This document shows positions 1 through 64,000 of a stretch of 64,000 nt of DNA, piece by piece. The translations under genes and the position numbers were made by a program. The notes under the pieces are model-generated. The model saw nothing but the letters and a program-made list of their open reading frames with translations. It was not told the origin of the DNA and searched no databases. Position 1 is the first letter of the stretch; the number at the start of each line of letters is the position of its first letter. The stretch is from Mesostigma viride (Eukaryota; Streptophyta; Mesostigmatophyceae; Mesostigmatales; Mesostigmataceae). The stretch lies in the NCBI GenBank assembly GCA_009746045.1, contig RPFO01000165.1, forward strand, positions 5,193,585-5,257,584, given 5' to 3'.

Positions 1-557
1 GCAAGTCCCAGGCGGCTGCCACCATATAACACCCCCAGAGACAACAAACGAACAAACAAACAAAAGAGGGTGGGTGGGTGGGGAAAACTGATAAAGCATG
101 CGCCGCCATGTCTTCCTCAATAAATTGGCTGCATTGCATGCGCACGGTGACGGATGCAAGTCCGGTACAGTCCTGGCGCGGCGCCCAGGTGCCACTGACC
201 AGTTGTACTACAAAGAACCCATTTGTACTGATTCTTTCAACATTGTACTACGTTTAGTCACTGTCTACTTCAACCCAGGTGGTCATACCACCTCCTAGGC
301 AGGTTGTGCTACACCTGAACGAATCTTTACTAGCCTGAGCTAGTTTGAACTAGTTTGAAGTAGATTGTACTACCCTGTAGTACCAATGAAGTACTTTGAA
401 CTACATCCAAGTACTTGGAAGCAGTCCAGAGGTCATTTTCAGGGACTTTCACCCTTTCCAGGAGCATTTCTCGCAGATCATCCATGAGGCAGCGGCACCG
501 ACTCGCACTCCGCTCCCCTAGTCGCAAATCAGGGAATCCAGATCGTAAGATCAACCA
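1..557 (-). mobile_element. A-short non-autonomous element, partial
   Basis: Reverse complement of the short family A derivative that is complete at 60660-61337. Read on the minus strand, its 5' terminus TGGTTGATC lies at 557 and it runs to the window start, which cuts off its 3' end. It contains the G-rich linker (about 66-80 on the plus strand), the 5' array of TTCAA/GTAGTACAA motifs (about 310-420) and no coding sequence. It abuts the 3' end of the next minus-strand element at 558 with no spacer, so the two form a head-to-tail pair. Confidence 0.85.
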
Positions 558-1046
558 TCCTCTGTGCATGCTTTCAGGTTCACTTTGTTTGAGAAGGCAC
601 CAGAACTTGTTTATTGCAAAATTATATGCTTAAGCCGCTTGCAGGCCTTGGTAGACCGAGAGACTGGCAAATTGTGCGCAAGTCCCAGGCGGCTGCCACC
701 ATATAACACCCGCATCTCCAACCTGGCCGTCCCCGGCCGCATCTGGAGTGGTTGTAGAGGGGGAAGCCCTAGCGTGGCTGCTAGAGTGCGCCTCCCCTGC
801 ACCTGTCAACGCAGGTACCCGCAGAGCCCTAGTGTATCCACTAGAGTGCGCCCCGCCGGCTCTGTCCAAGGCAGGATACGGTCGAAGTTGAGCCAAACCG
901 GAAATCAGGATGATGGCGCGACGCCCAAAACCAGCAGGGCCCCAGCGTGTCCGCTGGAGTGCGCCCTGCCGACTCCTCCAACGGAGCTGCATCGTTTTAT
1001 ACTGCGCCCCCCGGCCTAGACCGGGGCAGGCGCATCCCCACACTTG
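558..1046 (-). promoter_or_regulatory. Family A 3' noncoding region
   Basis: Downstream of the YR stop on the minus strand. It contains a TATAAAA box (reverse complement near 993-1000), three hairpin-forming repeats beginning GCGCACT (about 940-965, 826-853 and 764-792), the block shared with family B (GGCCAGGTTGGAGATGCGGG), an AATAAA signal and the terminal GCACAGAGGA. The same organisation recurs at 39961-40450 and 60171-60659. Confidence 0.7.
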
Positions 1047-4000
1047 CTACTGCCAGTGTGAACTCCACTGAGCGGGGGGGAACTCCTCAGCCAGCAACCA
1101 CACCCACCGCGGCACTTGCACCGCTAGAGCACGGTGCAGGCCCACGTAGTGGTCCACCGACTTGAACTGGCGCCAACGCCCGCGCTTCTGGATGTCTGGG
1201 AGTGAAACGCCCTGCAGGTAGTCGTACGTTGCCCCACCATGTCGCATGGAGTAGGGCGGAAACATCCCCCGCAGGCCCAGAACATCCCACGCCGCGTGCC
1301 ACCGACGAGAGAACTGGCTGTAGTTGAGGCTCCCAAACAAGGGCTCCTCGGGCTCCCGCCCAGCGCACAGGCGCTCGAGCACGTACAGCGAGAGGGGATC
1401 CTGCACCACCACCGCCTGTGCACCCCCCTTGGCTGTCTTGGGATCCCGCAGAAGAAGCGCGCCCAGTCCCCGCTGCCCCAGGCGACGGTCGCCGCGCAGC
1501 GCCACGTCCCCCACTCGGAGCTTGAAGGCCTCCCCGATGCGCAGGTATTGCTGGAAAGTGATGACGCACACGGCTGCTGCCATGGGCGCCCCCTGCCAGC
1601 GGAGGATCTGCACCACCAGGTAGAGCAGCTCCCACGGCACCGGATTGGGGCTATGCGTTTGCACGCGTCGCTGCCACCCGTACAGGAGCCGGCGGGCCTC
1701 GCGCCACCCCTGCACTTGGCTGGGGTAGTACAGTTGCAGCCCACACAGCGCCCTCATGCACATGGAACGCCCTGCTCCCCCTCCATCCTCGTAGACAGAC
1801 ACGAGCCACTCGCAGAACACGCTCTCCGCTTCCTCCGGCGGTACAGCACCATAGGGCTCAGCCCACAGGAGGTACGCGATCACTGCGCGATGGTAGCTGC
1901 GCAGGGTCGCGGGCAGCACGGTGCTCTCCAGCAGTTCCTGCCGCCCTCCCGGCCCCGGGTTACTCTCCACATCGCCATCGGCGGTAAGGTCCCGCACCCA
2001 CCGGCCCCGGCTGGGCGCGTCAGCGGGGTTTCGCTCCGAGCGGATGTACACCCAGTGGTACCTGGTGTTGCTGGCACAGCCCAGGGCGGCAGCGCGGCGG
2101 CACCACGTGTTGAGGCGGTAAGATGATGACCGCCCCTTCACCAGTGCGCCCAGAACGGCGGTGTTATCCACCAGCCGTACGTGCCGTCGCCCCCACCGGC
2201 CCGCGTGCGCAGCCCCCACTCCAGGCTCTGCACGGCTGCGCGCGCCTCTTTCTCATTGATGTGCGCCCCCGCGTCCCTCCACCGGTGTTTCACCGCCACA
2301 CGCCAGCGGGCGGTCGCCACCGCCCGATGTTCCCTCTCCCCCGTTCGCTCCACACCGACCTCTTCCGACCCGACACACAGAGTCTTCCACCCCTTCATTT
2401 CGCGGCAGTTGGACAAAGCCTTCACGTCTGCCTCTGCCAGACGGGCGTACACCACACCGGAGCCCCGGCTCGACGCGTCACTGGCCACGACGGTGGTGTC
2501 CAGTGGCTGGTTGCGCTGCGCATGCACCAGGGGAGCCAGGCAGACAGCCGCCCAGAGCTCCCGGCGCACACTTGCCCAGAGTTGGAAGCGTCCTCCCTTG
2601 CGGAGGGCCAGCACTTGGTGGAGCATCCTGTAGGCGTGGAACCAGGTGCTTAGCAGACTCCTGCGCAGCAGCTGGATCCATACCCAGCGTCCCAGTAGGG
2701 AGGCCAACTCATGGTAGCTTGCACGTCCCCGGGCCAGCACCGCCTCGGTGTCGTGGACCAGGAGGGCCAGTCGCTTCGCCGACGGCCACAAGCTCCCATC
2801 TTGGTGAAACTCGATGCCCAGGATCTCCACAGCTTGACCTCCGCGCCCGCTCGACCTTTTTCTCATTCACCACCAGGCCAGCTGGCGCGTAGCACTCGGT
2901 GCATGCGCGGTCCAGCAGCGCGTTCGCCTCCGCTGCGCTGCGCGCGTGTGTGGTGCCCAGGTCGTCGATCATGACCAACTGCGCCGGCCGAGGAGGGTCC
3001 TCGGGCAGCAGCTGCCAGTCAAGTTCGGCGGCCCCCACCAACTCCATCCACTCCCGTCCTCCCTCACGCACTGTGCGCACCCCGAGCTGATGCATCGGGA
3101 CGCTCACACTCAGCCCGGGGTTCAGCTTCCCCGGCCCGAACAGGGTCTGCATGTGCGCCACCTGCGCCAGCAGGACCGAGTGAGACCACCCCATCACCAG
3201 AACACGGAACCTGGGATAGAGCCGGCGGCGCTCCCCGGGCTGGCCGACCAGACTGGGGGCAGCGCGAACCACTCCCGCCACTCCGTTGGCACGGAGAAGC
3301 GGTAGTAGTACGTCTCCAGGTCCGTTTTGCTCGAGTAGCTGGGCGCGCCCCCTGCCATCTCGGCCACCGCCCCCACATCTGGCAGGTAACAGCCGCCAGG
3401 GGTGGGGAACTTGTCGTTGCTCTGCACCATGTTGCAGATGAGTCGCTGGCGCTGGGCTGACGGGTCCACCACCCCTGGATCGCGCTTGGGCACGCCGAAC
3501 AGGCCGTTGGTGACCGGGGGCTCCTCCTCGCTGTAGTCTGTCATCCCGGTCTCCGCCAGCCGCACGCTCAGGCGCGCGTACTCTGTGTCGCTCGCACAGC
3601 CATGCGTCACTCGCCTTCGACGCCCTGGCTGCACTACCTCCTCCTCCCTCAAAATATTTTTTATGTTGCCATATACCTCCCTCCACTGGGGGGGAGGCAG
3701 TCCATCAGCGGCACGCTGCCCGCCACTCCGCCCGCGGGCAGCGCAAGTCTCTCTGGGACAATCATTTCATATTGCCCGTCGGGCCCATAGGGCCCAGACT
3801 CAACGTCATGCACCAGGTCCTCTGCCGCTACGGCTCTCAGCCGGCGCTCATGGACCTGGGCGGCAATCTCCAGCCCTTGTAGGGCCGCCTGCTGGGCAGC
3901 GGTGCAGGGAGCCGTTGCCGTCGCCCCGCTAGTGCCGCGCCCTGGGGGCCCGCCGGCAGGCGTGGCCATTGCTGGCCCCGCCCCACACCCGGCCGCCCCC

Positions 4001-4180
4001 ACAGGCGGTTCCCGTGTCCCCCCCACATCCAGTTCAGGCCTTCCACGAGCCGGACCATGAGCAGCAAGCGTGCCCGCCGCCGCGTGGCTCGCTGCAGCCT
4101 GCGTCGTGAGCGCAGGCGGGACCGGTCGAGGGGCTGGACGGCCGGAACTGGGAGGGGGAACACGCCGCGCCCCCTCACTT
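1047..4180 (-). pseudogene. Family A ORF2: RT-RNase H-2A-tyrosine recombinase (frameshifted)
   Basis: Reading the minus strand from about 4180: a basic N-terminal linker, RT with the first catalytic Asp in KTDLETYYYRF, the MGWSHSV motif and the MIDDLG catalytic pair; then RNase H with DAS, INEKE, RLVDN and NPADAP; then the 2A-like motif at 1950-1979; then YR with LRIGE, YSMRH and the nucleophile in DHYVGLH. The final 390-codon part (2219-1047) is open through RH end, 2A and YR. Upstream the frame changes near 2140-2220, 2840 and 3240, so the polyprotein cannot be made as read. Some changes lie in G/C runs and could be read errors. Confidence 0.85.
1950..1979 (-). other. 2A-like ribosome-skipping motif
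   Basis: Encodes DGDVESNPGP, matching the D-(V/I)-E-x-N-P-G-P consensus of 2A peptides, between the last RNase H Asp (NPADAPSRG) and the start of YR. Confidence 0.85.
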
Positions 4181-4643
4181 CTGCTTGTTGCTGGCGGAGG
4201 AGGAGGCCACCGCCCCCCATCCACCTTGGCCAGCACCGCCGCGCTGACCCGCGCGTCGTGCTCCTTCTTGGCGGCCTTGAGAGCCCGTCGCGCCGCCCTC
4301 GTCCGCTGGCTGCCGCTCTCCACCACCGGCAGCACGAAGGCGGCCTGGGCGACCCACGCGCCCTGGCCCCGCTCGCTCTCCACCACCATGAGTGACTCCA
4401 CGATGCGTGCAAAGTACTCCATGCACGCGAGCTCGGTCACCGCCGTGACTCCCAGCTCCTTCACCGCCACGTCCAGGGCGTGGCACAGGTTGACCGCGAT
4501 GTCCATGCGCTCGCGACTCTGCCACCCGCTGGTCTGGCCTGGCCCACGGATGAACATGGGCTTCAGGCCCTCCAGCCGGGCCCGCAGACTGCCCCCGTAC
4601 CGGTCCTTGGCCGTTTGCAGGTACTCGGGCAGCACCCGCAGCT
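4175..4643 (-). pseudogene. Family A1 gag, C-terminal part
   Basis: Encodes the conserved gag core (NLCHALDVAVKELG, then TELACMEYFARIVES) and a lysine-rich end finishing in SNKQK at the stop 4177-4175. The upstream half is at 7143-8049; between them about eight bases of gag were lost at the insertion. ORF2 overlaps the gag end in another frame. Confidence 0.75.
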
Positions 4644-5281
4644 TGGTTGATCTTACGATCTGGATTCCCTGATTTGCGACTAAGGGGAGCGGAGTGCGAG
4701 TCGGTGCCGCTGCCTCATGGATGATCTGCGAGAAATGCTCATGGAAAGGGTGAAAGTCCCTGAAAATGACCACTGGACTGTTTCCAAGTACTTGGATGTA
4801 GTTCAAAGTACTTCATTGGTACTACAGGGTAGTACAATCTACTTCAAACTAGTTCAAACTAGCTCAGCCTAGTAAAGATTCGTTCAGGTGTAGCACAACC
4901 TGCCTAGGAGGTGGTATGACCACCTGGGTTGAAGTAGACAGTGACTAAACGTAGTACAATGTCGAAAGAATCAGTACAAGTGGGTTCTTTGTAGTACAAC
5001 TGTTCAGTGGCACCTGGGCGCCGCGCCAGTACTGTACCGGACTTGCATTCGTCACCGTGCGCATGCAATGCAGCCAATTTATTGAGGAAGACATGGCGGC
5101 GCATGCTTTATCAGTTTTCCCCACCCACCCACCCTCTTTTGTTTGTTTGTTTGTTTGTTCGTTTGTTGTCTCTGGGGGTGTTATATGGTGGCAGCCGCCT
5201 GGGACTTGCGCACAATTTGCCAGTCTCTCGGTCTACCAAGGCCTGCAAGCGGCTGAAGCATATAATTTTGCAAAAAAAAAA
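4644..5281 (+). mobile_element. A-short element, 3' truncated with A-tract
   Basis: Plus-strand A-short beginning with TGGTTGATC inside the opposite-strand A1 gag. It carries the 5' noncoding array, the CCCCACCC linker followed by GTTT repeats and the 3' region up to ATAATTTTGC. It then ends in a run of ten A (5272-5281) instead of continuing through AATAAA. The following bases belong to a minus-strand A2 fragment. The same arrangement recurs at 23377-24014, so this nest predates the segmental duplication. Confidence 0.8.
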
Positions 5282-7080
5282 TTATATTGCCATATACCTC
5301 CCTCCACTGGGGGGGGAGGCAGTCCATCAGCGGCACGCTGCCCGCCACTCCGCCCGCGGGCAGCGCAAGTCTCTCCGGGGCAATTATTTCATATTGCCCG
5401 TCGGGCCCATAGGGCCCAGACTCAACGTCATGCACCAGGTCCTCTGCCGCTACGGCTCTCAGCCGGCGCTCATGGACCTGGGCGGCAATCTCCAGCCCTT
5501 GTAGGGCCGCCTGCTGGGCCGCAGTGCAGGGGGTCACTAAGGACACCCTGCTGGTACCGCAACCCGCGGGCTCCTGGGCAACAGGTGCGGGCAAAGCCAT
5601 CCGCATGCCACCGACAGGACCCGTTTCAGGCGGTTCCTGTGCTCCCCTCCACAACCAGTTGAGGCCATCCACGATTCGCGCGCTGCGCAGGAGCAGGGCC
5701 CGCCGCCGCATGGCCCGCTGATACCTACGTCGGGACCGTAGGCGCGCGCGGTCGAGGGGCTTGATGGCCACCTCTGGGAGGGGGAATACACCTCGCCCTC
5801 TCACTTCTTCTGGGAAGAGCCCGCCACTCCTCCCTCCGCCTTGTCCTCCTTTCCTCGCGCCGACGCCAACGCATCGCGCTCCTTCTTGTGTGCCCGCAGC
5901 GCTCGTCGGGCCGCCCGCGTGCGGACACCCCCTGCCGGCCGGTAGGGCAGCATGTACCCGGACGCGTTCCAAGACCCGCTGGTCTCCACCAGCAGGAGAG
6001 CCTCCACGCAGAGCGCCAGGTACTCCACGCCCGCCAGCTCGCTGCACACGTTGGGACTGAGCTCCTTGTTGAGCGTATCCCAGACGTGGCACAGGTTCTG
6101 GGCCAGCTCCATCCTCTCCTTGGATGCCCACCCAAGTCCCGTCCCCTCCTTCTGCTGGCGCAGCACGGGGGCCCTTTGCACGTTCAGCCAGGCCACCATG
6201 TTGCCGTTGTGGCCCTGTATGGCGGTCTCCATGTGCTTGGGGGCCGTGCGCTGGTGGTACTTGTGGTCTTCCACGTCCCACACCACGCTGAGCGCCCGCC
6301 CCGCCGGCAGGTACTCGAGCAGGTTGACCCCGCGGGTAACTGGCAGGTCGGTCAACCTCCCACCTGTGCCCCGGCCACCCGCGCGCCCTCGCCCGCTCCC
6401 CTCCGAGTCGCTGCTCGTGCTGTCGCTGGACGTGCACCGGCAGTGCCGATGCCCGCACTCGCGGCACTTGGACCGCTTGCTCTCTCGTTTCCTCTGCCCA
6501 CCTTGGGCTGCTGCGAACGCCATGTGGTACGGGGTTCCAGCCGCTGGCACCCAGGTACCGTACGCGGTACCCGCTGGTGGGTAGGGCTGAGGCCAGGCTG
6601 CACCCATCTGCCCTGGGTAGGCGTACGCTGGGCCCTGCGTTCTTTCCACGCCTGTCGGTGTGCCCGGGTACCCATGGGGCCCGCTTGTCCACCCGGCAGG
6701 GCTGGGCCCTGCTGCCCCCGCCCCCCCCATGCGCCTCCTTCCTGCACGCTGGGTGCTGGCACCCGTACTGCGGCTCCCAACCCCTGGGCGCCGCCAATCC
6801 CCAGCTGTTGGAAGCCCCCCATGAGGGCATTCATCTGCGCCATCATTTCTGGGCTCAGTCCCATTCCGGCCGCCCCGTCCCCCTTGGCACGGCGCGGGAG
6901 ACCTGCTTTCTCCTCCTTGCCTCCCCCGCGCGCGCCCGCTTTTAAAGTGCCTGAGCGTGGCACTGCAGACACCCCCTCGCCTCCCCCAAAACTAGCGCCA
7001 GCCGCGTTTGCCAAGCTCCTCCCTGCATTTGCAAGCTGTTTCCTGCCATCCCCTCCGACGACAGGCGCCGTATTATTATT
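5282..7080 (-). pseudogene. Family A2 fragment: gag plus start of ORF2
   Basis: On the minus strand, gag A2 runs from about 7060 to the stop at 5801. It holds a Gly/Ala-rich N part, a Tyr/Pro/Gly-rich stretch, the cysteine cluster KCRECGHRHCRC, a Ser-rich patch and the core NLCHVWDTLNKEL. A one-base shift in the G run near 6720 splits it into two frames (7014-6352 and 6730-5801). ORF2 begins in an overlapping frame (RGRGVFPLP) and is cut off near 5285 within GPYGPDGQYE...VYGN. The gag N-terminal SAP-like region is missing. Confidence 0.75.
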
Positions 7081-7142
7081 ATTATTATTGTTATTATTTT
7101 TTTTTTTTTTGAGAAGGCACCAGAACTTGTTTATTGCAAAAT
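7081..7142 (-). terminator. Polyadenylated family A 3' end
   Basis: Minus strand reads ATAATTTTGCAATAAAC (AATAAA at 7135-7130), then 19 bases, then 14 A (7110-7097) and AAT repeats. Intact elements continue after this point with ACAAAGTG... to the terminus. The A run therefore looks like the tail of a cleaved and polyadenylated transcript copied back into DNA, and it maps the cleavage site to just after CCTTCTC. Confidence 0.75.
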
Positions 7143-7329
7143 TATTAGTCCTCCACCTCCCAAGGGATGCTGGTGGCAGTCCCCGGCAGGGCGACCCCCT
7201 TGGTCATGGGCACAGCCAACACCTGGCCGCTCGCTGGGTTGGCGCGACCCGGTAGGCGGTCCCTGCGGCGCCGGCTGCTGCTGCGCCGGCCCGAGTCGCT
7301 GCTGCTGTCGCTGCTGCTGCTGCTGCCGC

Positions 7330-7365
<36 letters not shown>

Positions 7366-8049
7366 AACGGCACGTGCGATGGCGGCACTTGGGACACTTG
7401 GCTGCCTTGGCTCGCGCAGGTGCTGGGGCCACTGGTTTGGCGCCGGGCAGGATTGTCCCACCCCCCCGCGCCCCTTGCTGGGCCGCTGGGTGTGAACTGT
7501 GCAAGGGATACCCCTCTGCAGGCTCCTCGTCCCCCGCCACGGACGCGGGGGCCGTCACCCATCCCCCCTGGCCGCCCCGGGGCTCTTCCCCAGTGCCTGG
7601 GCCTCCAGCCCCCTGCCACCCGGCTCCCCAGTACCCCGGGGGGGGAGCAGGCACCCAGTAACCGCCCCCTGGCACTGCTCCTTCCCCTGCCCCACTGGTG
7701 TACCCCCATGGAGGGGCTACCCCCGTGGCGTGCAGGCCACCAGCCCACAGTGGGGCTATCCCGGGGTGGGTTTGAGGGGTGTGCCCACCCGGCACTCGCA
7801 GTGCAGGGCCCAATGGGGGGTGCCCTCCTCCCTGCAAGCCGGCAGGGCCCACCCCCACCCCCCCCTGCACCCATCACCCCCTTTCCACCCATGACGGCGC
7901 CCATGCGGGCCATCATGGCGGGGTCCATGGCCAACAGGTGGGCCCCCGCAGTCCCTCCCTTGCCACCGCTGCGCCCCCCCCCCACAGTTGGGGCCGTGCC
8001 CCCTACCCCCTTTCCCCTGGCCCCTCCAGCCACCAGGGGGGTGCCTCCC
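7143..8049 (-). pseudogene. Family A1 gag, N-terminal part
   Basis: Minus-strand gag A1: Gly-rich N part (AMDPAMMARMGAVMGG), Tyr/Gly/Pro-rich stretch, the cysteine cluster KCPKCRHRTCRC, a poly-Ser tract from an AGC repeat and an Arg/Ser stretch, ending in IPWEVEDY where the polyadenylated fragment joins. It is shifted between two frames near 7640-7870. B copy 1 cuts it at 8050. It matches 56106-56634 plus 61338-61820. Confidence 0.75.
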
Positions 8050-8799
8050 TGATTGATCTTACGATCGGGATTCCCTGATTTTGCCTGGGGGAGCGGAGGG
8101 ATGGAGGTGCGCCGCTACCTTGGAGGCGCTACACCGTTGCCCAGTGGTGCAAGTCGACATGCGGGAGCCAAACGGGGTGGCCACGCCCTCTCTGGAGGGT
8201 CTGACAGCCTTGGATGGGCCTCAGATGTAGTTCGAACTAGGTCAAAGTTAGTACAGGTAGTTCAAACTAGTTCAAACGAGTTCAATCTACTTCAACTAGT
8301 ATCCAGGGACCCTCAAGATATGCCAGGTGGTTGCTGAACGGTTCTGGCATGACAGAACATGTGTGACATCATAAAAATGTAGTACAATGTTGAAAAAAGT
8401 AGTATCAGGGTCCTAGATCTAGTACAGTAGTATTCTGAGGTCATTCTTACATGGAGCGCCGCGCCAGCGGGGCGCCGCACTTGCGTGTGTCACGGATGCA
8501 ACGTTGATGCGATGTATTTCAAGGTGGTGATGGCTGCCAAGCCAGCTTATCAGTTTTCAACACAACTAGAGCAATACTTCACCGTTTTTGACAAAGTTGG
8601 TGTCAAACTAATCGTGAGACAATAGCCGACAACATTTTGACGGTTTTCGCACCAAGTTTTGACGGGTTTGCGCAACGGGAGTAAAAGTCCGCAAGGTAGA
8701 ACTGAGTGACAAATTTTCAGTCCGAAATTTTTCTCAGTCTCCAAGATTGCGGAATATTGAGCCTAGTTGTGAGAAATTTCTTCATCTTTGAATTCTATA
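8050..8799 (+). promoter_or_regulatory. Family B 5' noncoding region
   Basis: From the terminus to the gag ATG. It has a phased array at about 8227-8305 built from ACTAGTTCAA-like ten-base units, a GTAGTACAA motif group, a CCGCGCCAGCGGGGCGCC block and TTATCAGTTTTC (about 8549-8560), the point where B-short departs from the full element. No TATA box is obvious just upstream of gag. Confidence 0.65.
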
Positions 8800-9510
8800 A
8801 TGGCTAGTGATCACGAAGACACCACCCTTGAGGCAGTAGACCGAGATTTCTTATTAAATGTGAAAAAATCGTATTTTCAGGGGGGCAAGGAGCTGTTAAC
8901 GACTTTGAAGTTCTTGACTGAGTATCTCGGTCCAAACTGGGCCCAAAGGCTTACTACTATGTCTGAGGGTCGTTTGACATCCTTGGGACAGTTTCTCAAG
9001 ACTGCAGGGCTCCAGATTAGTGAGGGGTCAAGTGATTCCGACATGGGTTCCATGTTGTGCAAGGCCATTACTCTAGAGATGAAGAAGCCCCCAGTGGCCA
9101 CTGGGGGCAAGGGGAAGACTGGTCCAGCCAGGGGCGAAAGGACCCGAAAGGATCCTCCCAGCAACGGCACCGACGAGGAAGAGGAGGACGCGACGAGCTC
9201 TGAGGATTTTTTGGACGCGCGCGAGCAGCTGGCCCCTGCTGCTGCTCGCGCCAAGGGAAAGAAGTCTCAGGGCAGGAACCGAAAGCTGGCAGAGAATGCT
9301 GCCCTTCTGGCGGGCGTCCGCGAGCTCATCGGAGCGGAGTTGCAAGCCCTGGCGCGGGGGAAGAGGAGGGACGCGAGGAAAGGGAAGAGCCAGCGCGAGG
9401 ACAAGGGGGGCAAGGGCCATCCGAAGAGCAAGCGCCAGGAGAAGAGACGCGCGCGGCGCGGGAGCAGCCCAGGCTCGACAGACACCAGCAGTGGGAGCGA
9501 CGAGAGTCGC

Positions 9511-9581
<71 letters not shown>

Positions 9582-10322
9582 TCCGACAGCGAGAGCAGAG
9601 GCCGTGGCAGGGGCAGGGGTGGCGCTCGGTCGCGCCGCGACAAGTCCCGGGAGCGACGTGGGCATGGCAGGGGCCGTTCTGCGGAGCCCAAGGGGCGTCG
9701 GGATCGCTCCCGCGAGCGTCGCAAGGAGCGGCAGCGGTCCAGCAGCCGGAGCACGAGTCGGGACTCCTCCCAGCGGAGCTCGCGTCGATCGCGGGAGCGT
9801 GTGAGGGAGAGAGACCTGCGCCGAACCACCAAGGGGGTGCGTCTCCCCCGGCGAGCTTTCAAAGTGGCCTGGCGCCTGTTGGTCAAGGACCGCGACGACA
9901 GGGTGCTGCCGCTGCAGGTGCTGGATGCGCGCCAGGTCGCGCACGGGAGCCTGCAGGCCCGCTTGGCCCTTCGCAAGGAGCAGGAGGGCGTTGGGGCTGC
10001 ACCGGGAGCCCCCCGCGGGTGGAAGAACAGCACGCACCATCTGGTGTGCAACAACCTGACCTACATTCTGGATGTGGCCATCCAAGAGCTGGGGGAGGAT
10101 GTGGTGACGGAGCTGGCCTGCTTCGAGTACCTGGCGCGTGTGGTCGAGGCGTTCCTCATGGTGGAGAAGACCAGCGGCTGGAACAACGGGGCGATGCACC
10201 TGCTGCCACTGGTGGAGGGCAGTACTATTGGAAGCGCAGCAGCCCGGGCAGCGCGGAAGGCGGCTCGCCAGGAGGCGGAGCTGGCATCGGCGGCGGCGGC
10301 GGCGGCCAAAAAGGACAAGTGA
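8800..10322 (+). pseudogene. Family B gag, copy 1 (frameshifted in CAG repeat)
   Basis: Starts MASDHEDTTLEAVDRDF. It is the same protein as the intact gag at 25329-26825. Here the trinucleotide repeat after DESR has expanded and one G is lost at its start (about 9510). The frame reads poly-Ala instead of poly-Ser and stops at 9804; the correct frame resumes downstream and ends KKDK at 10322. Confidence 0.85.
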
Positions 10323-11819
10323 GGGGCAGGGGTGTGCTCCCGCTGCCAGTGAAGATGGTCCCCCCGCTCGACCGCAGCCGCCTGCGATCCAACCGCAGGC
10401 TGCAGCGCGCTCTGCGTGCCAGAGCAAGGCTGCGGTGTCAAGAGCGGGCCACAAGGGGCCTGAACTGGCTGTGGGGCAGGACCCGGGAACGGTCCGGTGG
10501 ACCGGCGGTGCAGCAGCAGGCTATTACTGCGAGCCCCTGCACCGTCGCCCAAAGGGCCGCCCTACAAGGGATGGAGGATGCTGCCCGCGTCTACAACCGC
10601 CGGCTTACCGCCGTAGCGGAGGCGACAGACACGGGGGACGCAGAGCCCGCGCCATACGGGCCGGGCGGTCAATACGAAATTATTGACCCGGAGAGGCTGG
10701 CACTGCCAAAAGGAGGAGCTGCAGGTAGTGTCAAGCTGCTGGACTGCCTGCCGGAGGCATGGCAGAGGACGTATGAGGACATAAACAACATTCTACAAAG
10801 ATGCGACGCGGAGGCGGGGGCGTGGATGCGGCGGGGCCGGGTGTCTCATGGTTGTGCAAGCGATGCGGCGTACGCACGACTGAGCATCAGGCTGGCGGAG
10901 ACGCGGATGATCGAGTACAGTGAGGAGGCGCCCCTGTGGTGAACGGCTGTTTTGCCGTCCCCAAGAAAGACCCCGGGGTTGTGGAGCCCAGCGAACGACG
11001 GCAGCGGTTTATAGGGAATATGGTGCCGTGCAACCGGCGCTTCCTCAAGCCGCCTACCTGTTACCTGCCTAACTTGGGCGAGGTCGCTGAGCTGAGTGTG
11101 GGGGCGCCATGCTATTCGGGCAAGACAGACCTTGACACCTACTATTACCGGTTCGAGGTACCTGAGAGCTGGCGCCCCTATTTCTCGCTGCCCCCCGTGT
11201 GGTCCGATGAGGTCGGCCAGCTGGGACGACGGCGAAAGTTGTACCCCAGGTTCCGGGTCCTTGTCATGGGCTGGAGCCACTCGGTGGTCCTTGCACAGGT
11301 TGCCCACCTGCACTGTCTCTACGGGGCGGGAGTGCTCGATGCCAAGAGAGGGCTGTCATATCCCATGCACTTGATGGGGGTGCGCACAGTGCGCGGGGAT
11401 GGCATGGACCGGCTGGAGTTGGTGGAGAGCGCGGCCAGTGCAGCGTGGCGGCTGCTGCCGGAGGATCCCCCACATCCCGCTCAGCTGGTCATGATCGATG
11501 ATCTGGGGGTCACCCATGGGCGGAGCGCGGAGGAGACCAACGCCGTGCTCACCAAGGCGTGCGAGGAGAGCTACGGTCCCAAGGGGTTGGTGGTCAACGA
11601 GAAGAAGGTGGAGAGAGCTGAGGAGGGGCGCCCGGTGGAAATCTTGGGGATTGAGTTCTGCCAGGACGGGTCCATGCGGCCGAGCGCGGCCCGGATGGCG
11701 GCCTTGCATGGTGCGCGACACGCAGGCAATGCTGGGGCGTGGACGGGCCACTTACCACCAACTGGCCTCGTTGCTGGGACGGTGGGTGTGGGTCCACTTG
11801 CTGCGTCGGGGTCTACTGT
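10310..11819 (+). pseudogene. Family B ORF2, linker and RT part, copy 1
   Basis: Overlaps the gag end in the -1 frame (VRGRGVLPLP), then DRSRLRSNRRLQ, RGLNWLWG and PYGPGGQYEIIDPERLALP, ending at a stop at 10942. The next frame starts VNGCFAVPKKDPGVV and holds RT with KTDLDTYYYRFEVP, MGWSHSVVLAQ and MIDDLG. A 4-base insertion (CATG near 11706) shifts the frame again before the TIR element. The shift at 10937 is shared with copy 2 and is probably one lost C. Confidence 0.8.
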
Positions 11820-13576
11820 TGTCTAATCACCAAGAAAATGTCCTCAAATGAGGACATTTTCTAGCATGGATACCATTTGTAATAACTAACACATGTCAAC
11901 ACATCCATGGGTACGGCATGGAACCATGTTCATTTATGATATGTTCAAGAGTTGCAATGCTTAACATCCATGAAATATGCTCATTGTATAATTGTTTACG
12001 ATTTATGAATGCAGGGGGGTCGCTACGCGAGTGACCAAATAGCACTCAAGTCAACAATATGCCAAGAAAGAAGGCATGGCCAGGTCATGGCTGGTCCTGA
12101 AAATGCACCCAGGGTGCCCACAACATGTCTATGTTACACCCTCGCAGTCCTAGACCCTGCAGCCTGCCAGGGGGGGGGCACAAAATGAACTGGCAGCCAG
12201 GGACCATGGTGCAGGCCAAACAGCAGGTGTAAAGCTAGCTCAGTCCAAAGAGTGAAATATGATGCAAATACTTGCCAAGGTTAGGTCCATGATCGTTAGT
12301 AGAGGCTCGGCTGCCACCACGGTGCTAAACCATCATGTTGAACCCTTACGTTATGTATGAAACATATACTGCAAAGAGGCACAAGTTGTAGCACAAGCAC
12401 AATGTAAACATGACAAGCTCAAGTTTCCAAGCCAGTCTTGATCACTTGGACATGAGTTGAAGCATTAGAAACAAATGGTCAACATACCAGCAAGCCTTGA
12501 AAAACTTCTCAGCAACAAGGCAGTATATGTGTTGAATCAAACTACCACATCGCAATTAAGCACAGCGACTTCTACTTGCTGCTGTTTTGATAACGCAAGG
12601 CCGTTTACCTTTTCAGTGACGCAACGGGAAAAGAAAGTACCGCCCAGCAAACCTCCGTTATCCCCCGGACATAAACGTAATCAAAACCACGAAGTTGGGC
12701 ATTGAAAGCAACCGGAATTATCACGTCTGCGGGAGTTATAGGTTACAATCCGCTTAACACGCTTACTTGGAAGGATGCGGTTGAGAATGACAGTCGGATC
12801 CTTGTTCTTTACGTGCGCCCAGGCCGCCAGCTGCGCGGGCCAGCTCAAGAAATATATATTAAAGGACGGTGACGCGTGGGAAGCACCAAGCCTTGCGGCA
12901 AAAGAAAAATATGGCTCGCGCTCGCCCTGGTTTTCGCCAGGCGCGACTGCGACATCACGACGAAAAAATAGAGACTCTTTGACGCATGCAACTGCCCAGG
13001 TCCCTCTTCTCCCCATGTCGCCCATAAGCCCAGAAGCGTACCATAACCCATACTCGCGATATCCGCAGCGCCTGGGCGGAAAAAGAAATTGTAAAACCGA
13101 ACTGCGAACTGACCTATCATGCGATCTACGTAGCTCTCAGATTTTCTTCAACAATGCCAAAATCCGTTCATGAACAAAATTTTCGACATATACAAAGCAC
13201 CTGCACGTGAAGAATATCATCTTCGAAATCACTAGATGACGATCTAAAATGCTGTCTTCGTCCGGGGCAAAATAATGCCCTATAACATTCAGGCAAGCCT
13301 CGGAACTGGCACGACCCCATAGCCGCCACTCGACAAAACACTCGATTGCATTGCGATGTTCTTGCTATTGTAGGTACTTTTCGTCGCCTCATATTTTCCA
13401 GGTACGGTCGACCCCTGTCGACCCCAGGGGCTTGGCGCGCTCAGTACCTATCCCAGTTTCGCGCCAAAACCCACCAAGTGACCCTAGGACCAAATTTGGC
13501 GCCAAAACCGCGCCCCTGACCCCCCCCGTCTCAAACGAGGACTATGTCCTCAAATGAGGACATTTGGTTTTTGGAC
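11820..13576. mobile_element. Non-autonomous TIR DNA transposon, 1,757 bp
   Basis: Inserted in the RNase H-proximal part of B copy 1. It is flanked by ACTGT on both sides (11815-11819 and 13577-13581), while the uninterrupted copy at 28310-28325 has ACTGT once. The ends are imperfect inverted repeats beginning about GTC(T/C)AA...ACCAA. Each carries the palindrome ATGTCCTCA-AA-TGAGGACAT (11838-11857 and about 13544-13563). The interior is AT-richer with no convincing ORF, so it depends on a transposase elsewhere. The superfamily is not assigned. Confidence 0.85.
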
Positions 13577-13581
13577 ACTGT

Positions 13582-14511
13582 CCATCTGGTTTCACGCCTA
13601 CCGCTTGCTGCAGCAAGTCCTGGTGCACAAGCGGGGCTGGAGCTATCGGCTGTGGGGTAGTGTAAGGGAAGAGCTCCAGGCTGCAATGGACTTGGCCCCG
13701 CTGGTGCATGCGCAGCGCGACCAGCCCCTGAGCTGCACCGTGGTGGCCACTGATGCGTCAACCCACGGTTCTGGGGTGGTGTACAGCCGGTGGGAGGCGC
13801 CTGCGGTGCGTGGCCTGTCCAACTGTCGGGAGCGGAAGGGCTGGAAGACGCTCTGTGTGGACTCTGAGACGGCCAGCGTGGAGCGCACAGGGGAGATTGA
13901 GCACCGAGCCATGGCAGCGGCGCAGTGGAGGACCGCTCTTGCCCACCGGTGGCTCGATCCCTCGGCCCACATCAACGAGAAGGAGATTCGTGCGGCTGTG
14001 CAAGGGATCGAGTGGGGCCTGCGCTCACAGGTTCACTGGCAGCAACGTCACGTGCGGCTGGTGGACAATTCGGCAGTTGTCGGTGCGCTCGTCAAAGGGC
14101 GTTCGTCGTCCTACCGGCTGGACGCCTGGTGCCGCCGGGCGATCGCGCTAGGGCTGGCCAGCAACACCCGCTACCACTGGGTGTATGTGAGGTCGAAGCG
14201 CAACCCGGCCGACGCGCCCAGTCGTGGTCGATGGGTGCGCAACCTCACTGCGGATGGCGACGTGGAGAGCAATCCGGGGCCACATGGGCGGCAGGAATTG
14301 CTGGAGGCCACTGTGCAGCCCAGCACGCTAGCTGCATATCACCGAGCGCTGAGGGCGTACGTGGAGTATGGTCAACCCCTCGCTCCCGTGGCCAAGACGG
14401 AGGCGGAAGGCGTCTTTTGTGAGTGGCTGGTCAGCGTGTATGAGGAAGGGGGAAGCCGGACCATGGTTGTGCGCGCATTATGCGGGCTGCAGCCCCAACG
14501 AGATTAAGGGG
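13582..14511 (+). pseudogene. Family B ORF2, RNase H and 2A part, copy 1
   Basis: Continues ORF2 after the TIR insertion: SIWFHAYRLLQQ, RNase H with VVATDASTHGSGVVY, INEKEIRAA, RLVDNSAVVGALVKGRSS and KRNPADAPSRG, then 2A at 14253-14282 and the linker before YR. The frame ends at TAA in QPQRD. The YR frame (NEIKGWYEARR) starts one base away. All four B copies here share this shift. Confidence 0.85.
14253..14282 (+). other. 2A-like ribosome-skipping motif
   Basis: Encodes DGDVESNPGP in B copy 1, between RNase H and YR. Confidence 0.85.
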
Positions 14512-15416
14512 TCCCTGTGCATGTCTCAACTCGTTCACTCCATCATTGAGGGCTCCAGACATTATTTTTTACAAAATACGTTTACGCACAAGAGACTCTT
14601 GGACCAAAGTCGCATAATTGGTGAATAAAGCATCTGCAGGCCCCCCCGCCAGCTGATGCTGCCATCTCACTCCCCTCAGGGTGGGTTGGGTGGGCTAATA
14701 AAAACGAATACCAGCACAAGCACACCTCGGCTGGTTATATGCCAGCACTTTTTCTCAGACTTGGGCCGGCGGCGGCCCAGGTCCTTCTAATTCGGGTCGA
14801 AACACAATTCCGCGACCCATACAATATTCGTACACCATGCGAAGTGGCGGCGTACTTGCCCACTGTGGCGGATGCAAGTCCGGTACACCTGGTTTTGGCG
14901 CCAAAAGCACCCTTGGCCAGTTGTACTACAAGGAACCCATCCCTACTAATTCTTTTGACATTGTACTACGTTTAGTCTTGGTCTACTACACCCCAGTAGG
15001 TCCGTTCACCTCCTGAGCGTCCAGTGCTACGCCGAAGCACGTCAGCACTGGTTTGAACTAGAATGAACTAGTTTGAAGTAGTTTGAAGTAGACTGTACTA
15101 CCCTGTAGGCCAAGTGAAGTACTTGGAACTACGTCCAAGTACTTAGAACCAGTTTACAAGTTACTTGTACGGACTTTCACCCTATTAGAGGGCAGATCTC
15201 GTACCACCACACTGGCGCCCCTTATTAAATTCCAGGGCCCTTATACATTGTGACTATACTGCCCCTTATAAAAGACCAGGGCCTATTATAAAATATTAAA
15301 TGCTCTATTTATTTTTTATATGTGCTGTCACCCAGCGGCGTCCCTCGCCTCCTTCGCTACCTCCGCCCCGACAAATCAGGGAATCCAGATCGAGGGAGAT
15401 CACCCATGGTACGAGG
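14512..15416 (-). mobile_element. Family C non-autonomous element
   Basis: About 905 bp inserted in antisense between the 2A linker and YR of B copy 1. On the minus strand it begins TGGGTGATCTCC and ends GCATGCACAGGGA. The empty site is seen at 17919-17935 (aaggggtggtacgagg), and no target bases are lost. It shares terminal sequence and the CAAGTACTT / TCTACTTCAA array with families A and B but has no matching ORF. It may be the short partner of an unseen autonomous family. Confidence 0.85.
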
Positions 15417-16069
15417 CGCGTCGCTTGCTGGCCGGCTGGGCGCGACGAGTTCCCGTGCAGAGCCCTCACCCCGTCCCGTGGCAGCTACTGTACCTCGTGG
15501 CAAACATTCTTCGTGCACAAGGCTCGATATTAGCTGCCTGCTGCTGCATCATTGTTTTTCAGCAATACTTGCGCATCGGAGAAGCGTTCAAGCTTCGCGT
15601 GGGGGACGTGGCTCTGCGCGGGGACTTCCGCCTGGGGCCCAGTAACCAGGGTGCGCTGCTGCTACGCGACCCCAAGACAGCCAAGGGCCAGGCCCAGGCA
15701 GTGGTGGTTGTTGAGCCCCTTTCACTCACGTTGCTTGGCGCCCTGTGTGCTGGGCGGGCGCACGAGGAGCTGCTCTTTGGCGCACTCAGCTACAGCCGTT
15801 TCTTGCAGCGGTGGCACGCCGCGTGGGACCTCCTTGGCTTGCGGGGGATGTTTTCACCCTACAGCATGCGCCACGGGGGGGCCACCCATGACTACCTGCG
15901 CGGGGTACCAATCGCGGACATCCAAAAGCGTGGCCGGTGGCGCCAGTTTTCGTCCGTGGACCATTACGTGGGGCTCCACCGCGCCCTGCAGGTGCGGGTG
16001 CCCCAGGTGGTGTGGGACCTCGCGGGCAGACTGCCCCCCCGTGACTGGCGTCGTCACTTTGGGCCGTAG
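15417..16069 (+). pseudogene. Family B tyrosine recombinase domain, copy 1
   Basis: Reads WYEARRLLAGWARR through the stop at 16067-16069. Tyrosine recombinase signature: box I Arg in QQYLRIGEAFKLR, probable beta-hairpin Lys in RDPKTAKG, box II Arg in YSMRHGGATHDYL, a Trp in GRWRQF where His is more usual, and the nucleophile Tyr in VDHYVGLH. The domain looks intact but is cut off from RH-2A by a frameshift and the C insertion. Confidence 0.85.
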
Positions 16070-16350
16070 ATTTCGGCCATACTTCGGTGAGGCGCACTCT
16101 AGCAGACACGCTAGGGCTTCACCAGCTGGAGGGTAAGGATGTGCCCTCCCATGGCTCCTGACGCGGTTTCCAGATGTACGGCCTGCGGCCAGGTTGGAGA
16201 TGCGGGTCAAGTGGAAGCGGCGGCCAGGGACTGCCAAAAAAATATTTTATGTCTCTCTGTCTACTAAGTCCGGTCGGCTTCAACATATAGTGTAATAAAC
16301 AAGTTCTGGTGCCCTTCAACCAGAAGTGGACCTAGGCAATGCACAGTGGA
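16070..16350 (+). promoter_or_regulatory. Family B 3' noncoding region
   Basis: Contains one hairpin repeat (GCGCACT, then CTAGCA-GACA-CGCTAG at 16099-16114), the block shared with family A (GGCCAGGTTGGAGATGCGGG), AATAAA at 16294-16299 within TGTAATAAAC, and the terminus GCACAGTGGA. Confidence 0.65.
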
Positions 16351-17040
16351 TGATTGATCTTACGATCGGGATTCCCTGATTTTGCCTGGGGGAGCGGAGG
16401 GATGGAGGTGCGCCGCTACCTTGGAGGCGCTACACCGTTGCCCAGTGGTGCAAGTCGACACGCGGGAGCCAAACGGGGTGGCCACGCCCTCTTTGGAGGG
16501 TCTGACAGCCTTGGATGGGCCTCAGATGTAGTTCGAACTAGTTCAAAGTTAGTACAGGTAGTACCAACTAGTTCAAACTAGTTCAATCTACTTCAACTAG
16601 TATCCAGGGACCCTCAAGATATGCCAGGTGGTTGCTGAACGGTTCTGGCATGACAGAACATGTGTGACATCATAAAAATGTAGTACAATGTTGAAAAAAG
16701 TAGTATCAGGGTCCTAGATCTAGTACAGTAGTATTCTGAGGTCATTCTTACATGGAGCGCCGCGCCAGCGGGGCGCCGCACTTGCGTGTGTCACGGATGC
16801 AACGTTGATGCGATGTATTTCAAGGTGGTGATGGCTGCCAAGCCAGCTTATCAGTTTTCCCCACCCACCCACCCTTTTCTGTTTTGTCTTGGGGGGTCAA
16901 GTGGAAGCGGCGGCCAGGGACTGCCAAAAAAATATTTTATGTCTCTCTGTCTACTAAGTCCGGTCGGCTTCAACATATAGTGTAATAAACAAGTTCTGGT
17001 GCCCTTCAACCAGAAGTGGACCTAGGCAATGCACAGTGGA
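16351..17040 (+). mobile_element. B-short non-autonomous element
   Basis: 690 bp with both family B ends. It follows B 5' sequence to TTATCAGTTTTC, then a linker CCCCACCCACCCACCC (16859-16874) plus TTTTCTGTTTTGTCTTGGGG, then B 3' sequence from GTCAAGTGGAAGC to GCACAGTGGA. It has no ORF and sits head-to-tail directly after B copy 1. Confidence 0.85.
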
Positions 17041-17665
17041 CAAGCGGGGCTGGAGCTATCGGCTGTGGGGTAGTGTAAGGGAAGAGCTCCAGGCTGCAAT
17101 GGACTTGGCCCCGCTGGTGCATGCGCAGCGCGACCAGCCCCTGAGCTGCACCGTGGTGGCCACTGATGCGTCAACCCACGGTTCTGGGGTGGTGTACAGC
17201 CGGTGGGAGGCGCCTGCGGTGCGTGGCCTGTCCAACTGTCGGGAGCGGAAGGGCTCGAAGACGCTCTGTGTGGACTCTGAGACGGCCAGCGTGGAGCGCA
17301 CAGGGGAGATTGAGCACCGAGCCATGGCAGCGGCGCAGTGGAGGACCGCTCTTGCCCACCGGTGGCTCGATCCCTCGGCCCACATCAACGAGAAGGAGAT
17401 TCGTGCGGCTGTGCAAGGGATCGAGTGGGGCCTGCGCTCACAGGTTCACTGGCAGCAACGTCACGTGCGGCTGGTGGACAATTCGGCAGTTGTCGGTGCG
17501 CTCGTCAAAGGGCGTTCGTCGTCCTACCGGCTGGACGCCTGGTGCCGCCGGGCGATCGCGCTAGGGCTGGCCAGCAACACCCGCTACCACTGGGTGTATG
17601 TGAGGTCGAAGCGCAACCCGGCCGACGCGCCCAGTCGTGGTCGATGGGTGCGCAACCTCACTGCG

Positions 17666-17695
17666 GATGGCGACGTGGAGAGCAATCCGGGGCCA
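17666..17695 (+). other. 2A-like ribosome-skipping motif
   Basis: Encodes DGDVESNPGP in the truncated B copy. Confidence 0.85.
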
Positions 17696-18177
17696 CATGG
17701 GCGGCAGGAATTGCTGGAGGCCACTGTGCAGCCCAGCACGCTAGCTGCATATCACCGAGCGCTGAGGGCGTACGTGGAGTATGGTCAACCCCTCGCTCCC
17801 GTGGCCAAGACGGAGGCGGAAGGCGTCTTTTGTGAGTGGCTGGTCAGCGTGTATGAGGAAGGGGGAAGCCGGACCATGGTTGTGCGCGCATTATGCGGGC
17901 TGCAGCCCCAACGAGATTAAGGGGTGGTACGAGGCGCGTCGCTTGCTGGCCGGCTGGGCGCGACGAGTTCCCGTGCAGAGCCCTCACCCCGTCCCGTGGC
18001 TACTGTACCTCGTGGCAAACATTCTTCGTGCACAAGGCTCGATATTAGCAGCCTGCTGCTGCATCATTGTTTTTCAGCAATACTTGCGCATCGGAGAAGC
18101 GGTCAAGCTTCGCGTGGGGGACGTGGCTCTGCGCGGGGACTTCCGCCTGGGGCCCAGTAACCAGGGTGCGCTGCTGC

Positions 18178-18843
18178 TCCTCTGTGCATGCTTTCAGGTT
18201 CACTTTGTTTGAGAAGGCACCAGAACTTGTTTATTGCAAAATTATATGCTTAAGCCGCTTGCAGGCCTTGGTAGACCGAGAGACTGGGAAATTGTGCGCA
18301 AGTCCCAGGCGGCTGCCACCATATAACACCCCCAGAGACAACAAACAAAAGAGGGTGGGTGGGTGGGGAAAACTGATAAAGCATGCGCCGCCATGTCTTC
18401 CTCAATAAATTGGCTGCATTGCATGCGCACGGTGACGGATGCAAGTCCGGTACAGTACTGGCGCGGCGCCCAGGTGCCACTGAACAGTTGTACTACAAAG
18501 AACCCATTTGTACTGATTCTTTCGACATTGTACTACGTTTAGTCACTGTCTACTTCAACCCAGGTGGTCATACCACCTCCTAGGCAGGTTTTGCTACACC
18601 TGAACGAATCTTTACTAGCCTGAGCTAGTTTGAACTAGTTTGAAGTAGATTGTACTACCCTGTAGTACCAATGAAGTACTTTGAACTACATCCAAGTACT
18701 TGGAAGCAGTCCAGAGGTCGTTTGCAGGGACTTTCACCCTTTCTAGGAGCATGTCTCGCAGATCAGCCATGAGGCAGCGGCACCGACTCGCACTCCGCTT
18801 CCCTTAGTCGCAAATCAGGGAATCCAGATCGTAAGATCAACCA
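18178..18843 (-). mobile_element. A-short inserted in family B YR
   Basis: 666-bp antisense A-short with intact ends (TCCTCTGTGC at left, GATCAACCA at right on the plus strand). The intact YR at 15650-15670 shows gctgctgctacgcgacc, so no target bases were lost. On the element strand the left flank ends in A and the element ends GGA. Confidence 0.9.
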
Positions 18844-19530
18844 TACGCGACCCCAAGACAGCCAAGGGCCAGGCCCAGGCAGTGGTGGTTGTTGAGCCCC
18901 TTTCACTCACGTTGCTTGGCGCCCTGTGTGCTAGGCGGGCGCACGAGGAGCTGCTCTTTGGCGCACTCAGCTACAGCCGTTTCTTGCGGCGGTGGCACGC
19001 CGCGTGGGACCTCCTTGGCTTGCGGGGGATGTTTTCACCCTACAGCATGCGCCACGGGGGGGCCACCCATGACTACCTGCGCGAGGTACCAATCGCGGAC
19101 ATCCAAAAGCGTGGCCGGTGGCGCCAGTTTTCGTCCGTGGACCATTACGTGGGGCTCCACCGCGCCCTGCAGGTGCGGGTGCCCCAGGTGGTGTGGGACC
19201 TCGCGGGCAGACTGCCCCCCCGTGACTGGCGTCGTCACTTTGGGCCGTAGATTTCGGCCATACTTCGGTGAGGCGCACTCTAGCGGACACGTTAGGGCTT
19301 CACCAGCTGGAGGGTAAGGATGTGCCCTCCCATGGCTCCTGACGCGGTTTCCAGATGTACGGCCTGCGGCCAGGTTGGAGATGCGGGTCAAGTGGAAGCG
19401 GCGGCCAGGGACTGCCAAAAAATATTTTATGTCTCTCTGTCTACTAAGTCCGGTCGGCTTCAACATATAGTGTAATAAACAAGTTCTGGTGCCCTTCAAC
19501 CAGAAGTGGACCTAGGCAATGCACAGTGGA

Positions 19531-19762
19531 TGATTGATCTTACGATCGGGATTCCCTGATTTTGCCTGGGGGAGCGGAGGGATGGAGGTGCGCCGCTACC
19601 TTGGAGGCGCTACACCGTTGCCCAGTGGTGCAAGTCGACATGCGGGAGCCAAACGGGGTGGCCACGCCCTCTCTGGAGGGTCTGACAGCCTTGGATGGGC
19701 CTCAGATGTAGTTCGAACTAGTTCAAAGTTAGTACAGGTAGTACCAACTAGTTCAAACGAGT
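19531..19762 (+). mobile_element. Family B 5' fragment
   Basis: Starts TGATTGATC directly after the previous B 3' end. It covers the first 232 bases of the B 5' noncoding region, including part of the phased array, and is cut at ...aaacgagt by the A2 element starting at 19763. Confidence 0.85.
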
Positions 19763-21947
19763 TGGTTGATCTTACGATCTGGATTCCCTGATTTGCGACT
19801 AAGGGGAGCGGAGTGCGAGTCGGTGCCGCTGCCTCATGGCTGATCTGCGAGAAATGCTCCTAGAAAGGGTGAAAGTCCCTGAAAATGACCTCTGGACTGT
19901 TTCCAAGTACTTGGATGTAGTTCAAAGTACTTCATTGGTACTAGAGGGTAGTACAATCTACTTCAAACTAGTTCAACCTAGCTCAGGCTAGTAAAGATTC
20001 GATCAGGTGTAGCACAACCTGCCTAGGAGGTGGTATGACCACCTGGGTTGAAGTAGACAGTGACTAAACCTAGTACAATGTCGAAAGAATCAGTACAAGT
20101 GGGTTCTTTGTAGTACAACTGGTCAGTGGCACCTGGGCGCCGCGCCAGTACTGTACCGGACTTGCATCCGTCACCGTGAGCATGCAATGCAGCCAATTTA
20201 TTGAGGAAGACATGGCGGCGCATGCTTTATCAGTTTTCAAATTCGTTTTTCGGTTTTCTAAGCCATCTTTTGGCTGTTTTACCTCGGAATAGATCCGTTT
20301 TAAAGCTAACGACTTCCTCTTTACGAATATGATGGCTAGCGGGGATGAAAACGCTAGCGAGACGGGGGATTTACCGCGCGGATTTGCGAGTCGTGTGGAG
20401 GAAATCTATGTGAACCATGGCAGGAACGCCTCAGCTGTCGCCTATTTTATAGCGGCAGAACTCGGCTCTGAATACCCTAAAATATTGTTGCGTAGCTCGG
20501 AAAACAAGTTAAGAAGTTTGGCAGAAAAGCTTCGGATCTTTGGGTTTGAAATCAATGGGTATGACACTCGTGAGGAGCTGGCGCAAAATATTTCAGCCAA
20601 GGTGGCGAAAATGTTAGCACAAGGTACAACAGGCATTACAAACGATGAGGAACCGAACGGGGACTCCTCAGAGGAGGACACTGATGTCGGGGAAGCTTTG
20701 GCGGGGGCCAAAGAGGAGCAGGCGCAGGGATTTCGCCCCCCAGGTGCTAGCACAGTTGCTGGCGCACCAGGTGCCGTTTTTCCCGCCGTTTTTGGTCATA
20801 TGGCGCCTGTCGTCGGAGGGGATGGCAGGAAACAGCTTGCAAATGCAGGGAGGAGCTTGGCAAACGCGGCTGGCGCTAGTTTTGGGGGAGGCGAGGGGGT
20901 GTCTGCAGTGCCACGCTCAGGCACTTTAAAAGCGGGCGCGCGCGGGGGAGGCAAGGAGGAGAAAGCAGGTCTCCCGCGCAGTGCCAAGGGGGACGGGGCG
21001 GCCGGAATGGGACTGAGCCCCGAAATGATGGCGCAGATGAATGCCCTCATGGGGGGCTTCCAACAGCTGGGGATTGGCGGCGCCCAGGGGTTGGGAGCCG
21101 CAGTACGGGTGCCAGCACCCAGCGTGCAGGAAGGAGGCGCATGGGGGGGGCGGGGCAGCAGGGCCCAGCCCTGCCGGGTGGACAAGCGGGCCCCATGGGT
21201 ACCCGGGCACACCGACAGGCGTGGAAAGAACGCAGGGCCCAGCGTACGCTTACCCAGGGCAGATGGGTGCAGCCTGGCCTCAGCCCTACCCACCAGCGGG
21301 TACCGCGTACGGTACCTTGGTGCCAGCGGCTGGAACCCCGTACCACATGGCGTTCGCAGCAGCCCAAGGTGGGCAGAGGAAACGGGAGAGCAAGCGGTCC
21401 AAGTGCCGCGAGTGCGGGCATCGGCACTGCCGGTGCACGTCCAGCGACAGCACGAGCAGCGACTCGGAGGGGAGCGGGCGAGGGCACGCGGGTGGCCGGG
21501 GCACAGGTGGGAGGTTGACCGACCTGCCAGTTACCCGCGGGGTCAACCTGCTCGAGTACCTGCCGGCGGGGCGGGCGCTCAGCGTGGTGTGGGACGTGGA
21601 AGACCACAAGTACCACCAGCGCACGGCCCCCAAGCACATGGAGACCGCCATACAGGGCCACAACGGCAACATGGTGGCCTGGCTGAACGTGCAAAGGGCC
21701 CCCGTGCTGCGCCAGCAGAAGGAGGGGACGGGACTTGGGTGGGCATCCAAGGAGAGGATGGAGCTGGCCCAGAACCTGTGCCACGTCTGGGATACGCTCA
21801 ACAAGGAGCTCAGTCCCAACGTGTGCAGCGAGCTGGCGGGCGTGGAGTACCTGGCGCTCTGCGTGGAGGCTCTCCTGCTGGTGGAGACCAGCGGGTCTTG
21901 GAACGCGTCCGGGTACATGCTGCCCTACCGGCCGGCAGGGGTGTCCG
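19763..21947 (+). pseudogene. Family A2 5' half with gag
   Basis: TGGTTGATC at 19763, 5' noncoding region to 20328, gag from 20329 (ATGATGGCTAGC). The N-terminal part has an L-x3-L ... G-F-E-I ... REEL arrangement reminiscent of SAP-type DNA-binding motifs (weak). Then come an acidic stretch, Gly-rich and Tyr/Pro-rich parts, the cluster KCRECGHRHCRC and the core NLCHVWDTLNKEL. The frame shifts in the G run near 21145. The copy ends in the patchwork junction after PYRPAGVSG. Confidence 0.8.
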
Positions 21948-22064
21948 GCGGCGCTCGACGGGCTGGCCGACCAGACTGAAGGCAGCGCGAACCGTTGGCG
22001 CGGCGCGTTGGCACGGAGGAAGCGGAGGGAGGAGTGGCGGGCTCTTCCCAGGAAGTGAGAGGGC
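21948..22064. other. Patchwork junction between inverted A2 and A1 sequences
   Basis: Joins plus-strand gag A2 (as at 36690) to minus-strand A1 RT (as at about 3345). Between them, short blocks alternate. GGCTGGCCGACCAGACTG and GGCAGCGCGAACC match 3238-3275. GTTGGCG...GGCGCG and GAGGGAGGAGTGGCGGGC match 36750-36810. TTGGCACGGAG matches about 3288. GAAGTGAGAGGGCGAG matches A2, and TAGCTGGGCG matches A1. It marks the boundary between the two copies of the large duplication. Confidence 0.75.
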
Positions 22065-23376
22065 GAGTAGCTGGGCGGCCCCCTGCCATCTCGGCCACCG
22101 CCCCACATCTGGCAGGTAACAGCCGCCAGGGGTGGGGAACTTGTCGTTGCTCTGCACCATGTTGCAGATGAGTCGCTGGCGCTGGGCTGACGGGTCCACC
22201 ACCCCTGGATCGCGCTTGGGCACGCCGAACAGGCCGTTGGTGACCGGGGGCTCCTCCTCGCTGTAGTCTGTCATCCCGGTCTCCGCCAGCCGCACGCTCA
22301 GGCGCGCGTACTCTGTGTCGCTCGCACAGCCATGCGTCACTCGCCTTCGACGCCCTGGCTGCACTACCTCCTCCTCCCTCAAAATATTTTTTATGTTGCC
22401 ATATACCTCCCTCCACTGGGGGGGGAGGCAGTCCATCAGCGGCACGCTGCCCGCCACTCCGCCCGCGGGCAGCGCAAGTCTCTCCGGGGCAATTATTTCA
22501 TATTGCCCGTCGGGCCCATAGGGCCCAGACTCAACTTCATGCACCAGGTCCTCTGCCGCTACGGCTCTCAGCCGGCGCTCATGAACCTGGGCGGCAATCT
22601 CCAGCCCTTGTAGGGCCGCCTGCTGGGCAGCGGTGCAGGGAGCCGTTGCCGTCGCCCCGCTAGTGCCGCGCCCTGGGGGCCCGCCGGCTGGCGTGGCCAT
22701 TGCTGGCCCCGCCCCACACCCGGCCGCCCCCACAGGTGGTTCCGGTGTCCCCCCCCACATCCAGTTCAGGCCTTCCACGAGCCGGACCATGAGCAGCAAG
22801 CGTGCCCGCCGCCGCGTGGCTCGCTGCAGCCTGCGTCGTGAGCGCAGGCGGGACCGGTCGAGGGGCTGGACGGCCGGAACTGGGAGGGGGAACACGCCGC
22901 GCCCCCTCACTTCTGCTTGTTGCTGGCAGAGGAGGAGGCCACCGCCCCGCCATCCACCTTGGCCAGCACCGCCGCGCTGACCCGCGCGTCGTGCTCCTTC
23001 TTGGCGGCCTTGAGAGCCCGTCGCGCCGCCCTCGTCCGCTGGCTGCCGCTCTCCACCACCGGCAGCACGAAGGCGGCCTGGGCGACCCACGCGCCCTGGC
23101 CCCGCTCGCTCTCCACCACCATGCGTGACTCCACGATGCGTGCAAAGTACTCCATGCACGCGAGCTCGGTCACCGCCGTGACTCCCAGCTCCTTCACCGC
23201 CACGTCCAGGGCGTGGCACAGGTTGACCGCGATGTCCATGCGCTCGCGACTCTGCCACCCGCTGGTCTGGCCTGGCCCACGGATGAACATGGGCTTCAGG
23301 CCCTCCAGCCGGGCCCGCAGACTGCCCCCGTACCGGTCCTTGGCCGTTTGCAGGTACTCGGGCAGCACCCGCAGCT
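22065..23376 (-). pseudogene. Family A1 fragment: gag end, ORF2 N part, RT start
   Basis: Minus strand from 23376: gag C part (YLQTAKDRYGG ... SNKQK), then ORF2 from RGRGVFPLPV through the Arg-rich linker and QYEIIAPERLALP to the RT N-terminal motif VTNGLFGVPKRDPGVV, ending at the patchwork junction. It is near-identical to about 3345-4643. Confidence 0.8.
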
Positions 23377-24014
23377 TGGTTGATCTTACGATCTGGATTC
23401 CCTGATTTGCGACTAAGGGGAGCGGAGTGCGAGTCGGTGCCGCTGCCTCATGGATGATCTGCGAGAAATGCTCATGGAAAGGGTGAAAGTCCCTGCAAAT
23501 GACCACTGGACTGTTTCCAAGTACTTGGATGTAGTTCAAAGTACTTCATTGGTACTACAGGGTAGTACAATCTACTTCAAACTAGTTCAAACTAGCTCAG
23601 CCTAGTAAAGATTCGTTCAGGTGTAGCACAACCTGCCTAGGAGGTGGTATGACCACCTGGGTTGAAGTAGACAGTGACTAAACGTAGTACAATGTCGAAA
23701 GAATCAGTACAAGTGGGTTCTTTGTAGTACAACTGTTCAGTGGCACCTGGGCGCCGCGCCAGTACTGTACCGGACTTGCATTCGTCACCGTGCGCATGCA
23801 ATGCAGCCAATTTATTGAGGAAGACATGGCGGCGCATGCTTTATCAGTTTTCCCCACCCACCCACCCTCTTTTGTTTGTTTGTTTGTTTGTTTGTTTGTT
23901 GTCTCTGGGGGTGTTATATGGTGGCAGCCGCCTGGGACTTGCGCACAATTTGCCAGTCTCTCGGTCTACCAAGGCCTGCAAGCGGCTGAAGCATATAATT
24001 TTGCAAAAAAAAAA
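23377..24014 (+). mobile_element. A-short, 3' truncated, second copy
   Basis: Same insertion as 4644-5281: same position in A1 gag, same 3' truncation at the A-tract. The GTTT repeat in the linker differs slightly. Confidence 0.8.
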
Positions 24015-24578
24015 TTATATTGCCATATACCTCCCTCCACTGGGGGGGGAGGCAGTCCATCAGCGGCACGCTGCCCGCCACTCCGCCCGCGGGCAGCGCA
24101 AGTCTCTCCGGGGCAATTATTTCATATTGCCCGTCGGGCCCATAGGGCCCAGACTCAACGTCATGCACCAGGTCCTCTGCCGCTACGGCTCTCAGCCGGC
24201 GCTCATGGACCTGGGCGGCAATCTCCAGCCCTTGTAGGGCCGCCTGCTGGGCCGCAGTGCAGGGGGTCACTAAGGACACCCTGCTGGTACCGCAACCCGC
24301 GGGCTCCTGGGCAACAGGTGCGGGCAAAGCCATCCGCATGCCACCGACAGGACCCGTTTCAGGCGGTTCCTGTGCTCCCCTCCACAACCAGTTGAGGCCA
24401 TCCACGATTCGCGCGCTGCGCAGGAGCAGGGCCCGCCGCCGCATGGCCCGCTGATACCTACGTCGGGACCGTAGGCGCGCGCGGTCGAGGGGCTTGATGG
24501 CCACCTCTGGGAGGGGGAATACACCTCGCCCTCTCACTTCTTCTGGGAAGAGCCCGCCACTCCTCCCTCCGCCTTGTC
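24015..24578 (-). pseudogene. Family A2 fragment: ORF2 start and gag tail
   Basis: Minus strand: the last gag residues (about 24578-24535), then ORF2 RGRGVFPLPEVAIKPLDRARLRS through GLNWLWRG to GPYGPDGQYE. Cut on the right by B copy 2 at 24579, directly after gccttgtc. Near-identical to 5290-5842; the 2.2 kb that follow there (5843-8049) are absent here. Confidence 0.8.
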
Positions 24579-25328
24579 TGATTGATCTTACGATCGGGAT
24601 TCCCTGATTTTGCCTGGGGGAGCGGAGGGATGGAGGTGCGCCGCTACCTTGGAGGCGCTACACCATTGCCCAGTGGTGCAAGTCGACATGCGGGAGCCAA
24701 ACGGGGTGGCCACGCCCTCTCTGGAGGGTCTGACAGCCTTGGATGGGCCTCAGATGTAGTTCGAACTAGTTCAAAGTTAGTACAGGTAGTACAAACTAGT
24801 TCAAACGAGTTCAATCTACTTCAACTAGTATCCAGGGACCCTCAAGATATGCCAGGTGGTTGCTGAACGGTTCTGGCATGACAGAACATGTGTGACATCA
24901 TAAAAATGTAGTACAATGTTGAAAAAAGTAGTATCAGGGTCCTAGATCTAGTACAGTAGTATTCTGAGGTCATTCTTACATGGAGCGCCGCGCCAGCGGG
25001 GCGCCGCACTTGCGTGTGTCACGGATGCAACGTTGATGCGATGTATTTCAAGGTGGTGATGGCTGCCAAGCCAGCTTATCAGTTTTCAACACAACTAGAG
25101 CAATACTTCACCGTTTTTGACAAAGTTGGTGTCAAACTAATCGTGAGACAATAGCCGACAACATTTTGACGGTTTTCGCACCAAGTTTTGACGGGTTTGC
25201 GCAACGGGAGTAAAAGTCCGCAAGGTAGAACTGAGTGACAAATTTTCAGTCCGAAATTTTTCTCAGTCTCCAAGATTGCGGAATATTGAGCCTAGTTGTG
25301 AGAAATTTCTTCATCTTTGAATTCTATA

Positions 25329-26039
25329 ATGGCTAGTGATCACGAAGACACCACCCTTGAGGCAGTAGACCGAGATTTCTTATTAAATGTGAAAAAATCG
25401 TATTTTCAGGGGGGCAAGGAGTTGTTAACGACTTTGAAGTTCTTGACTGAGTATCTCGGTCCAAACTGGGCCCAAAGGCTTACTACTATGTCTGAGGGTC
25501 GTTTGACATCCTTGGGACAGTTTCTCAAGACTGCAGGGCTCCAGATTAGTGAGGGGTCAAGTGATTCCGACATGGGTTCCATGTTGTGCAAGGCCATTAC
25601 TCTAGAGATGAAGAAGCCCCCAGTGGCCACTGGGGGCAAGGGGAAGACTGGTCCAGCCAGGGGCGAAAGGACCCGAAAGGATCCTCCCAGCAACGGCACC
25701 GACGAGGAAGAGGAGGACGCGACGAGCTCTGAGGATTTTTTGGACGCGCGCGAGCAGCTGGCCCCTGCTGCTGCTCGCGCCAAGGGAAAGAAGTCTCAGG
25801 GCAGGAACAGAAAGCTGGCAGAGAATGCTGCCCTTCTGGCGGGCGTCCGCGGGCTCATCGGAGCGGAGTTGCAAGCCCTGGCGCGGGGGAAGAGGAGGGA
25901 CGCGAGGAAAGGGAAGAGCCAGCGCGAGGACAAGGGGGGCAAGGGCCATCCGAAGAGCAAGCGCCAGGAGAAGAGACGCGCGCGGCGCGGGAGCAGCCCA
26001 GGCTCGACAGACACCAGCAGTGGGAGCGACGAGAGTCGC

Positions 26040-26084
<45 letters not shown>

Positions 26085-26825
26085 TCCGACAGCGAGAGCA
26101 GAGGCCGTGGCAGGGGCAGGGGTGGCGCTCGGTCGCGCCGCGACAAGTCCCGGGAGCGACGTGGGCATGGCAGGGGCCGTTCTGCGGAGCCCAAGGGGCG
26201 TCGGGATCGCTCCCGCGAGCGTCGCAAGGAGCGGCAGCGGTCCAGCAGCCGGAGCACGAGTCGGGACTCCTCCCAGCGGAGCTCGCGTCGATCGCGGGAG
26301 CGTGTGAGGGAGAGAGACCTGCGCCGAACCACCAAGGGGGTGCGTCTCCCCCGGCGAGCTTTCAAAGTGGCCTGGCGCCTGTTGGTCAAGGACCGCGACG
26401 ACAGGGTGCTGCCGCTGCAGGTGCTGGATGCGCGCCAGGTCGCGCACGGGAGCCTGCAGGCCCGCTTGGCCCTTCGCAAGGAGCAGGAGGGCGTTGGGGC
26501 TGCACCGGGAGCCCCCCGCGGGTGGAAGAACAGCACGCACCATCTGGTGTGCAACAACCTGACCTACATTCTGGATGTGGCCATCCAAGAGCTGGGGGAG
26601 GATGTGGTGACGGAGCTGGCCTGCTTCGAGTACCTGGCGCGTGTGGTCGAGGCGTTCCTCATGGTGGAGAAGACCAGCGGCTGGAACAACGGGGCGATGC
26701 ACCTGCTGCCACTGGTGGAGGGCAGTACTATTGGAAGCGCAGCAGCCCGGGCAGCGCGGAAGGCGGCTCGCCAGGAGGCGGAGCTGGCATCGGCGGCGGC
26801 GGCGGCGGCCAAAAAGGACAAGTGA
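25329..26825 (+). CDS. Family B Gag-like protein (intact)
   Basis: About 498 aa from the first ATG (MASDHEDTTLEAVDRDF). A helical N part (about 1-90) has GRLTSLGQFLKTAGLQI, which aligns by eye with the A2 gag N part. It is followed by an acidic Ser/Glu stretch, Lys/Arg-rich segments, a poly-Ser tract from an AGC repeat (about 235-250) and a long Arg/Ser-rich region resembling RS domains (SRDSSQRSSRRSRER). The C-terminal core (about 400-470) has TELACFEYLARVVEAFLMVE and SGWNNGAMHLLP, also found in A1 and A2 gag. It ends AAAAAKKDK. It lacks the cysteine cluster of family A gag. Probably a nucleic-acid-binding structural protein; the role is inferred. Confidence 0.8.
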
Positions 26826-29247
26826 GGGGCAGGGGTGTGCTCCCGCTGCCAGTGAAGATGGTCCCCCCGCTCGACCGCAGCCGCCTGCGATCCAACCGCA
26901 GGCTGCAGCGCGCTCTGCGTGCCAGAGCAAGGCTGCGGTGTCAAGAGCGGGCCACAAGGGGCCTGAACTGGCTGTGGGGCAGGACCCGGGAACGGTCCGG
27001 TGGACCGGCGGTGCAGCAGCAGGCTATTACTGCGAGCCCCTGCACCGTCGCCCAAAGGGCCGCCCTACAAGGGATGGAGGATGCTGCCCGCGTCTACAAC
27101 CGCCGGCTTACCGCCGTAGCGGAGGCGACAGACACGGGGGACGCAGAGCCCGCGCCATACGGGCCGGGCGGTCAATACGAAATTATTGACCCGGAGAGGC
27201 TGGCACTGCCAAAAGGAGGAGCTGCAGGTAGTGTCAAGCTGCTGGACTGCCTGCCGGAGGCATGGCAGAGGACGTATGAGGACATAAACAACATTCTACA
27301 AAGATGCGACGCGGAGGCGGGGGCGTGGATGCGGCGGGGCCGGGTGTCTCATGGTTGTGCAAGCGATGCGGCGTACGCACGACTGAGCATCAGGCTGGCG
27401 GAGACGCGGATGATCGAGTACAGTGAGGAGGCGCCCCTGTGGTGAACGGCTGTTTTGCCGTCCCCAAGAAAGACCCCGGGGTTGTGGAGCCCAGCGAACG
27501 ACGGCAGCGGTTTATAGGGAATATGGTGCCGTGCAACCGGCGCTTCCTCAAGCCGCCTACCTGTTACCTGCCTAACTTGGGCGAGGTCGCTGAGCTGAGT
27601 GTGGGGGCGCCATGCTATTCGGGCAAGACAGACCTTGACACCTACTATTACCGGTTCGAGGTACCTGAGAGCTGGCGCCCCTATTTCTCGCTGCCCCCCG
27701 TGTGGTCCGATGAGGTCGGCCAGCTGGGACGACGGCGAAAGTTGTACCCCAGGTTCCGGGTCCTTGTCATGGGCTGGAGCCACTCGGTGGTCCTTGCACA
27801 GGTTGCCCACCTGCACTGTCTCTACGGGGCGGGGTGCTCGATGCCAAGAGAGGGCTGTCATATCCCATGCACTTGATGGGGGTGCGCACAGTGCGCGGGG
27901 ATGGCATGGACCGGCTGGAGTTGGTGGAGAGCGCAGCCAGTGCAGCGTGGCGGCTGCTGCCGGAGGATCCCCCACATCCCGCTCAGCTGGTCATGATCGA
28001 TGATCTGGGGGTCACCCATGGGCGGAGCGCGGAGGAGACCAACGCCGTGCTCACCAAGGCGTGCGAGGAGAGCTACGGTCCCAAGGGGTTGGTGGTCAAC
28101 GAGAAGAAGGTGGAGAGAGCTGAGGAGGGGCGCCCGGTGGAAATCTTGGGGATTGAGTTCTGCCAGGACGGGTCCATGCGGCCGAGCGCGGCCCGGATGG
28201 CGGCCTTGGTGCGCGACACGCAGGCAATGCTGGGGCGTGGACGGGCCACTTACCACCAACTGGCCTCGTTGCTGGGACGGTGGGTGTGGGTCCACTTGCT
28301 GCGTCGGGGTCTACTGTCCATCTGGTTTCACGCCTACCGCTTGCTGCAGCAAGTCCTGGTGCACAAGCGGGGCTGGAGCTATCGGCTGTGGGGTAGTGTA
28401 AGGGAAGAGCTCCAGGCTGCAATGGACTTGGCCCCGCTGGTGCATGCGCAGCGCGACCAGCCCCTGAGCTGCACCGTGGTGGCCACTGATGCGTCAACCC
28501 ACGGTTCTGGGGTGGTGTACAGCCGGTGGGAGGCGCCTGCGGTGCGTGGCCTGTCCAACTGTCGGGAGCGGAAGGGCTGGAAGACGCTCTGTGTGGACTC
28601 TGAGACGGCCAGCGTGGAGCGCACAGGGGAGATTGAGCACCGAGCCATGGCAGCGGCGCAGTGGAGGACCGCTCTTGCCCACCGGTGGCTCGATCCCTCG
28701 GCCCACATCAACGAGAAGGAGATTCGTGCGGCTGTGCAAGGGATCGAGTGGGGCCTGCGCTCACAGGTTCACTGGCAGCAACGTCACGTGCGGCTGGTGG
28801 ACAATTCGGCAGTTGTCGGTGCGCTCGTCAAAGGGCGTTCGTCGTCCTACCGGCTGAACGCCTGGTGCCGCCGGGCGATCGCGCTAGGGCTGGCCAGCAA
28901 CACCCGCTACCACTGGGTGTATGTGAGGTCGGAGCGCAACCCGGCCGACGCGCCCAGTCGTGGTCGATGGGTGCGCAACCTCACTGCGGATGGCGACGTG
29001 GAGAGCAATCCGGGGCCACATGGGCGGCAGGAATTGCTGGAGGCCACTGTGCAGCCCAGCACGCTAGCTGCATATCACCGAGCGCTGAGGGCGTACGTGG
29101 AGTATGGTCAACCCCTCGCTCCCGTGGCCAAGACGGAGGCGGAAGGCGTCTTTTGTGAGTGGCTGGTCAGCGTGTATGAGGAAGGGGGAAGCCGGACCAT
29201 GGTTGTGCGCGCATTATGCGGGCTGCAGCCCCAACGAGATTAAGGGG
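26815..29247 (+). pseudogene. Family B ORF2: RT-RNase H-2A, copy 2
   Basis: The linker reads from about 26815 to a stop at 27445; RT continues from 27439 in the next frame; a one-base deletion in GGGGCGGGGTGC (about 27832, copy 1 has GGGCGGGAGTGC) shifts to the 469-codon frame 27834-29243. Motifs: VNGCFAVPKKDPGVV, KTDLDTYYYRF, MGWSHSVVLAQ, MIDDLG (about 27993-28010), VNEKKVERAEEG, RNase H DAS, INEKE, LVDN and NPADAP, then 2A at 28989-29018. ORF2 overlaps the gag end in the -1 frame and has no clear ATG of its own there. Confidence 0.85.
28989..29018 (+). other. 2A-like ribosome-skipping motif
   Basis: Encodes DGDVESNPGP in B copy 2. Confidence 0.85.
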
Positions 29248-30147
29248 TCCCTGTGCATGTCTCAACTCGTTCACTCCATCATTGAGGGCTCCAGACATTA
29301 TTTTTTACAAAATACGTTTACGCACAAGAGACTCTTGGACCAAAGTCGCATAATTGGTGAATAAAGCATCTGCAGGCCCCCCCCGCCAGCTGATGCTGCC
29401 ATCTCACTCCCCTCAGGGTGGGTTGGGTGGGCTAATAAAAACGAATACCAGCCAGCACAGGCACACCTCGGCTGGTTATATGCCAGCACTTTTTCTCAGA
29501 CTTGGGCCGGCGGCGGCCCAGGTCCTTCTAATTCGGGTCGAAACACAATTCCGCGACCCATACAATATTCGTACACCATGCGAAGTGGCGGCGTACTTGC
29601 CCACTGTGGCGGATGCAAGTCCGGTACACCTGGTTTTGGCGCCAAAAGCACCCTTGGCCAGTTGTACTACAAGGAACCCATCCCTACTAATTCTTTTGAC
29701 ATTGTACTACGTTTAGTCTTGGTCTACTACACCCCAGTAGGTCCGTTCACCTCCTGAGCGTCCAGTGCTACGCCGAAGCACGTCAGCACTGGTTTGAACT
29801 AGAATGAACTAGTTTGAAGTAGTTTGAAGTAGACTGTACTACCCTGTAGGCCAAGTGAAGTACTTGGAACTACGTCCAAGTACTTAGAACCAGTTTACAA
29901 GTTACTTGTACGGACTTTCACCCTATTAGAGGGCAGATCTCGTACCACCACACTGGCGCCCCTTATTAAATTCCAGGGCCCTTATACATTGTGACTATAC
30001 TGCCCCTTATAAAAGACCAGGGCCTATTATAAAATATTAAATGCTCTATTTATTTTTTATATGTGCTGTCACCCAGCGGCGTCCCTCGCCTCCTTCGCTA
30101 CCTCCGCCCCGACAAATCAGGGAATCCAGATCGAGGGAGATCACCCA
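29248..30147 (-). mobile_element. Family C non-autonomous element, second copy
   Basis: About 900 bp, antisense, at exactly the same site as 14512-15416 and nearly identical (a CAGC indel near 29450 differs). The insertion therefore predates duplication of the train. Confidence 0.85.
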
Positions 30148-30810
30148 TGGTACGAGGCGCGTCGCTTGCTGGCCGGCTGGGCGCGACGAGTTCCCGTGCA
30201 GAGCCCTCACCCCGTCCCGTGGCAGCTACTGTACCTCGTGGCAAACATTCTTCGTGCACAAGGCTCGATATTAGCTGCCTGCTGCTGCATCATTGTTTTT
30301 CAGCAATACTTGCGCATCGGAGAAGCGTTCAAGCTTCGCGTGGGGGACGTGGCTCTGCGCGGGGACTTCCGCCTGGGGCCCAGTAACCAGGGTGCGCTGC
30401 TGCTACGCGACCCCAAGACAGCCAAGGGCCAGGCCCAGGCAGTGGTGGTTGTTGAGCCCCTTTCACTCACGTTGCTTGGCGCCCTGTGTGCTGGGCGGGC
30501 GCACGAGGAGCTGCTCTTTGGCGCACTCAGCTACAGCCGTTTCTTGCAGCGGTGGCACGCCGCGTGGGACCTCCTTGGCTTGCGGGGGATGTTTTCACCC
30601 TACAGCATGCGCCACGGGGGGGCCACCCATGACTACCTGCGCGGGGTACCAATCGCGGACATCCAAAAGCGTGGCCGGTGGCGCCAGTTTTCGTCCGTGG
30701 ACCATTACGTGGGGCTCCACCGCGCCCTGCAGGTGCGGGTGCCCCAGGTGGTGTGGGACCTCGCGGGCAGACTGCCCCCCCGTGACTGGCGTCGTCACTT
30801 TGGGCCGTAG
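30148..30810 (+). pseudogene. Family B tyrosine recombinase domain, copy 2
   Basis: Same sequence as 15417-16069, with LRIGE Arg, YSMRH Arg and DHYVGLH Tyr. Open from WYEARR to the stop, but separated from RH-2A by a frameshift and the C element. The B 3' noncoding region with its hairpin, AATAAA and terminus follows at 30811-31091. Confidence 0.85.
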
Positions 30811-31091
30811 ATTTCGGCCATACTTCGGTGAGGCGCACTCTAGCAGACACGCTAGGGCTTCACCAGCTGGAGGGTAAGGATGTGCCCTCCCATGGCTCCT
30901 GACGCGGTTTCCAGATGTACGGCCTGCGGCCAGGTTGGAGATGCGGGTCAAGTGGAAGCGGCGGCCAGGGACTGCCAAAAAAATATTTTATGTCTCTCTG
31001 TCTACTAAGTCCGGTCGGCTTCAACATATAGTGTAATAAACAAGTTCTGGTGCCCTTCAACCAGAAGTGGACCTAGGCAATGCACAGTGGA

Positions 31092-31781
31092 TGATTGATC
31101 TTACGATCGGGATTCCCTGATTTTGCCTGGGGGAGCGGAGGGATGGAGGTGCGCCGCTACCTTGGAGGCGCTACACCGTTGCCCAGTGGTGCAAGTCGAC
31201 ACGCGGGAGCCAAACGGGGTGGCCACGCCCTCTTTGGAGGGTCTGACAGCCTTGGATGGGCCTCAGATGTAGTTCGAACTAGTTCAAAGTTAGTACAGGT
31301 AGTACCAACTAGTTCAAACTAGTTCAATCTACTTCAACTAGTATCCAGGGACCCTCAAGATATGCCAGGTGGTTGCTGAACGGTTCTGGCATGACAGAAC
31401 ATGTGTGACATCATAAAAATGTAGTACAATGTTGAAAAAAGTAGTATCAGGGTCCTAGATCTAGTACAGTAGTATTCTGAGGTCATTCTTACATGGAGCG
31501 CCGCGCCAGCGGGGCGCCGCACTTGCGTGTGTCACGGATGCAACGTTGATGCGATGTATTTCAAGGTGGTGATGGCTGCCAAGCCAGCTTATCAGTTTTC
31601 CCCACCCACCCACCCTTTTCTGTTTTGTCTTGGGGGGTCAAGTGGAAGCGGCGGCCAGGGACTGCCAAAAAAATATTTTATGTCTCTCTGTCTACTAAGT
31701 CCGGTCGGCTTCAACATATAGTGTAATAAACAAGTTCTGGTGCCCTTCAACCAGAAGTGGACCTAGGCAATGCACAGTGGA
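31092..31781 (+). mobile_element. B-short non-autonomous element, second copy
   Basis: 690 bp, as 16351-17040, with the same C-rich linker and head-to-tail placement after B copy 2. Confidence 0.85.
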
Positions 31782-32406
31782 CAAGCGGGGCTGGAGCTAT
31801 CGGCTGTGGGGTAGTGTAAGGGAAGAGCTCCAGGCTGCAATGGACTTGGCCCCGCTGGTGCATGCGCAGCGCGACCAGCCCCTGAGCTGCACCGTGGTGG
31901 CCACTGATGCGTCAACCCACGGTTCTGGGGTGGTGTACAGCCGGTGGGAGGCGCCTGCGGTGCGTGGCCTGTCCAACTGTCGGGAGCGGAAGGGCTCGAA
32001 GACGCTCTGTGTGGACTCTGAGACGGCCAGCGTGGAGCGCACAGGGGAGATTGAGCACCGAGCCATGGCAGCGGCGCAGTGGAGGACCGCTCTTGCCCAC
32101 CGGTGGCTCGATCCCTCGGCCCACGTCAACGAGAAGGAGATTCGTGCGGCTGTGCAAGGGATCGAGTGGGGCCTGCGCTCACAGGTTCACTGGCAGCAAC
32201 GTCACGTGCGGCTGGTGGACAATTCGGCAGTTGTCGGTGCGCTCGTCAAAGGGCGTTCGTCGTCCTACCGGCTGGACGCCTGGTGCCGCCGGGCGATCGC
32301 GCTAGGGCTGGCCAGCAACACCCGCTACCACTGGGTGTATGTGAGGTCGAAGCGCAACCCGGCCGACGCGCCCAGTCGTGGTCGATGGGTGCGCAACCTC
32401 ACTGCG

Positions 32407-32436
32407 GATGGCGACGTGGAGAGCAATCCGGGGCCA
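32407..32436 (+). other. 2A-like ribosome-skipping motif
   Basis: Encodes DGDVESNPGP in the second truncated B copy. Confidence 0.85.
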
Positions 32437-32918
32437 CATGGGCGGCAGGAATTGCTGGAGGCCACTGTGCAGCCCAGCACGCTAGCTGCATATCACCGAG
32501 CGCTGAGGGCGTACGTGGAGTATGGTCAACCCCTCGCTCCCGTGGCCAAGACGGAGGCGGAAGGCGTCTTTTGTGAGTGGCTGGTCAGCGTGTATGAGGA
32601 AGGGGGAAGCCGGACCATGGTTGTGCGCGCATTATGCGGGCTGCAGCCCCAACGAGATTAAGGGGTGGTACGAGGCGCGTCGCTTGCTGGCCGGCTGGGC
32701 GCGACGAGTTCCCGTGCAGAGCCCTCACCCCGTCCCGTGGCTACTGTACCTCGTGGCAAACATTCTTCGTGCACAAGGCTCGATATTAGCAGCCTGCTGC
32801 TGCATCATTGTTTTTCAGCAATACTTGCGCATCGGAGAAGCGGTCAAGCTTCGCGTGGGGGACGTGGCTCTGCGCGGGGACTTCCGCCTGGGGCCCAGTA
32901 ACCAGGGTGCGCTGCTGC

Positions 32919-33594
32919 TCCTCTGTGCATGCTTTCAGGTTCACTTTGTTTGAGAAGGCACCAGAACTTGTTTATTGCAAAATTATATGCTTAAGCCGCT
33001 TGCAGGCCTTGGTAGACCGAGAGACTGGGAAATTGTGCGCAAGTCCCAGGCGGCTGCCACCATATAACACCCCCAGAGACAACAAACGAACAAACAAAAA
33101 AGAGGGTGGGTGGGTGGGGAAAACTGATAAAGCATGCGCCGCCATGTCTTCCTCAATAAATTGGCTGCATTGCATGCGCACGGTGACGGATGCAAGTCCG
33201 GTACAGTACTGGCGCGGCGCCCAGGTGCCACTGAACAGTTGTACTACAAAGAACCCATTTGTACTGATTCTTTCGACATTGTACTACGTTTAGTCACTGT
33301 CTACTTCAACCCAGGTGGTCATACCACCTCCTAGGCAGGTTTTGCTACACCTGAACGAATCTTTACTAGCCTGAGCTAGTTTGAACTAGTTTGAAGTAGA
33401 TTGTACTACCCTGTAGTACCAATGAAGTACTTTGAACTACATCCAAGTACTTGGAAGCAGTCCAGAGGTCGTTTGCAGGGACTTTCACCCTTTCTAGGAG
33501 CATGTCTCGCAGATCAGCCATGAGGCAGCGGCACCGACTCGCACTCCGCTTCCCTTAGTCGCAAATCAGGGAATCCAGATCGTAAGATCAACCA
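32919..33594 (-). mobile_element. A-short in family B YR, second copy
   Basis: 676 bp, same site as 18178-18843. It is ten bases longer because of the GTTT/AAAC repeat beside the G-rich linker. Confidence 0.9.
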
Positions 33595-34281
33595 TACGCG
33601 ACCCCAAGACAGCCAAGGGCCAGGCCCAGGCAGTGGTGGTTGTTGAGCCCCTTTCACTCACGTTGCTTGGCGCCCTGTGTGCTAGGCGGGCGCACGAGGA
33701 GCTGCTCTTTGGCGCACTCAGCTACAGCCGTTTCTTGCGGCGGTGGCACGCCGCGTGGGACCTCCTTGGCTTGCGGGGGATGTTTTCACCCTACAGCATG
33801 CGCCACGGGGGGGCCACCCATGACTACCTGCGCGAGGTACCAATCGCGGACATCCAAAAGCGTGGCCGGTGGCGCCAGTTTTCGTCCGTGGACCATTACG
33901 TGGGGCTCCACCGCGCCCTGCAGGTGCGGGTGCCCCAGGTGGTGTGGGACCTCGCGGGCAGACTGCCCCCCCGTGACTGGCGTCGTCACTTTGGGCCGTA
34001 GATTTCGGCCATACTTCGGTGAGGCGCACTCTAGCGGACACGTTAGGGCTTCACCAGCTGGAGGGTAAGGATGTGCCCTCCCATGGCTCCTGACGCGGTT
34101 TCCAGATGTACGGCCTGCGGCCAGGTTGGAGATGCGGGTCAAGTGGAAGCGGCGGCCAGGGACTGCCAAAAAATATTTTATGTCTCTCTGTCTACTAAGT
34201 CCGGTCGGCTTCAACATATAGTGTAATAAACAAGTTCTGGTGCCCTTCAACCAGAAGTGGACCTAGGCAATGCACAGTGGA

Positions 34282-34513
34282 TGATTGATCTTACGATCGG
34301 GATTCCCTGATTTTGCCTGGGGGAGCGGAGGGATGGAGGTGCGCCGCTACCTTGGAGGCGCTACACCGTTGCCCAGTGGTGCAAGTCGACATGCGGGAGC
34401 CAAACGGGGTGGCCACGCCCTCTCTGGAGGGTCTGACAGCCTTGGATGGGCCTCAGATGTAGTTCGAACTAGTTCAAAGTTAGTACAGGTAGTACCAACT
34501 AGTTCAAACGAGT
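34282..34513 (+). mobile_element. Family B 5' fragment, second copy
   Basis: As 19531-19762; cut by the A2 element that starts at 34514. Confidence 0.85.
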
Positions 34514-35079
34514 TGGTTGATCTTACGATCTGGATTCCCTGATTTGCGACTAAGGGGAGCGGAGTGCGAGTCGGTGCCGCTGCCTCATGGCTGATCTGCG
34601 AGAAATGCTCCTAGAAAGGGTGAAAGTCCCTGAAAATGACCTCTGGACTGTTTCCAAGTACTTGGATGTAGTTCAAAGTACTTCATTGGTACTAGAGGGT
34701 AGTACAATCTACTTCAAACTAGTTCAAACTAGCTCAGGCTAGTAAAGATTCGATCAGGTGTAGCACAACCTGCCTAGGAGGTGGTATGACCACCTGGGTT
34801 GAAGTAGACAGTGACTAAACCTAGTACAATGTCGAAAGAATCAGTACAAGTGGGTTCTTTGTAGTACAACTGGTCAGTGGCACCTGGGCGCCGCGCCAGT
34901 ACTGTACCGGACTTGCATTCGTCACCGTGCGCATGCAATGCAGCCAATTTATTGAGGAAGACATGGCGGCGCATGCTTTATCAGTTTTCAAATTCGTTTT
35001 TCGGTTTTCTAAGCCATCTTTTGGCCGTTTTACCTCGGAATAGATCCGTTTTAAAGCTAACGACTTCCTCTTTACGAAT
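34514..35079 (+). promoter_or_regulatory. Family A 5' noncoding region
   Basis: Holds the phased TTCAA array (about 34655-34743), a perfect hairpin AGGTGG-TATGA-CCACCT (34779-34795) just after a weaker CAGGT...ACCTG hairpin, a GTAGTACAA group, CACCTGGGCGCCGCGCC, two GCATGC sites, and TTATCAGTTTTC near 34980-34990 where A-short diverges. Gag starts at ATGATGGCTAGC. Confidence 0.65.
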
Positions 35080-36819
35080 ATGATGGCTAGCGGGGATGAA
35101 AACGCTAGCGAGACGGGGGATTTACCGCGCGGATTTGCGAGTCGTGTGGAGGAAATCTATGTGAACCATGGCAGGAACGCCTCAGCTGTCGCCTATTTTA
35201 TAGCGGCAGAACTCGGCTCTGAATACCCTAAAATATTGTTGCGTAGCTCGGAAAACAAGTTACGAAGTTTGGCAGAAAAGCTTCGGATCTTTGGGTTTGA
35301 AATCAATGGGTATGACACTCGTGAGGAGCTGGCGCAAAATATTTCAGCCAAGGTGGCGAAAATGTTAGCACAAGGTACAACAGGCATTACAAACGATGAG
35401 GAACCGAACGGGGACTCCTCAGAGGAGGACACTGATGTCGGGGAAGCTTTGGCGGGGCCAAAGAGGAGCAGGCGCAGGGATTTCGCCCCCCAGGTGCTAG
35501 CACAGTTGCTGGCGCACCAGGTGCCGTTTTTCCCGCCGTTTTTGGTCATATGGCGCCTGTCGTCGGAGGGGATGGCAGGAAACAGCTTGCAAATGCAGGG
35601 AGGAGCTTGGCAAACGCGGCTGGCGCTAGTTTTGGGGGAGGCGAGGGGGTGTCTGCAGTGCCACGCTCAGGCACTTTAAAAGCGGGCGCGCGCGGGGGAG
35701 GCAAGGAGGAGAAAGCAGGTCTCCCGCGCAGTGCCAAGGGGGACGGGGCGGCCGGAATGGGACTGAGCCCCGAAATGATGGCGCAGATGAATGCCCTCAT
35801 GGGGGGCTTCCAACAGCTGGGGATTGGCGGCGCCCAGGGGTTGGGAGCCGCAGTACGGGTGCCAGCACCCAGCGTGCAGGAAGGGGCGCATGGGGGGGGC
35901 GGGGGCAGCAGGGCCCAGCCCTGCCGGGTGGACAAGCGGGCCCCATGGGTACCCGGGCACACCGACAGGCGTGGAAAGAACGCAGGGCCCAGCGTACGCT
36001 TACCCAGGGCAGATGGGTGCAGCCTGGCCTCAGCCCTACCCACCAGCGGGTACCGCGTACGGTACCTGGGTGCCAGCGGCTGGAACCCCGTACCACATGG
36101 CGTTCGCAGCAGCCCAAGGTGGGCAGAGGAAACGGGAGAGCAAGCGGTCCAAGTGCCGCGAGTGCGGGCATCGGCACTGCCGGTGCACGTCCAGCGACAG
36201 CACGAGCAGCGACTCGGAGGGGAGCGGGCGAGGGCGCGCGGGTGGCCGGGGCACAGGTGGGAGGTTGACCGACCTGCCAGTTACCCGCGGGGTCAACCTG
36301 CTCGAGTACCTGCCGGCGGGGCGGGCGCTCAGCGTGGTGTGGGACGTGGAAGACCACAAGTACCACCAGCGCACGGCCCCCAAGCACATGGAGACCGCCA
36401 TACAGGGCCACAACGGCAACATGGTGGCCTGGCTGAACGTGCAAAGGGCCCCCGTGCTGCGCCAGCAGAAGGAGGGGACGGGACTTGGGTGGGCATCCAA
36501 GGAGAGGATGGAGCTGGCCCAGAACCTGTGCCACGTCTGGGATACGCTCAACAAGGAGCTCAGTCCCAACGTGTGCAGCGAGCTGGCGGGCGTGGAGTAC
36601 CTGGCGCTCTGCGTGGAGGCTCTCCTGCTGGTGGAGACCAGCGGGTCTTGGAACGCGTCCGGGTACATGCTGCCCTACCGGCCGGCAGGGGGTGTCCGCA
36701 CGCGGGCGGCTCGACGAGCGCTGCGGGCACACAAGAAGGAGCGCGATGCGTTGGCGTCGGCGCGAGGAAAGGAGGACAAGGCGGAGGGAGGAGTGGCGGG
36801 CTCTTCCCAGAAGAAGTGA
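35080..36819 (+). pseudogene. Family A2 Gag-like protein (two frameshifts)
   Basis: N part MMASGDENASETGDLPRGF, then NKLRSLAEKLRIFGFEI and REELAQNISAKVAKML (possible SAP-like helix pair). One G is missing in GGCGGGGCC (about 35455) and another indel lies in the G run near 35890, so three frames are needed. The C part (35791-36819) has the cysteine cluster KCRECGHRHCRC, a Ser/Gly patch and the core NLCHVWDTLNKEL ... GVEYLALCVEALLLVE, ending SSQKK. Confidence 0.8.
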
Positions 36820-39800
36820 GAGGGCGAGGTGTATTCCCCCTCCCAGAGGTGGCCATCAAGCCCCTCGACCGCGCGCGCCTACGGTCCCGACGTAGGTATC
36901 AGCGGGCCATGCGGCGGCGGGCCCTGCTCCTGCGCAGCGCGCGAATCGTGGATGGCCTCAACTGGTTGTGGAGGGGAGCACAGGAACCGCCTGAAACGGG
37001 TCCTGTCGGTGGCATGCGGATGGCTTTGCCCGCACCTGTTGCCCAGGAGCCCGCGGGTTGCGGTACCAGCGGGGTGTCCTTAGTGACCCCCTGCACTGCG
37101 GCCCAGCAGGCGGCCCTACAAGGGCTGGAGATTGCCGCCCAGGTCCATGAGCGCCGGCTGAGAGCCGTAGCGGCAGAGGACCTGGTGCATGACGTTGAGT
37201 CTGGGCCCTATGGGCCCGACGGGCAATATGAAATAATTGCCCCGGAGAGACTTGCGCTGCCCGCGGGCGGAGTGGCGGGCAGCGTGCCGCTGATGGACTG
37301 CCTCCCCCCCAGTGGAGGGAGGTATATGGCAATATAAAAAATATTTTGAGGGAAGAGGCAGCGCAGCCAGGGCGTCGACGGCGAGTAACGCATGGCTGTG
37401 CGAGCGACACGGAGTACGCGCGCCTGAGCGTGCGGCTGGCGGAGACCGGGATGACAGAGTATAGCGAGGAGGAACCACCGGTCACCAACGGCCTGTTCGG
37501 CGTGCCCAAGCGCGATCCAGGGGTGGTGGACCCGTCAGCCCAGCGCCAGCGACTCATCTGCAACATGGTGCAGAGCAACGACAAGTTCCTCACCCCTGGC
37601 AGCTGTTACCTGCCAGATGTGGGGGCGGTGGCCGAGATGGCCGGGGGCGCGCCCAGCTACTCGAGTAAAACGGACCTGGAGACGTACTACTACCGCTTCT
37701 CTGTGCCAACGGAGTGGCGGAAGTGGTTCGCGCTGCCCCCAGTCTGGTCAGACGAGGTCGGCCAACCAGGGGAGCGCCGCCGGCTCTATCCCAGGTTCCG
37801 TGTTCTGGTGATGGGGTGGTCCCACTCGGTCCTGCTGGCGCAGGTGGCGCACATGCAGACCCTGTTCGGGCCGGGGAAGCTGAACCCCGGGCTGAGTGTG
37901 AGCGTCCCGATGCATCAGCTCGGGGTGCGCACAGTGCGTGAGGGAGGACGGGAGTGGATGGAGTTGGTGGGGGCCGCCGAGCTTGACTGGCAGCTGCTGC
38001 CCGAGGACCCTCCTCGGCCGGCGCAGTTGGTCATGATCGACGACCTGGGCACCACACACGCGCGCAGCGCAGCGGAGGCGAACGCGCTGCTGGACCGCGC
38101 ATGCACTGAGTGCTACGCGCCAGCTGGCCTGGTGGTGAATGAGAAAAAGGTCGAGCGGGCGCGGGAGGGCCAAGCTGTGGAGATCCTGGGCATCGAGTTT
38201 CACCAAGATGGGAGCTTGTGGCCGTCAGCGAAGCGACTAGCCCTCCTCGTCCATGACACTGAGGCGGTGCTGGCCCGGGGACGAGCAAGCTACCATGAGC
38301 TGGCCTCCCTACTGGGACGCTGGGTATGGATCCAACTGCTTCGCAGGAGTCTGCTAAGCATCTGGTTCCATGCCTACAGGATGCTCCACCAAGTGCTGGC
38401 CCTCCGCAAGGGAGGACGCTTCCAACTCTGGGCAAGTGTGCGCCGGGAGCTCTGGGCGGCTGTCTGCCTGGCTCCCCTGGTGCATGCGCAGCGCAACCAG
38501 CCGCTGGACACCACCGTCGTGGCCAGTGACGCGTCGAGCCGGGGCTCCGGTGTGGTGTACGCCCGTCTGGCAGAGGCAGACGTGAAAGCTTTGTCCAACT
38601 GCCGTGAGATGAAGGGGTGGAAGACTCTGTGTGTCGGGTCGGAAGAGGTCGGTGTGGAGCGAACGGGGGAGAGGGAACATCGGGCGGTGGCGACCGCCCG
38701 CTGGCGTGTGGCGGTGAAACACCGGTGGAGGGACGCGGGTGCGCACATCAATGAGAAAGAGGCGCGCGCAGCCGTGCAGAGCCTGGAGTGGGGGCTGCGC
38801 ACGCGGGCCGGTGGGGGCGACGGCACGTACGGCTGGTGGATAGCACCGCCGTTCTGGGCGCACTGGTGAAGGGGCGGTCATCATCTTACCGCCTCAACAC
38901 GTGGTGCCGCCGCGCTGCCGCCCTGGGCTGTGCCAGCAACACCAGGTACCACTGGGTGTACATCCGCTCGGAGCGAAACCCCGCTGACGCGCCCAGCCGG
39001 GGCCGGTGGGTGCGGGACCTTACCGCCGATGGCGATGTGGAGAGTAACCCGGGGCCGGGAGGGCGGCAGGAGCTACTGGAGAGCACCGTGCTGCCCGCGA
39101 CCCTGCGCAGCTACCATCGCGCAGTGATCGCGTACCTTCTTTGGGCTGAGCCCTATGGTGCTGTACTGCCGGAGGAAGCGGAGAGCGTGTTCTGCGAGTG
39201 GCTCGTGTCTGTCTACGAGGATGGAGGGGGAGCAGGGCGTTCCATGTGCATGAGGGCGCTGTGTGGGCTGCAACTGTACTACCCCAGCCAAGTGCAGGGG
39301 TGGCGCGAGGCCCGCCGACTCCTGTACGGGTGGCAGCGACGCGTGCAAACGCATAGCCCCAATCCGGTGCCGTGGGAGCTGCTCTACCTGGTGGTGCAGA
39401 TCCTCCGCTGGCAGGGGGCGCCCATGGCAGCAGCCGTGTGCGTCATCACTTTCCAGCAATACCTGCGCATCGGGGAGGCCTTCAAGCTCCGAGTGGGGCA
39501 CGTGGCGCTGCGTGGCGACCGTCGCCTGGGGCAGCGAGGACTGGGCGCGCTTCTTCTGCGGGATCCCAAGACAGCCAAGGGGGGTGCACAGGCGGTGGTG
39601 GTGCAGGATCCCCTCTCGCTGTACGTGCTCGAGCGCCTGTGCGCTGGGCGGGAGCCCGAGGAGCCCTTGTTTGGGAGCCTCAACTACAGCCAGTTCTCTC
39701 GTCGGTGGCACGCGGCGTGGGATGTTCTGGGCCTGCGGGGGATGTTTCTGCCCTACTCCATGCGACATGGTGGGGCAACGTACGACTACCTGCAGGGCGT

Positions 39801-39960
39801 TTCACTCCCAGACATCCAGAAGCGCGGGCGTTGGCGCCAGTTCAAGTCGGTGGACCACTACGTGGGCCTGCACCGTGCTCTAGCGGTGCAAGTGCCGCGG
39901 TGGGTGTGGTTGCTGGCTGAGGAGTTCCCCCCCGCTCAGTGGAGTTCACACTGGCAGTAG
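36810..39960 (+). pseudogene. Family A2 ORF2: RT-RH-2A-YR polyprotein (two indels)
   Basis: Starts in the frame overlapping the gag end (EEVRGRGVFPLP). One C is lost in the C run near 37310 (CLPPQW becomes CLPPSG), and two bases near 38812. RT lies in 37346-38869: catalytic Asp in KTDLETYYYRF (37673-37675), MGWSHSV, the MIDD pair (38039-38044). RNase H starts at VVASDASSRGSG (Asp 38528-38530). The last ORF, 38788-39960, joins RH end, 2A and YR in one frame: RLVDS, NPADAP, DGDVESNPGP, LRIGE (Arg 39466-39468), RDPKTAKG, YSMRH (Arg 39763-39765), DHYVGLH (Tyr 39859-39861). It has no methyltransferase domain of the kind some DIRS elements carry. Confidence 0.85.
39028..39057 (+). other. 2A-like ribosome-skipping motif
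   Basis: Encodes DGDVESNPGP in an uninterrupted frame linking RNase H to YR. Skipping between the last Gly and Pro would release RT-RH from YR. Confidence 0.88.
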
Positions 39961-40450
39961 CAAGTGTGGGGATGCGCCTGCCCCGGTCTAGGACGGGGGG
40001 GCGCAATATAAAACGAAGCAGCTCCGTTGGAGGAGTCGGCAGGGCGCACTCCAGTGGACACGCTGGGGCCCTGCTGGTTTTGGGCGTTGCGCCATCATCC
40101 TGATTTCCGGTTTGGCTCAACTTCGACCGTATCCTGCCATGGACAGAGCCGGCGGGGCGCACTCTAGTGGATACACTAGGGCTCTGCGGGTACCTGCGTT
40201 GACAGGTGCAGGGGAGGCGCACTCTAGCAGCCAAGCTAGGGCTTCCCCCTCTACAACCACTCCAGATGCGGCCGGGGACGGCCAGGTTGGAGATGCGGGT
40301 GTTATATGGTGGCAGCCGCCTGGGACTTGCGCACAATTTGCCAGTCTCTCGGTCTACCAAGGCCTGCAAGCGGCTTAAGCATATAATTTTGCAATAAACA
40401 AGTTCTGGTGCCTTCTCAAACAAAGTGAACCTGAAAGCATGCACAGAGGA
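39961..40450 (+). promoter_or_regulatory. Family A2 3' noncoding region
   Basis: TATAAAA about 40008-40014, three GCGCACT hairpin repeats (about 40043, 40157 and 40214), shared block GGCCAGGTTGGAGATGCGGG, TTATATGG, AATAAA at 40393-40398, terminus GCACAGAGGA. Confidence 0.7.
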
Positions 40451-40888
40451 GTTGAGGCTCCCAAACAAGGGCTCCTCGGGCTCCCGCCCAGCGCACAGGC
40501 GCTTGAGCACGTACAGCGAGAGGGGATCCTGCACCACCACCGCCTGTGCACCCCCCTTGGCTGTCTTGGGATCCCGCAGAAGAAGCGCGCCCAGTCCCCG
40601 CTGCCCCAGGCGACGGTCGCCACGCAGTGCCACGTGCCCCATCGGAGCTTGAAGGCCTCCCCGATGCGCAGGTATTGCTGGAAAGTGATGACGCACACGG
40701 CTGCTGCCATGGGCGCCCCCTGCCAGCGGAGGATCTGCACCACCAGGTAGAGCAGCTCCCACGGCACCGGATTGGGGCTATGCGTTTGCACGCGTCGCTG
40801 CCACCCGTACAAGAGCCGGCGGGCCTCGCGCCACCCCTGCACTTGGCTGGGGTAGTACAGTTGCAGCCCACACAGCGCCCTCATGCAC
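40451..40888 (-). pseudogene. Family A YR fragment
   Basis: Minus strand: CMRALCGLQLYYPSQVQGW, VQILRWQGAP, the LRIGE box and RDPKTAKG to LFGSLN. It corresponds to 1325-1755 of the left copy. A deletion (GGGGCACGTG, Arg/Val lost) breaks the frame near 40640. Its right-hand piece is cut by the C element at 40889 and its left by the A2 end. Confidence 0.8.
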
Positions 40889-41598
40889 TGGTTGATCTCC
40901 CTCGATCTGGATTCCCTGATTTGTCGGGGCGGAGGGAGCGAAGGAGGCGAGGGACGCCGCTGGGTGACAGCACATATAAAAAATAAATAGAGCATTTAAT
41001 ATTTTATAATAGGCCCTGGTCTTTTATAAGGGGCAGTAGTCACAATTTATAAGGGCCCTGGAATTTAATAAGGGGCGCCAGTGTGGTGGTACGAGATCTG
41101 CCCTCTTATAGGGTGTAAGTCCGTACGAGTAACTTGTAAACTAGTTCTAAGTACTTGGATGTAGTTCCAAGTACTTCACTTGGCCTACAGGGTAGTACAG
41201 TCTACTTCAATCTACTTCAAACTAGTTCATTCTAGTTCAAACCAGTGTTGACGTGCTTCGGCGTAGCACTGGACGCTCAGGAGGTGAACGAACCTACTGG
41301 GGTGTAGTAGACCAAGACTAAACGTAGTACAATGTCAAAAGAATTAGTAGGGATGGGTTCCTTGTAGTACAACTGGCCAAGGGTGCTTTTGGCGCCAAAA
41401 CCAGGTGTACCGGACTTGCATCCGCCACAGTGGGCAAGTACGCTGCCACTTCGCATGGTGTACGAATATTGTATGGGTCACGGAATTGTGTTTCGACCCG
41501 AATTAGAAGGACCTGGTCCGCCGCCGGCCCAAGTCTGAGAAAAAGTGCTGGCATATAACCAGCCGAGGTGTGCCTGTGCTGGTATTCGTTTTTATTAG
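40889..41598 (+). mobile_element. Family C element, sense copy, 3' part replaced
   Basis: Begins TGGTTGATCTCCCTCGATC and follows the C sequence in sense, with its array (about 41138-41250), up to CGTTTTTATTAG at 41598. It then departs from the two antisense copies, so the C 3' end is missing here. Confidence 0.8.
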
Positions 41599-42599
41599 TG
41601 GTGACGGCCAGCCATGGTGGCTGGCAACGATTTAAGCGAATGCAAAAGGCCTCCCCGAGTCCGGGGGGGCTGGGAATGAATTTTATTTAGAGACGCGCGA
41701 CGGTGGTCGGCGTCCAAGCGGTCGTTTGAGGGCCAGTCGTTGAAAATCGGGGCAGAAATTGCGGATTTAGTGCCGAAATCTGCGGTAGGGTGCTGGCAAT
41801 CTTTTTCGGCCTTAACTGACCTGGGACGAGGCGAATAAAGGTTGCTTGGACCTGTTTCGATGGTCCTAAACGACGAGCAAAGGTGGCCGGCTGCTGTCCC
41901 GTCGTTTGAGGGGTGGGCATAGAAATTTGGACCCGAAATTGAGTCGCAAGGCCGGAAAGTGCGGTAAGGGAACGAAAATTCTATTTCGGCCCTGGGCGTG
42001 CTTGTTCGAGCTGTTTTACGTTTGATACTGCCTTGCACGATAACCCTCAACGACGAGCGGTGTAAAAAATATAGTAGGCTGCAAAGCCGGCTGCCCAAGA
42101 TCTGAATGCGGCATCATTAGCTATCTTTGGCTCTCGGGGCTTTGCGGGCAGGGCATACCGCGTCACAGCCCGATGGCTTTGATGGAGCGGGTCGGCTGGT
42201 CCATTGCGTGATGGTAACGTGAAAAAGAATATGTGGAGCCGAATTTTATGGGGAAAACCGGTGGCTGGAGGAGCGCTGGGTGTGGCTCCCTGGATTTTAT
42301 TTCTCGAGGGCTTACGTGGTGGTAGGGCGGCTCGGCGGCCATGGGCCAGTGGTGGCCGGTTGGGGGAGGTGCCTTTCTTGACGGCTTTGGGGAGCTAAGA
42401 ACTGTGGTGTTTTGGAACTGGGGGGAGGCAAAATGAGCGGCCTACGTAAAAAGACTTTTGGGCGCTGCCAGGCTGGAACCCTGAGAGCTTTGGGATGACA
42501 TCTGTAATGGCATCCAAGAGGTGGGCAGGCAATGGGGGGAGCCTGGTGAGACCGGCTGGTTTTGACGGTTGTGAGGGCTAAGAGCAGGGGCGCTTGCTC
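41599..42599. other. Uncharacterised sequence with imperfect internal repeats
   Basis: No recognisable gene. Two related stretches (about 41719-41812 and 41900-41995) each start near GTCGTTTGAGGG and end in TTTCGGCC. A minus ORF of 167 codons crosses them but resembles nothing I know and spans the repeats. It could be the interior of a longer C-family relative or host DNA. Confidence 0.4.
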
Positions 42600-43270
42600 T
42601 GGTTGATCTTACGATCTGGATTCCCTGATTTGTGACTAAGGGGAGCGGAGTGCGAGTCGGTGCCGCTGCCTCATGGCTGATCTGCAAGAAATGCTCCTGG
42701 AAAGGGTGAAAGTCCCTGCAAATGACCTCTGGACTGTTTCCAAGTACTTGGATGTAGTTCAAAGTACTTCATTGATACTACAGGGTAGTACAATCTACTT
42801 CAAACTAGTTCAAACTAGCTCAGGCTAGTAAAGATTCGATCAGGTGTAGCACAACCTGCCTAGGAGGTGGTATGACCACCTGGGTTGAAGTAGACAGTGA
42901 CTAAACGTAGTACAATGTCGAAAGAATCAGTACAAGTGGGTTCTTTGTAGTACAACTGTTCAGTGGCACCTGGGCGCCGCGCCAGTACTGTACCGGACTT
43001 GCATTCGTCACCGTGCGCATGCAATGCAGCCAATTTATTGAGGAAGACATGGCGGCGCATGCTTTATCAGTTTTCAAATTCGTTTTTCGGTTTTCTAAGC
43101 CATCTTTTGGCCGTTTTACCTCGGAATAGGTCCGTTTTAAAGCTAACGACTTCCTCTTTACGAATATGATGGATAGCGGGGATGAAAACGCTAGCGAGAC
43201 GGGGGATTTACCGCGCGGATTTGCGAGTCGTGTGGAAGAAATCTATGTGAACCATGGCAGGAACGCCTCA
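42600..43270 (+). mobile_element. Family A2 third copy, left part
   Basis: TGGTTGATC at 42600, 5' noncoding region, gag from 43166 (ATGATGGATAGC), reading to NHGRNAS, where the 9,952-bp TIR element interrupts. It resumes at 53223. Confidence 0.85.
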
Positions 43271-43288
43271 GGGTGGTTTTACCGGATT

Positions 43289-43320
43289 AGGATACATTTG
43301 CACGGCTTCAAATGTATCCT
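43289..43320. repeat. Subterminal hairpin of the large TIR element
   Basis: AGGATACATTT (43289-43299) and AAATGTATCCT (43310-43320) form an 11-bp stem with a 10-base loop. The same 11-mer occurs twice in direct orientation at the other end (about 53174-53184 and 53194-53204). Suggests repeated binding sites for a transposase. Confidence 0.65.
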
Positions 43321-44130
43321 AAATGCACCATTGGCAAACATGGTTTCTGGACATGGTCAATATCATTCATATGTTTGGCAAGCATGATATGATCATGCTT
43401 GCCAAAGATGTTGTCTCTTTTCATATTTCACACATATATTATCGGCCTCGGCGTGCCATGCTTCCACGTTTGTTGTCTCTTTTCATATATTGTGAATATG
43501 ATCAATAAAATTCCAAACATGACCATGTTGGAGACTTCAAGTGGAGCATCATGATTACTGTTTTCACTATTACGTAACCCATGGTTCATGTTAACATGGC
43601 ATAATGAGCAATCCTATTGACCCCATGACTAATGGTGAAGTTAATAAAGTTACATCGTGGCACGTCACTATAGCATCAAGTTGCATCATTGTGCATAAAG
43701 TAGTTTAGCACTGAGTTGGCATGCCAACACCAGGTACACTAAATAAATTAAAACCAGAATTGATAAACAACCCAGTATCCAAATACAGTATCCATATATA
43801 TGCAGGTCGTACTACAGGTACAGCCACGGCTGCCACGCGGCTTCTGCAGCGATCACGCTCTTTCTCCTAGACAATTGCTCTACTGGTCCCTACAGGTCGG
43901 TCGACTTGGACCATGATGCGTCAAGAACAGTTAATTGACCGACTTAAACAAGATGTTTGTCTACATGCAGCTGTCTGCACCTAACTAACGCGAAACCGCG
44001 TGCTACCAAATATAGGGGCAAATGCATGAGTAACACATGTCAACGCACAACCGGTGGAAATCACGCGATACCAACCGCGGCAACAGTGGTGTGAACATAG
44101 CGGGCACTGACATGCAAAAAAGCACCAGCA
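43321..44130. other. AT-rich interior, no gene seen
   Basis: AT-rich sequence with ATATATT runs and an AATAAA near 43503. Only short open frames, none recognisable. Confidence 0.4.
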
Positions 44131-44550
44131 GCGGCATCAGTAGCAAATTGTAGTAGCGGAACAATAGCCACTACATCAATGCAACAACACATCAGCCCAG
44201 CAACACAGCAGCAGCATGACCGTAGCACAGCAGCAGCACAACTGTAGCACATCAACACGGCCGCATAGCAGGAGCACAAGTCAGCGCAGCAGCAACTTAG
44301 TATGCCGATTCCTGAATTTCCTATCAGTGGACTATAGTCCATTGATAGGAAATTCACTAATAGGCAGTACTAGCTCAGCAGCACGGCAGCAATGCAGCAG
44401 TGCATCAACACAGCAGCACGACAGCAATACATCAGCGGCACGGCAGCAATGCAGCAACACATCAGCACAATAGCACAGCAGCAGCACGGCAGCAATGCAG
44501 CAGCAATAGCATGGCAGCACAGCAGCAGCAGCAGCACATGAGCAGCTCAA
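44131..44550. repeat. Degenerate CAGCA/ACAGCAG repeat
   Basis: About 400 bases of interrupted CAGCAGCACA, GCAACACAGCA and similar. ORFs here on both strands are by-products of the repeat. It lies just 3' of the minus-strand gene ending at 44573. Confidence 0.7.
44314..44355. repeat. 42-bp near-perfect palindrome
   Basis: Arms of 21 bases with one mismatch: GAATTTCCTATCAGTGGACT then the reverse complement around central TATA (GGACTATAGTCC). It could be a small MITE remnant or a cruciform site. Confidence 0.75.
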
Positions 44551-44572
44551 TGACAACAACGCTGCTTGCGCT

Positions 44573-45790
44573 TCAGCAGTCGTCGTCGTCGTCATCGTCA
44601 TCGGCAAGGATGAGCGCTCGCTTCCGACGCCGGGAGGCGCCTGCGTTGTTGTTCTCCGCCACAACGTCGCTGGGTGGAACCATCTCGCGCAATCGAGCCT
44701 CGGCCAGGGTGATATCCGGCGCTTGCAACGCAGGGACGACCACACCGGGGCACCCGCAGATCTGTGCCTCCAGCTCGTGGAGAGGCACGCAAGAAACCGC
44801 GTCCTCCTCCCAACGGGCACCCCAGTACATGGCTACCATGTCGTTTTGCGTGTCGACAACAGCGACACGACCATGGTACCTGCCGTCCCGGCTTTCGGTG
44901 CGACCGTCCGCGGATGTCACACGCTCCGACGCCCAATGACACACGACTTGCCCTACGAGGTTGCGGCTGCCACTCTTGACCTGCAGCGTTACGCCTTCCC
45001 AGCATGCCTTCGCCATGCCGACGATGCCCTTCGAGCATTCAGCATCTTGCCACTTCACGACCGGGTGTTCCGCGTCATAGGGCACCTCCTTCAGCGCCTT
45101 TAGGCACTCCTTGGTGAGCTTTTTGTTCGCACCCAAGGAGACTCCATGGGGCGGCTGACCTCGCTTGCCCACCACTTGTGTCAAGACGAGGTCTGAGGCG
45201 GTGATGATCACCGTGTGCGCCGCAGTGGTTGGCGGATGGGGCCATTGCGCAATGTCTGTATTCCACGGGTGCCACGTGTCATGCAAATGCTTAGCGCGGT
45301 ATACAAAGAGCTCAATAGAAGGTTGGCCGCCATCCTCCTTCGCAACCACCTCCTTGATGATGCCAACGAGGACTGGAGTCCACGTGAGCTTCGAGTTGCA
45401 GAGAATACCAGCTGAAGGGTGCCAGTATAGAACAGCGGAGCCTTTCTCAACGCCTTGCATGCGCTTCAAGTAAGCGACCTTGGCTGCCATGGCCCTGTCT
45501 TCTGCCGCCCATTCCTGCTGTGTGTGGCCATCATGACGAACTCGGTCTACCAGCGGGGTGACGCGCACCGCCTCTGCGTCGACCAACGCCATGAAGTGCT
45601 CTTCTTGCGTCGGTGGTGGTTCAGGCGCTGCATCGTGCTCACGCAGGGCGGAGATGTCCGCGCGAGATGGCCACGGCAAAGGGCGCCACTCCTCAGGCAC
45701 CTCCTCAGGGGCATGTGGGACTTGACTTGCGAAAAAAGGCCTTGTTTGGCTTGATGGTGTCGGGCGGAAAGTACCACTGCCAGATGCCAT
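44573..45790 (-). CDS. Unknown protein, 405 aa, acidic tail
   Basis: Starts MASGSGTFRPTPSSQTRPFF and ends in an RRRKR basic patch followed by LILADDDDDDDDC. Composition looks like real protein (mixed, Trp-rich: WHPSAGILCNSKLTWTPVLVG, HDTWHPWNTDIAQWPHP, YWGARWEEDAVSC). I do not recognise the family. Two similar-looking segments (about 130-185 and 295-345), each with a beta-rich Trp/Tyr pattern, might be small barrel domains, but this is a guess. The ATG at 45788-45790 may not be the true start because related coding text continues upstream in other frames. Confidence 0.5.
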   Translation of the reverse strand: MASGSGTFRPTPSSQTRPFFASQVPHAPEEVPEEWRPLPWPSRADISALREHDAAPEPPPTQEEHFMALVDAEAVRVTPLVDRVRHDGHTQQEWAAEDRAMAAKVAYLKRMQGVEKGSAVLYWHPSAGILCNSKLTWTPVLVGIIKEVVAKEDGGQPSIELFVYRAKHLHDTWHPWNTDIAQWPHPPTTAAHTVIITASDLVLTQVVGKRGQPPHGVSLGANKKLTKECLKALKEVPYDAEHPVVKWQDAECSKGIVGMAKACWEGVTLQVKSGSRNLVGQVVCHWASERVTSADGRTESRDGRYHGRVAVVDTQNDMVAMYWGARWEEDAVSCVPLHELEAQICGCPGVVVPALQAPDITLAEARLREMVPPSDVVAENNNAGASRRRKRALILADDDDDDDDC

Positions 45791-46110
45791 GGGGCAACTT
45801 CTCGACCCTTGTTTTGATCGACTCCAGCTCCTTCCCCAGAAACTCCATGTTCAATGGTGCGAAGGCTGGGGTGTCCTGCAACATCGGAATGCGGTCTGGA
45901 TCCACAAGTCGGACGCCAAACAGCGGCCGCCCCTCCGCATCAAAATGGCTGTGTCATCGCCTTCCCGCACCGTGGCGCGCCTTCCTGTCGAGTCCCCGCG
46001 GGCTGCCACGGCGTCTTTTGGGACTCCGTGGTCCGGTAGGACAACCAGGTCTCTGTGTTGCCCTGTACCTGGAAGAAGACGGCGTGGTGCACCTTCATTG
46101 AGCGACCGCG
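45700..46110 (-). pseudogene. Upstream coding text of the 405-aa gene, frame-broken
   Basis: Minus strand: VHHAVFFQVQGNTETWL at about 46100-46040, then VVLPDHGVPKDAVAARG in the next frame, then DAEGRPLFGVRLVDPDRIPM to PPDTIKPNKAFF in a third. At the T6 run (about 45737-45742) the frame passes into the 405-aa ORF. Either this is a decayed 5' part with indels or short introns separate the pieces; I see no convincing GT-AG pairs. Confidence 0.4.
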
Positions 46111-46114
46111 TTTT

Positions 46115-47115
46115 TCAGGCACCGGCTGTGCCGCTCCGCCGCTCCGCCGCTCCGCCGCCCGCCGGCTGCGCCGCCGGCCCGCCGCGCGCCGGCTGCCCCG
46201 CCCCGTAGCCCGTCGACAGGCTGCCCCGCCCCGCCGCATGCCAGCTGCGCCGGCCCGCCGCCCACGCGCGCCGGCAGCGCCGTTGGCCCCCCGCGCGCCG
46301 ACGGCCCTGCCCCGCCGCCCGTTGACAGCCCCGCCCCGCCGCATGCCAGCTGCGCCGGCCCGCCGCCCATGCGCGCCGGCAGCGCCGCTGGCCCCCCGCG
46401 CGCCGACGGCCCTGCCCCGCCGCCCGTCGACTGCCCCGCCCCGCCGCCCGTCGACAGCCCTGCCCCGCCGCATGCAGGCTGCGCCGCCGCTGCCACCTCG
46501 CTGCGCGCTGGCTGCGCCACCTCGCCGCCCGCCGACGGCGCCGCCCCGCCGCGCACCGGCTGCCCCGCCCCGCCGCCCGTCGACTGCCCCGCCCCGCCGC
46601 ATGCCAGCTGCGCCGGCCCGCCGCCCACGCGCGCCGGCAGCGCCGCTGGCCCCCCGCGCGCTGACGGCCCTGCCCCGCCGCCCGTCGACTGCCCCGCCCC
46701 GCCGCCCGTCGACAGCCCCGACCCACCGCATGCCAGGTGCGCCGGCCCGCCGCCCGCGCGCGCCGGCAGCGCCGCTGGCCCCCCGCGCGCCGACGGCCCT
46801 GCCCCGCCGCCCGTCGACAGCCCTGCCCCGCCGCCCGTCGACAGCCCCGCCCCGCCGCATGCCAGCTGCGCCGGCCCGCTGCCCACGCGCGCCGGCAGCG
46901 CCGCTGGCCCTGCCCCGCCGCCCGTCGACTGCCCCGCCCCGCCGCCCGTCGACAGCCCTGCCCCGCCGCATGCCAGGTGCGCCGGCCCGCCGCCCGCGCG
47001 CACCGGCAGCGCCGCTGGCCCCCCGCGCGCCGACGGCCCTGCCCCGCCGCCCGTCGACAGCCCCGCCCCGCCGCATGCCAGCTGCGCCGGCCGGCCGCCC
47101 ATGCGCGCCATGCGC
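46115..47115. repeat. GC-rich minisatellite, units of about 100-130 bp
   Basis: About eight copies of a unit containing CCGCATGCCAGCTGCGCCGG, CGCCGGCAGCGCCGCTGG and one or two CCGCCCGTCGAC modules, starting near 46238, 46340, 46470, 46598, 46728, 46858, 46968 and 47074. GC is so high that stops are absent in most frames of both strands, which explains several long Ala/Pro/Arg ORFs. Confidence 0.85.
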
Positions 47116-48204
47116 TTCGCAGGTCCATTGGGATCATGAGGCCTGCGCAAAATCTCACCTCGGAGGCCCGTGCTACTTCTAGTAAGATGCTTGCATTTTC
47201 AATGCGTCACCTATATGCAGGCATAGAGGGTGGTACATGGCGCTAGACTCATCAAGGGATAGGAGCCATGCCCTCAGCAATTACTCACCTCCTGGCCCTT
47301 GCTGTTGCGGTCTCGGATGAAGATGATGGTCTACACGCCGCCGCATGCAAACAAGGAATGAGAGACAAAGCCGTGCGAGGCCAATATGGGCACAGTGAGA
47401 GAAACAAGTCGACGCGAACCTACATCACGAGTGTCAGCGAAGGGGACCCATGGGAGAAGTCTCCCTCCCATGGTATCATTCACGGACACACGCAGCGGCC
47501 ATGGGAACAGCCAAAACAGCAGGTTCACACACGCAAGGGCAACGACCTGCAGTGCCTGACCAGCATGTCGGTCAGTTGTGATTGGCAAGGCAGAGCCACA
47601 CACACCAGGTACACGCTGCATGGGCAGGGAAGACGCTCTTACATGAGAAAAAGCGAGGAAACGTGCGCGAGAAGGATATTAAGAGCGATCCGCGCTAGAA
47701 GGATGCTACAATAGCATCATATATTCAAGAATTAGCAAAGAAAGATGTAGAAAAGAGACAAAAGAAAGAAATACGAGAGAAAGCAAAGACAGGGAGCTGC
47801 CAAACCGGGCAGACAAAAGGTTACGAGCGGCAAGAGTTGTGAACGCTGCACTTGATTGCTTTCTCTGACTTGTCAACTGCGAAGAGTGACTGACTTACCT
47901 CTCTGGAAATGGTATGCTCAGCATCCCATGGTAATGAAATGGTGAGCTATGCTGTCAGACATGCCTATATAACATAGCTACCCTAGGGTCCTAATACAAA
48001 ACTAGAAATCAAACCATACCGTGAGTTTCCCGGCTCGCACGGCCTCCTCCCTTTGTGCCAACGCCTGCAAACACAACGGGCCGTGGAGGAGGGTGGAAAG
48101 GTGGGCAAGTGTGGAGGAGTTTGGGGGGGACCGGGTTGAGCAGCGGTGGGGGAAAGATGTGCCGGTCATGATGTTGTCAACTACAGCTGTTGTATCGTGA
48201 TTCA
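47116..48204. other. No supported gene
   Basis: Mixed-composition sequence with a plus ORF of 148 codons (47268-47714) and a minus ORF of 82 codons (48250-48002), neither with recognisable motifs. Purine-rich around 47740-47820. Confidence 0.4.
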
Positions 48205-48510
48205 CCTTCAATAAGTCTACTGTTCTACATCCGGTGGTGGATGGACACAAGCAATAAAGGCCCCGCCCACAACTCAGATTTCTTTAGAAAATCTACTGAT
48301 CTACATTCGATGGCGCCTTCACAGAAGCAGGAAACTCCGCCCACCGGTCAAATGTGACGCCCAACAAAGCCCCAACTTATTTCTTCAAGAAGTATACTGT
48401 TTTACATCCGGTAGTGCTTGGACAGAAGCAATATGTAAAGCCCGCCCACAAATCGGATTTCTTTACGAAAAACCTGTTTTACATTCGATGGGGTCTTGAC
48501 AGATTCAAGC
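48205..48510. repeat. Diverged tandem repeat, about 80 bp, four copies
   Basis: Units start near 48211, 48291, 48385 and 48470 with (C/A)TACTGTTCTACATCCGGTGG, continue with ACAGAAGCAATAAAG and CCGCCCAC, and end in TCGGATTTCTTTA. Confidence 0.7.
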
Positions 48511-48589
48511 AGCAATACTCGTTTCTACCTGCGTGCGACTGCAGCGGCCGAGTGCTGCAACTTGCCTTCACGTCCCAGTCTTCACGTGA

Positions 48590-50075
48590 CAGTCCTGGTC
48601 TTCACGTCTTCACGTCTTCACGTCTTCACGTCTTCACGTCTTCACGTCTTCACCGCGTCTTCACCTGAACTTGCGGCGTATCGTATCTTTGATACCTTGC
48701 ATGCACGTCTTCACGTCTTCACGTCTTCACGTCTTCACGTCTTCACCGCGTCTTCACCTGTCTTCACCACGTCTTCACGTCTTCGCGTCTTCACGTCTTC
48801 ACGGCTTCACCTGAACACCTGAACTTCACCTGAACTTGCCGTATCGTGTCTTCACGTCTTCACGTCTTCACGTCTTCACGTCTTCACGTCTTCACCGCGT
48901 CTTCACCTGTCTTCACCACGTCTTCACGGCTTCACGGCTTCACGTCTTCACGGCTTCACCTGAACACCTGAACTTCACCTGAACTTGCCGTATCGTGTCT
49001 TCACGTCTTCACGTCTTCACGTCTTCACGTCTTCACGTCTTCACCGCGTCTTCACCTGTCTTCACCACGTCTTCACGGCTTCACGTCTTCACGTCTTCAC
49101 GGCTTCACCTGAACACCTGAACTTCACCTGAACTTGCCGTATCGTGTCTTCACGTCTTCACGTCTTCACGTCTTCACGTCTTCACGTCTTCACCGCGTCT
49201 TCACCTGTCTTCACCACGTCTTCACGGCTTCACGGCTTCACGTCTTCACGGCTTCACCTGAACACCTGAACTTCACCTGAACTTGCCGTATCGTGTCTTC
49301 ACGTCTTCACGTCTTCACGTCTTCACGTCTTCACGGCTTCACCTGAACACCTGAACTTCACCTGAACTTGCCGTATCGTGTCTTCACGTCTTCACGTCTT
49401 CACGTCTTCACGTCTTCACGTCTTCACCGCGTCTTCACCTGTCTTCACCACGTCTTCACGGCTTCACGGCTTCACGTCTTCACGGCTTCACCTGAACACC
49501 TGAACTTCACCTGAACTTGCCGTATCGTGTCTTCACGTCTTCACGGCTTCACGTCTTCACGTCTTCACGGCTTCACCTGAACACCTGAACTTCACCTGAA
49601 CTTGCCGTATCGTGTCTTCACGTCTTCACGTCTTCACGTCTTCACCGCGTCTTCACCTGTCTTCACCACGTCTTCACGGCTTCACGGCTTCACGTCTTCA
49701 CGGCTTCACCTATACACCTAAACTTCACCTGAACTTGCCGTATCGTGTCTTCACGTCTTCACGTCTTCACGTCTTCACGTCTTCACGTCTTCACCGCGTC
49801 TTCACCTGTCTTCACCACGTCTTCACGGCTTCACGGCTTCACGTCTTCACGGCTTCACCTGAACACCTGAACTTCACCTGAACTTGCCGTATCGTGTCTT
49901 CACGTCTTCACGTCTTCACGTCTTCACGTCTTCACGTCTTCACGTCTTCACCGCGTCTTCACCTGTCTTCACCACGTCTTCACGGCTTCACGGCTTCACG
50001 TCTTCACCGCGTCTTCACCTGTCTTCACCACGTCTTCACGGCTTCACCTGAACACCTGAACTTTGCGTATCGTAT
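48590..50075. repeat. 8-bp minisatellite TCTTCACG with higher-order units
   Basis: Runs of TCTTCACG separated by a constant segment (CACCTGAACACCTGAAC, CTTGCCGTATCGTG). The constant segment recurs about every 149 bp (near 48840, 48990, 49139, 49287, then 49520, 49739 and 49888), with shortened units of about 86 bp at 49287 and 49520. ORFs reading SSRLHVFT are repeat by-products. Confidence 0.9.
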
Positions 50076-50576
50076 CTTTCATACATTGCATCATTTGCAT
50101 GCCTTGGAGCTGCACGTCTTCAAGCAGTGTCACCCAGTTCCCGCTTGATTCAAATGCACTTCGCGCTTGAATTCGTGACTTCGCCCCGCTCAAGGTGGAA
50201 AGAATGATGGGCACTAGCCACGGGAACTATGCCCGATGCTGATAGCCGAAGCGATGACATGGACGAATTGATTGATTTGTGTTATGCCGGGGACGATTGT
50301 AGAAAATGGGTGCTAGGAAAGAAATCTGGTGCCATGAAAGTAGATTTTTTGGCCGGTGCAAACCACCAATGCGCCGGCCGATGTGGCAAGGTCCTGCACG
50401 GCAGCCAGAGCGCACCCAGCCAGAGCGTACCCAGCCGCTGCCGCCGCCGACCCCCGTACTGGTGGGCGTGGAACAGACGATGAGAGAGATGCAACGAGCT
50501 ATGGAGAACCAAAGCAAGAAGGTTGAAGAGCTTGGTTTGCAGCTGCGTCAAGAGGTGCAGAAACAAGTGGTCCAGC

Positions 50577-50580
<4 letters not shown>

Positions 50581-50615
<35 letters not shown>

Positions 50616-50652
50616 TGCAGCAGCAACTGCAGCAGCAACTGCAGCAACAACT

Positions 50653-50720
<68 letters not shown>
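50581..50720 (+). repeat. CAG trinucleotide repeat
   Basis: About 46 triplets, mostly CAG with CAA CTG interruptions in the first half; reads as Gln/Leu in the helix frame. Confidence 0.9.
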
Positions 50721-50721
<1 letters not shown>

Positions 50722-50879
50722 CTTCAGTTCCCGCAGGCAGCGTCGGCAATGTCGCAGTTTCCACAGGCATTGTCGGCACTGCAGCAGTTTTCGCAGGGAC
50801 CGTCGGCAGCAGAGCAGTTCCCGCAGGGATCATCGGTGGTGCAGCAGTTCTTTGTGAGTCATTCGTGTAGTGTTGAGTG

Positions 50880-52420
50880 GGTGGGTGGGTGGGGGGGGGG
50901 GGGGGGGGGTAGGGGGGTTTGACTGTGTGACTGCGTGGCTGCTTGGCTGGAAAGGAGGGTGCGTGGCTGTGTGGCTGCGTGGCTGCGCTGCTGCGTGGCT
51001 GCGTGGCTGCGTGGCTGCGCTGCTGCGTCGCTGCGTGGCTGCTTGGCTGGAAAGGAGGGTGCGTGGCTGTGTGGCTGCGTGGCTGCGCTGCTGCGTGGCT
51101 GCGTGGCTGCGCTGCTGCGTGGCTGCGTGGCTGCGTGGCTGCGTGGCTGCGTGGCTGGAAAGGAGGGTGCGTGGCTGTGTGGCTGCGTGGCTGCGCTGCT
51201 GCGTGGCTGCGTGGCTGCGTGGCTGCTTGGCTGGAAAGGAGGGTGCGTAGCTGTGTGGCTGCGTGGCTGCGCTGCTGCGTGGCTGCGTGGCTGCGTGGCT
51301 GCGTGGCTGCGTGGCTGCGTGGCTGCGTGGCTGGAAAGGAGGGTGCGTGGCTGTGTGGCTGCGTGGCTGCGCTGCTGCGTGGCTGCGTGGCTGCGCTGCT
51401 GCGTGGCTGCGTGGCTGCGTGGCTGTGTGGCTGCGTGGCTGCGCTGCTGCGTGGCTGCGTGGCTGCGTGGCTGCTTGGCTGGAAAGGAGGGTGCGTGGCT
51501 GTGTGGCTGCGTGGCTGCGCTGCTGCGTGGCTGCGTGGCTGCTTGGCTGGAAAGGAGGGTGCGTGGCTGTGTGGCTGCGTGGCTGCGCTGCTGCGTGGCT
51601 GCGTGGCTGCGTGGCTGCGTGGCTGGAAAGGAGGGTGCGTGGCTGTGTGGCTGCGTGGCTGCGCTGCTGCGTGGCTGCGTGGCTGCGTGGCTGCGTGGCT
51701 GCGCTGCTGCGTGGCTGCGTGGCTGCGTGGCTGTGTGGCTGCGTGGCTGCGCTGCTGCGTGGCTGCGTGGCTGCGTGGCTGCGTGGCTGCTTGGCTGGAA
51801 AGGAGGGTGCGTGGCTGTGTGGCTGCGTGGCTGCGCTGCTGCGTGGCTGCGTGGCTGCGTGGCTGGAAAGGAGGGTGCGTGGCTGTGTGGCTGCGTGGCT
51901 GCGCTGCTGCGTGGCTGCGTGGCTGCGTGGCTGCGTGGCTGCTTGGCTGGAAAGGAGGGTGCGTGGCTGTGTGGCTGCGTAGCTGCGCTGCTGCGTGGCT
52001 GCGTGGCTGCGTGGCTGCGTGGCTGCGTGGCTGCGTGGCTGCGTGGCTGCGTGGCTGCGTGGCTGCGTGGCTGCGTGGCTGCGTGGCTGCGTGGCTGGAA
52101 AGGAGGGTGCGTGGCTGTGTGGCTGCGTGGCTGCGCTGCTGCGTGGCTGCGTGGCTGCGTGGCTGCGTGGCTGCGTGGCTGCTTGGCTGGAAAGGAGGGT
52201 GCGTGGCTGCACATGTGGCTGCGTAGCTGCGCTGCTGCGTGGCTGCGTGGCTGCGTGGCTGCGTGGCTGCGTGGCTGCGTGGCTGCGTGGCTGCGTGGCT
52301 GCGTGGCTGCGTGGCTGCGTGGCTGGAAAGGAGGGTGCGTGGCTGTGTGGCTGCGTGGCTGCGCTGCTGCGTGGCTGCGTGGCTGCGTGGCTGCGTGGCT
52401 GGCTGGGGGGGGGGGGGTGC
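50880..52420. repeat. 8-bp minisatellite GTGGCTGC with higher-order units
   Basis: Runs of GTGGCTGC punctuated by GGCTGGAAAGGAGGGTGCGT and CTGCGCTGCTGC blocks, preceded by a poly-G run (about 50888-50908). Because 8 is not a multiple of 3, each frame cycles through the same codons with no stop, so both strands show long meaningless ORFs. Confidence 0.9.
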
Positions 52421-52717
52421 CGGGTGCGTGGATGCGTGGATGTGTGGCTGGGTGGGTGCGTCACTGCGTGGCTGGCTGGCTCTGTGGCTGCGTGGGCGGC
52501 TGGATGGCCGGGTCAGCGTGGCTTCGTGTTCAATGGGATGCTAATATGTTGTTGCCTTTGGATGCCACAGTTCATGGATTCTTTTGTTCACATGCAGGTG
52601 CTGCCGTCTTCCCCATCGACGTCGTCAAGACCGATGTCGCCAAGAAGGATGATGCAATCACTCTCGGCCATGTTTAACTCATGTGGGCCTTCATGGCCAT
52701 ACGGGAAATATTATTGA

Positions 52718-53193
52718 ATCATTTCTTTGACACTGAGTTGGCACTACGCAACACCTTTGATGCACATGAGTGCAGGGCGCATGTGTTGAAACCATGCAAC
52801 CATGGCGATCCCTCAAAAAGTTTGGTTATGTAATAAGTGACACAATTATTCCGGACGTATGATGGCCCAACGTCCTGTAAGGTTGAGTTGTCTTGGAGGA
52901 GGAGCGTGATGACCGCGGAAGCCGCGTGGGTGTCTGTAGTGCTATATCTTGAAGATGTACGGTCTTGGAAGAGTTATGGTCTTGGAATCATATAATAATG
53001 AGCTTGGAATAAAGTTGCGGGCAGCCTTCAATTGGCATATGTTGTCTCATTGCGTTAATGGGTCAATTGTCTTAGTTTATATAATGTATATCTTGGGAAA
53101 CTCATTGCTTCAATAAAATGCATGCTAGGCGCAATCAACCCCCACAAACACATCTGAAAACTGCACAGTGCATCAAATGTATCCTAGACAAAA
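52718..53193. other. AT-rich right interior of the TIR element
   Basis: Downstream sequence with AATAAA at 53008-53013 and another near 53113; no ORF supported. Ends with two direct copies of AAATGTATCCT before the right TIR. Confidence 0.45.
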
Positions 53194-53222
53194 AAATGTA
53201 TCCTAATCCGGTAAAACCACCC

Positions 53223-55318
53223 TCAGCTGTCGCCTATTTTATAGCGGCAGAACTCGGCTCTGAATACCCTAAAATATTGTTGCGTAGCTCGGAAAACAAG
53301 TTACGAAGTTTGGCAGAAAAGCTTCGGATCTTTGGGTTTGAAATCAATGGGTATGACACTCGTGAGGAGCTGGCGCAAAATATTTCAGCCAAGGTGGCGA
53401 AAATGTTAGCACAAGGTACAACAGGCATTACAAACGATGAGGAACCGAACGGGGACTCCTCAGAGGAGGACACTGATGTCGGGGAAGCTTTGGCGGGGGC
53501 CAAAGAGGAGCAGGCGCAGGGATTTCGCCCCCCAGGTGCTAGCACAGTTGCTGGCGCACCAGGTGCCGTTTTTCCCGCCGTTTTTGGTCATATGGCGCCT
53601 GTCGTCGGAGGGGATGGCAGGAAACAGCTTGCAAATGCAGGGAGGAGCTTGGCAAACGCGGCTGGCGCTAGTTTTGGGGGAGGCGAGGAGGTGTCTGCAG
53701 TGCCACGCTCAGGCACTTTAAAAGCGGGCGCGCGCGGGGAGGCAAGGAGGAGAAAGCAGGTCTCCCGCGCAGTGCCAAGGGGGACGGGGCGGCCGGAATG
53801 GGACTGAGCCCCGAAATGATGGCGCAGATGAATGCCCTCATGGGGGGCTTCCAACAGCTGGGGATTGGCGGCGCCCAGGGGTTGGGAGCCGCAGTACGGG
53901 TGCCAGCACCCAGCGTGCAGGAAGGAGGCGCATGGGGGGGGGCGGGGGCAGCAGGGCCCAGCCCTGCCGGGTGGACAAGCGGGCCCCATGGGTACCCGGG
54001 CACACCGACAGGCGTGGAAAGAACGCAGGGCCCAGCGTACGCCTACCCAGGGCAGATGGGTGCAGCCTGGCCTCAGCCCTACCCACCAGCGGGTACCGCG
54101 TACGGTACCTGGGTGCCAGCAGTTGGAACCCCGTACCACATGGCGCTCGCAGCAGCCCAAGGTGGGCAGAGGAAACGGGAGAGCAAGCGGTCCAAGTGCC
54201 GCGAGTGCGGGCATCGGCACTGCCGGTGCACGTCCAGCGACAGCACGAGCAGCGACTCGGAGGGGAGCGGGCGAGGGCGCGCGGGTGGCCGGGGCACAGG
54301 TGGGAGGTTGACCGACCTGCCAGTTACCCGCGGGGTCAACCTGCTCGAGTACCTGCCGGCGGGGCGGGCGCTCAGCATGGTGTGGGACGTGGAAGACCAC
54401 AAGTACCACCAGCGCACGGCCCCCAAGCACATGGAGACCGCCATACAGGGCCACAACGGCAACATGGTGGCCTGGCTGAACGTGCAAAGGGCCCCCGTGC
54501 TGCGCCAGCAGAAGGAGGGGACGGGACTTGGGTGGGCATCCAAGGAGAGGATGGAGCTGGCCCAGAACCTGTGCCACGTCTGGGATACGCTCAACAAGGA
54601 GCTCAGTCCCAACGTGTGCAGCGAGCTGGCGGGCGTGGAGTACCTGGCGCTCTGCGTGGAGGCTCTCCTGCTGGTGGAGACCAGCGGGTCTTGGAACGCG
54701 TCCGGGTACATGCTGCCCTACCGGCCGGCAGGGGTGTCCGCACGCGGGCGGCTCGACGAGCGCTGCGGGCACACAAGAAGGAGCGCGATGCGTTGGCGTC
54801 GGCGCGAGGAAAGGAGGACAAGGCGGAGGGAGGAGTGGCGGGCTCTTCCCAGAAGAAGTGAGAGGGCGAGGTGTGTTCCCCCTCCCAGAGGTGGCCATCA
54901 AGCCCCTCGACCGCGCGCGCCTACGGTCCCGACGTAGGTATCAGCGGGCCATGCGGCGGCGGGCCCTGCTCCTGCGCAGCGCGCGAATCGTGGATGGCCT
55001 CAACTGGTTGTGGAGGGGAGCACAGGAACCGCCTGAAACGGGTCCTGTCGGTGGCATGCGGATGGCTTTGCCCGCACCTGTTGCCCAGGAGCCCGCGGGT
55101 TGCGGTACCAGCGGGGTGTCCTTAGTGACCCCCTGCACTGCGGCCCAGCAGGCAGCCCTACAAGGGCTGGAGATTGCCGCCCAGGTCCATGAGCGCCGAC
55201 TGAGAGCCGTAGCGGCAGAGGACCTGGTGCATGACGTTGAGTCTGGGCCCTATGGGCCCGACGGGCAATATGAAATAATTGCCCCGGAGAGACTTGCGCT
55301 GCCCGCGGGCGGAGTGGC
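53223..55318 (+). pseudogene. Family A2 third copy, right part (gag and ORF2 start)
   Basis: Resumes gag at SAVAYFIAAELGSEYPK. Frame breaks occur near 53740 (one G lost), at the G run near 53935 and at GCAGGGGTGTCC near 54735. It carries KCRECGHRHCRC and the gag core, stops near 54860, then ORF2 EEVRGRGVFPLPEVAIKPL to PERLALPAGGVAGS, where the inversion starts. Confidence 0.8.
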
Positions 55319-55507
55319 GGGCAGCGCAAGTCTCTCTGGGACAATCATTTCATATTGCCCGTCGGGCCCATAGGGCCCAGACTCAACGTCATGCACCAGG
55401 TCCTCTGCCGCTACGGCTCTCAGCCGGCGCTCATGGACCTGGGCGGCAATCTCCAGCCCTTGTAGGGCCGCCTGCTGGGCAGTGGTGCAGGGAGCCGTTG
55501 CCGTCGC
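55130..55507. repeat. Fold-back inverted repeat from family A ORF2
   Basis: The left arm (about 55130-55304) is sense ORF2 of A2. The right arm (55319 to about 55500) is the reverse complement of the same region from a slightly different copy (TCTCTCTGGGACAATCAT rather than TCTCCGGGGCAATTAT). The arms are separated by 14 bases. The switch point has the shared string GCGGGCAGCG. Confidence 0.8.
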
Positions 55508-56105
55508 ATGGCCTAATCTAGTGGTGTTTAGGTTGCTTCCAACATTTCATAGCTTTCTAACATAGTTTGATATTGCTTAGTAGCTTACACTGAGCAAAAT
55601 GCTTGAAAATGGCAAAAAATGCACTATTTATGCTAGCAAACGTCACTATTTTGACATCAAACTGAGCCCAAACTTGGCCCATGGTCTAATCTAGTGGTGT
55701 TTAGGTTGCTTCCAATATTTCATAGCTTTATGACGTAGTTTGATATTGTTTAGTAGCTTACACTGAGCAAAATGCTTGAAAATGGCAAAAAAATGCAGTA
55801 TTTATGCTAGCAAACGTCACTATTTTGAGTTCAGATTGACCCCAAACTTTGTGCATGGTCTATTCTAGTGGTAATTAGATTCCTTGCAAATATCCACGAT
55901 GGTTTGACGTGATTTAGTACTGTTTCCTATTTATTACTATTTAATTTAATTTAAAATGACAAAAATGTACCTTTATTGCTAGCAAATGTCACCAAGATTA
56001 CGTCCGATCGATACCAAACTTTGTACGAGGTCTATTTTGGATGCAAACATCATGCATGACAATTTTCAGCATAAAAAGACAAACTTCGGTGCGAAGTACA
56101 TTTTG
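55508..56105. repeat. AT-rich satellite, about 173-bp units
   Basis: Three units beginning ATGG(C/T)CTA(A/T)TCTAGTGG at 55508, 55681 and 55855. The first two are highly similar and the third diverged; a further partial unit may start near 56026. Noncoding. Confidence 0.85.
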
Positions 56106-56634
56106 CGTGCTTAATGGTTGGTAGGGGATCGGCTCAGGAGACTGGCACAGGTCTCCCAGCGGGTGGGGAGACTGTTGGCAGAGGTGCCACGCCATTTGCT
56201 GGGCGAGGGAAGGTGGTGGGAGGCACCCCCCTGGTGGCTGGAGGGGCCAGGGGAAAGGGGGTAGGGGGTACGGCCCCAACTGTGGGGGGGGGGCGCAGCG
56301 GTGGCAAGGGAGGGGCTGCGGGGGCCCACCTGTTGGCCATGGACCCCGCCATGATGGCCTGCATGGGCGCCGTCATGGGTGGACAGGGGGTGATGGGTGC
56401 GGGGGGGTTGGGGGGGGGCCCTGCCGGCTTGCAGGGAGGAGGGCACCCCCCATTGGGCCCTGCACTGCGAGTGCCGGGTGGGCACACCCCTCAAACCCAC
56501 CCCGGGATAGCCCCACTGTGGGCTGGTGGCCTGCACGCCACGGGGGTCGCCCCTCCATGGGGGTACACCAGTGGGGCAGGGGAAGGAGCAGTGCCAGGGG
56601 GCGGTTACTGGGTGCCTGCCCCCCCCCCGGGGTA
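56106..56634 (+). pseudogene. Family A1 gag, N-terminal part (right copy)
   Basis: Open from 56114 (MVGRGSAQETGTGLPAGGE): Gly-rich, AMDPAMMACMGAVMGG, then a Gly/Pro/Tyr stretch to PPPGY, where the element at 56635 interrupts. It continues in phase order at 61338. The natural 5' end is not present; the AT satellite abuts. Confidence 0.75.
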
Positions 56635-57124
56635 TGGTTGATCTTACGATCTGGATTCCCTGATTTGCGACCAAGGGGAGCGGAGTGCAAGTCGGTGCCG
56701 CTGCCTCATGGCTGATCTGCGAGAAATGCTCATGGAAAGGGTGAAAGTCCCTGCAAATGACCTATGGACTGCTTCCAAGTACTTGGAAGTGGTTCAAAGT
56801 ACTTCAGTGGTACTACAGGGTAGTACAATCTACTTCAAACTAGTTCAAACTAGCTCAGGCTAGTAAAGATTCGTTCAGGTGTAGCACAACCTGCCTAGGA
56901 GGTGGTATGACCACCTGGGTTGAAGTAGACAGTGACTAAACGTAGTACAATGTCGAAAGAATCAGTACAAATGGGTTCTTTGTAGTACAACTGGTCAGTG
57001 GCACCTGGGCGCCGCGCCAGTACTGTACCGGACTTGCATCCGTCACCGTGCGCATGCAATGCAGCCAATTTATTGAGGAAGACATGGCGGCGCATGCTTT
57101 ATCAGTTTTTTACGCTTGCTGCTC

Positions 57125-60022
57125 ATGGTCCGGCTCGTGGAAGGCCTGAACTGGATGTGGGGGGGGACACGGGAACCGCCTGTGGGGGCGGCCGGGTGTG
57201 GGGCGGGGCCAGCAATGGCCACGCCTGCCGGCGGGCCCCCAGGGCGCGGCACTAGCGGGGCGACGGCAACGGCTCCCTGCACCGCTGCCCAGCAGGCGGC
57301 CCTACAAGGGCTGGAGATTGCCGCCCAGGTCCATGAGCGCCGGCTGAGAGCCGTAGCGGCAGAGGACCTGGTGCATGACGTTGAGTCTGGGCCCTATGGG
57401 CCTGACGGGCAATATGAAATGATTGTCCCAGAGAGACTTGCGCTGCCCGCGGGCGGAGTGGCGGGCAGCGTGCCGCTGATGGACTGCCTCCCCCCCCAGT
57501 GGAGGGAGGTATATGGCAACATAAAAAATATTTTGAGGGAGGAGGAGGTAGTGCAGCCAGGGCGTCGACGGCGAGTGACGCATGGCTGTGCGAGCGACAC
57601 AGAGTACGCACGCCTGAGCGTGCGGCTGGCGGAGACCGGGATGACAGAATACAGCGAGGAGGAGCCCCCGGTCACCAACGGCCTGTTCGGCGTGCCCAAG
57701 CGCGATCCAGGGGTGGTGGACCCGTCAGCCCAGCGCCAGCGACTCATCTGCAACATGGTGCAGAGCAACGACAAGTTCCTCACCCCTGGCGGCTGTTACC
57801 TGCCAGATGTGGGGGCGGTGGCCGAGATGGCAGGGGGCGCGCCCAGCTACTCGAGCAAAACGGACCTGGAGACGTACTACTACCGCTTCTCCGTGCCAAC
57901 GGAGTGGCGGGAGTGGTTCGCGCTGCCCCCAGTCTGGTCGGACGAGGTCGGCCAGCCCAGGGAGCGCCGCCGGCTCGGGGAGCGCCGCCGGCTCTATCCC
58001 AGGTTCCGTGTTCTGGTGATGGGGTGGTCTCACTCGGTCCTGCTGGCGCAGGTGGCGCACATGCAGACCCTGTTCGGGCCGGGGAAGCTGAACCCCGGGC
58101 TGAGTGTGAGCGTCCCGATGCATCAGCTCGGGGTGCGCACAGTGCGTGAGGGAGGACGGGAGTGGATGGAGTTGGTGGGGGCCGCCGAACTTGACTGGCA
58201 GCTGCTGCCCGAGGACCCTCCTCGGCCGGCGCAGTTGGTCATGATCGACGACCTGGGCACCACACACGTGCGCAGCGCAGCGGAGGCGAACGCGCTGTTG
58301 GACCGCGCATGCACCGAGTGCTACGCGCCAGCTGGCCTGGTGGTGAATGAGAAAAAGGTCGAGCGGGCGCGGGAAGGTCAAGCTGTGGAGATCCTGGGCA
58401 TCGAGTTTCACCAAGATGGGAGCTTGTGGCCGTCGGCGAAGCGACTGGCCTTCCTGGTCCACGACACCGAGGCGGTGCTGGCCCGGGGACGTGCAAGCTA
58501 CCATGAGTTGGCCTCCCTACTGGGACGCTGGGTATGGATCCAGCTGCTTCGCAGGAGTCTGCTAAGCACCTGGTTCCACGCCTACAGGATGCTCCACCAA
58601 GTGCTGGCCCTCCGCAAGGGAGGACGCTTCCAACTCTGGGCAAGTGTGCGCCGGGAGCTCTGGGCGGCTGTCTGCCTGGCTCCCCTGGTGCATGCGCAGC
58701 GCAACCAGCCGCTGGACACCACCGTCGTGGCCAGTGACGCGTCGAGCCGGGGCTCCGGTGTGGTGTACGCCCGTCTGGCAGAGGCAGACGTGAAGGCTTT
58801 GTCCAACTGCCGCGAAATGAAGGGGTGGAAGACTCTGTGTGTCGGGTCGGAAGAGGTCGGTGTGGAGCGAACGGGGGAGAGGGAACATCGGGCGGTGGCG
58901 ACCGCCCGCTGGCGTGTGGCGGTGAAACACCGGTGGAGGGACGCGGGGGCGCACATCAATGAGAAAGAGGCGCGCGCAGCCGTGCAGAGCCTGGAGTGGG
59001 GGCTGCGCACGCGGGCGCGGTGGGGGCGACGGCACGTACGGCTGGTGGATAACACCGCCGTTGTGGGCGCAGTGGTGAAGGGGCGGTCATCATCTTACCG
59101 CCTCAACACGTGGTGCCGCCGCGCTGCCGCCCTGGGCTGTGCCAGCAACACCAGGTACCACTGGGTGTACATCCGCTCGGAGCGAAACCCCGCTGACGCG
59201 CCCAGCCGGGGCCGGTGGGTGCGGGACCTTACCGCCGATGGCGATGTGGAGAGTAACCCGGGGCCGGGAGGGCGGCAGGAACTGCTGGAGAGCACCGTGC
59301 TGCCCGCGACCCTGCGCAGCTACCATCGCGCAGTGATCGCGTACCTCCTGTGGGCTGAGCCCTATGGCGCTGTACCGCCGGAGGAAGCGGAGAGCGTGTT
59401 CTGCGAGTGGCTCGTGTCTGTCTACGAGGATGGAGGGGGAGCAGGGCGTTCCATGTGCATGAGGGCGCTGTGTGGGCTGCAACTGTACTACCCCAGCCAA
59501 GTGCAGGGGTGGCGCGAGGCCCGCCGGCTCCTGTACGGGTGGCAGCGACGCGTGCAAACCCATAGCCCCAATCCGGTGCCGTGGGAGCTGCTCTACCTGG
59601 TGGTGCAGATCCTCCGCTGGCAGGGGGCGCCCATATGGCAGCAGCCGTGTGCGTCATCACTTTCCAGCAATACCTGCGCATCGGGGAGGCCTTCAAGCTC
59701 CGAGTGGGGGACGTGGCACTGCGCGGCGACCGTCGCCTGGGGCAGTGGGGACTGGGCGCGCTTCTTCTGCGGGATCCCAAGACAGCCAAGGGGGGTGCAC
59801 AGGCGGTGGTGGTGCAGGATCCCCTCTCGCTGTACGTGCTCGAGCGCCTGTGCGCTGGGCGGGAGCCCGAGGAGCCCTTGTTTGGGAGCCTCAACTACAG
59901 CCAGTTCTCTCGTCGGTGGCACGCGGCGTGGGATGTTCTGGGCCTGCGGGGGATGTTTCCGCCCTACTCCATGCGACATGGTGGGGCAACGTACGACTAC
60001 CTGCAGGGCGTTTCACTCCTAG
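57125..60022 (+). CDS. RT-RNase H-2A-YR polyprotein (longest ORF2)
   Basis: About 965 codons from ATG 57125 (MVRLVEGLNWMWGG), not the natural start because the 5' part is deleted. RT: VTNGLFGVPKRDPGVV, KTDLETYYYRF (Asp at 57862), an 18-bp in-frame duplication giving GERRRLGERRRL (about 57958-57995), MGWSHSVLLAQ, MIDD (58247-58252), VNEKKVERA. RNase H: DAS (58736), INEKE (58961-58969), LVDN (59048), NPADAP (59195). 2A at 59237-59266. YR begins, but a 2-base AT insertion at 59632 shifts the frame; YR boxes LRIGE, YSMRH and DHYVGLH continue in the frame 59581-60201. Confidence 0.85.
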   Translation: MVRLVEGLNWMWGGTREPPVGAAGCGAGPAMATPAGGPPGRGTSGATATAPCTAAQQAALQGLEIAAQVHERRLRAVAAEDLVHDVESGPYGPDGQYEMIVPERLALPAGGVAGSVPLMDCLPPQWREVYGNIKNILREEEVVQPGRRRRVTHGCASDTEYARLSVRLAETGMTEYSEEEPPVTNGLFGVPKRDPGVVDPSAQRQRLICNMVQSNDKFLTPGGCYLPDVGAVAEMAGGAPSYSSKTDLETYYYRFSVPTEWREWFALPPVWSDEVGQPRERRRLGERRRLYPRFRVLVMGWSHSVLLAQVAHMQTLFGPGKLNPGLSVSVPMHQLGVRTVREGGREWMELVGAAELDWQLLPEDPPRPAQLVMIDDLGTTHVRSAAEANALLDRACTECYAPAGLVVNEKKVERAREGQAVEILGIEFHQDGSLWPSAKRLAFLVHDTEAVLARGRASYHELASLLGRWVWIQLLRRSLLSTWFHAYRMLHQVLALRKGGRFQLWASVRRELWAAVCLAPLVHAQRNQPLDTTVVASDASSRGSGVVYARLAEADVKALSNCREMKGWKTLCVGSEEVGVERTGEREHRAVATARWRVAVKHRWRDAGAHINEKEARAAVQSLEWGLRTRARWGRRHVRLVDNTAVVGAVVKGRSSSYRLNTWCRRAAALGCASNTRYHWVYIRSERNPADAPSRGRWVRDLTADGDVESNPGPGGRQELLESTVLPATLRSYHRAVIAYLLWAEPYGAVPPEEAESVFCEWLVSVYEDGGGAGRSMCMRALCGLQLYYPSQVQGWREARRLLYGWQRRVQTHSPNPVPWELLYLVVQILRWQGAPIWQQPCASSLSSNTCASGRPSSSEWGTWHCAATVAWGSGDWARFFCGIPRQPRGVHRRWWCRIPSRCTCSSACALGGSPRSPCLGASTTASSLVGGTRRGMFWACGGCFRPTPCDMVGQRTTTCRAFHS
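59237..59266 (+). other. 2A-like ribosome-skipping motif
   Basis: Encodes DGDVESNPGP in the longest uninterrupted ORF2, about 14 residues after the last RNase H Asp. Confidence 0.88.
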
Positions 60023-60215
60023 ACATCCAGAAGCGCGGGCGTTGGCGCCAGTTCAAGTCGGTGGACCACTACGTGGGCCTGCACCGTGCTCTAGCGGTGC
60101 AAGTGCCGCGGTGGGTGTGGTTGCTGGCTGAGGAGTTCCCCCCGCTCAGTGGAGTTCACACTGGCAGTAGCAAGTGTGGGGATGCGCCTGCCCCGGTCTA
60201 GGCCGGGGGGGGCAG

Positions 60216-60222
60216 TATAAAA
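60216..60222 (+). promoter_or_regulatory. TATA box in 3' noncoding region
   Basis: TATAAAA about 50 bases after the YR stop, conserved at about 40008 and (minus) about 995. Transcription from here would cross the 3' terminus into a tandem neighbour or around a circular copy. Confidence 0.5.
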
Positions 60223-60250
60223 CGAAGCAGCTCCGTTGGAGGAGTCGGCA

Positions 60251-60450
60251 GGGCGCACTCCAGTGGACACGCTGGGGCCCTGCTGGTTTTGGGCGTCGCG
60301 CCATCATCCTGATTTCCGGTTTGGCTCAACTTCGACCGTATCCTGCCTTGGACAGAGCCGGCGGGGCGCACTCTAGTGGATACACTAGGGCTCTGCGGGT
60401 ACCTGCGTTGACAGGTGCAGGGGAGGCGCACTCTAGCAGCCACGCTAGGG
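60251..60450 (+). promoter_or_regulatory. Three hairpin repeats in 3' noncoding region
   Basis: Each follows GCGCACT. CCAGTG-GACA-CGCTGG (60260-60275), CTAGTG-GATA-CACTAG (about 60374-60389) and CTAGCA-GCCA-CGCTAG (about 60433-60448). Stem bases change in matched pairs, suggesting selection for structure, in RNA or in single-stranded DNA. Confidence 0.65.
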
Positions 60451-60601
60451 CTTCCCCCTCTACAACCACTCCAGATGCGGCCGGGGACGGCCAGGTTGGA
60501 GATGCGGGTGTTATATGGTGGCAGCCGCCTGGGACTTGCGCACAATTTGCCAGTCTCTCGGTCTACCAAGGCCTGCAAGCGGCTTAAGCATATAATTTTG
60601 C

Positions 60602-60607
60602 AATAAA
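60602..60607 (+). terminator. Poly(A) signal AATAAA
   Basis: In GCAATAAACAAG; the cleavage point is inferred from the polyadenylated copy at 7097-7142. Confidence 0.7.
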
Positions 60608-60659
60608 CAAGTTCTGGTGCCTTCTCAAACAAAGTGAACCTGAAAGCATGCACAGAGGA

Positions 60660-61337
60660 TGGTTGATCTTACGATCTGGATTCCCTGATTTGCGACTAAG
60701 GGGAGCGGAGTGCGAGTCGGTGCCGCTGCCTCATGGCTGATCTGCGAGAAATGCTCCTGGAAAGGGTGAAAGTCCCTGCAAATGACCTCTGGACTGCTTC
60801 CAAGTATTTGGAAGTGGTTCAAAGTACTTCATTGGTACTACAGGGTAGTACAATCTACTTCAAACTAGTTCAAACTAGCTCAGGCTAGTAAAGATTCGTT
60901 CAGGTGTAGCACAACCTGCCTAGGAGGTGGTATGACCACCTGGGTTGAAGTAGACAGTGACTAAACGTAGTACAATGTCGAAAGAATCAGTACAAATGGG
61001 TTCTTTGTAGTACAACTGGTCAGTGGCACCTGGGCGCCGCGCCAGTACTGTACCGGACTTGCATCCGTCACCGTGCGCATGCAATGCAGCCAATTTATTG
61101 AGGAAGACATGGCGGCGCATGCTTTATCAGTTTTCCCCACCCACCCACCCTCTTTTGTTTGTTTGTTCGTTTGTTGTCTCTGGGGGTGTTGTATGGTGGT
61201 AGCCGCCTGGGACTTGCGCACAATTTGCCAGTCTCTCGGTCTACCAAGGCCTGCAAGCGGCTTAAGCATATAATTTTGCAATAAACAAGTTCTGGTGCCT
61301 TCTCAAACAAAGTGAACCTGAAAGCATGCACAGAGGA
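60660..61337 (+). mobile_element. A-short non-autonomous element, complete reference copy
   Basis: 678 bp. A 5' noncoding region to TTATCAGTTTTC, linker CCCCACCCACCCACCC (61135-61150) plus TCTTTTGTTTG repeats and TTGTCTCTGGG, then a family A 3' region from GGTGTTGTATGG, AATAAA at 61280-61285 and GCACAGAGGA. No ORF and no hairpin repeats. Confidence 0.9.
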
Positions 61338-61603
61338 CTGGGGAGCCGGGTGGCCGGGGGCTGGAGGCCCAGGCACTGGGGAAGAGCCCCGGGGCGGCCA
61401 GGGGGGATGGGTGACGGCCCCCGCGTCCGTGGCGGGGGACAAGGAGCCTGCAGAGGGGTATCCCTTGCACAGCTCACACCCAGCGGCCCAGCAAGGGGCG
61501 CGGGGGGGTGGGACAATCCTGCCCGGCGCCAAACCAGTGGCCCCAGCACCGGCGCGAGCCAAGGCAGCCAAGTGTCCCAAGTGCTGCCATCGCACGTGCC
61601 GTT

Positions 61604-61639
<36 letters not shown>

Positions 61640-62295
61640 GCAGCAGCAGCAGCGACAGCAGCAGCGACTCGGGCCGGCGCAGCAGCAGCCGGCGCCGCAG
61701 GGACCGCCTACCGGGTCGCGCCGACCCAGCGAGCGGCCAGGTGTTGGCTGTGCCCATGACCAAGGGGGTCGCCCTGCCGGGGACTGCCACCAGCATCCCT
61801 TGGGAGGTGGAGGACTACCGGTACAAGCTGCGGGTGCTGCCCGAGTACCTGCAAACGGCCAAGGACCGGTACGGGGGCAGTCTGCGGGCCCGGCTGGAGG
61901 GCCTGAAGCCCATGTTCATCCGTGGGCCAGGCCAGACCAGCGGGTGGCAGAGTCGCGAGCGCATGGACATCGCGGTCAACCTGTGCCACGCCCTGGACGT
62001 GGCGGTGAAGGAGCTGGGAGTCACGGCGGTGACCGAGCTCGCGTGCATGGAGTACTTTGCACGCATCGTGGAGTCACTCATGGTGGTGGAGAGCGAGCGG
62101 GGCCAGGGCGCGTGGGTCGCCCAGGCCGCCTTCGTGCTGCCGGTGGTGGAGAGCGGCAGCCAGCGGACGAGGGTGGCGCGACGGGCTCTCAAGGCCGCCA
62201 AGAAGGAGCACGACGCGCGGGTCAGTGCGGCGGTGCTGGCCAAGGTGGATGGGGGGGCGGTGGCCTCCTCCTCCGCCAGCAACAAGCAGAAGTGA
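61338..62295 (+). pseudogene. Family A1 gag, C-terminal part (right copy)
   Basis: Continues the gag split at 56634: WGAGWPGAGGPGTGEE, the cysteine cluster KCPKCCHRTCRC, poly-Ser from an AGC repeat (about 61603-61665), RRSSSRRRRDRLPG, MTKGVALPGTATSIPWEVED, the core NLCHALDVAVKELG and TELACMEYFARIVES, ending SNKQK and a stop at 62295. With the insertion removed it would read as one gag. Confidence 0.8.
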
Positions 62296-64000
62296 GGGGG
62301 CGCGGCGTGTTCCCCCTCCCAGTTCCGGCCGTCTAGCCCCTCGACCGGTCCCGCCTGCGCTCACGACGCAGGCTGCAGCGAGCCACGCGGCGGCGGGCGC
62401 GCTTGCTGCTCATGGTCCGGCTCGTGGAAGGCCTGAACTGGATGTGGGGGGGGACACGGGAACCGCCTGTGGGGGCGGCCGGGTGTGGGGCGGGGCCAGC
62501 AATGGCCACGCCTGCCGGCGGCCCCCAGGGCGCGGCACTAGCGGGGCGACGGCAACGGCTCCCTGCACCGCTGCCCAGCAGGCGGCCCTACAAGGGCTGG
62601 AGATTGCCGCCCAGGTCCATGAGCGCCGGCTGAGAGCCGTAGCGGCAGAGGACCTGGTGCATGACGTTGAGTCTGGGCCCTATGGGCCCGACGGGCAATA
62701 TGAAATGATTGTCCCAGAGAGACTTGCGCTGCCCGCGGGCGGAGTGGCGGGCAGCGTGCCGCTGATGGACTGCCTCCCCCCCAGTGGAGGGAGGTATATG
62801 GCAACATAAAAAATATTTTGAGGGAGGAGGAGGTAGTGCAGCCAGGGCGTCGACGGCGAGTGACGCATGGCTGTGCGAGCGACACAGAGTACGCGCGCCT
62901 GAGCGTGCGGCTGGCGGAGACCGGGATGACAGAGTACAGCGAGGAGGAGCCCCCGGTCACCAACGGCCTGTTCGGCGTGCCCAAGCGCGATCCAGGGGTG
63001 GTGGACCCGTCAGCCCAGCGCCAGCGACTCATCTGCAACATGGTGCAGAGCAACGACAAGTTCCTCACCCCTGGCGGCTGTTACCTGCCAGATGTGGGGG
63101 CGGTGGCCGAGATGGCAGGGGGCGCGCCCAGCTACTCGAGCAAAACGGACCTGGAGACGTACTACTACCGCTTCTCCGTGCCAACGGAGTGGCGGGAGTG
63201 GTTCGCGCTGCCCCCAGTCTGGTCGGACGAGGTCGGCCAGCCAGGGAGCGCCGGGAGCGCCGCCGGCTCTATCCCAGGTTCCGTGTTCTGGTGATGGGGT
63301 GGTCTCACTCGGTCCTGCTGGCGCAGGTGGCGCACATGCAGACCCTGTTCGGGCCGGGGAAGCTGAACCCCGGGCTGAGTGTGAGCGTCCCGATGCATCA
63401 GCTCGGGGTGCGCACAGTGCGTGAGGGAGGACGGGAGTGGATGGAGTTGGTGGGGGCCGCCGAACTTGACTGGCAGCTGCTGCCCGAGGACCCTCCTCGG
63501 CCGGCGCAGTTGGTCATGATCGACGACCTGGGCACCACACACGCGCGCAGCGCAGCGGAGGCGAACGCGCTGCTGGACCGCGCATGCACCGAGTGCTACG
63601 CGCCAGCTGGCCTGGTGGTGAATGAGAAAAAGGTCGAGCGGGCGCGGGAAGGTCAAGCTGTGGAGATCCTGGGCATCGAGTTTCACCAAGATGGGAGCTT
63701 GTGGCCGTCGGCGAAGCGACTGGCCTTCCTGGTCCACGACACCGAGGCGGTGCTGGCCCGGGGACGAGCAAGCTACCATGAGTTGGCCTCCCTACTGGGA
63801 CGCTGGGTATGGATCCAGCTGCTTCGCAGGAGTCTGCTAAGCACCTGGTTCCACGCCTACAGGATGCTCCACCAAGTGCTGGCCCTCCGCAAGGGAGGAC
63901 GCTTCCAACTCTGGGCAAGTGTGCGCCGGGAGCTCTGGGCGGCTGTCTGCCTGGCTCCGCTGGTGCATGCGCAGCGCAACCAGCCGCTGGACACCACCGT
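62290..64000 (+). pseudogene. Family A1 ORF2, partial at window end
   Basis: Overlaps the gag end in the -1 frame (VRGRGVFPLPVPAV), then a TAG at 62334-62336 replaces the CAG of other copies. It continues through the Arg-rich linker, QYEMIVPERLALP, a C-run frameshift near 62780 and RT (VTNGLFGVPKRDPGVV, KTDLETYYYRF). An indel at GGGAGCGCCGGGAGC lies near 63245, then come MIDD and the start of RNase H (SAW...LDTT) at the window edge. Confidence 0.85.

Follow-up and report, generated by a model that had tools for sequence, protein, structure and literature searches.

The window, that is, the whole 64-kb stretch of DNA analysed here from Mesostigma viride, a streptophyte of the Mesostigmatophyceae, contains four copies of a retrotransposon family A and three copies of a family B, both of which encode reverse transcriptase (RT), RNase H (RH) and a tyrosine recombinase (YR). 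A six-frame scan of the 64 kb retrieved seven NPGP tetrapeptides, all of them included in the sequence DGDVESNPGP and all located at the border between RNase H and recombinase. The seven copies of the preliminary description were thereby recovered at their positions, with no further NPGP in the window; from the six-frame amino-acid composition, 1.8 NPGP and 8.5e-5 D[VI]ExNPGP are expected by chance in 64 kb. Scanning and codon comparison delimit the StopGo/2A segment of family B, WVRDLTADGDVESNPGP, at 39007..39057 (+; motif 4 as defined in the available part of PMC12846837), with a second copy at 59216..59266 (+) and a third one at 1950..2000 (-). The corresponding segment of family A, WVRNLTADGDVESNPGP, is found on the plus strand at 28968..29018, at 14232..14282 (duplication partner of the former), at 17645..17695 and at 32386..32436 (duplication partner of the 17645 copy). 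Only two DNA versions of the 20-codon (60-base) segment exist, the first being common to all four A copies and the second to all three B copies, and positions 13577-22067 are a 99.3% copy of 28313-36828. The seven copies are therefore not seven independent witnesses.

The reading frames surrounding the segment are interrupted to various degrees. In family B, an open frame at 38755..39960 (+) covers the end of RNase H, the 2A segment and the whole tyrosine recombinase, and Pfam Phage_integrase was detected in it with an E value of 4.3e-4 and 20.5 bits, below the curated cut-off of 27.1. The downstream product predicted for StopGo is a recombinase of 301 residues with proline as its first residue (39055..39957, +). 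The RT-RNase H frame of the same copy (37232..38869, +) is out of frame with 38755-39960, the frame change being located near 38806. A second family B copy displays RT, RNase H, 2A and the start of YR in one frame (57077..60022, +) up to a shift of frame that lies inside YR, near 59620-59650; the third one (1047..2252, -) is limited, like 38755-39960, to the RNase H end, 2A and YR. In family A, the frame 27714..29243 (+) combines part of RT with RNase H, 2A and the YR start and stops after ALCGLQ, and the remaining YR is found beyond an insertion at 30013..30810 (+). All four family A frames stop shortly past ...ALCGLQ. An insertion of about 0.9 kb lies in the recombinase frame right after ALCGLQ in two A copies (14493-15406 and 29229-30147), and a frame change occurs at about the same place in the other two (17907-17998 and 32648-32739). 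The single frame initially reported for RNase H and recombinase holds for the pieces then cited, but every window copy is broken somewhere in RT-RH-2A-YR and the number of intact frames in the window is zero.

Upstream of the pol frame, the interval 34514..36819 (+) comprises a family B A1 repeat (34514-34989) and a gag-like frame with its stop at 36819. The TGA of the gag-like frame precedes the conserved pol start by about 20 bases (36817-36837 in B, 26823-26843 and 10320-10340 in A). In both families pol starts in the -1 frame relative to the gag-like frame, without a nearby ATG, and no slippery heptamer XXXYYYZ was found between gag and pol in the three stretches inspected. At 48566-50062 and 50825-52700 the window contains tandem arrays, whose periods are about 149 bases and 8 bases.

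Repeat layout and class of the elements

The coding part is flanked by split direct repeats in the order A1 / B1-A2-B2. In family B, the 5' split direct repeat A1 (56635..57109) is matched by A2 (60660..61135, 98.7% to A1), and B1 (60503..60612) by B2 (61181..61290, 97.3% over 110 nt). In family A, A1 (24579..25087) and A2 (31092..31600) are 99.0% identical, and B1 and B2 extend at least over 30945..31030 and 31635..31720, with 100% identity over 86 nt; all these repeats are on the plus strand. A search for the empty site of a solo repeat, using the joined flanks, returned no single uninterrupted site. RT and RNase H were recognized by homology to P0011 and P0015, two proteins carrying Pfam RT (PF00078), and by the motifs DDL and NPADAPSR, no Pfam family being found in the window protein P0001 itself. 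The tyrosine recombinase expected of a YR retrotransposon of the DIRS order is present, and a Pfam scan of eight proteins gave no methyltransferase match, RT being missed by the same scan. The Mesostigma viride elements are tyrosine-recombinase retrotransposons with split direct repeats, a PAT-like trait of families A and B, and the location of the internal repeat copies downstream of YR is Ngaro-like.

The DIRS-like affiliation (DIRS1 type) initially assigned to the elements had to be abandoned in view of the A1 / B1-A2-B2 repeats and of the absence of inverted terminal repeats. DIRS1 has its YR and pol in separate frames and displays inverted terminal repeats along with internal complementary regions, in contrast to the split direct repeats and the one frame of the Mesostigma elements (DIRS1 as described in the available part of PMC3266345). 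Kangaroo was rejected as well, since its recombinase is encoded on the opposite strand and YR lies here in the RT-RH frame. Ngaro, PAT and VIPER are similar to the Mesostigma elements in their combination of RT-RH with YR and in their A1 / B1-A2-B2 repeats, according to the accessible parts of PMC6681497, PMC4157794, PMC3783388 and PMC3266345. The searches made of the open-licence PMC literature revealed no 2A with these three groups, whereas the Mesostigma elements carry a putative one. The location of YR in the RT-RH frame, regarded at first as a special feature, was confirmed in relatives but is already known from fungal Ngaro, where YR can share that frame in the same manner (excerpts of PMC3783388).

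Relatives and further families

Protein searches, in which the roughly 8000 candidates with most words in common were scored, provided 19 relatives (P0002-P0020). NPGP is located between RNase H and YR in all eight relatives that reach this border on the YR side (P0002-P0009). It is preceded by DLTADG-DVES in P0002, NLTADG-DVES in P0009, DLTSDG-DVEA in P0003, DLTQDG-DVES in P0005, DLTQDG-DVEA in P0006, DLAADG-DVER in P0008, DLTAE-GIHP in P0004 and NVTQAG-DVET in P0007, where the frame continues for about another 20 residues before it ends. Unbroken RT-RH-2A-YR single frames are found in P0005 (1045 aa), P0006 (1054 aa) and P0008 (1029 aa), as well as at the genome loci L005, L007, L013 and L014. 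Three of them (P0003, P0004, P0009) are gene models of Mesostigma, and a fourth one, P0002, shares 99% identity with the query and possibly originates from this genome, too; these four accordingly stand for other families or copies and not for other hosts. Between P0009 (Mesvir1, EukProt) and the A copy at 13578-16066, the identity is 99.3% over 305 residues and 99.5% over 220.

Five distant relatives (P0011, P0015-P0017 and P0020, the latter from Prorocentrum) possess the RNase H end without NPGP, which counts against StopGo. Among them, the RT-RH proteins P0015-P0017, which are 29-30% identical, terminate at a distance of 9-10 residues from the first residue of NPAD.PSR, and P0011 and P0020 at distances of 30 and 95 residues, respectively. 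The frames of P0015-P0017 stop where the Mesostigma lineage has its putative 2A, a point in favor of StopGo. The RNase H end was not found in P0010, P0012-P0014, P0018 and P0019. All 2A rows fall on one side of a branch in an RT-RH tree that included only relatives found by the searches, with weak support (63/27) and long branches, and no weight was placed on this tree. P0010 (Mesvir1 Mv03253) joins an RNase III domain (PF00636) to a family B gag-pol and is possibly an annotation chimera. Patterns were matched in IMG/VR and GTDB genome contigs, and none of these matches was confirmed as a relative.

Genome searches were performed on the 440 Mb assembly containing the window (C1912:5193585-5257584). 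The degenerate DNA of D[VI]ExNPGP gave 177 matches (86 forward and 91 reverse) and its reversed control none; among the 100 matches listed of the 177, 66 correspond to the A or B version and 16 to a family C version, family C being characterized by DVEA. Counts from protein queries are lower bounds, the best 80-106 candidates or so being scored for each query. The 2A-YR query returned at least 104 match rows, 66 of the 104 in stop-to-stop frames of at least 700 aa and 24 in frames of at least 900 aa. On the contigs with a complete motif listing (up to C1579), and with two rows behind the border excluded, D[VI]ExNPGP is exact in 51 of the 51 homology rows that span the border; the motif does not change freely among these matches, an outcome that had been named as adverse to the claim. 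The fetched loci contain 45 RNase H ends, and NPGP follows in 44 cases. Ten of these ends belong to loci that had been selected for the motif itself and two to loci fetched twice; without them, NPGP follows in 32 out of 33. The exception, the YR copy L054, displays NPGRAP instead of NPGP and counts against StopGo. At L047 no RNase H end was found, yet DGDVEANPGP lies ahead of its YR.

Family D, represented by P0004 (GIHPNPGP), comprises at least 78 copies with 100% identity to the query over 557 residues, and the DNA identity ranges from 99.7 to 100% in the 66 pairs formed by twelve fetched copies. This family (L029-L043) is a single-frame YR retrotransposon that has multiplied in a very recent burst. 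Family E, at about 63% identity to P0003, yielded dozens of rows of equal score, many of them in 995-aa frames, and the core DVHPNPGP is present in seven of the eight fetched pieces (L048-L055). On their sequences, family D looks recently active and family E is probably so; their peptides would therefore not be relics.

Published StopGo rules, codon constraint and the proposed function

StopGo has been described as mainly viral, with few cellular cases. Six upstream StopGo classes were defined by Li et al. 2026 (PMC12846837). In the available part of that paper, motifs 1 and 4 have WV(R/K)DLTx[acidic]G in common with an offset of one residue, motif 4 being paired with p12=D and p15=S and motif 1 with p12=G and p15=P. 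In rabbit reticulocyte lysate, skipping was almost 100% for representatives of both motifs, and the activity of a variant with p14=H exceeded 95%, in each case with flanks other than those of Mesostigma (same excerpts of PMC12846837). The window sequence GRWVRDLTADG-DVESNPGP (RGRWVRDLTADG-DVESNPGP) corresponds to motif 4 in every one of the respects given, a match that we regard as the strongest single reason to expect activity. The core (D/G/C/N)(V/I)ExNPGP is exact in families A, B, C and F, and the upstream hexamer belongs to motif 4 in A, B and C and to motif 1 in D. In the latter family, AGWVRDLTAEG-IHPNPGP displays the one-residue shift, p12=G and p15=P of motif 1 together with p14=H. 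The presence of such StopGo-type peptides in families D and E counts in favor of StopGo. The particular coupling of motif 1 with p14=H counts against it, as do the hexamer region PNVTQAG of P0007 and the hexamer of family E, where P replaces R/K and C replaces the acidic residue of motif 4 (WVPDLTRCG-DVHPNPGP or WIPDLTRCG-DVHPNPGP, with p14=H). The StopGo/2A peptides of RNA viruses share with the Mesostigma peptides the core (D/G)(V/I)(E/H)xNPGP, WVRDLTx[acidic]G, the one-residue offset and the p12/p15 pairing, but the latter are encoded by a retrotransposon of a cellular organism, a streptophyte green alga (excerpts of PMC12846837). The same excerpts state that there is no evidence of natural StopGo use by plant viruses, and neither DIRS nor recombinase occurs as a term in the main text of PMC12846837 as available.

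The elements very probably possess a single RT-RH-YR frame in which StopGo at the RNase H/recombinase border provides a free recombinase. RT, RNase H and recombinase would be translated from one frame, with the StopGo peptide exactly between the last two. When W-V-(R/P)-D-L-T-x-x-G-D-V-(E/H)-x-N-P-G occupies the exit tunnel, the ribosome would release the chain at Gly and then resume at Pro. The products would be an RT-RNase H with a short 2A tail followed by a free recombinase beginning with Pro, the second being made only after the first, and the peptide would replace the separate YR frame of other YR elements. Since YR retrotransposons are devoid of an aspartic protease (as stated in excerpts of PMC3783388), StopGo would be the evident means to separate domains encoded in one frame. 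Both skipping in Mesostigma and selection for a free recombinase are what we infer from the sequences. The one polyprotein from which 2A frees the recombinase, as initially proposed, is favored by the frame, the motif fit, the conservation, the selection and the modelled fold; its DIRS1-like setting is the part that was discarded.

An incomplete reaction might be considered as well, in which partial StopGo leaves some fused RT-RH-YR and this form is needed, integration being coupled to cDNA synthesis. Partial StopGo with two useful products has been described for sea urchin proteins (excerpts of PMC12846837), and the off-consensus hexamers of family E and P0007 are in line with it. The representatives of motifs 4 and 1 are nevertheless almost fully active in the lysate (PMC12846837, same part) and no use of the fused form is indicated by the data, so that this explanation is considered unlikely.

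The codon comparison between families A and B, a check proposed in the preliminary description, supports the release of a free recombinase. In the 20 codons ending with NPGP, Sd is 11, Nd is 1 and dN/dS is 0.011, compared with a dN/dS of 0.157 and a pS of 0.66 for the whole alignment (465 codons), 0.129 for the 30 codons before the segment and 0.64 for the 30 codons after it. Ten codons alone prove little, because it is not rare in this alignment for a window of 10 codons to lack any amino-acid change (23 of 456). Among the 446 windows of 20 codons, 23 contain no more than one amino-acid change, and 10 of these include at least 11 synonymous codons as well; the 2A segment is among the most constrained windows and is not unique. 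Between E1 (L048) and E2 (L049), the 17 motif codons show 12 synonymous and no nonsynonymous changes, and the following 90 YR codons 38 and 27, respectively. From GP to LLE, the linker varies both in its sequence and in its length (EGARRPRDLA versus SGGRPRTAGEMR) while the peptide is kept, which indicates that the constraint does not extend beyond the Pro at the skip site. The product from this Pro onward was modelled as a complete Cre-like recombinase fold, aligned from residue 1. The AlphaFold model of the full 1045-aa P0005 (pLDDT 40.9) was not used, the recombinase alone giving a usable model, and a PDB sequence search returned no match.

The same data bear on the possibility that the peptide is a structural linker or an RNase H tail, and that a fused RT-RH-YR works without any skipping. 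Such a function would be compatible with the location of RT-RH and YR in a single frame and with the RNase H end just upstream, which is conserved as well. The tolerated changes are nevertheless those of StopGo, namely a free p15 (S, A, T, R, P) and E or H at p14, and G-I replaces D-V along with the one-residue shift of DLT, as in StopGo. Moreover, the variable residues right behind GP are those that a linker would need. A linker function is therefore held to be improbable. Mere descent, by which the copies would have the peptide in common as recent duplicates, fits the two DNA versions and the large segmental duplication of the window but deserves hardly any credence, since the peptide was kept while synonymous sites changed heavily between A and B, and the synonymous changes at 12 of the 17 motif codons of E1 and E2 refute it between families.

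Place among mobile elements and distribution in the genome

Peptides of the 2A type are already known in non-LTR retrotransposons, in L1Tc (Heras 2006) and in APE-type elements (Odon 2013), both as cited in the accessible parts of PMC11512398 and PMC12846837. These are likewise mobile elements with an in-frame 2A, but they belong to a different order, and the putative 2A of Mesostigma is placed at the junction of RNase H with a tyrosine recombinase (comparison based on the same parts of PMC11512398 and PMC12846837). The main text of the Mesostigma genome paper (PMC6947507), as far as available, mentions neither DIRS nor tyrosine recombinase. No link of 2A to DIRS or YR retrotransposons was found among the papers listed by the searches of the open-licence PMC literature; Rao et al. 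2025 lies outside this scope and may list such peptides. That work (Cell Rep) is reportedly a systematic survey of 2A in eukaryotes and viruses.

The same border would be occupied by StopGo in several diverged YR families of the streptophyte lineage. Their natural variants, including the rare p14=H, appear to obey newly published sequence rules and could serve as an independent cellular test set. The arrangement also offers a ready account of how a single-frame YR element may obtain its recombinase in free form, and its peptides are candidates for use in co-expression, in green algae as well as in plants. A broader and decidedly tentative extension, which we consider possible and rather doubtful, is that the whole YR clade of streptophyte algae swapped a separate YR frame for StopGo, tolerated switches from motif 4 to motif 1 and between E and H at p14 while remaining mobile, and tunes the ratio of free to fused recombinase by the strength of the peptide, several element types of the Mesostigma genome making use of StopGo. 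If this were true, the cellular mobile elements of the green-plant lineage would have an established recoding device in StopGo.

The copies of families A and B are gathered in one cluster on each contig, with at least 104 rows on 27 contigs and a span of at most 170 kb on each. One outlier of 79% identity on C1106 is the exception, and four of the 27 contigs carry a single row. Even contigs of 7-14 Mb show this clustering. On 14 contigs, the exact A/B motif matches are clustered in the same way, with spans up to 113 kb among the matches listed; families C, D and E are dispersed among the matches listed. DIRS1 of Dictyostelium is also a YR retrotransposon that is clustered in the genome (excerpts of PMC3266345 and PMC5633606), and DIRS-1 is said to form 50% of the centromere sequence in this organism (excerpts of PMC5633606). 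The A/B clusters, including the window, may be regarded as candidate centromeres built of YR retrotransposons.

StopGo-like peptides of motif 4 were also observed in at least three frames that showed no recombinase sequence. They read KRDLTKDGDVESNPGP at L010, L017, L025 and L028, WEKDLTADGDVEANPGP at L018, L026 and L027, and WDLTRDGDVEPNPGP at L023. Inspection by eye revealed a LINE-type reverse transcriptase frame elsewhere in locus L017, and a similar upstream stretch ending with YWRA in L017 and L023.
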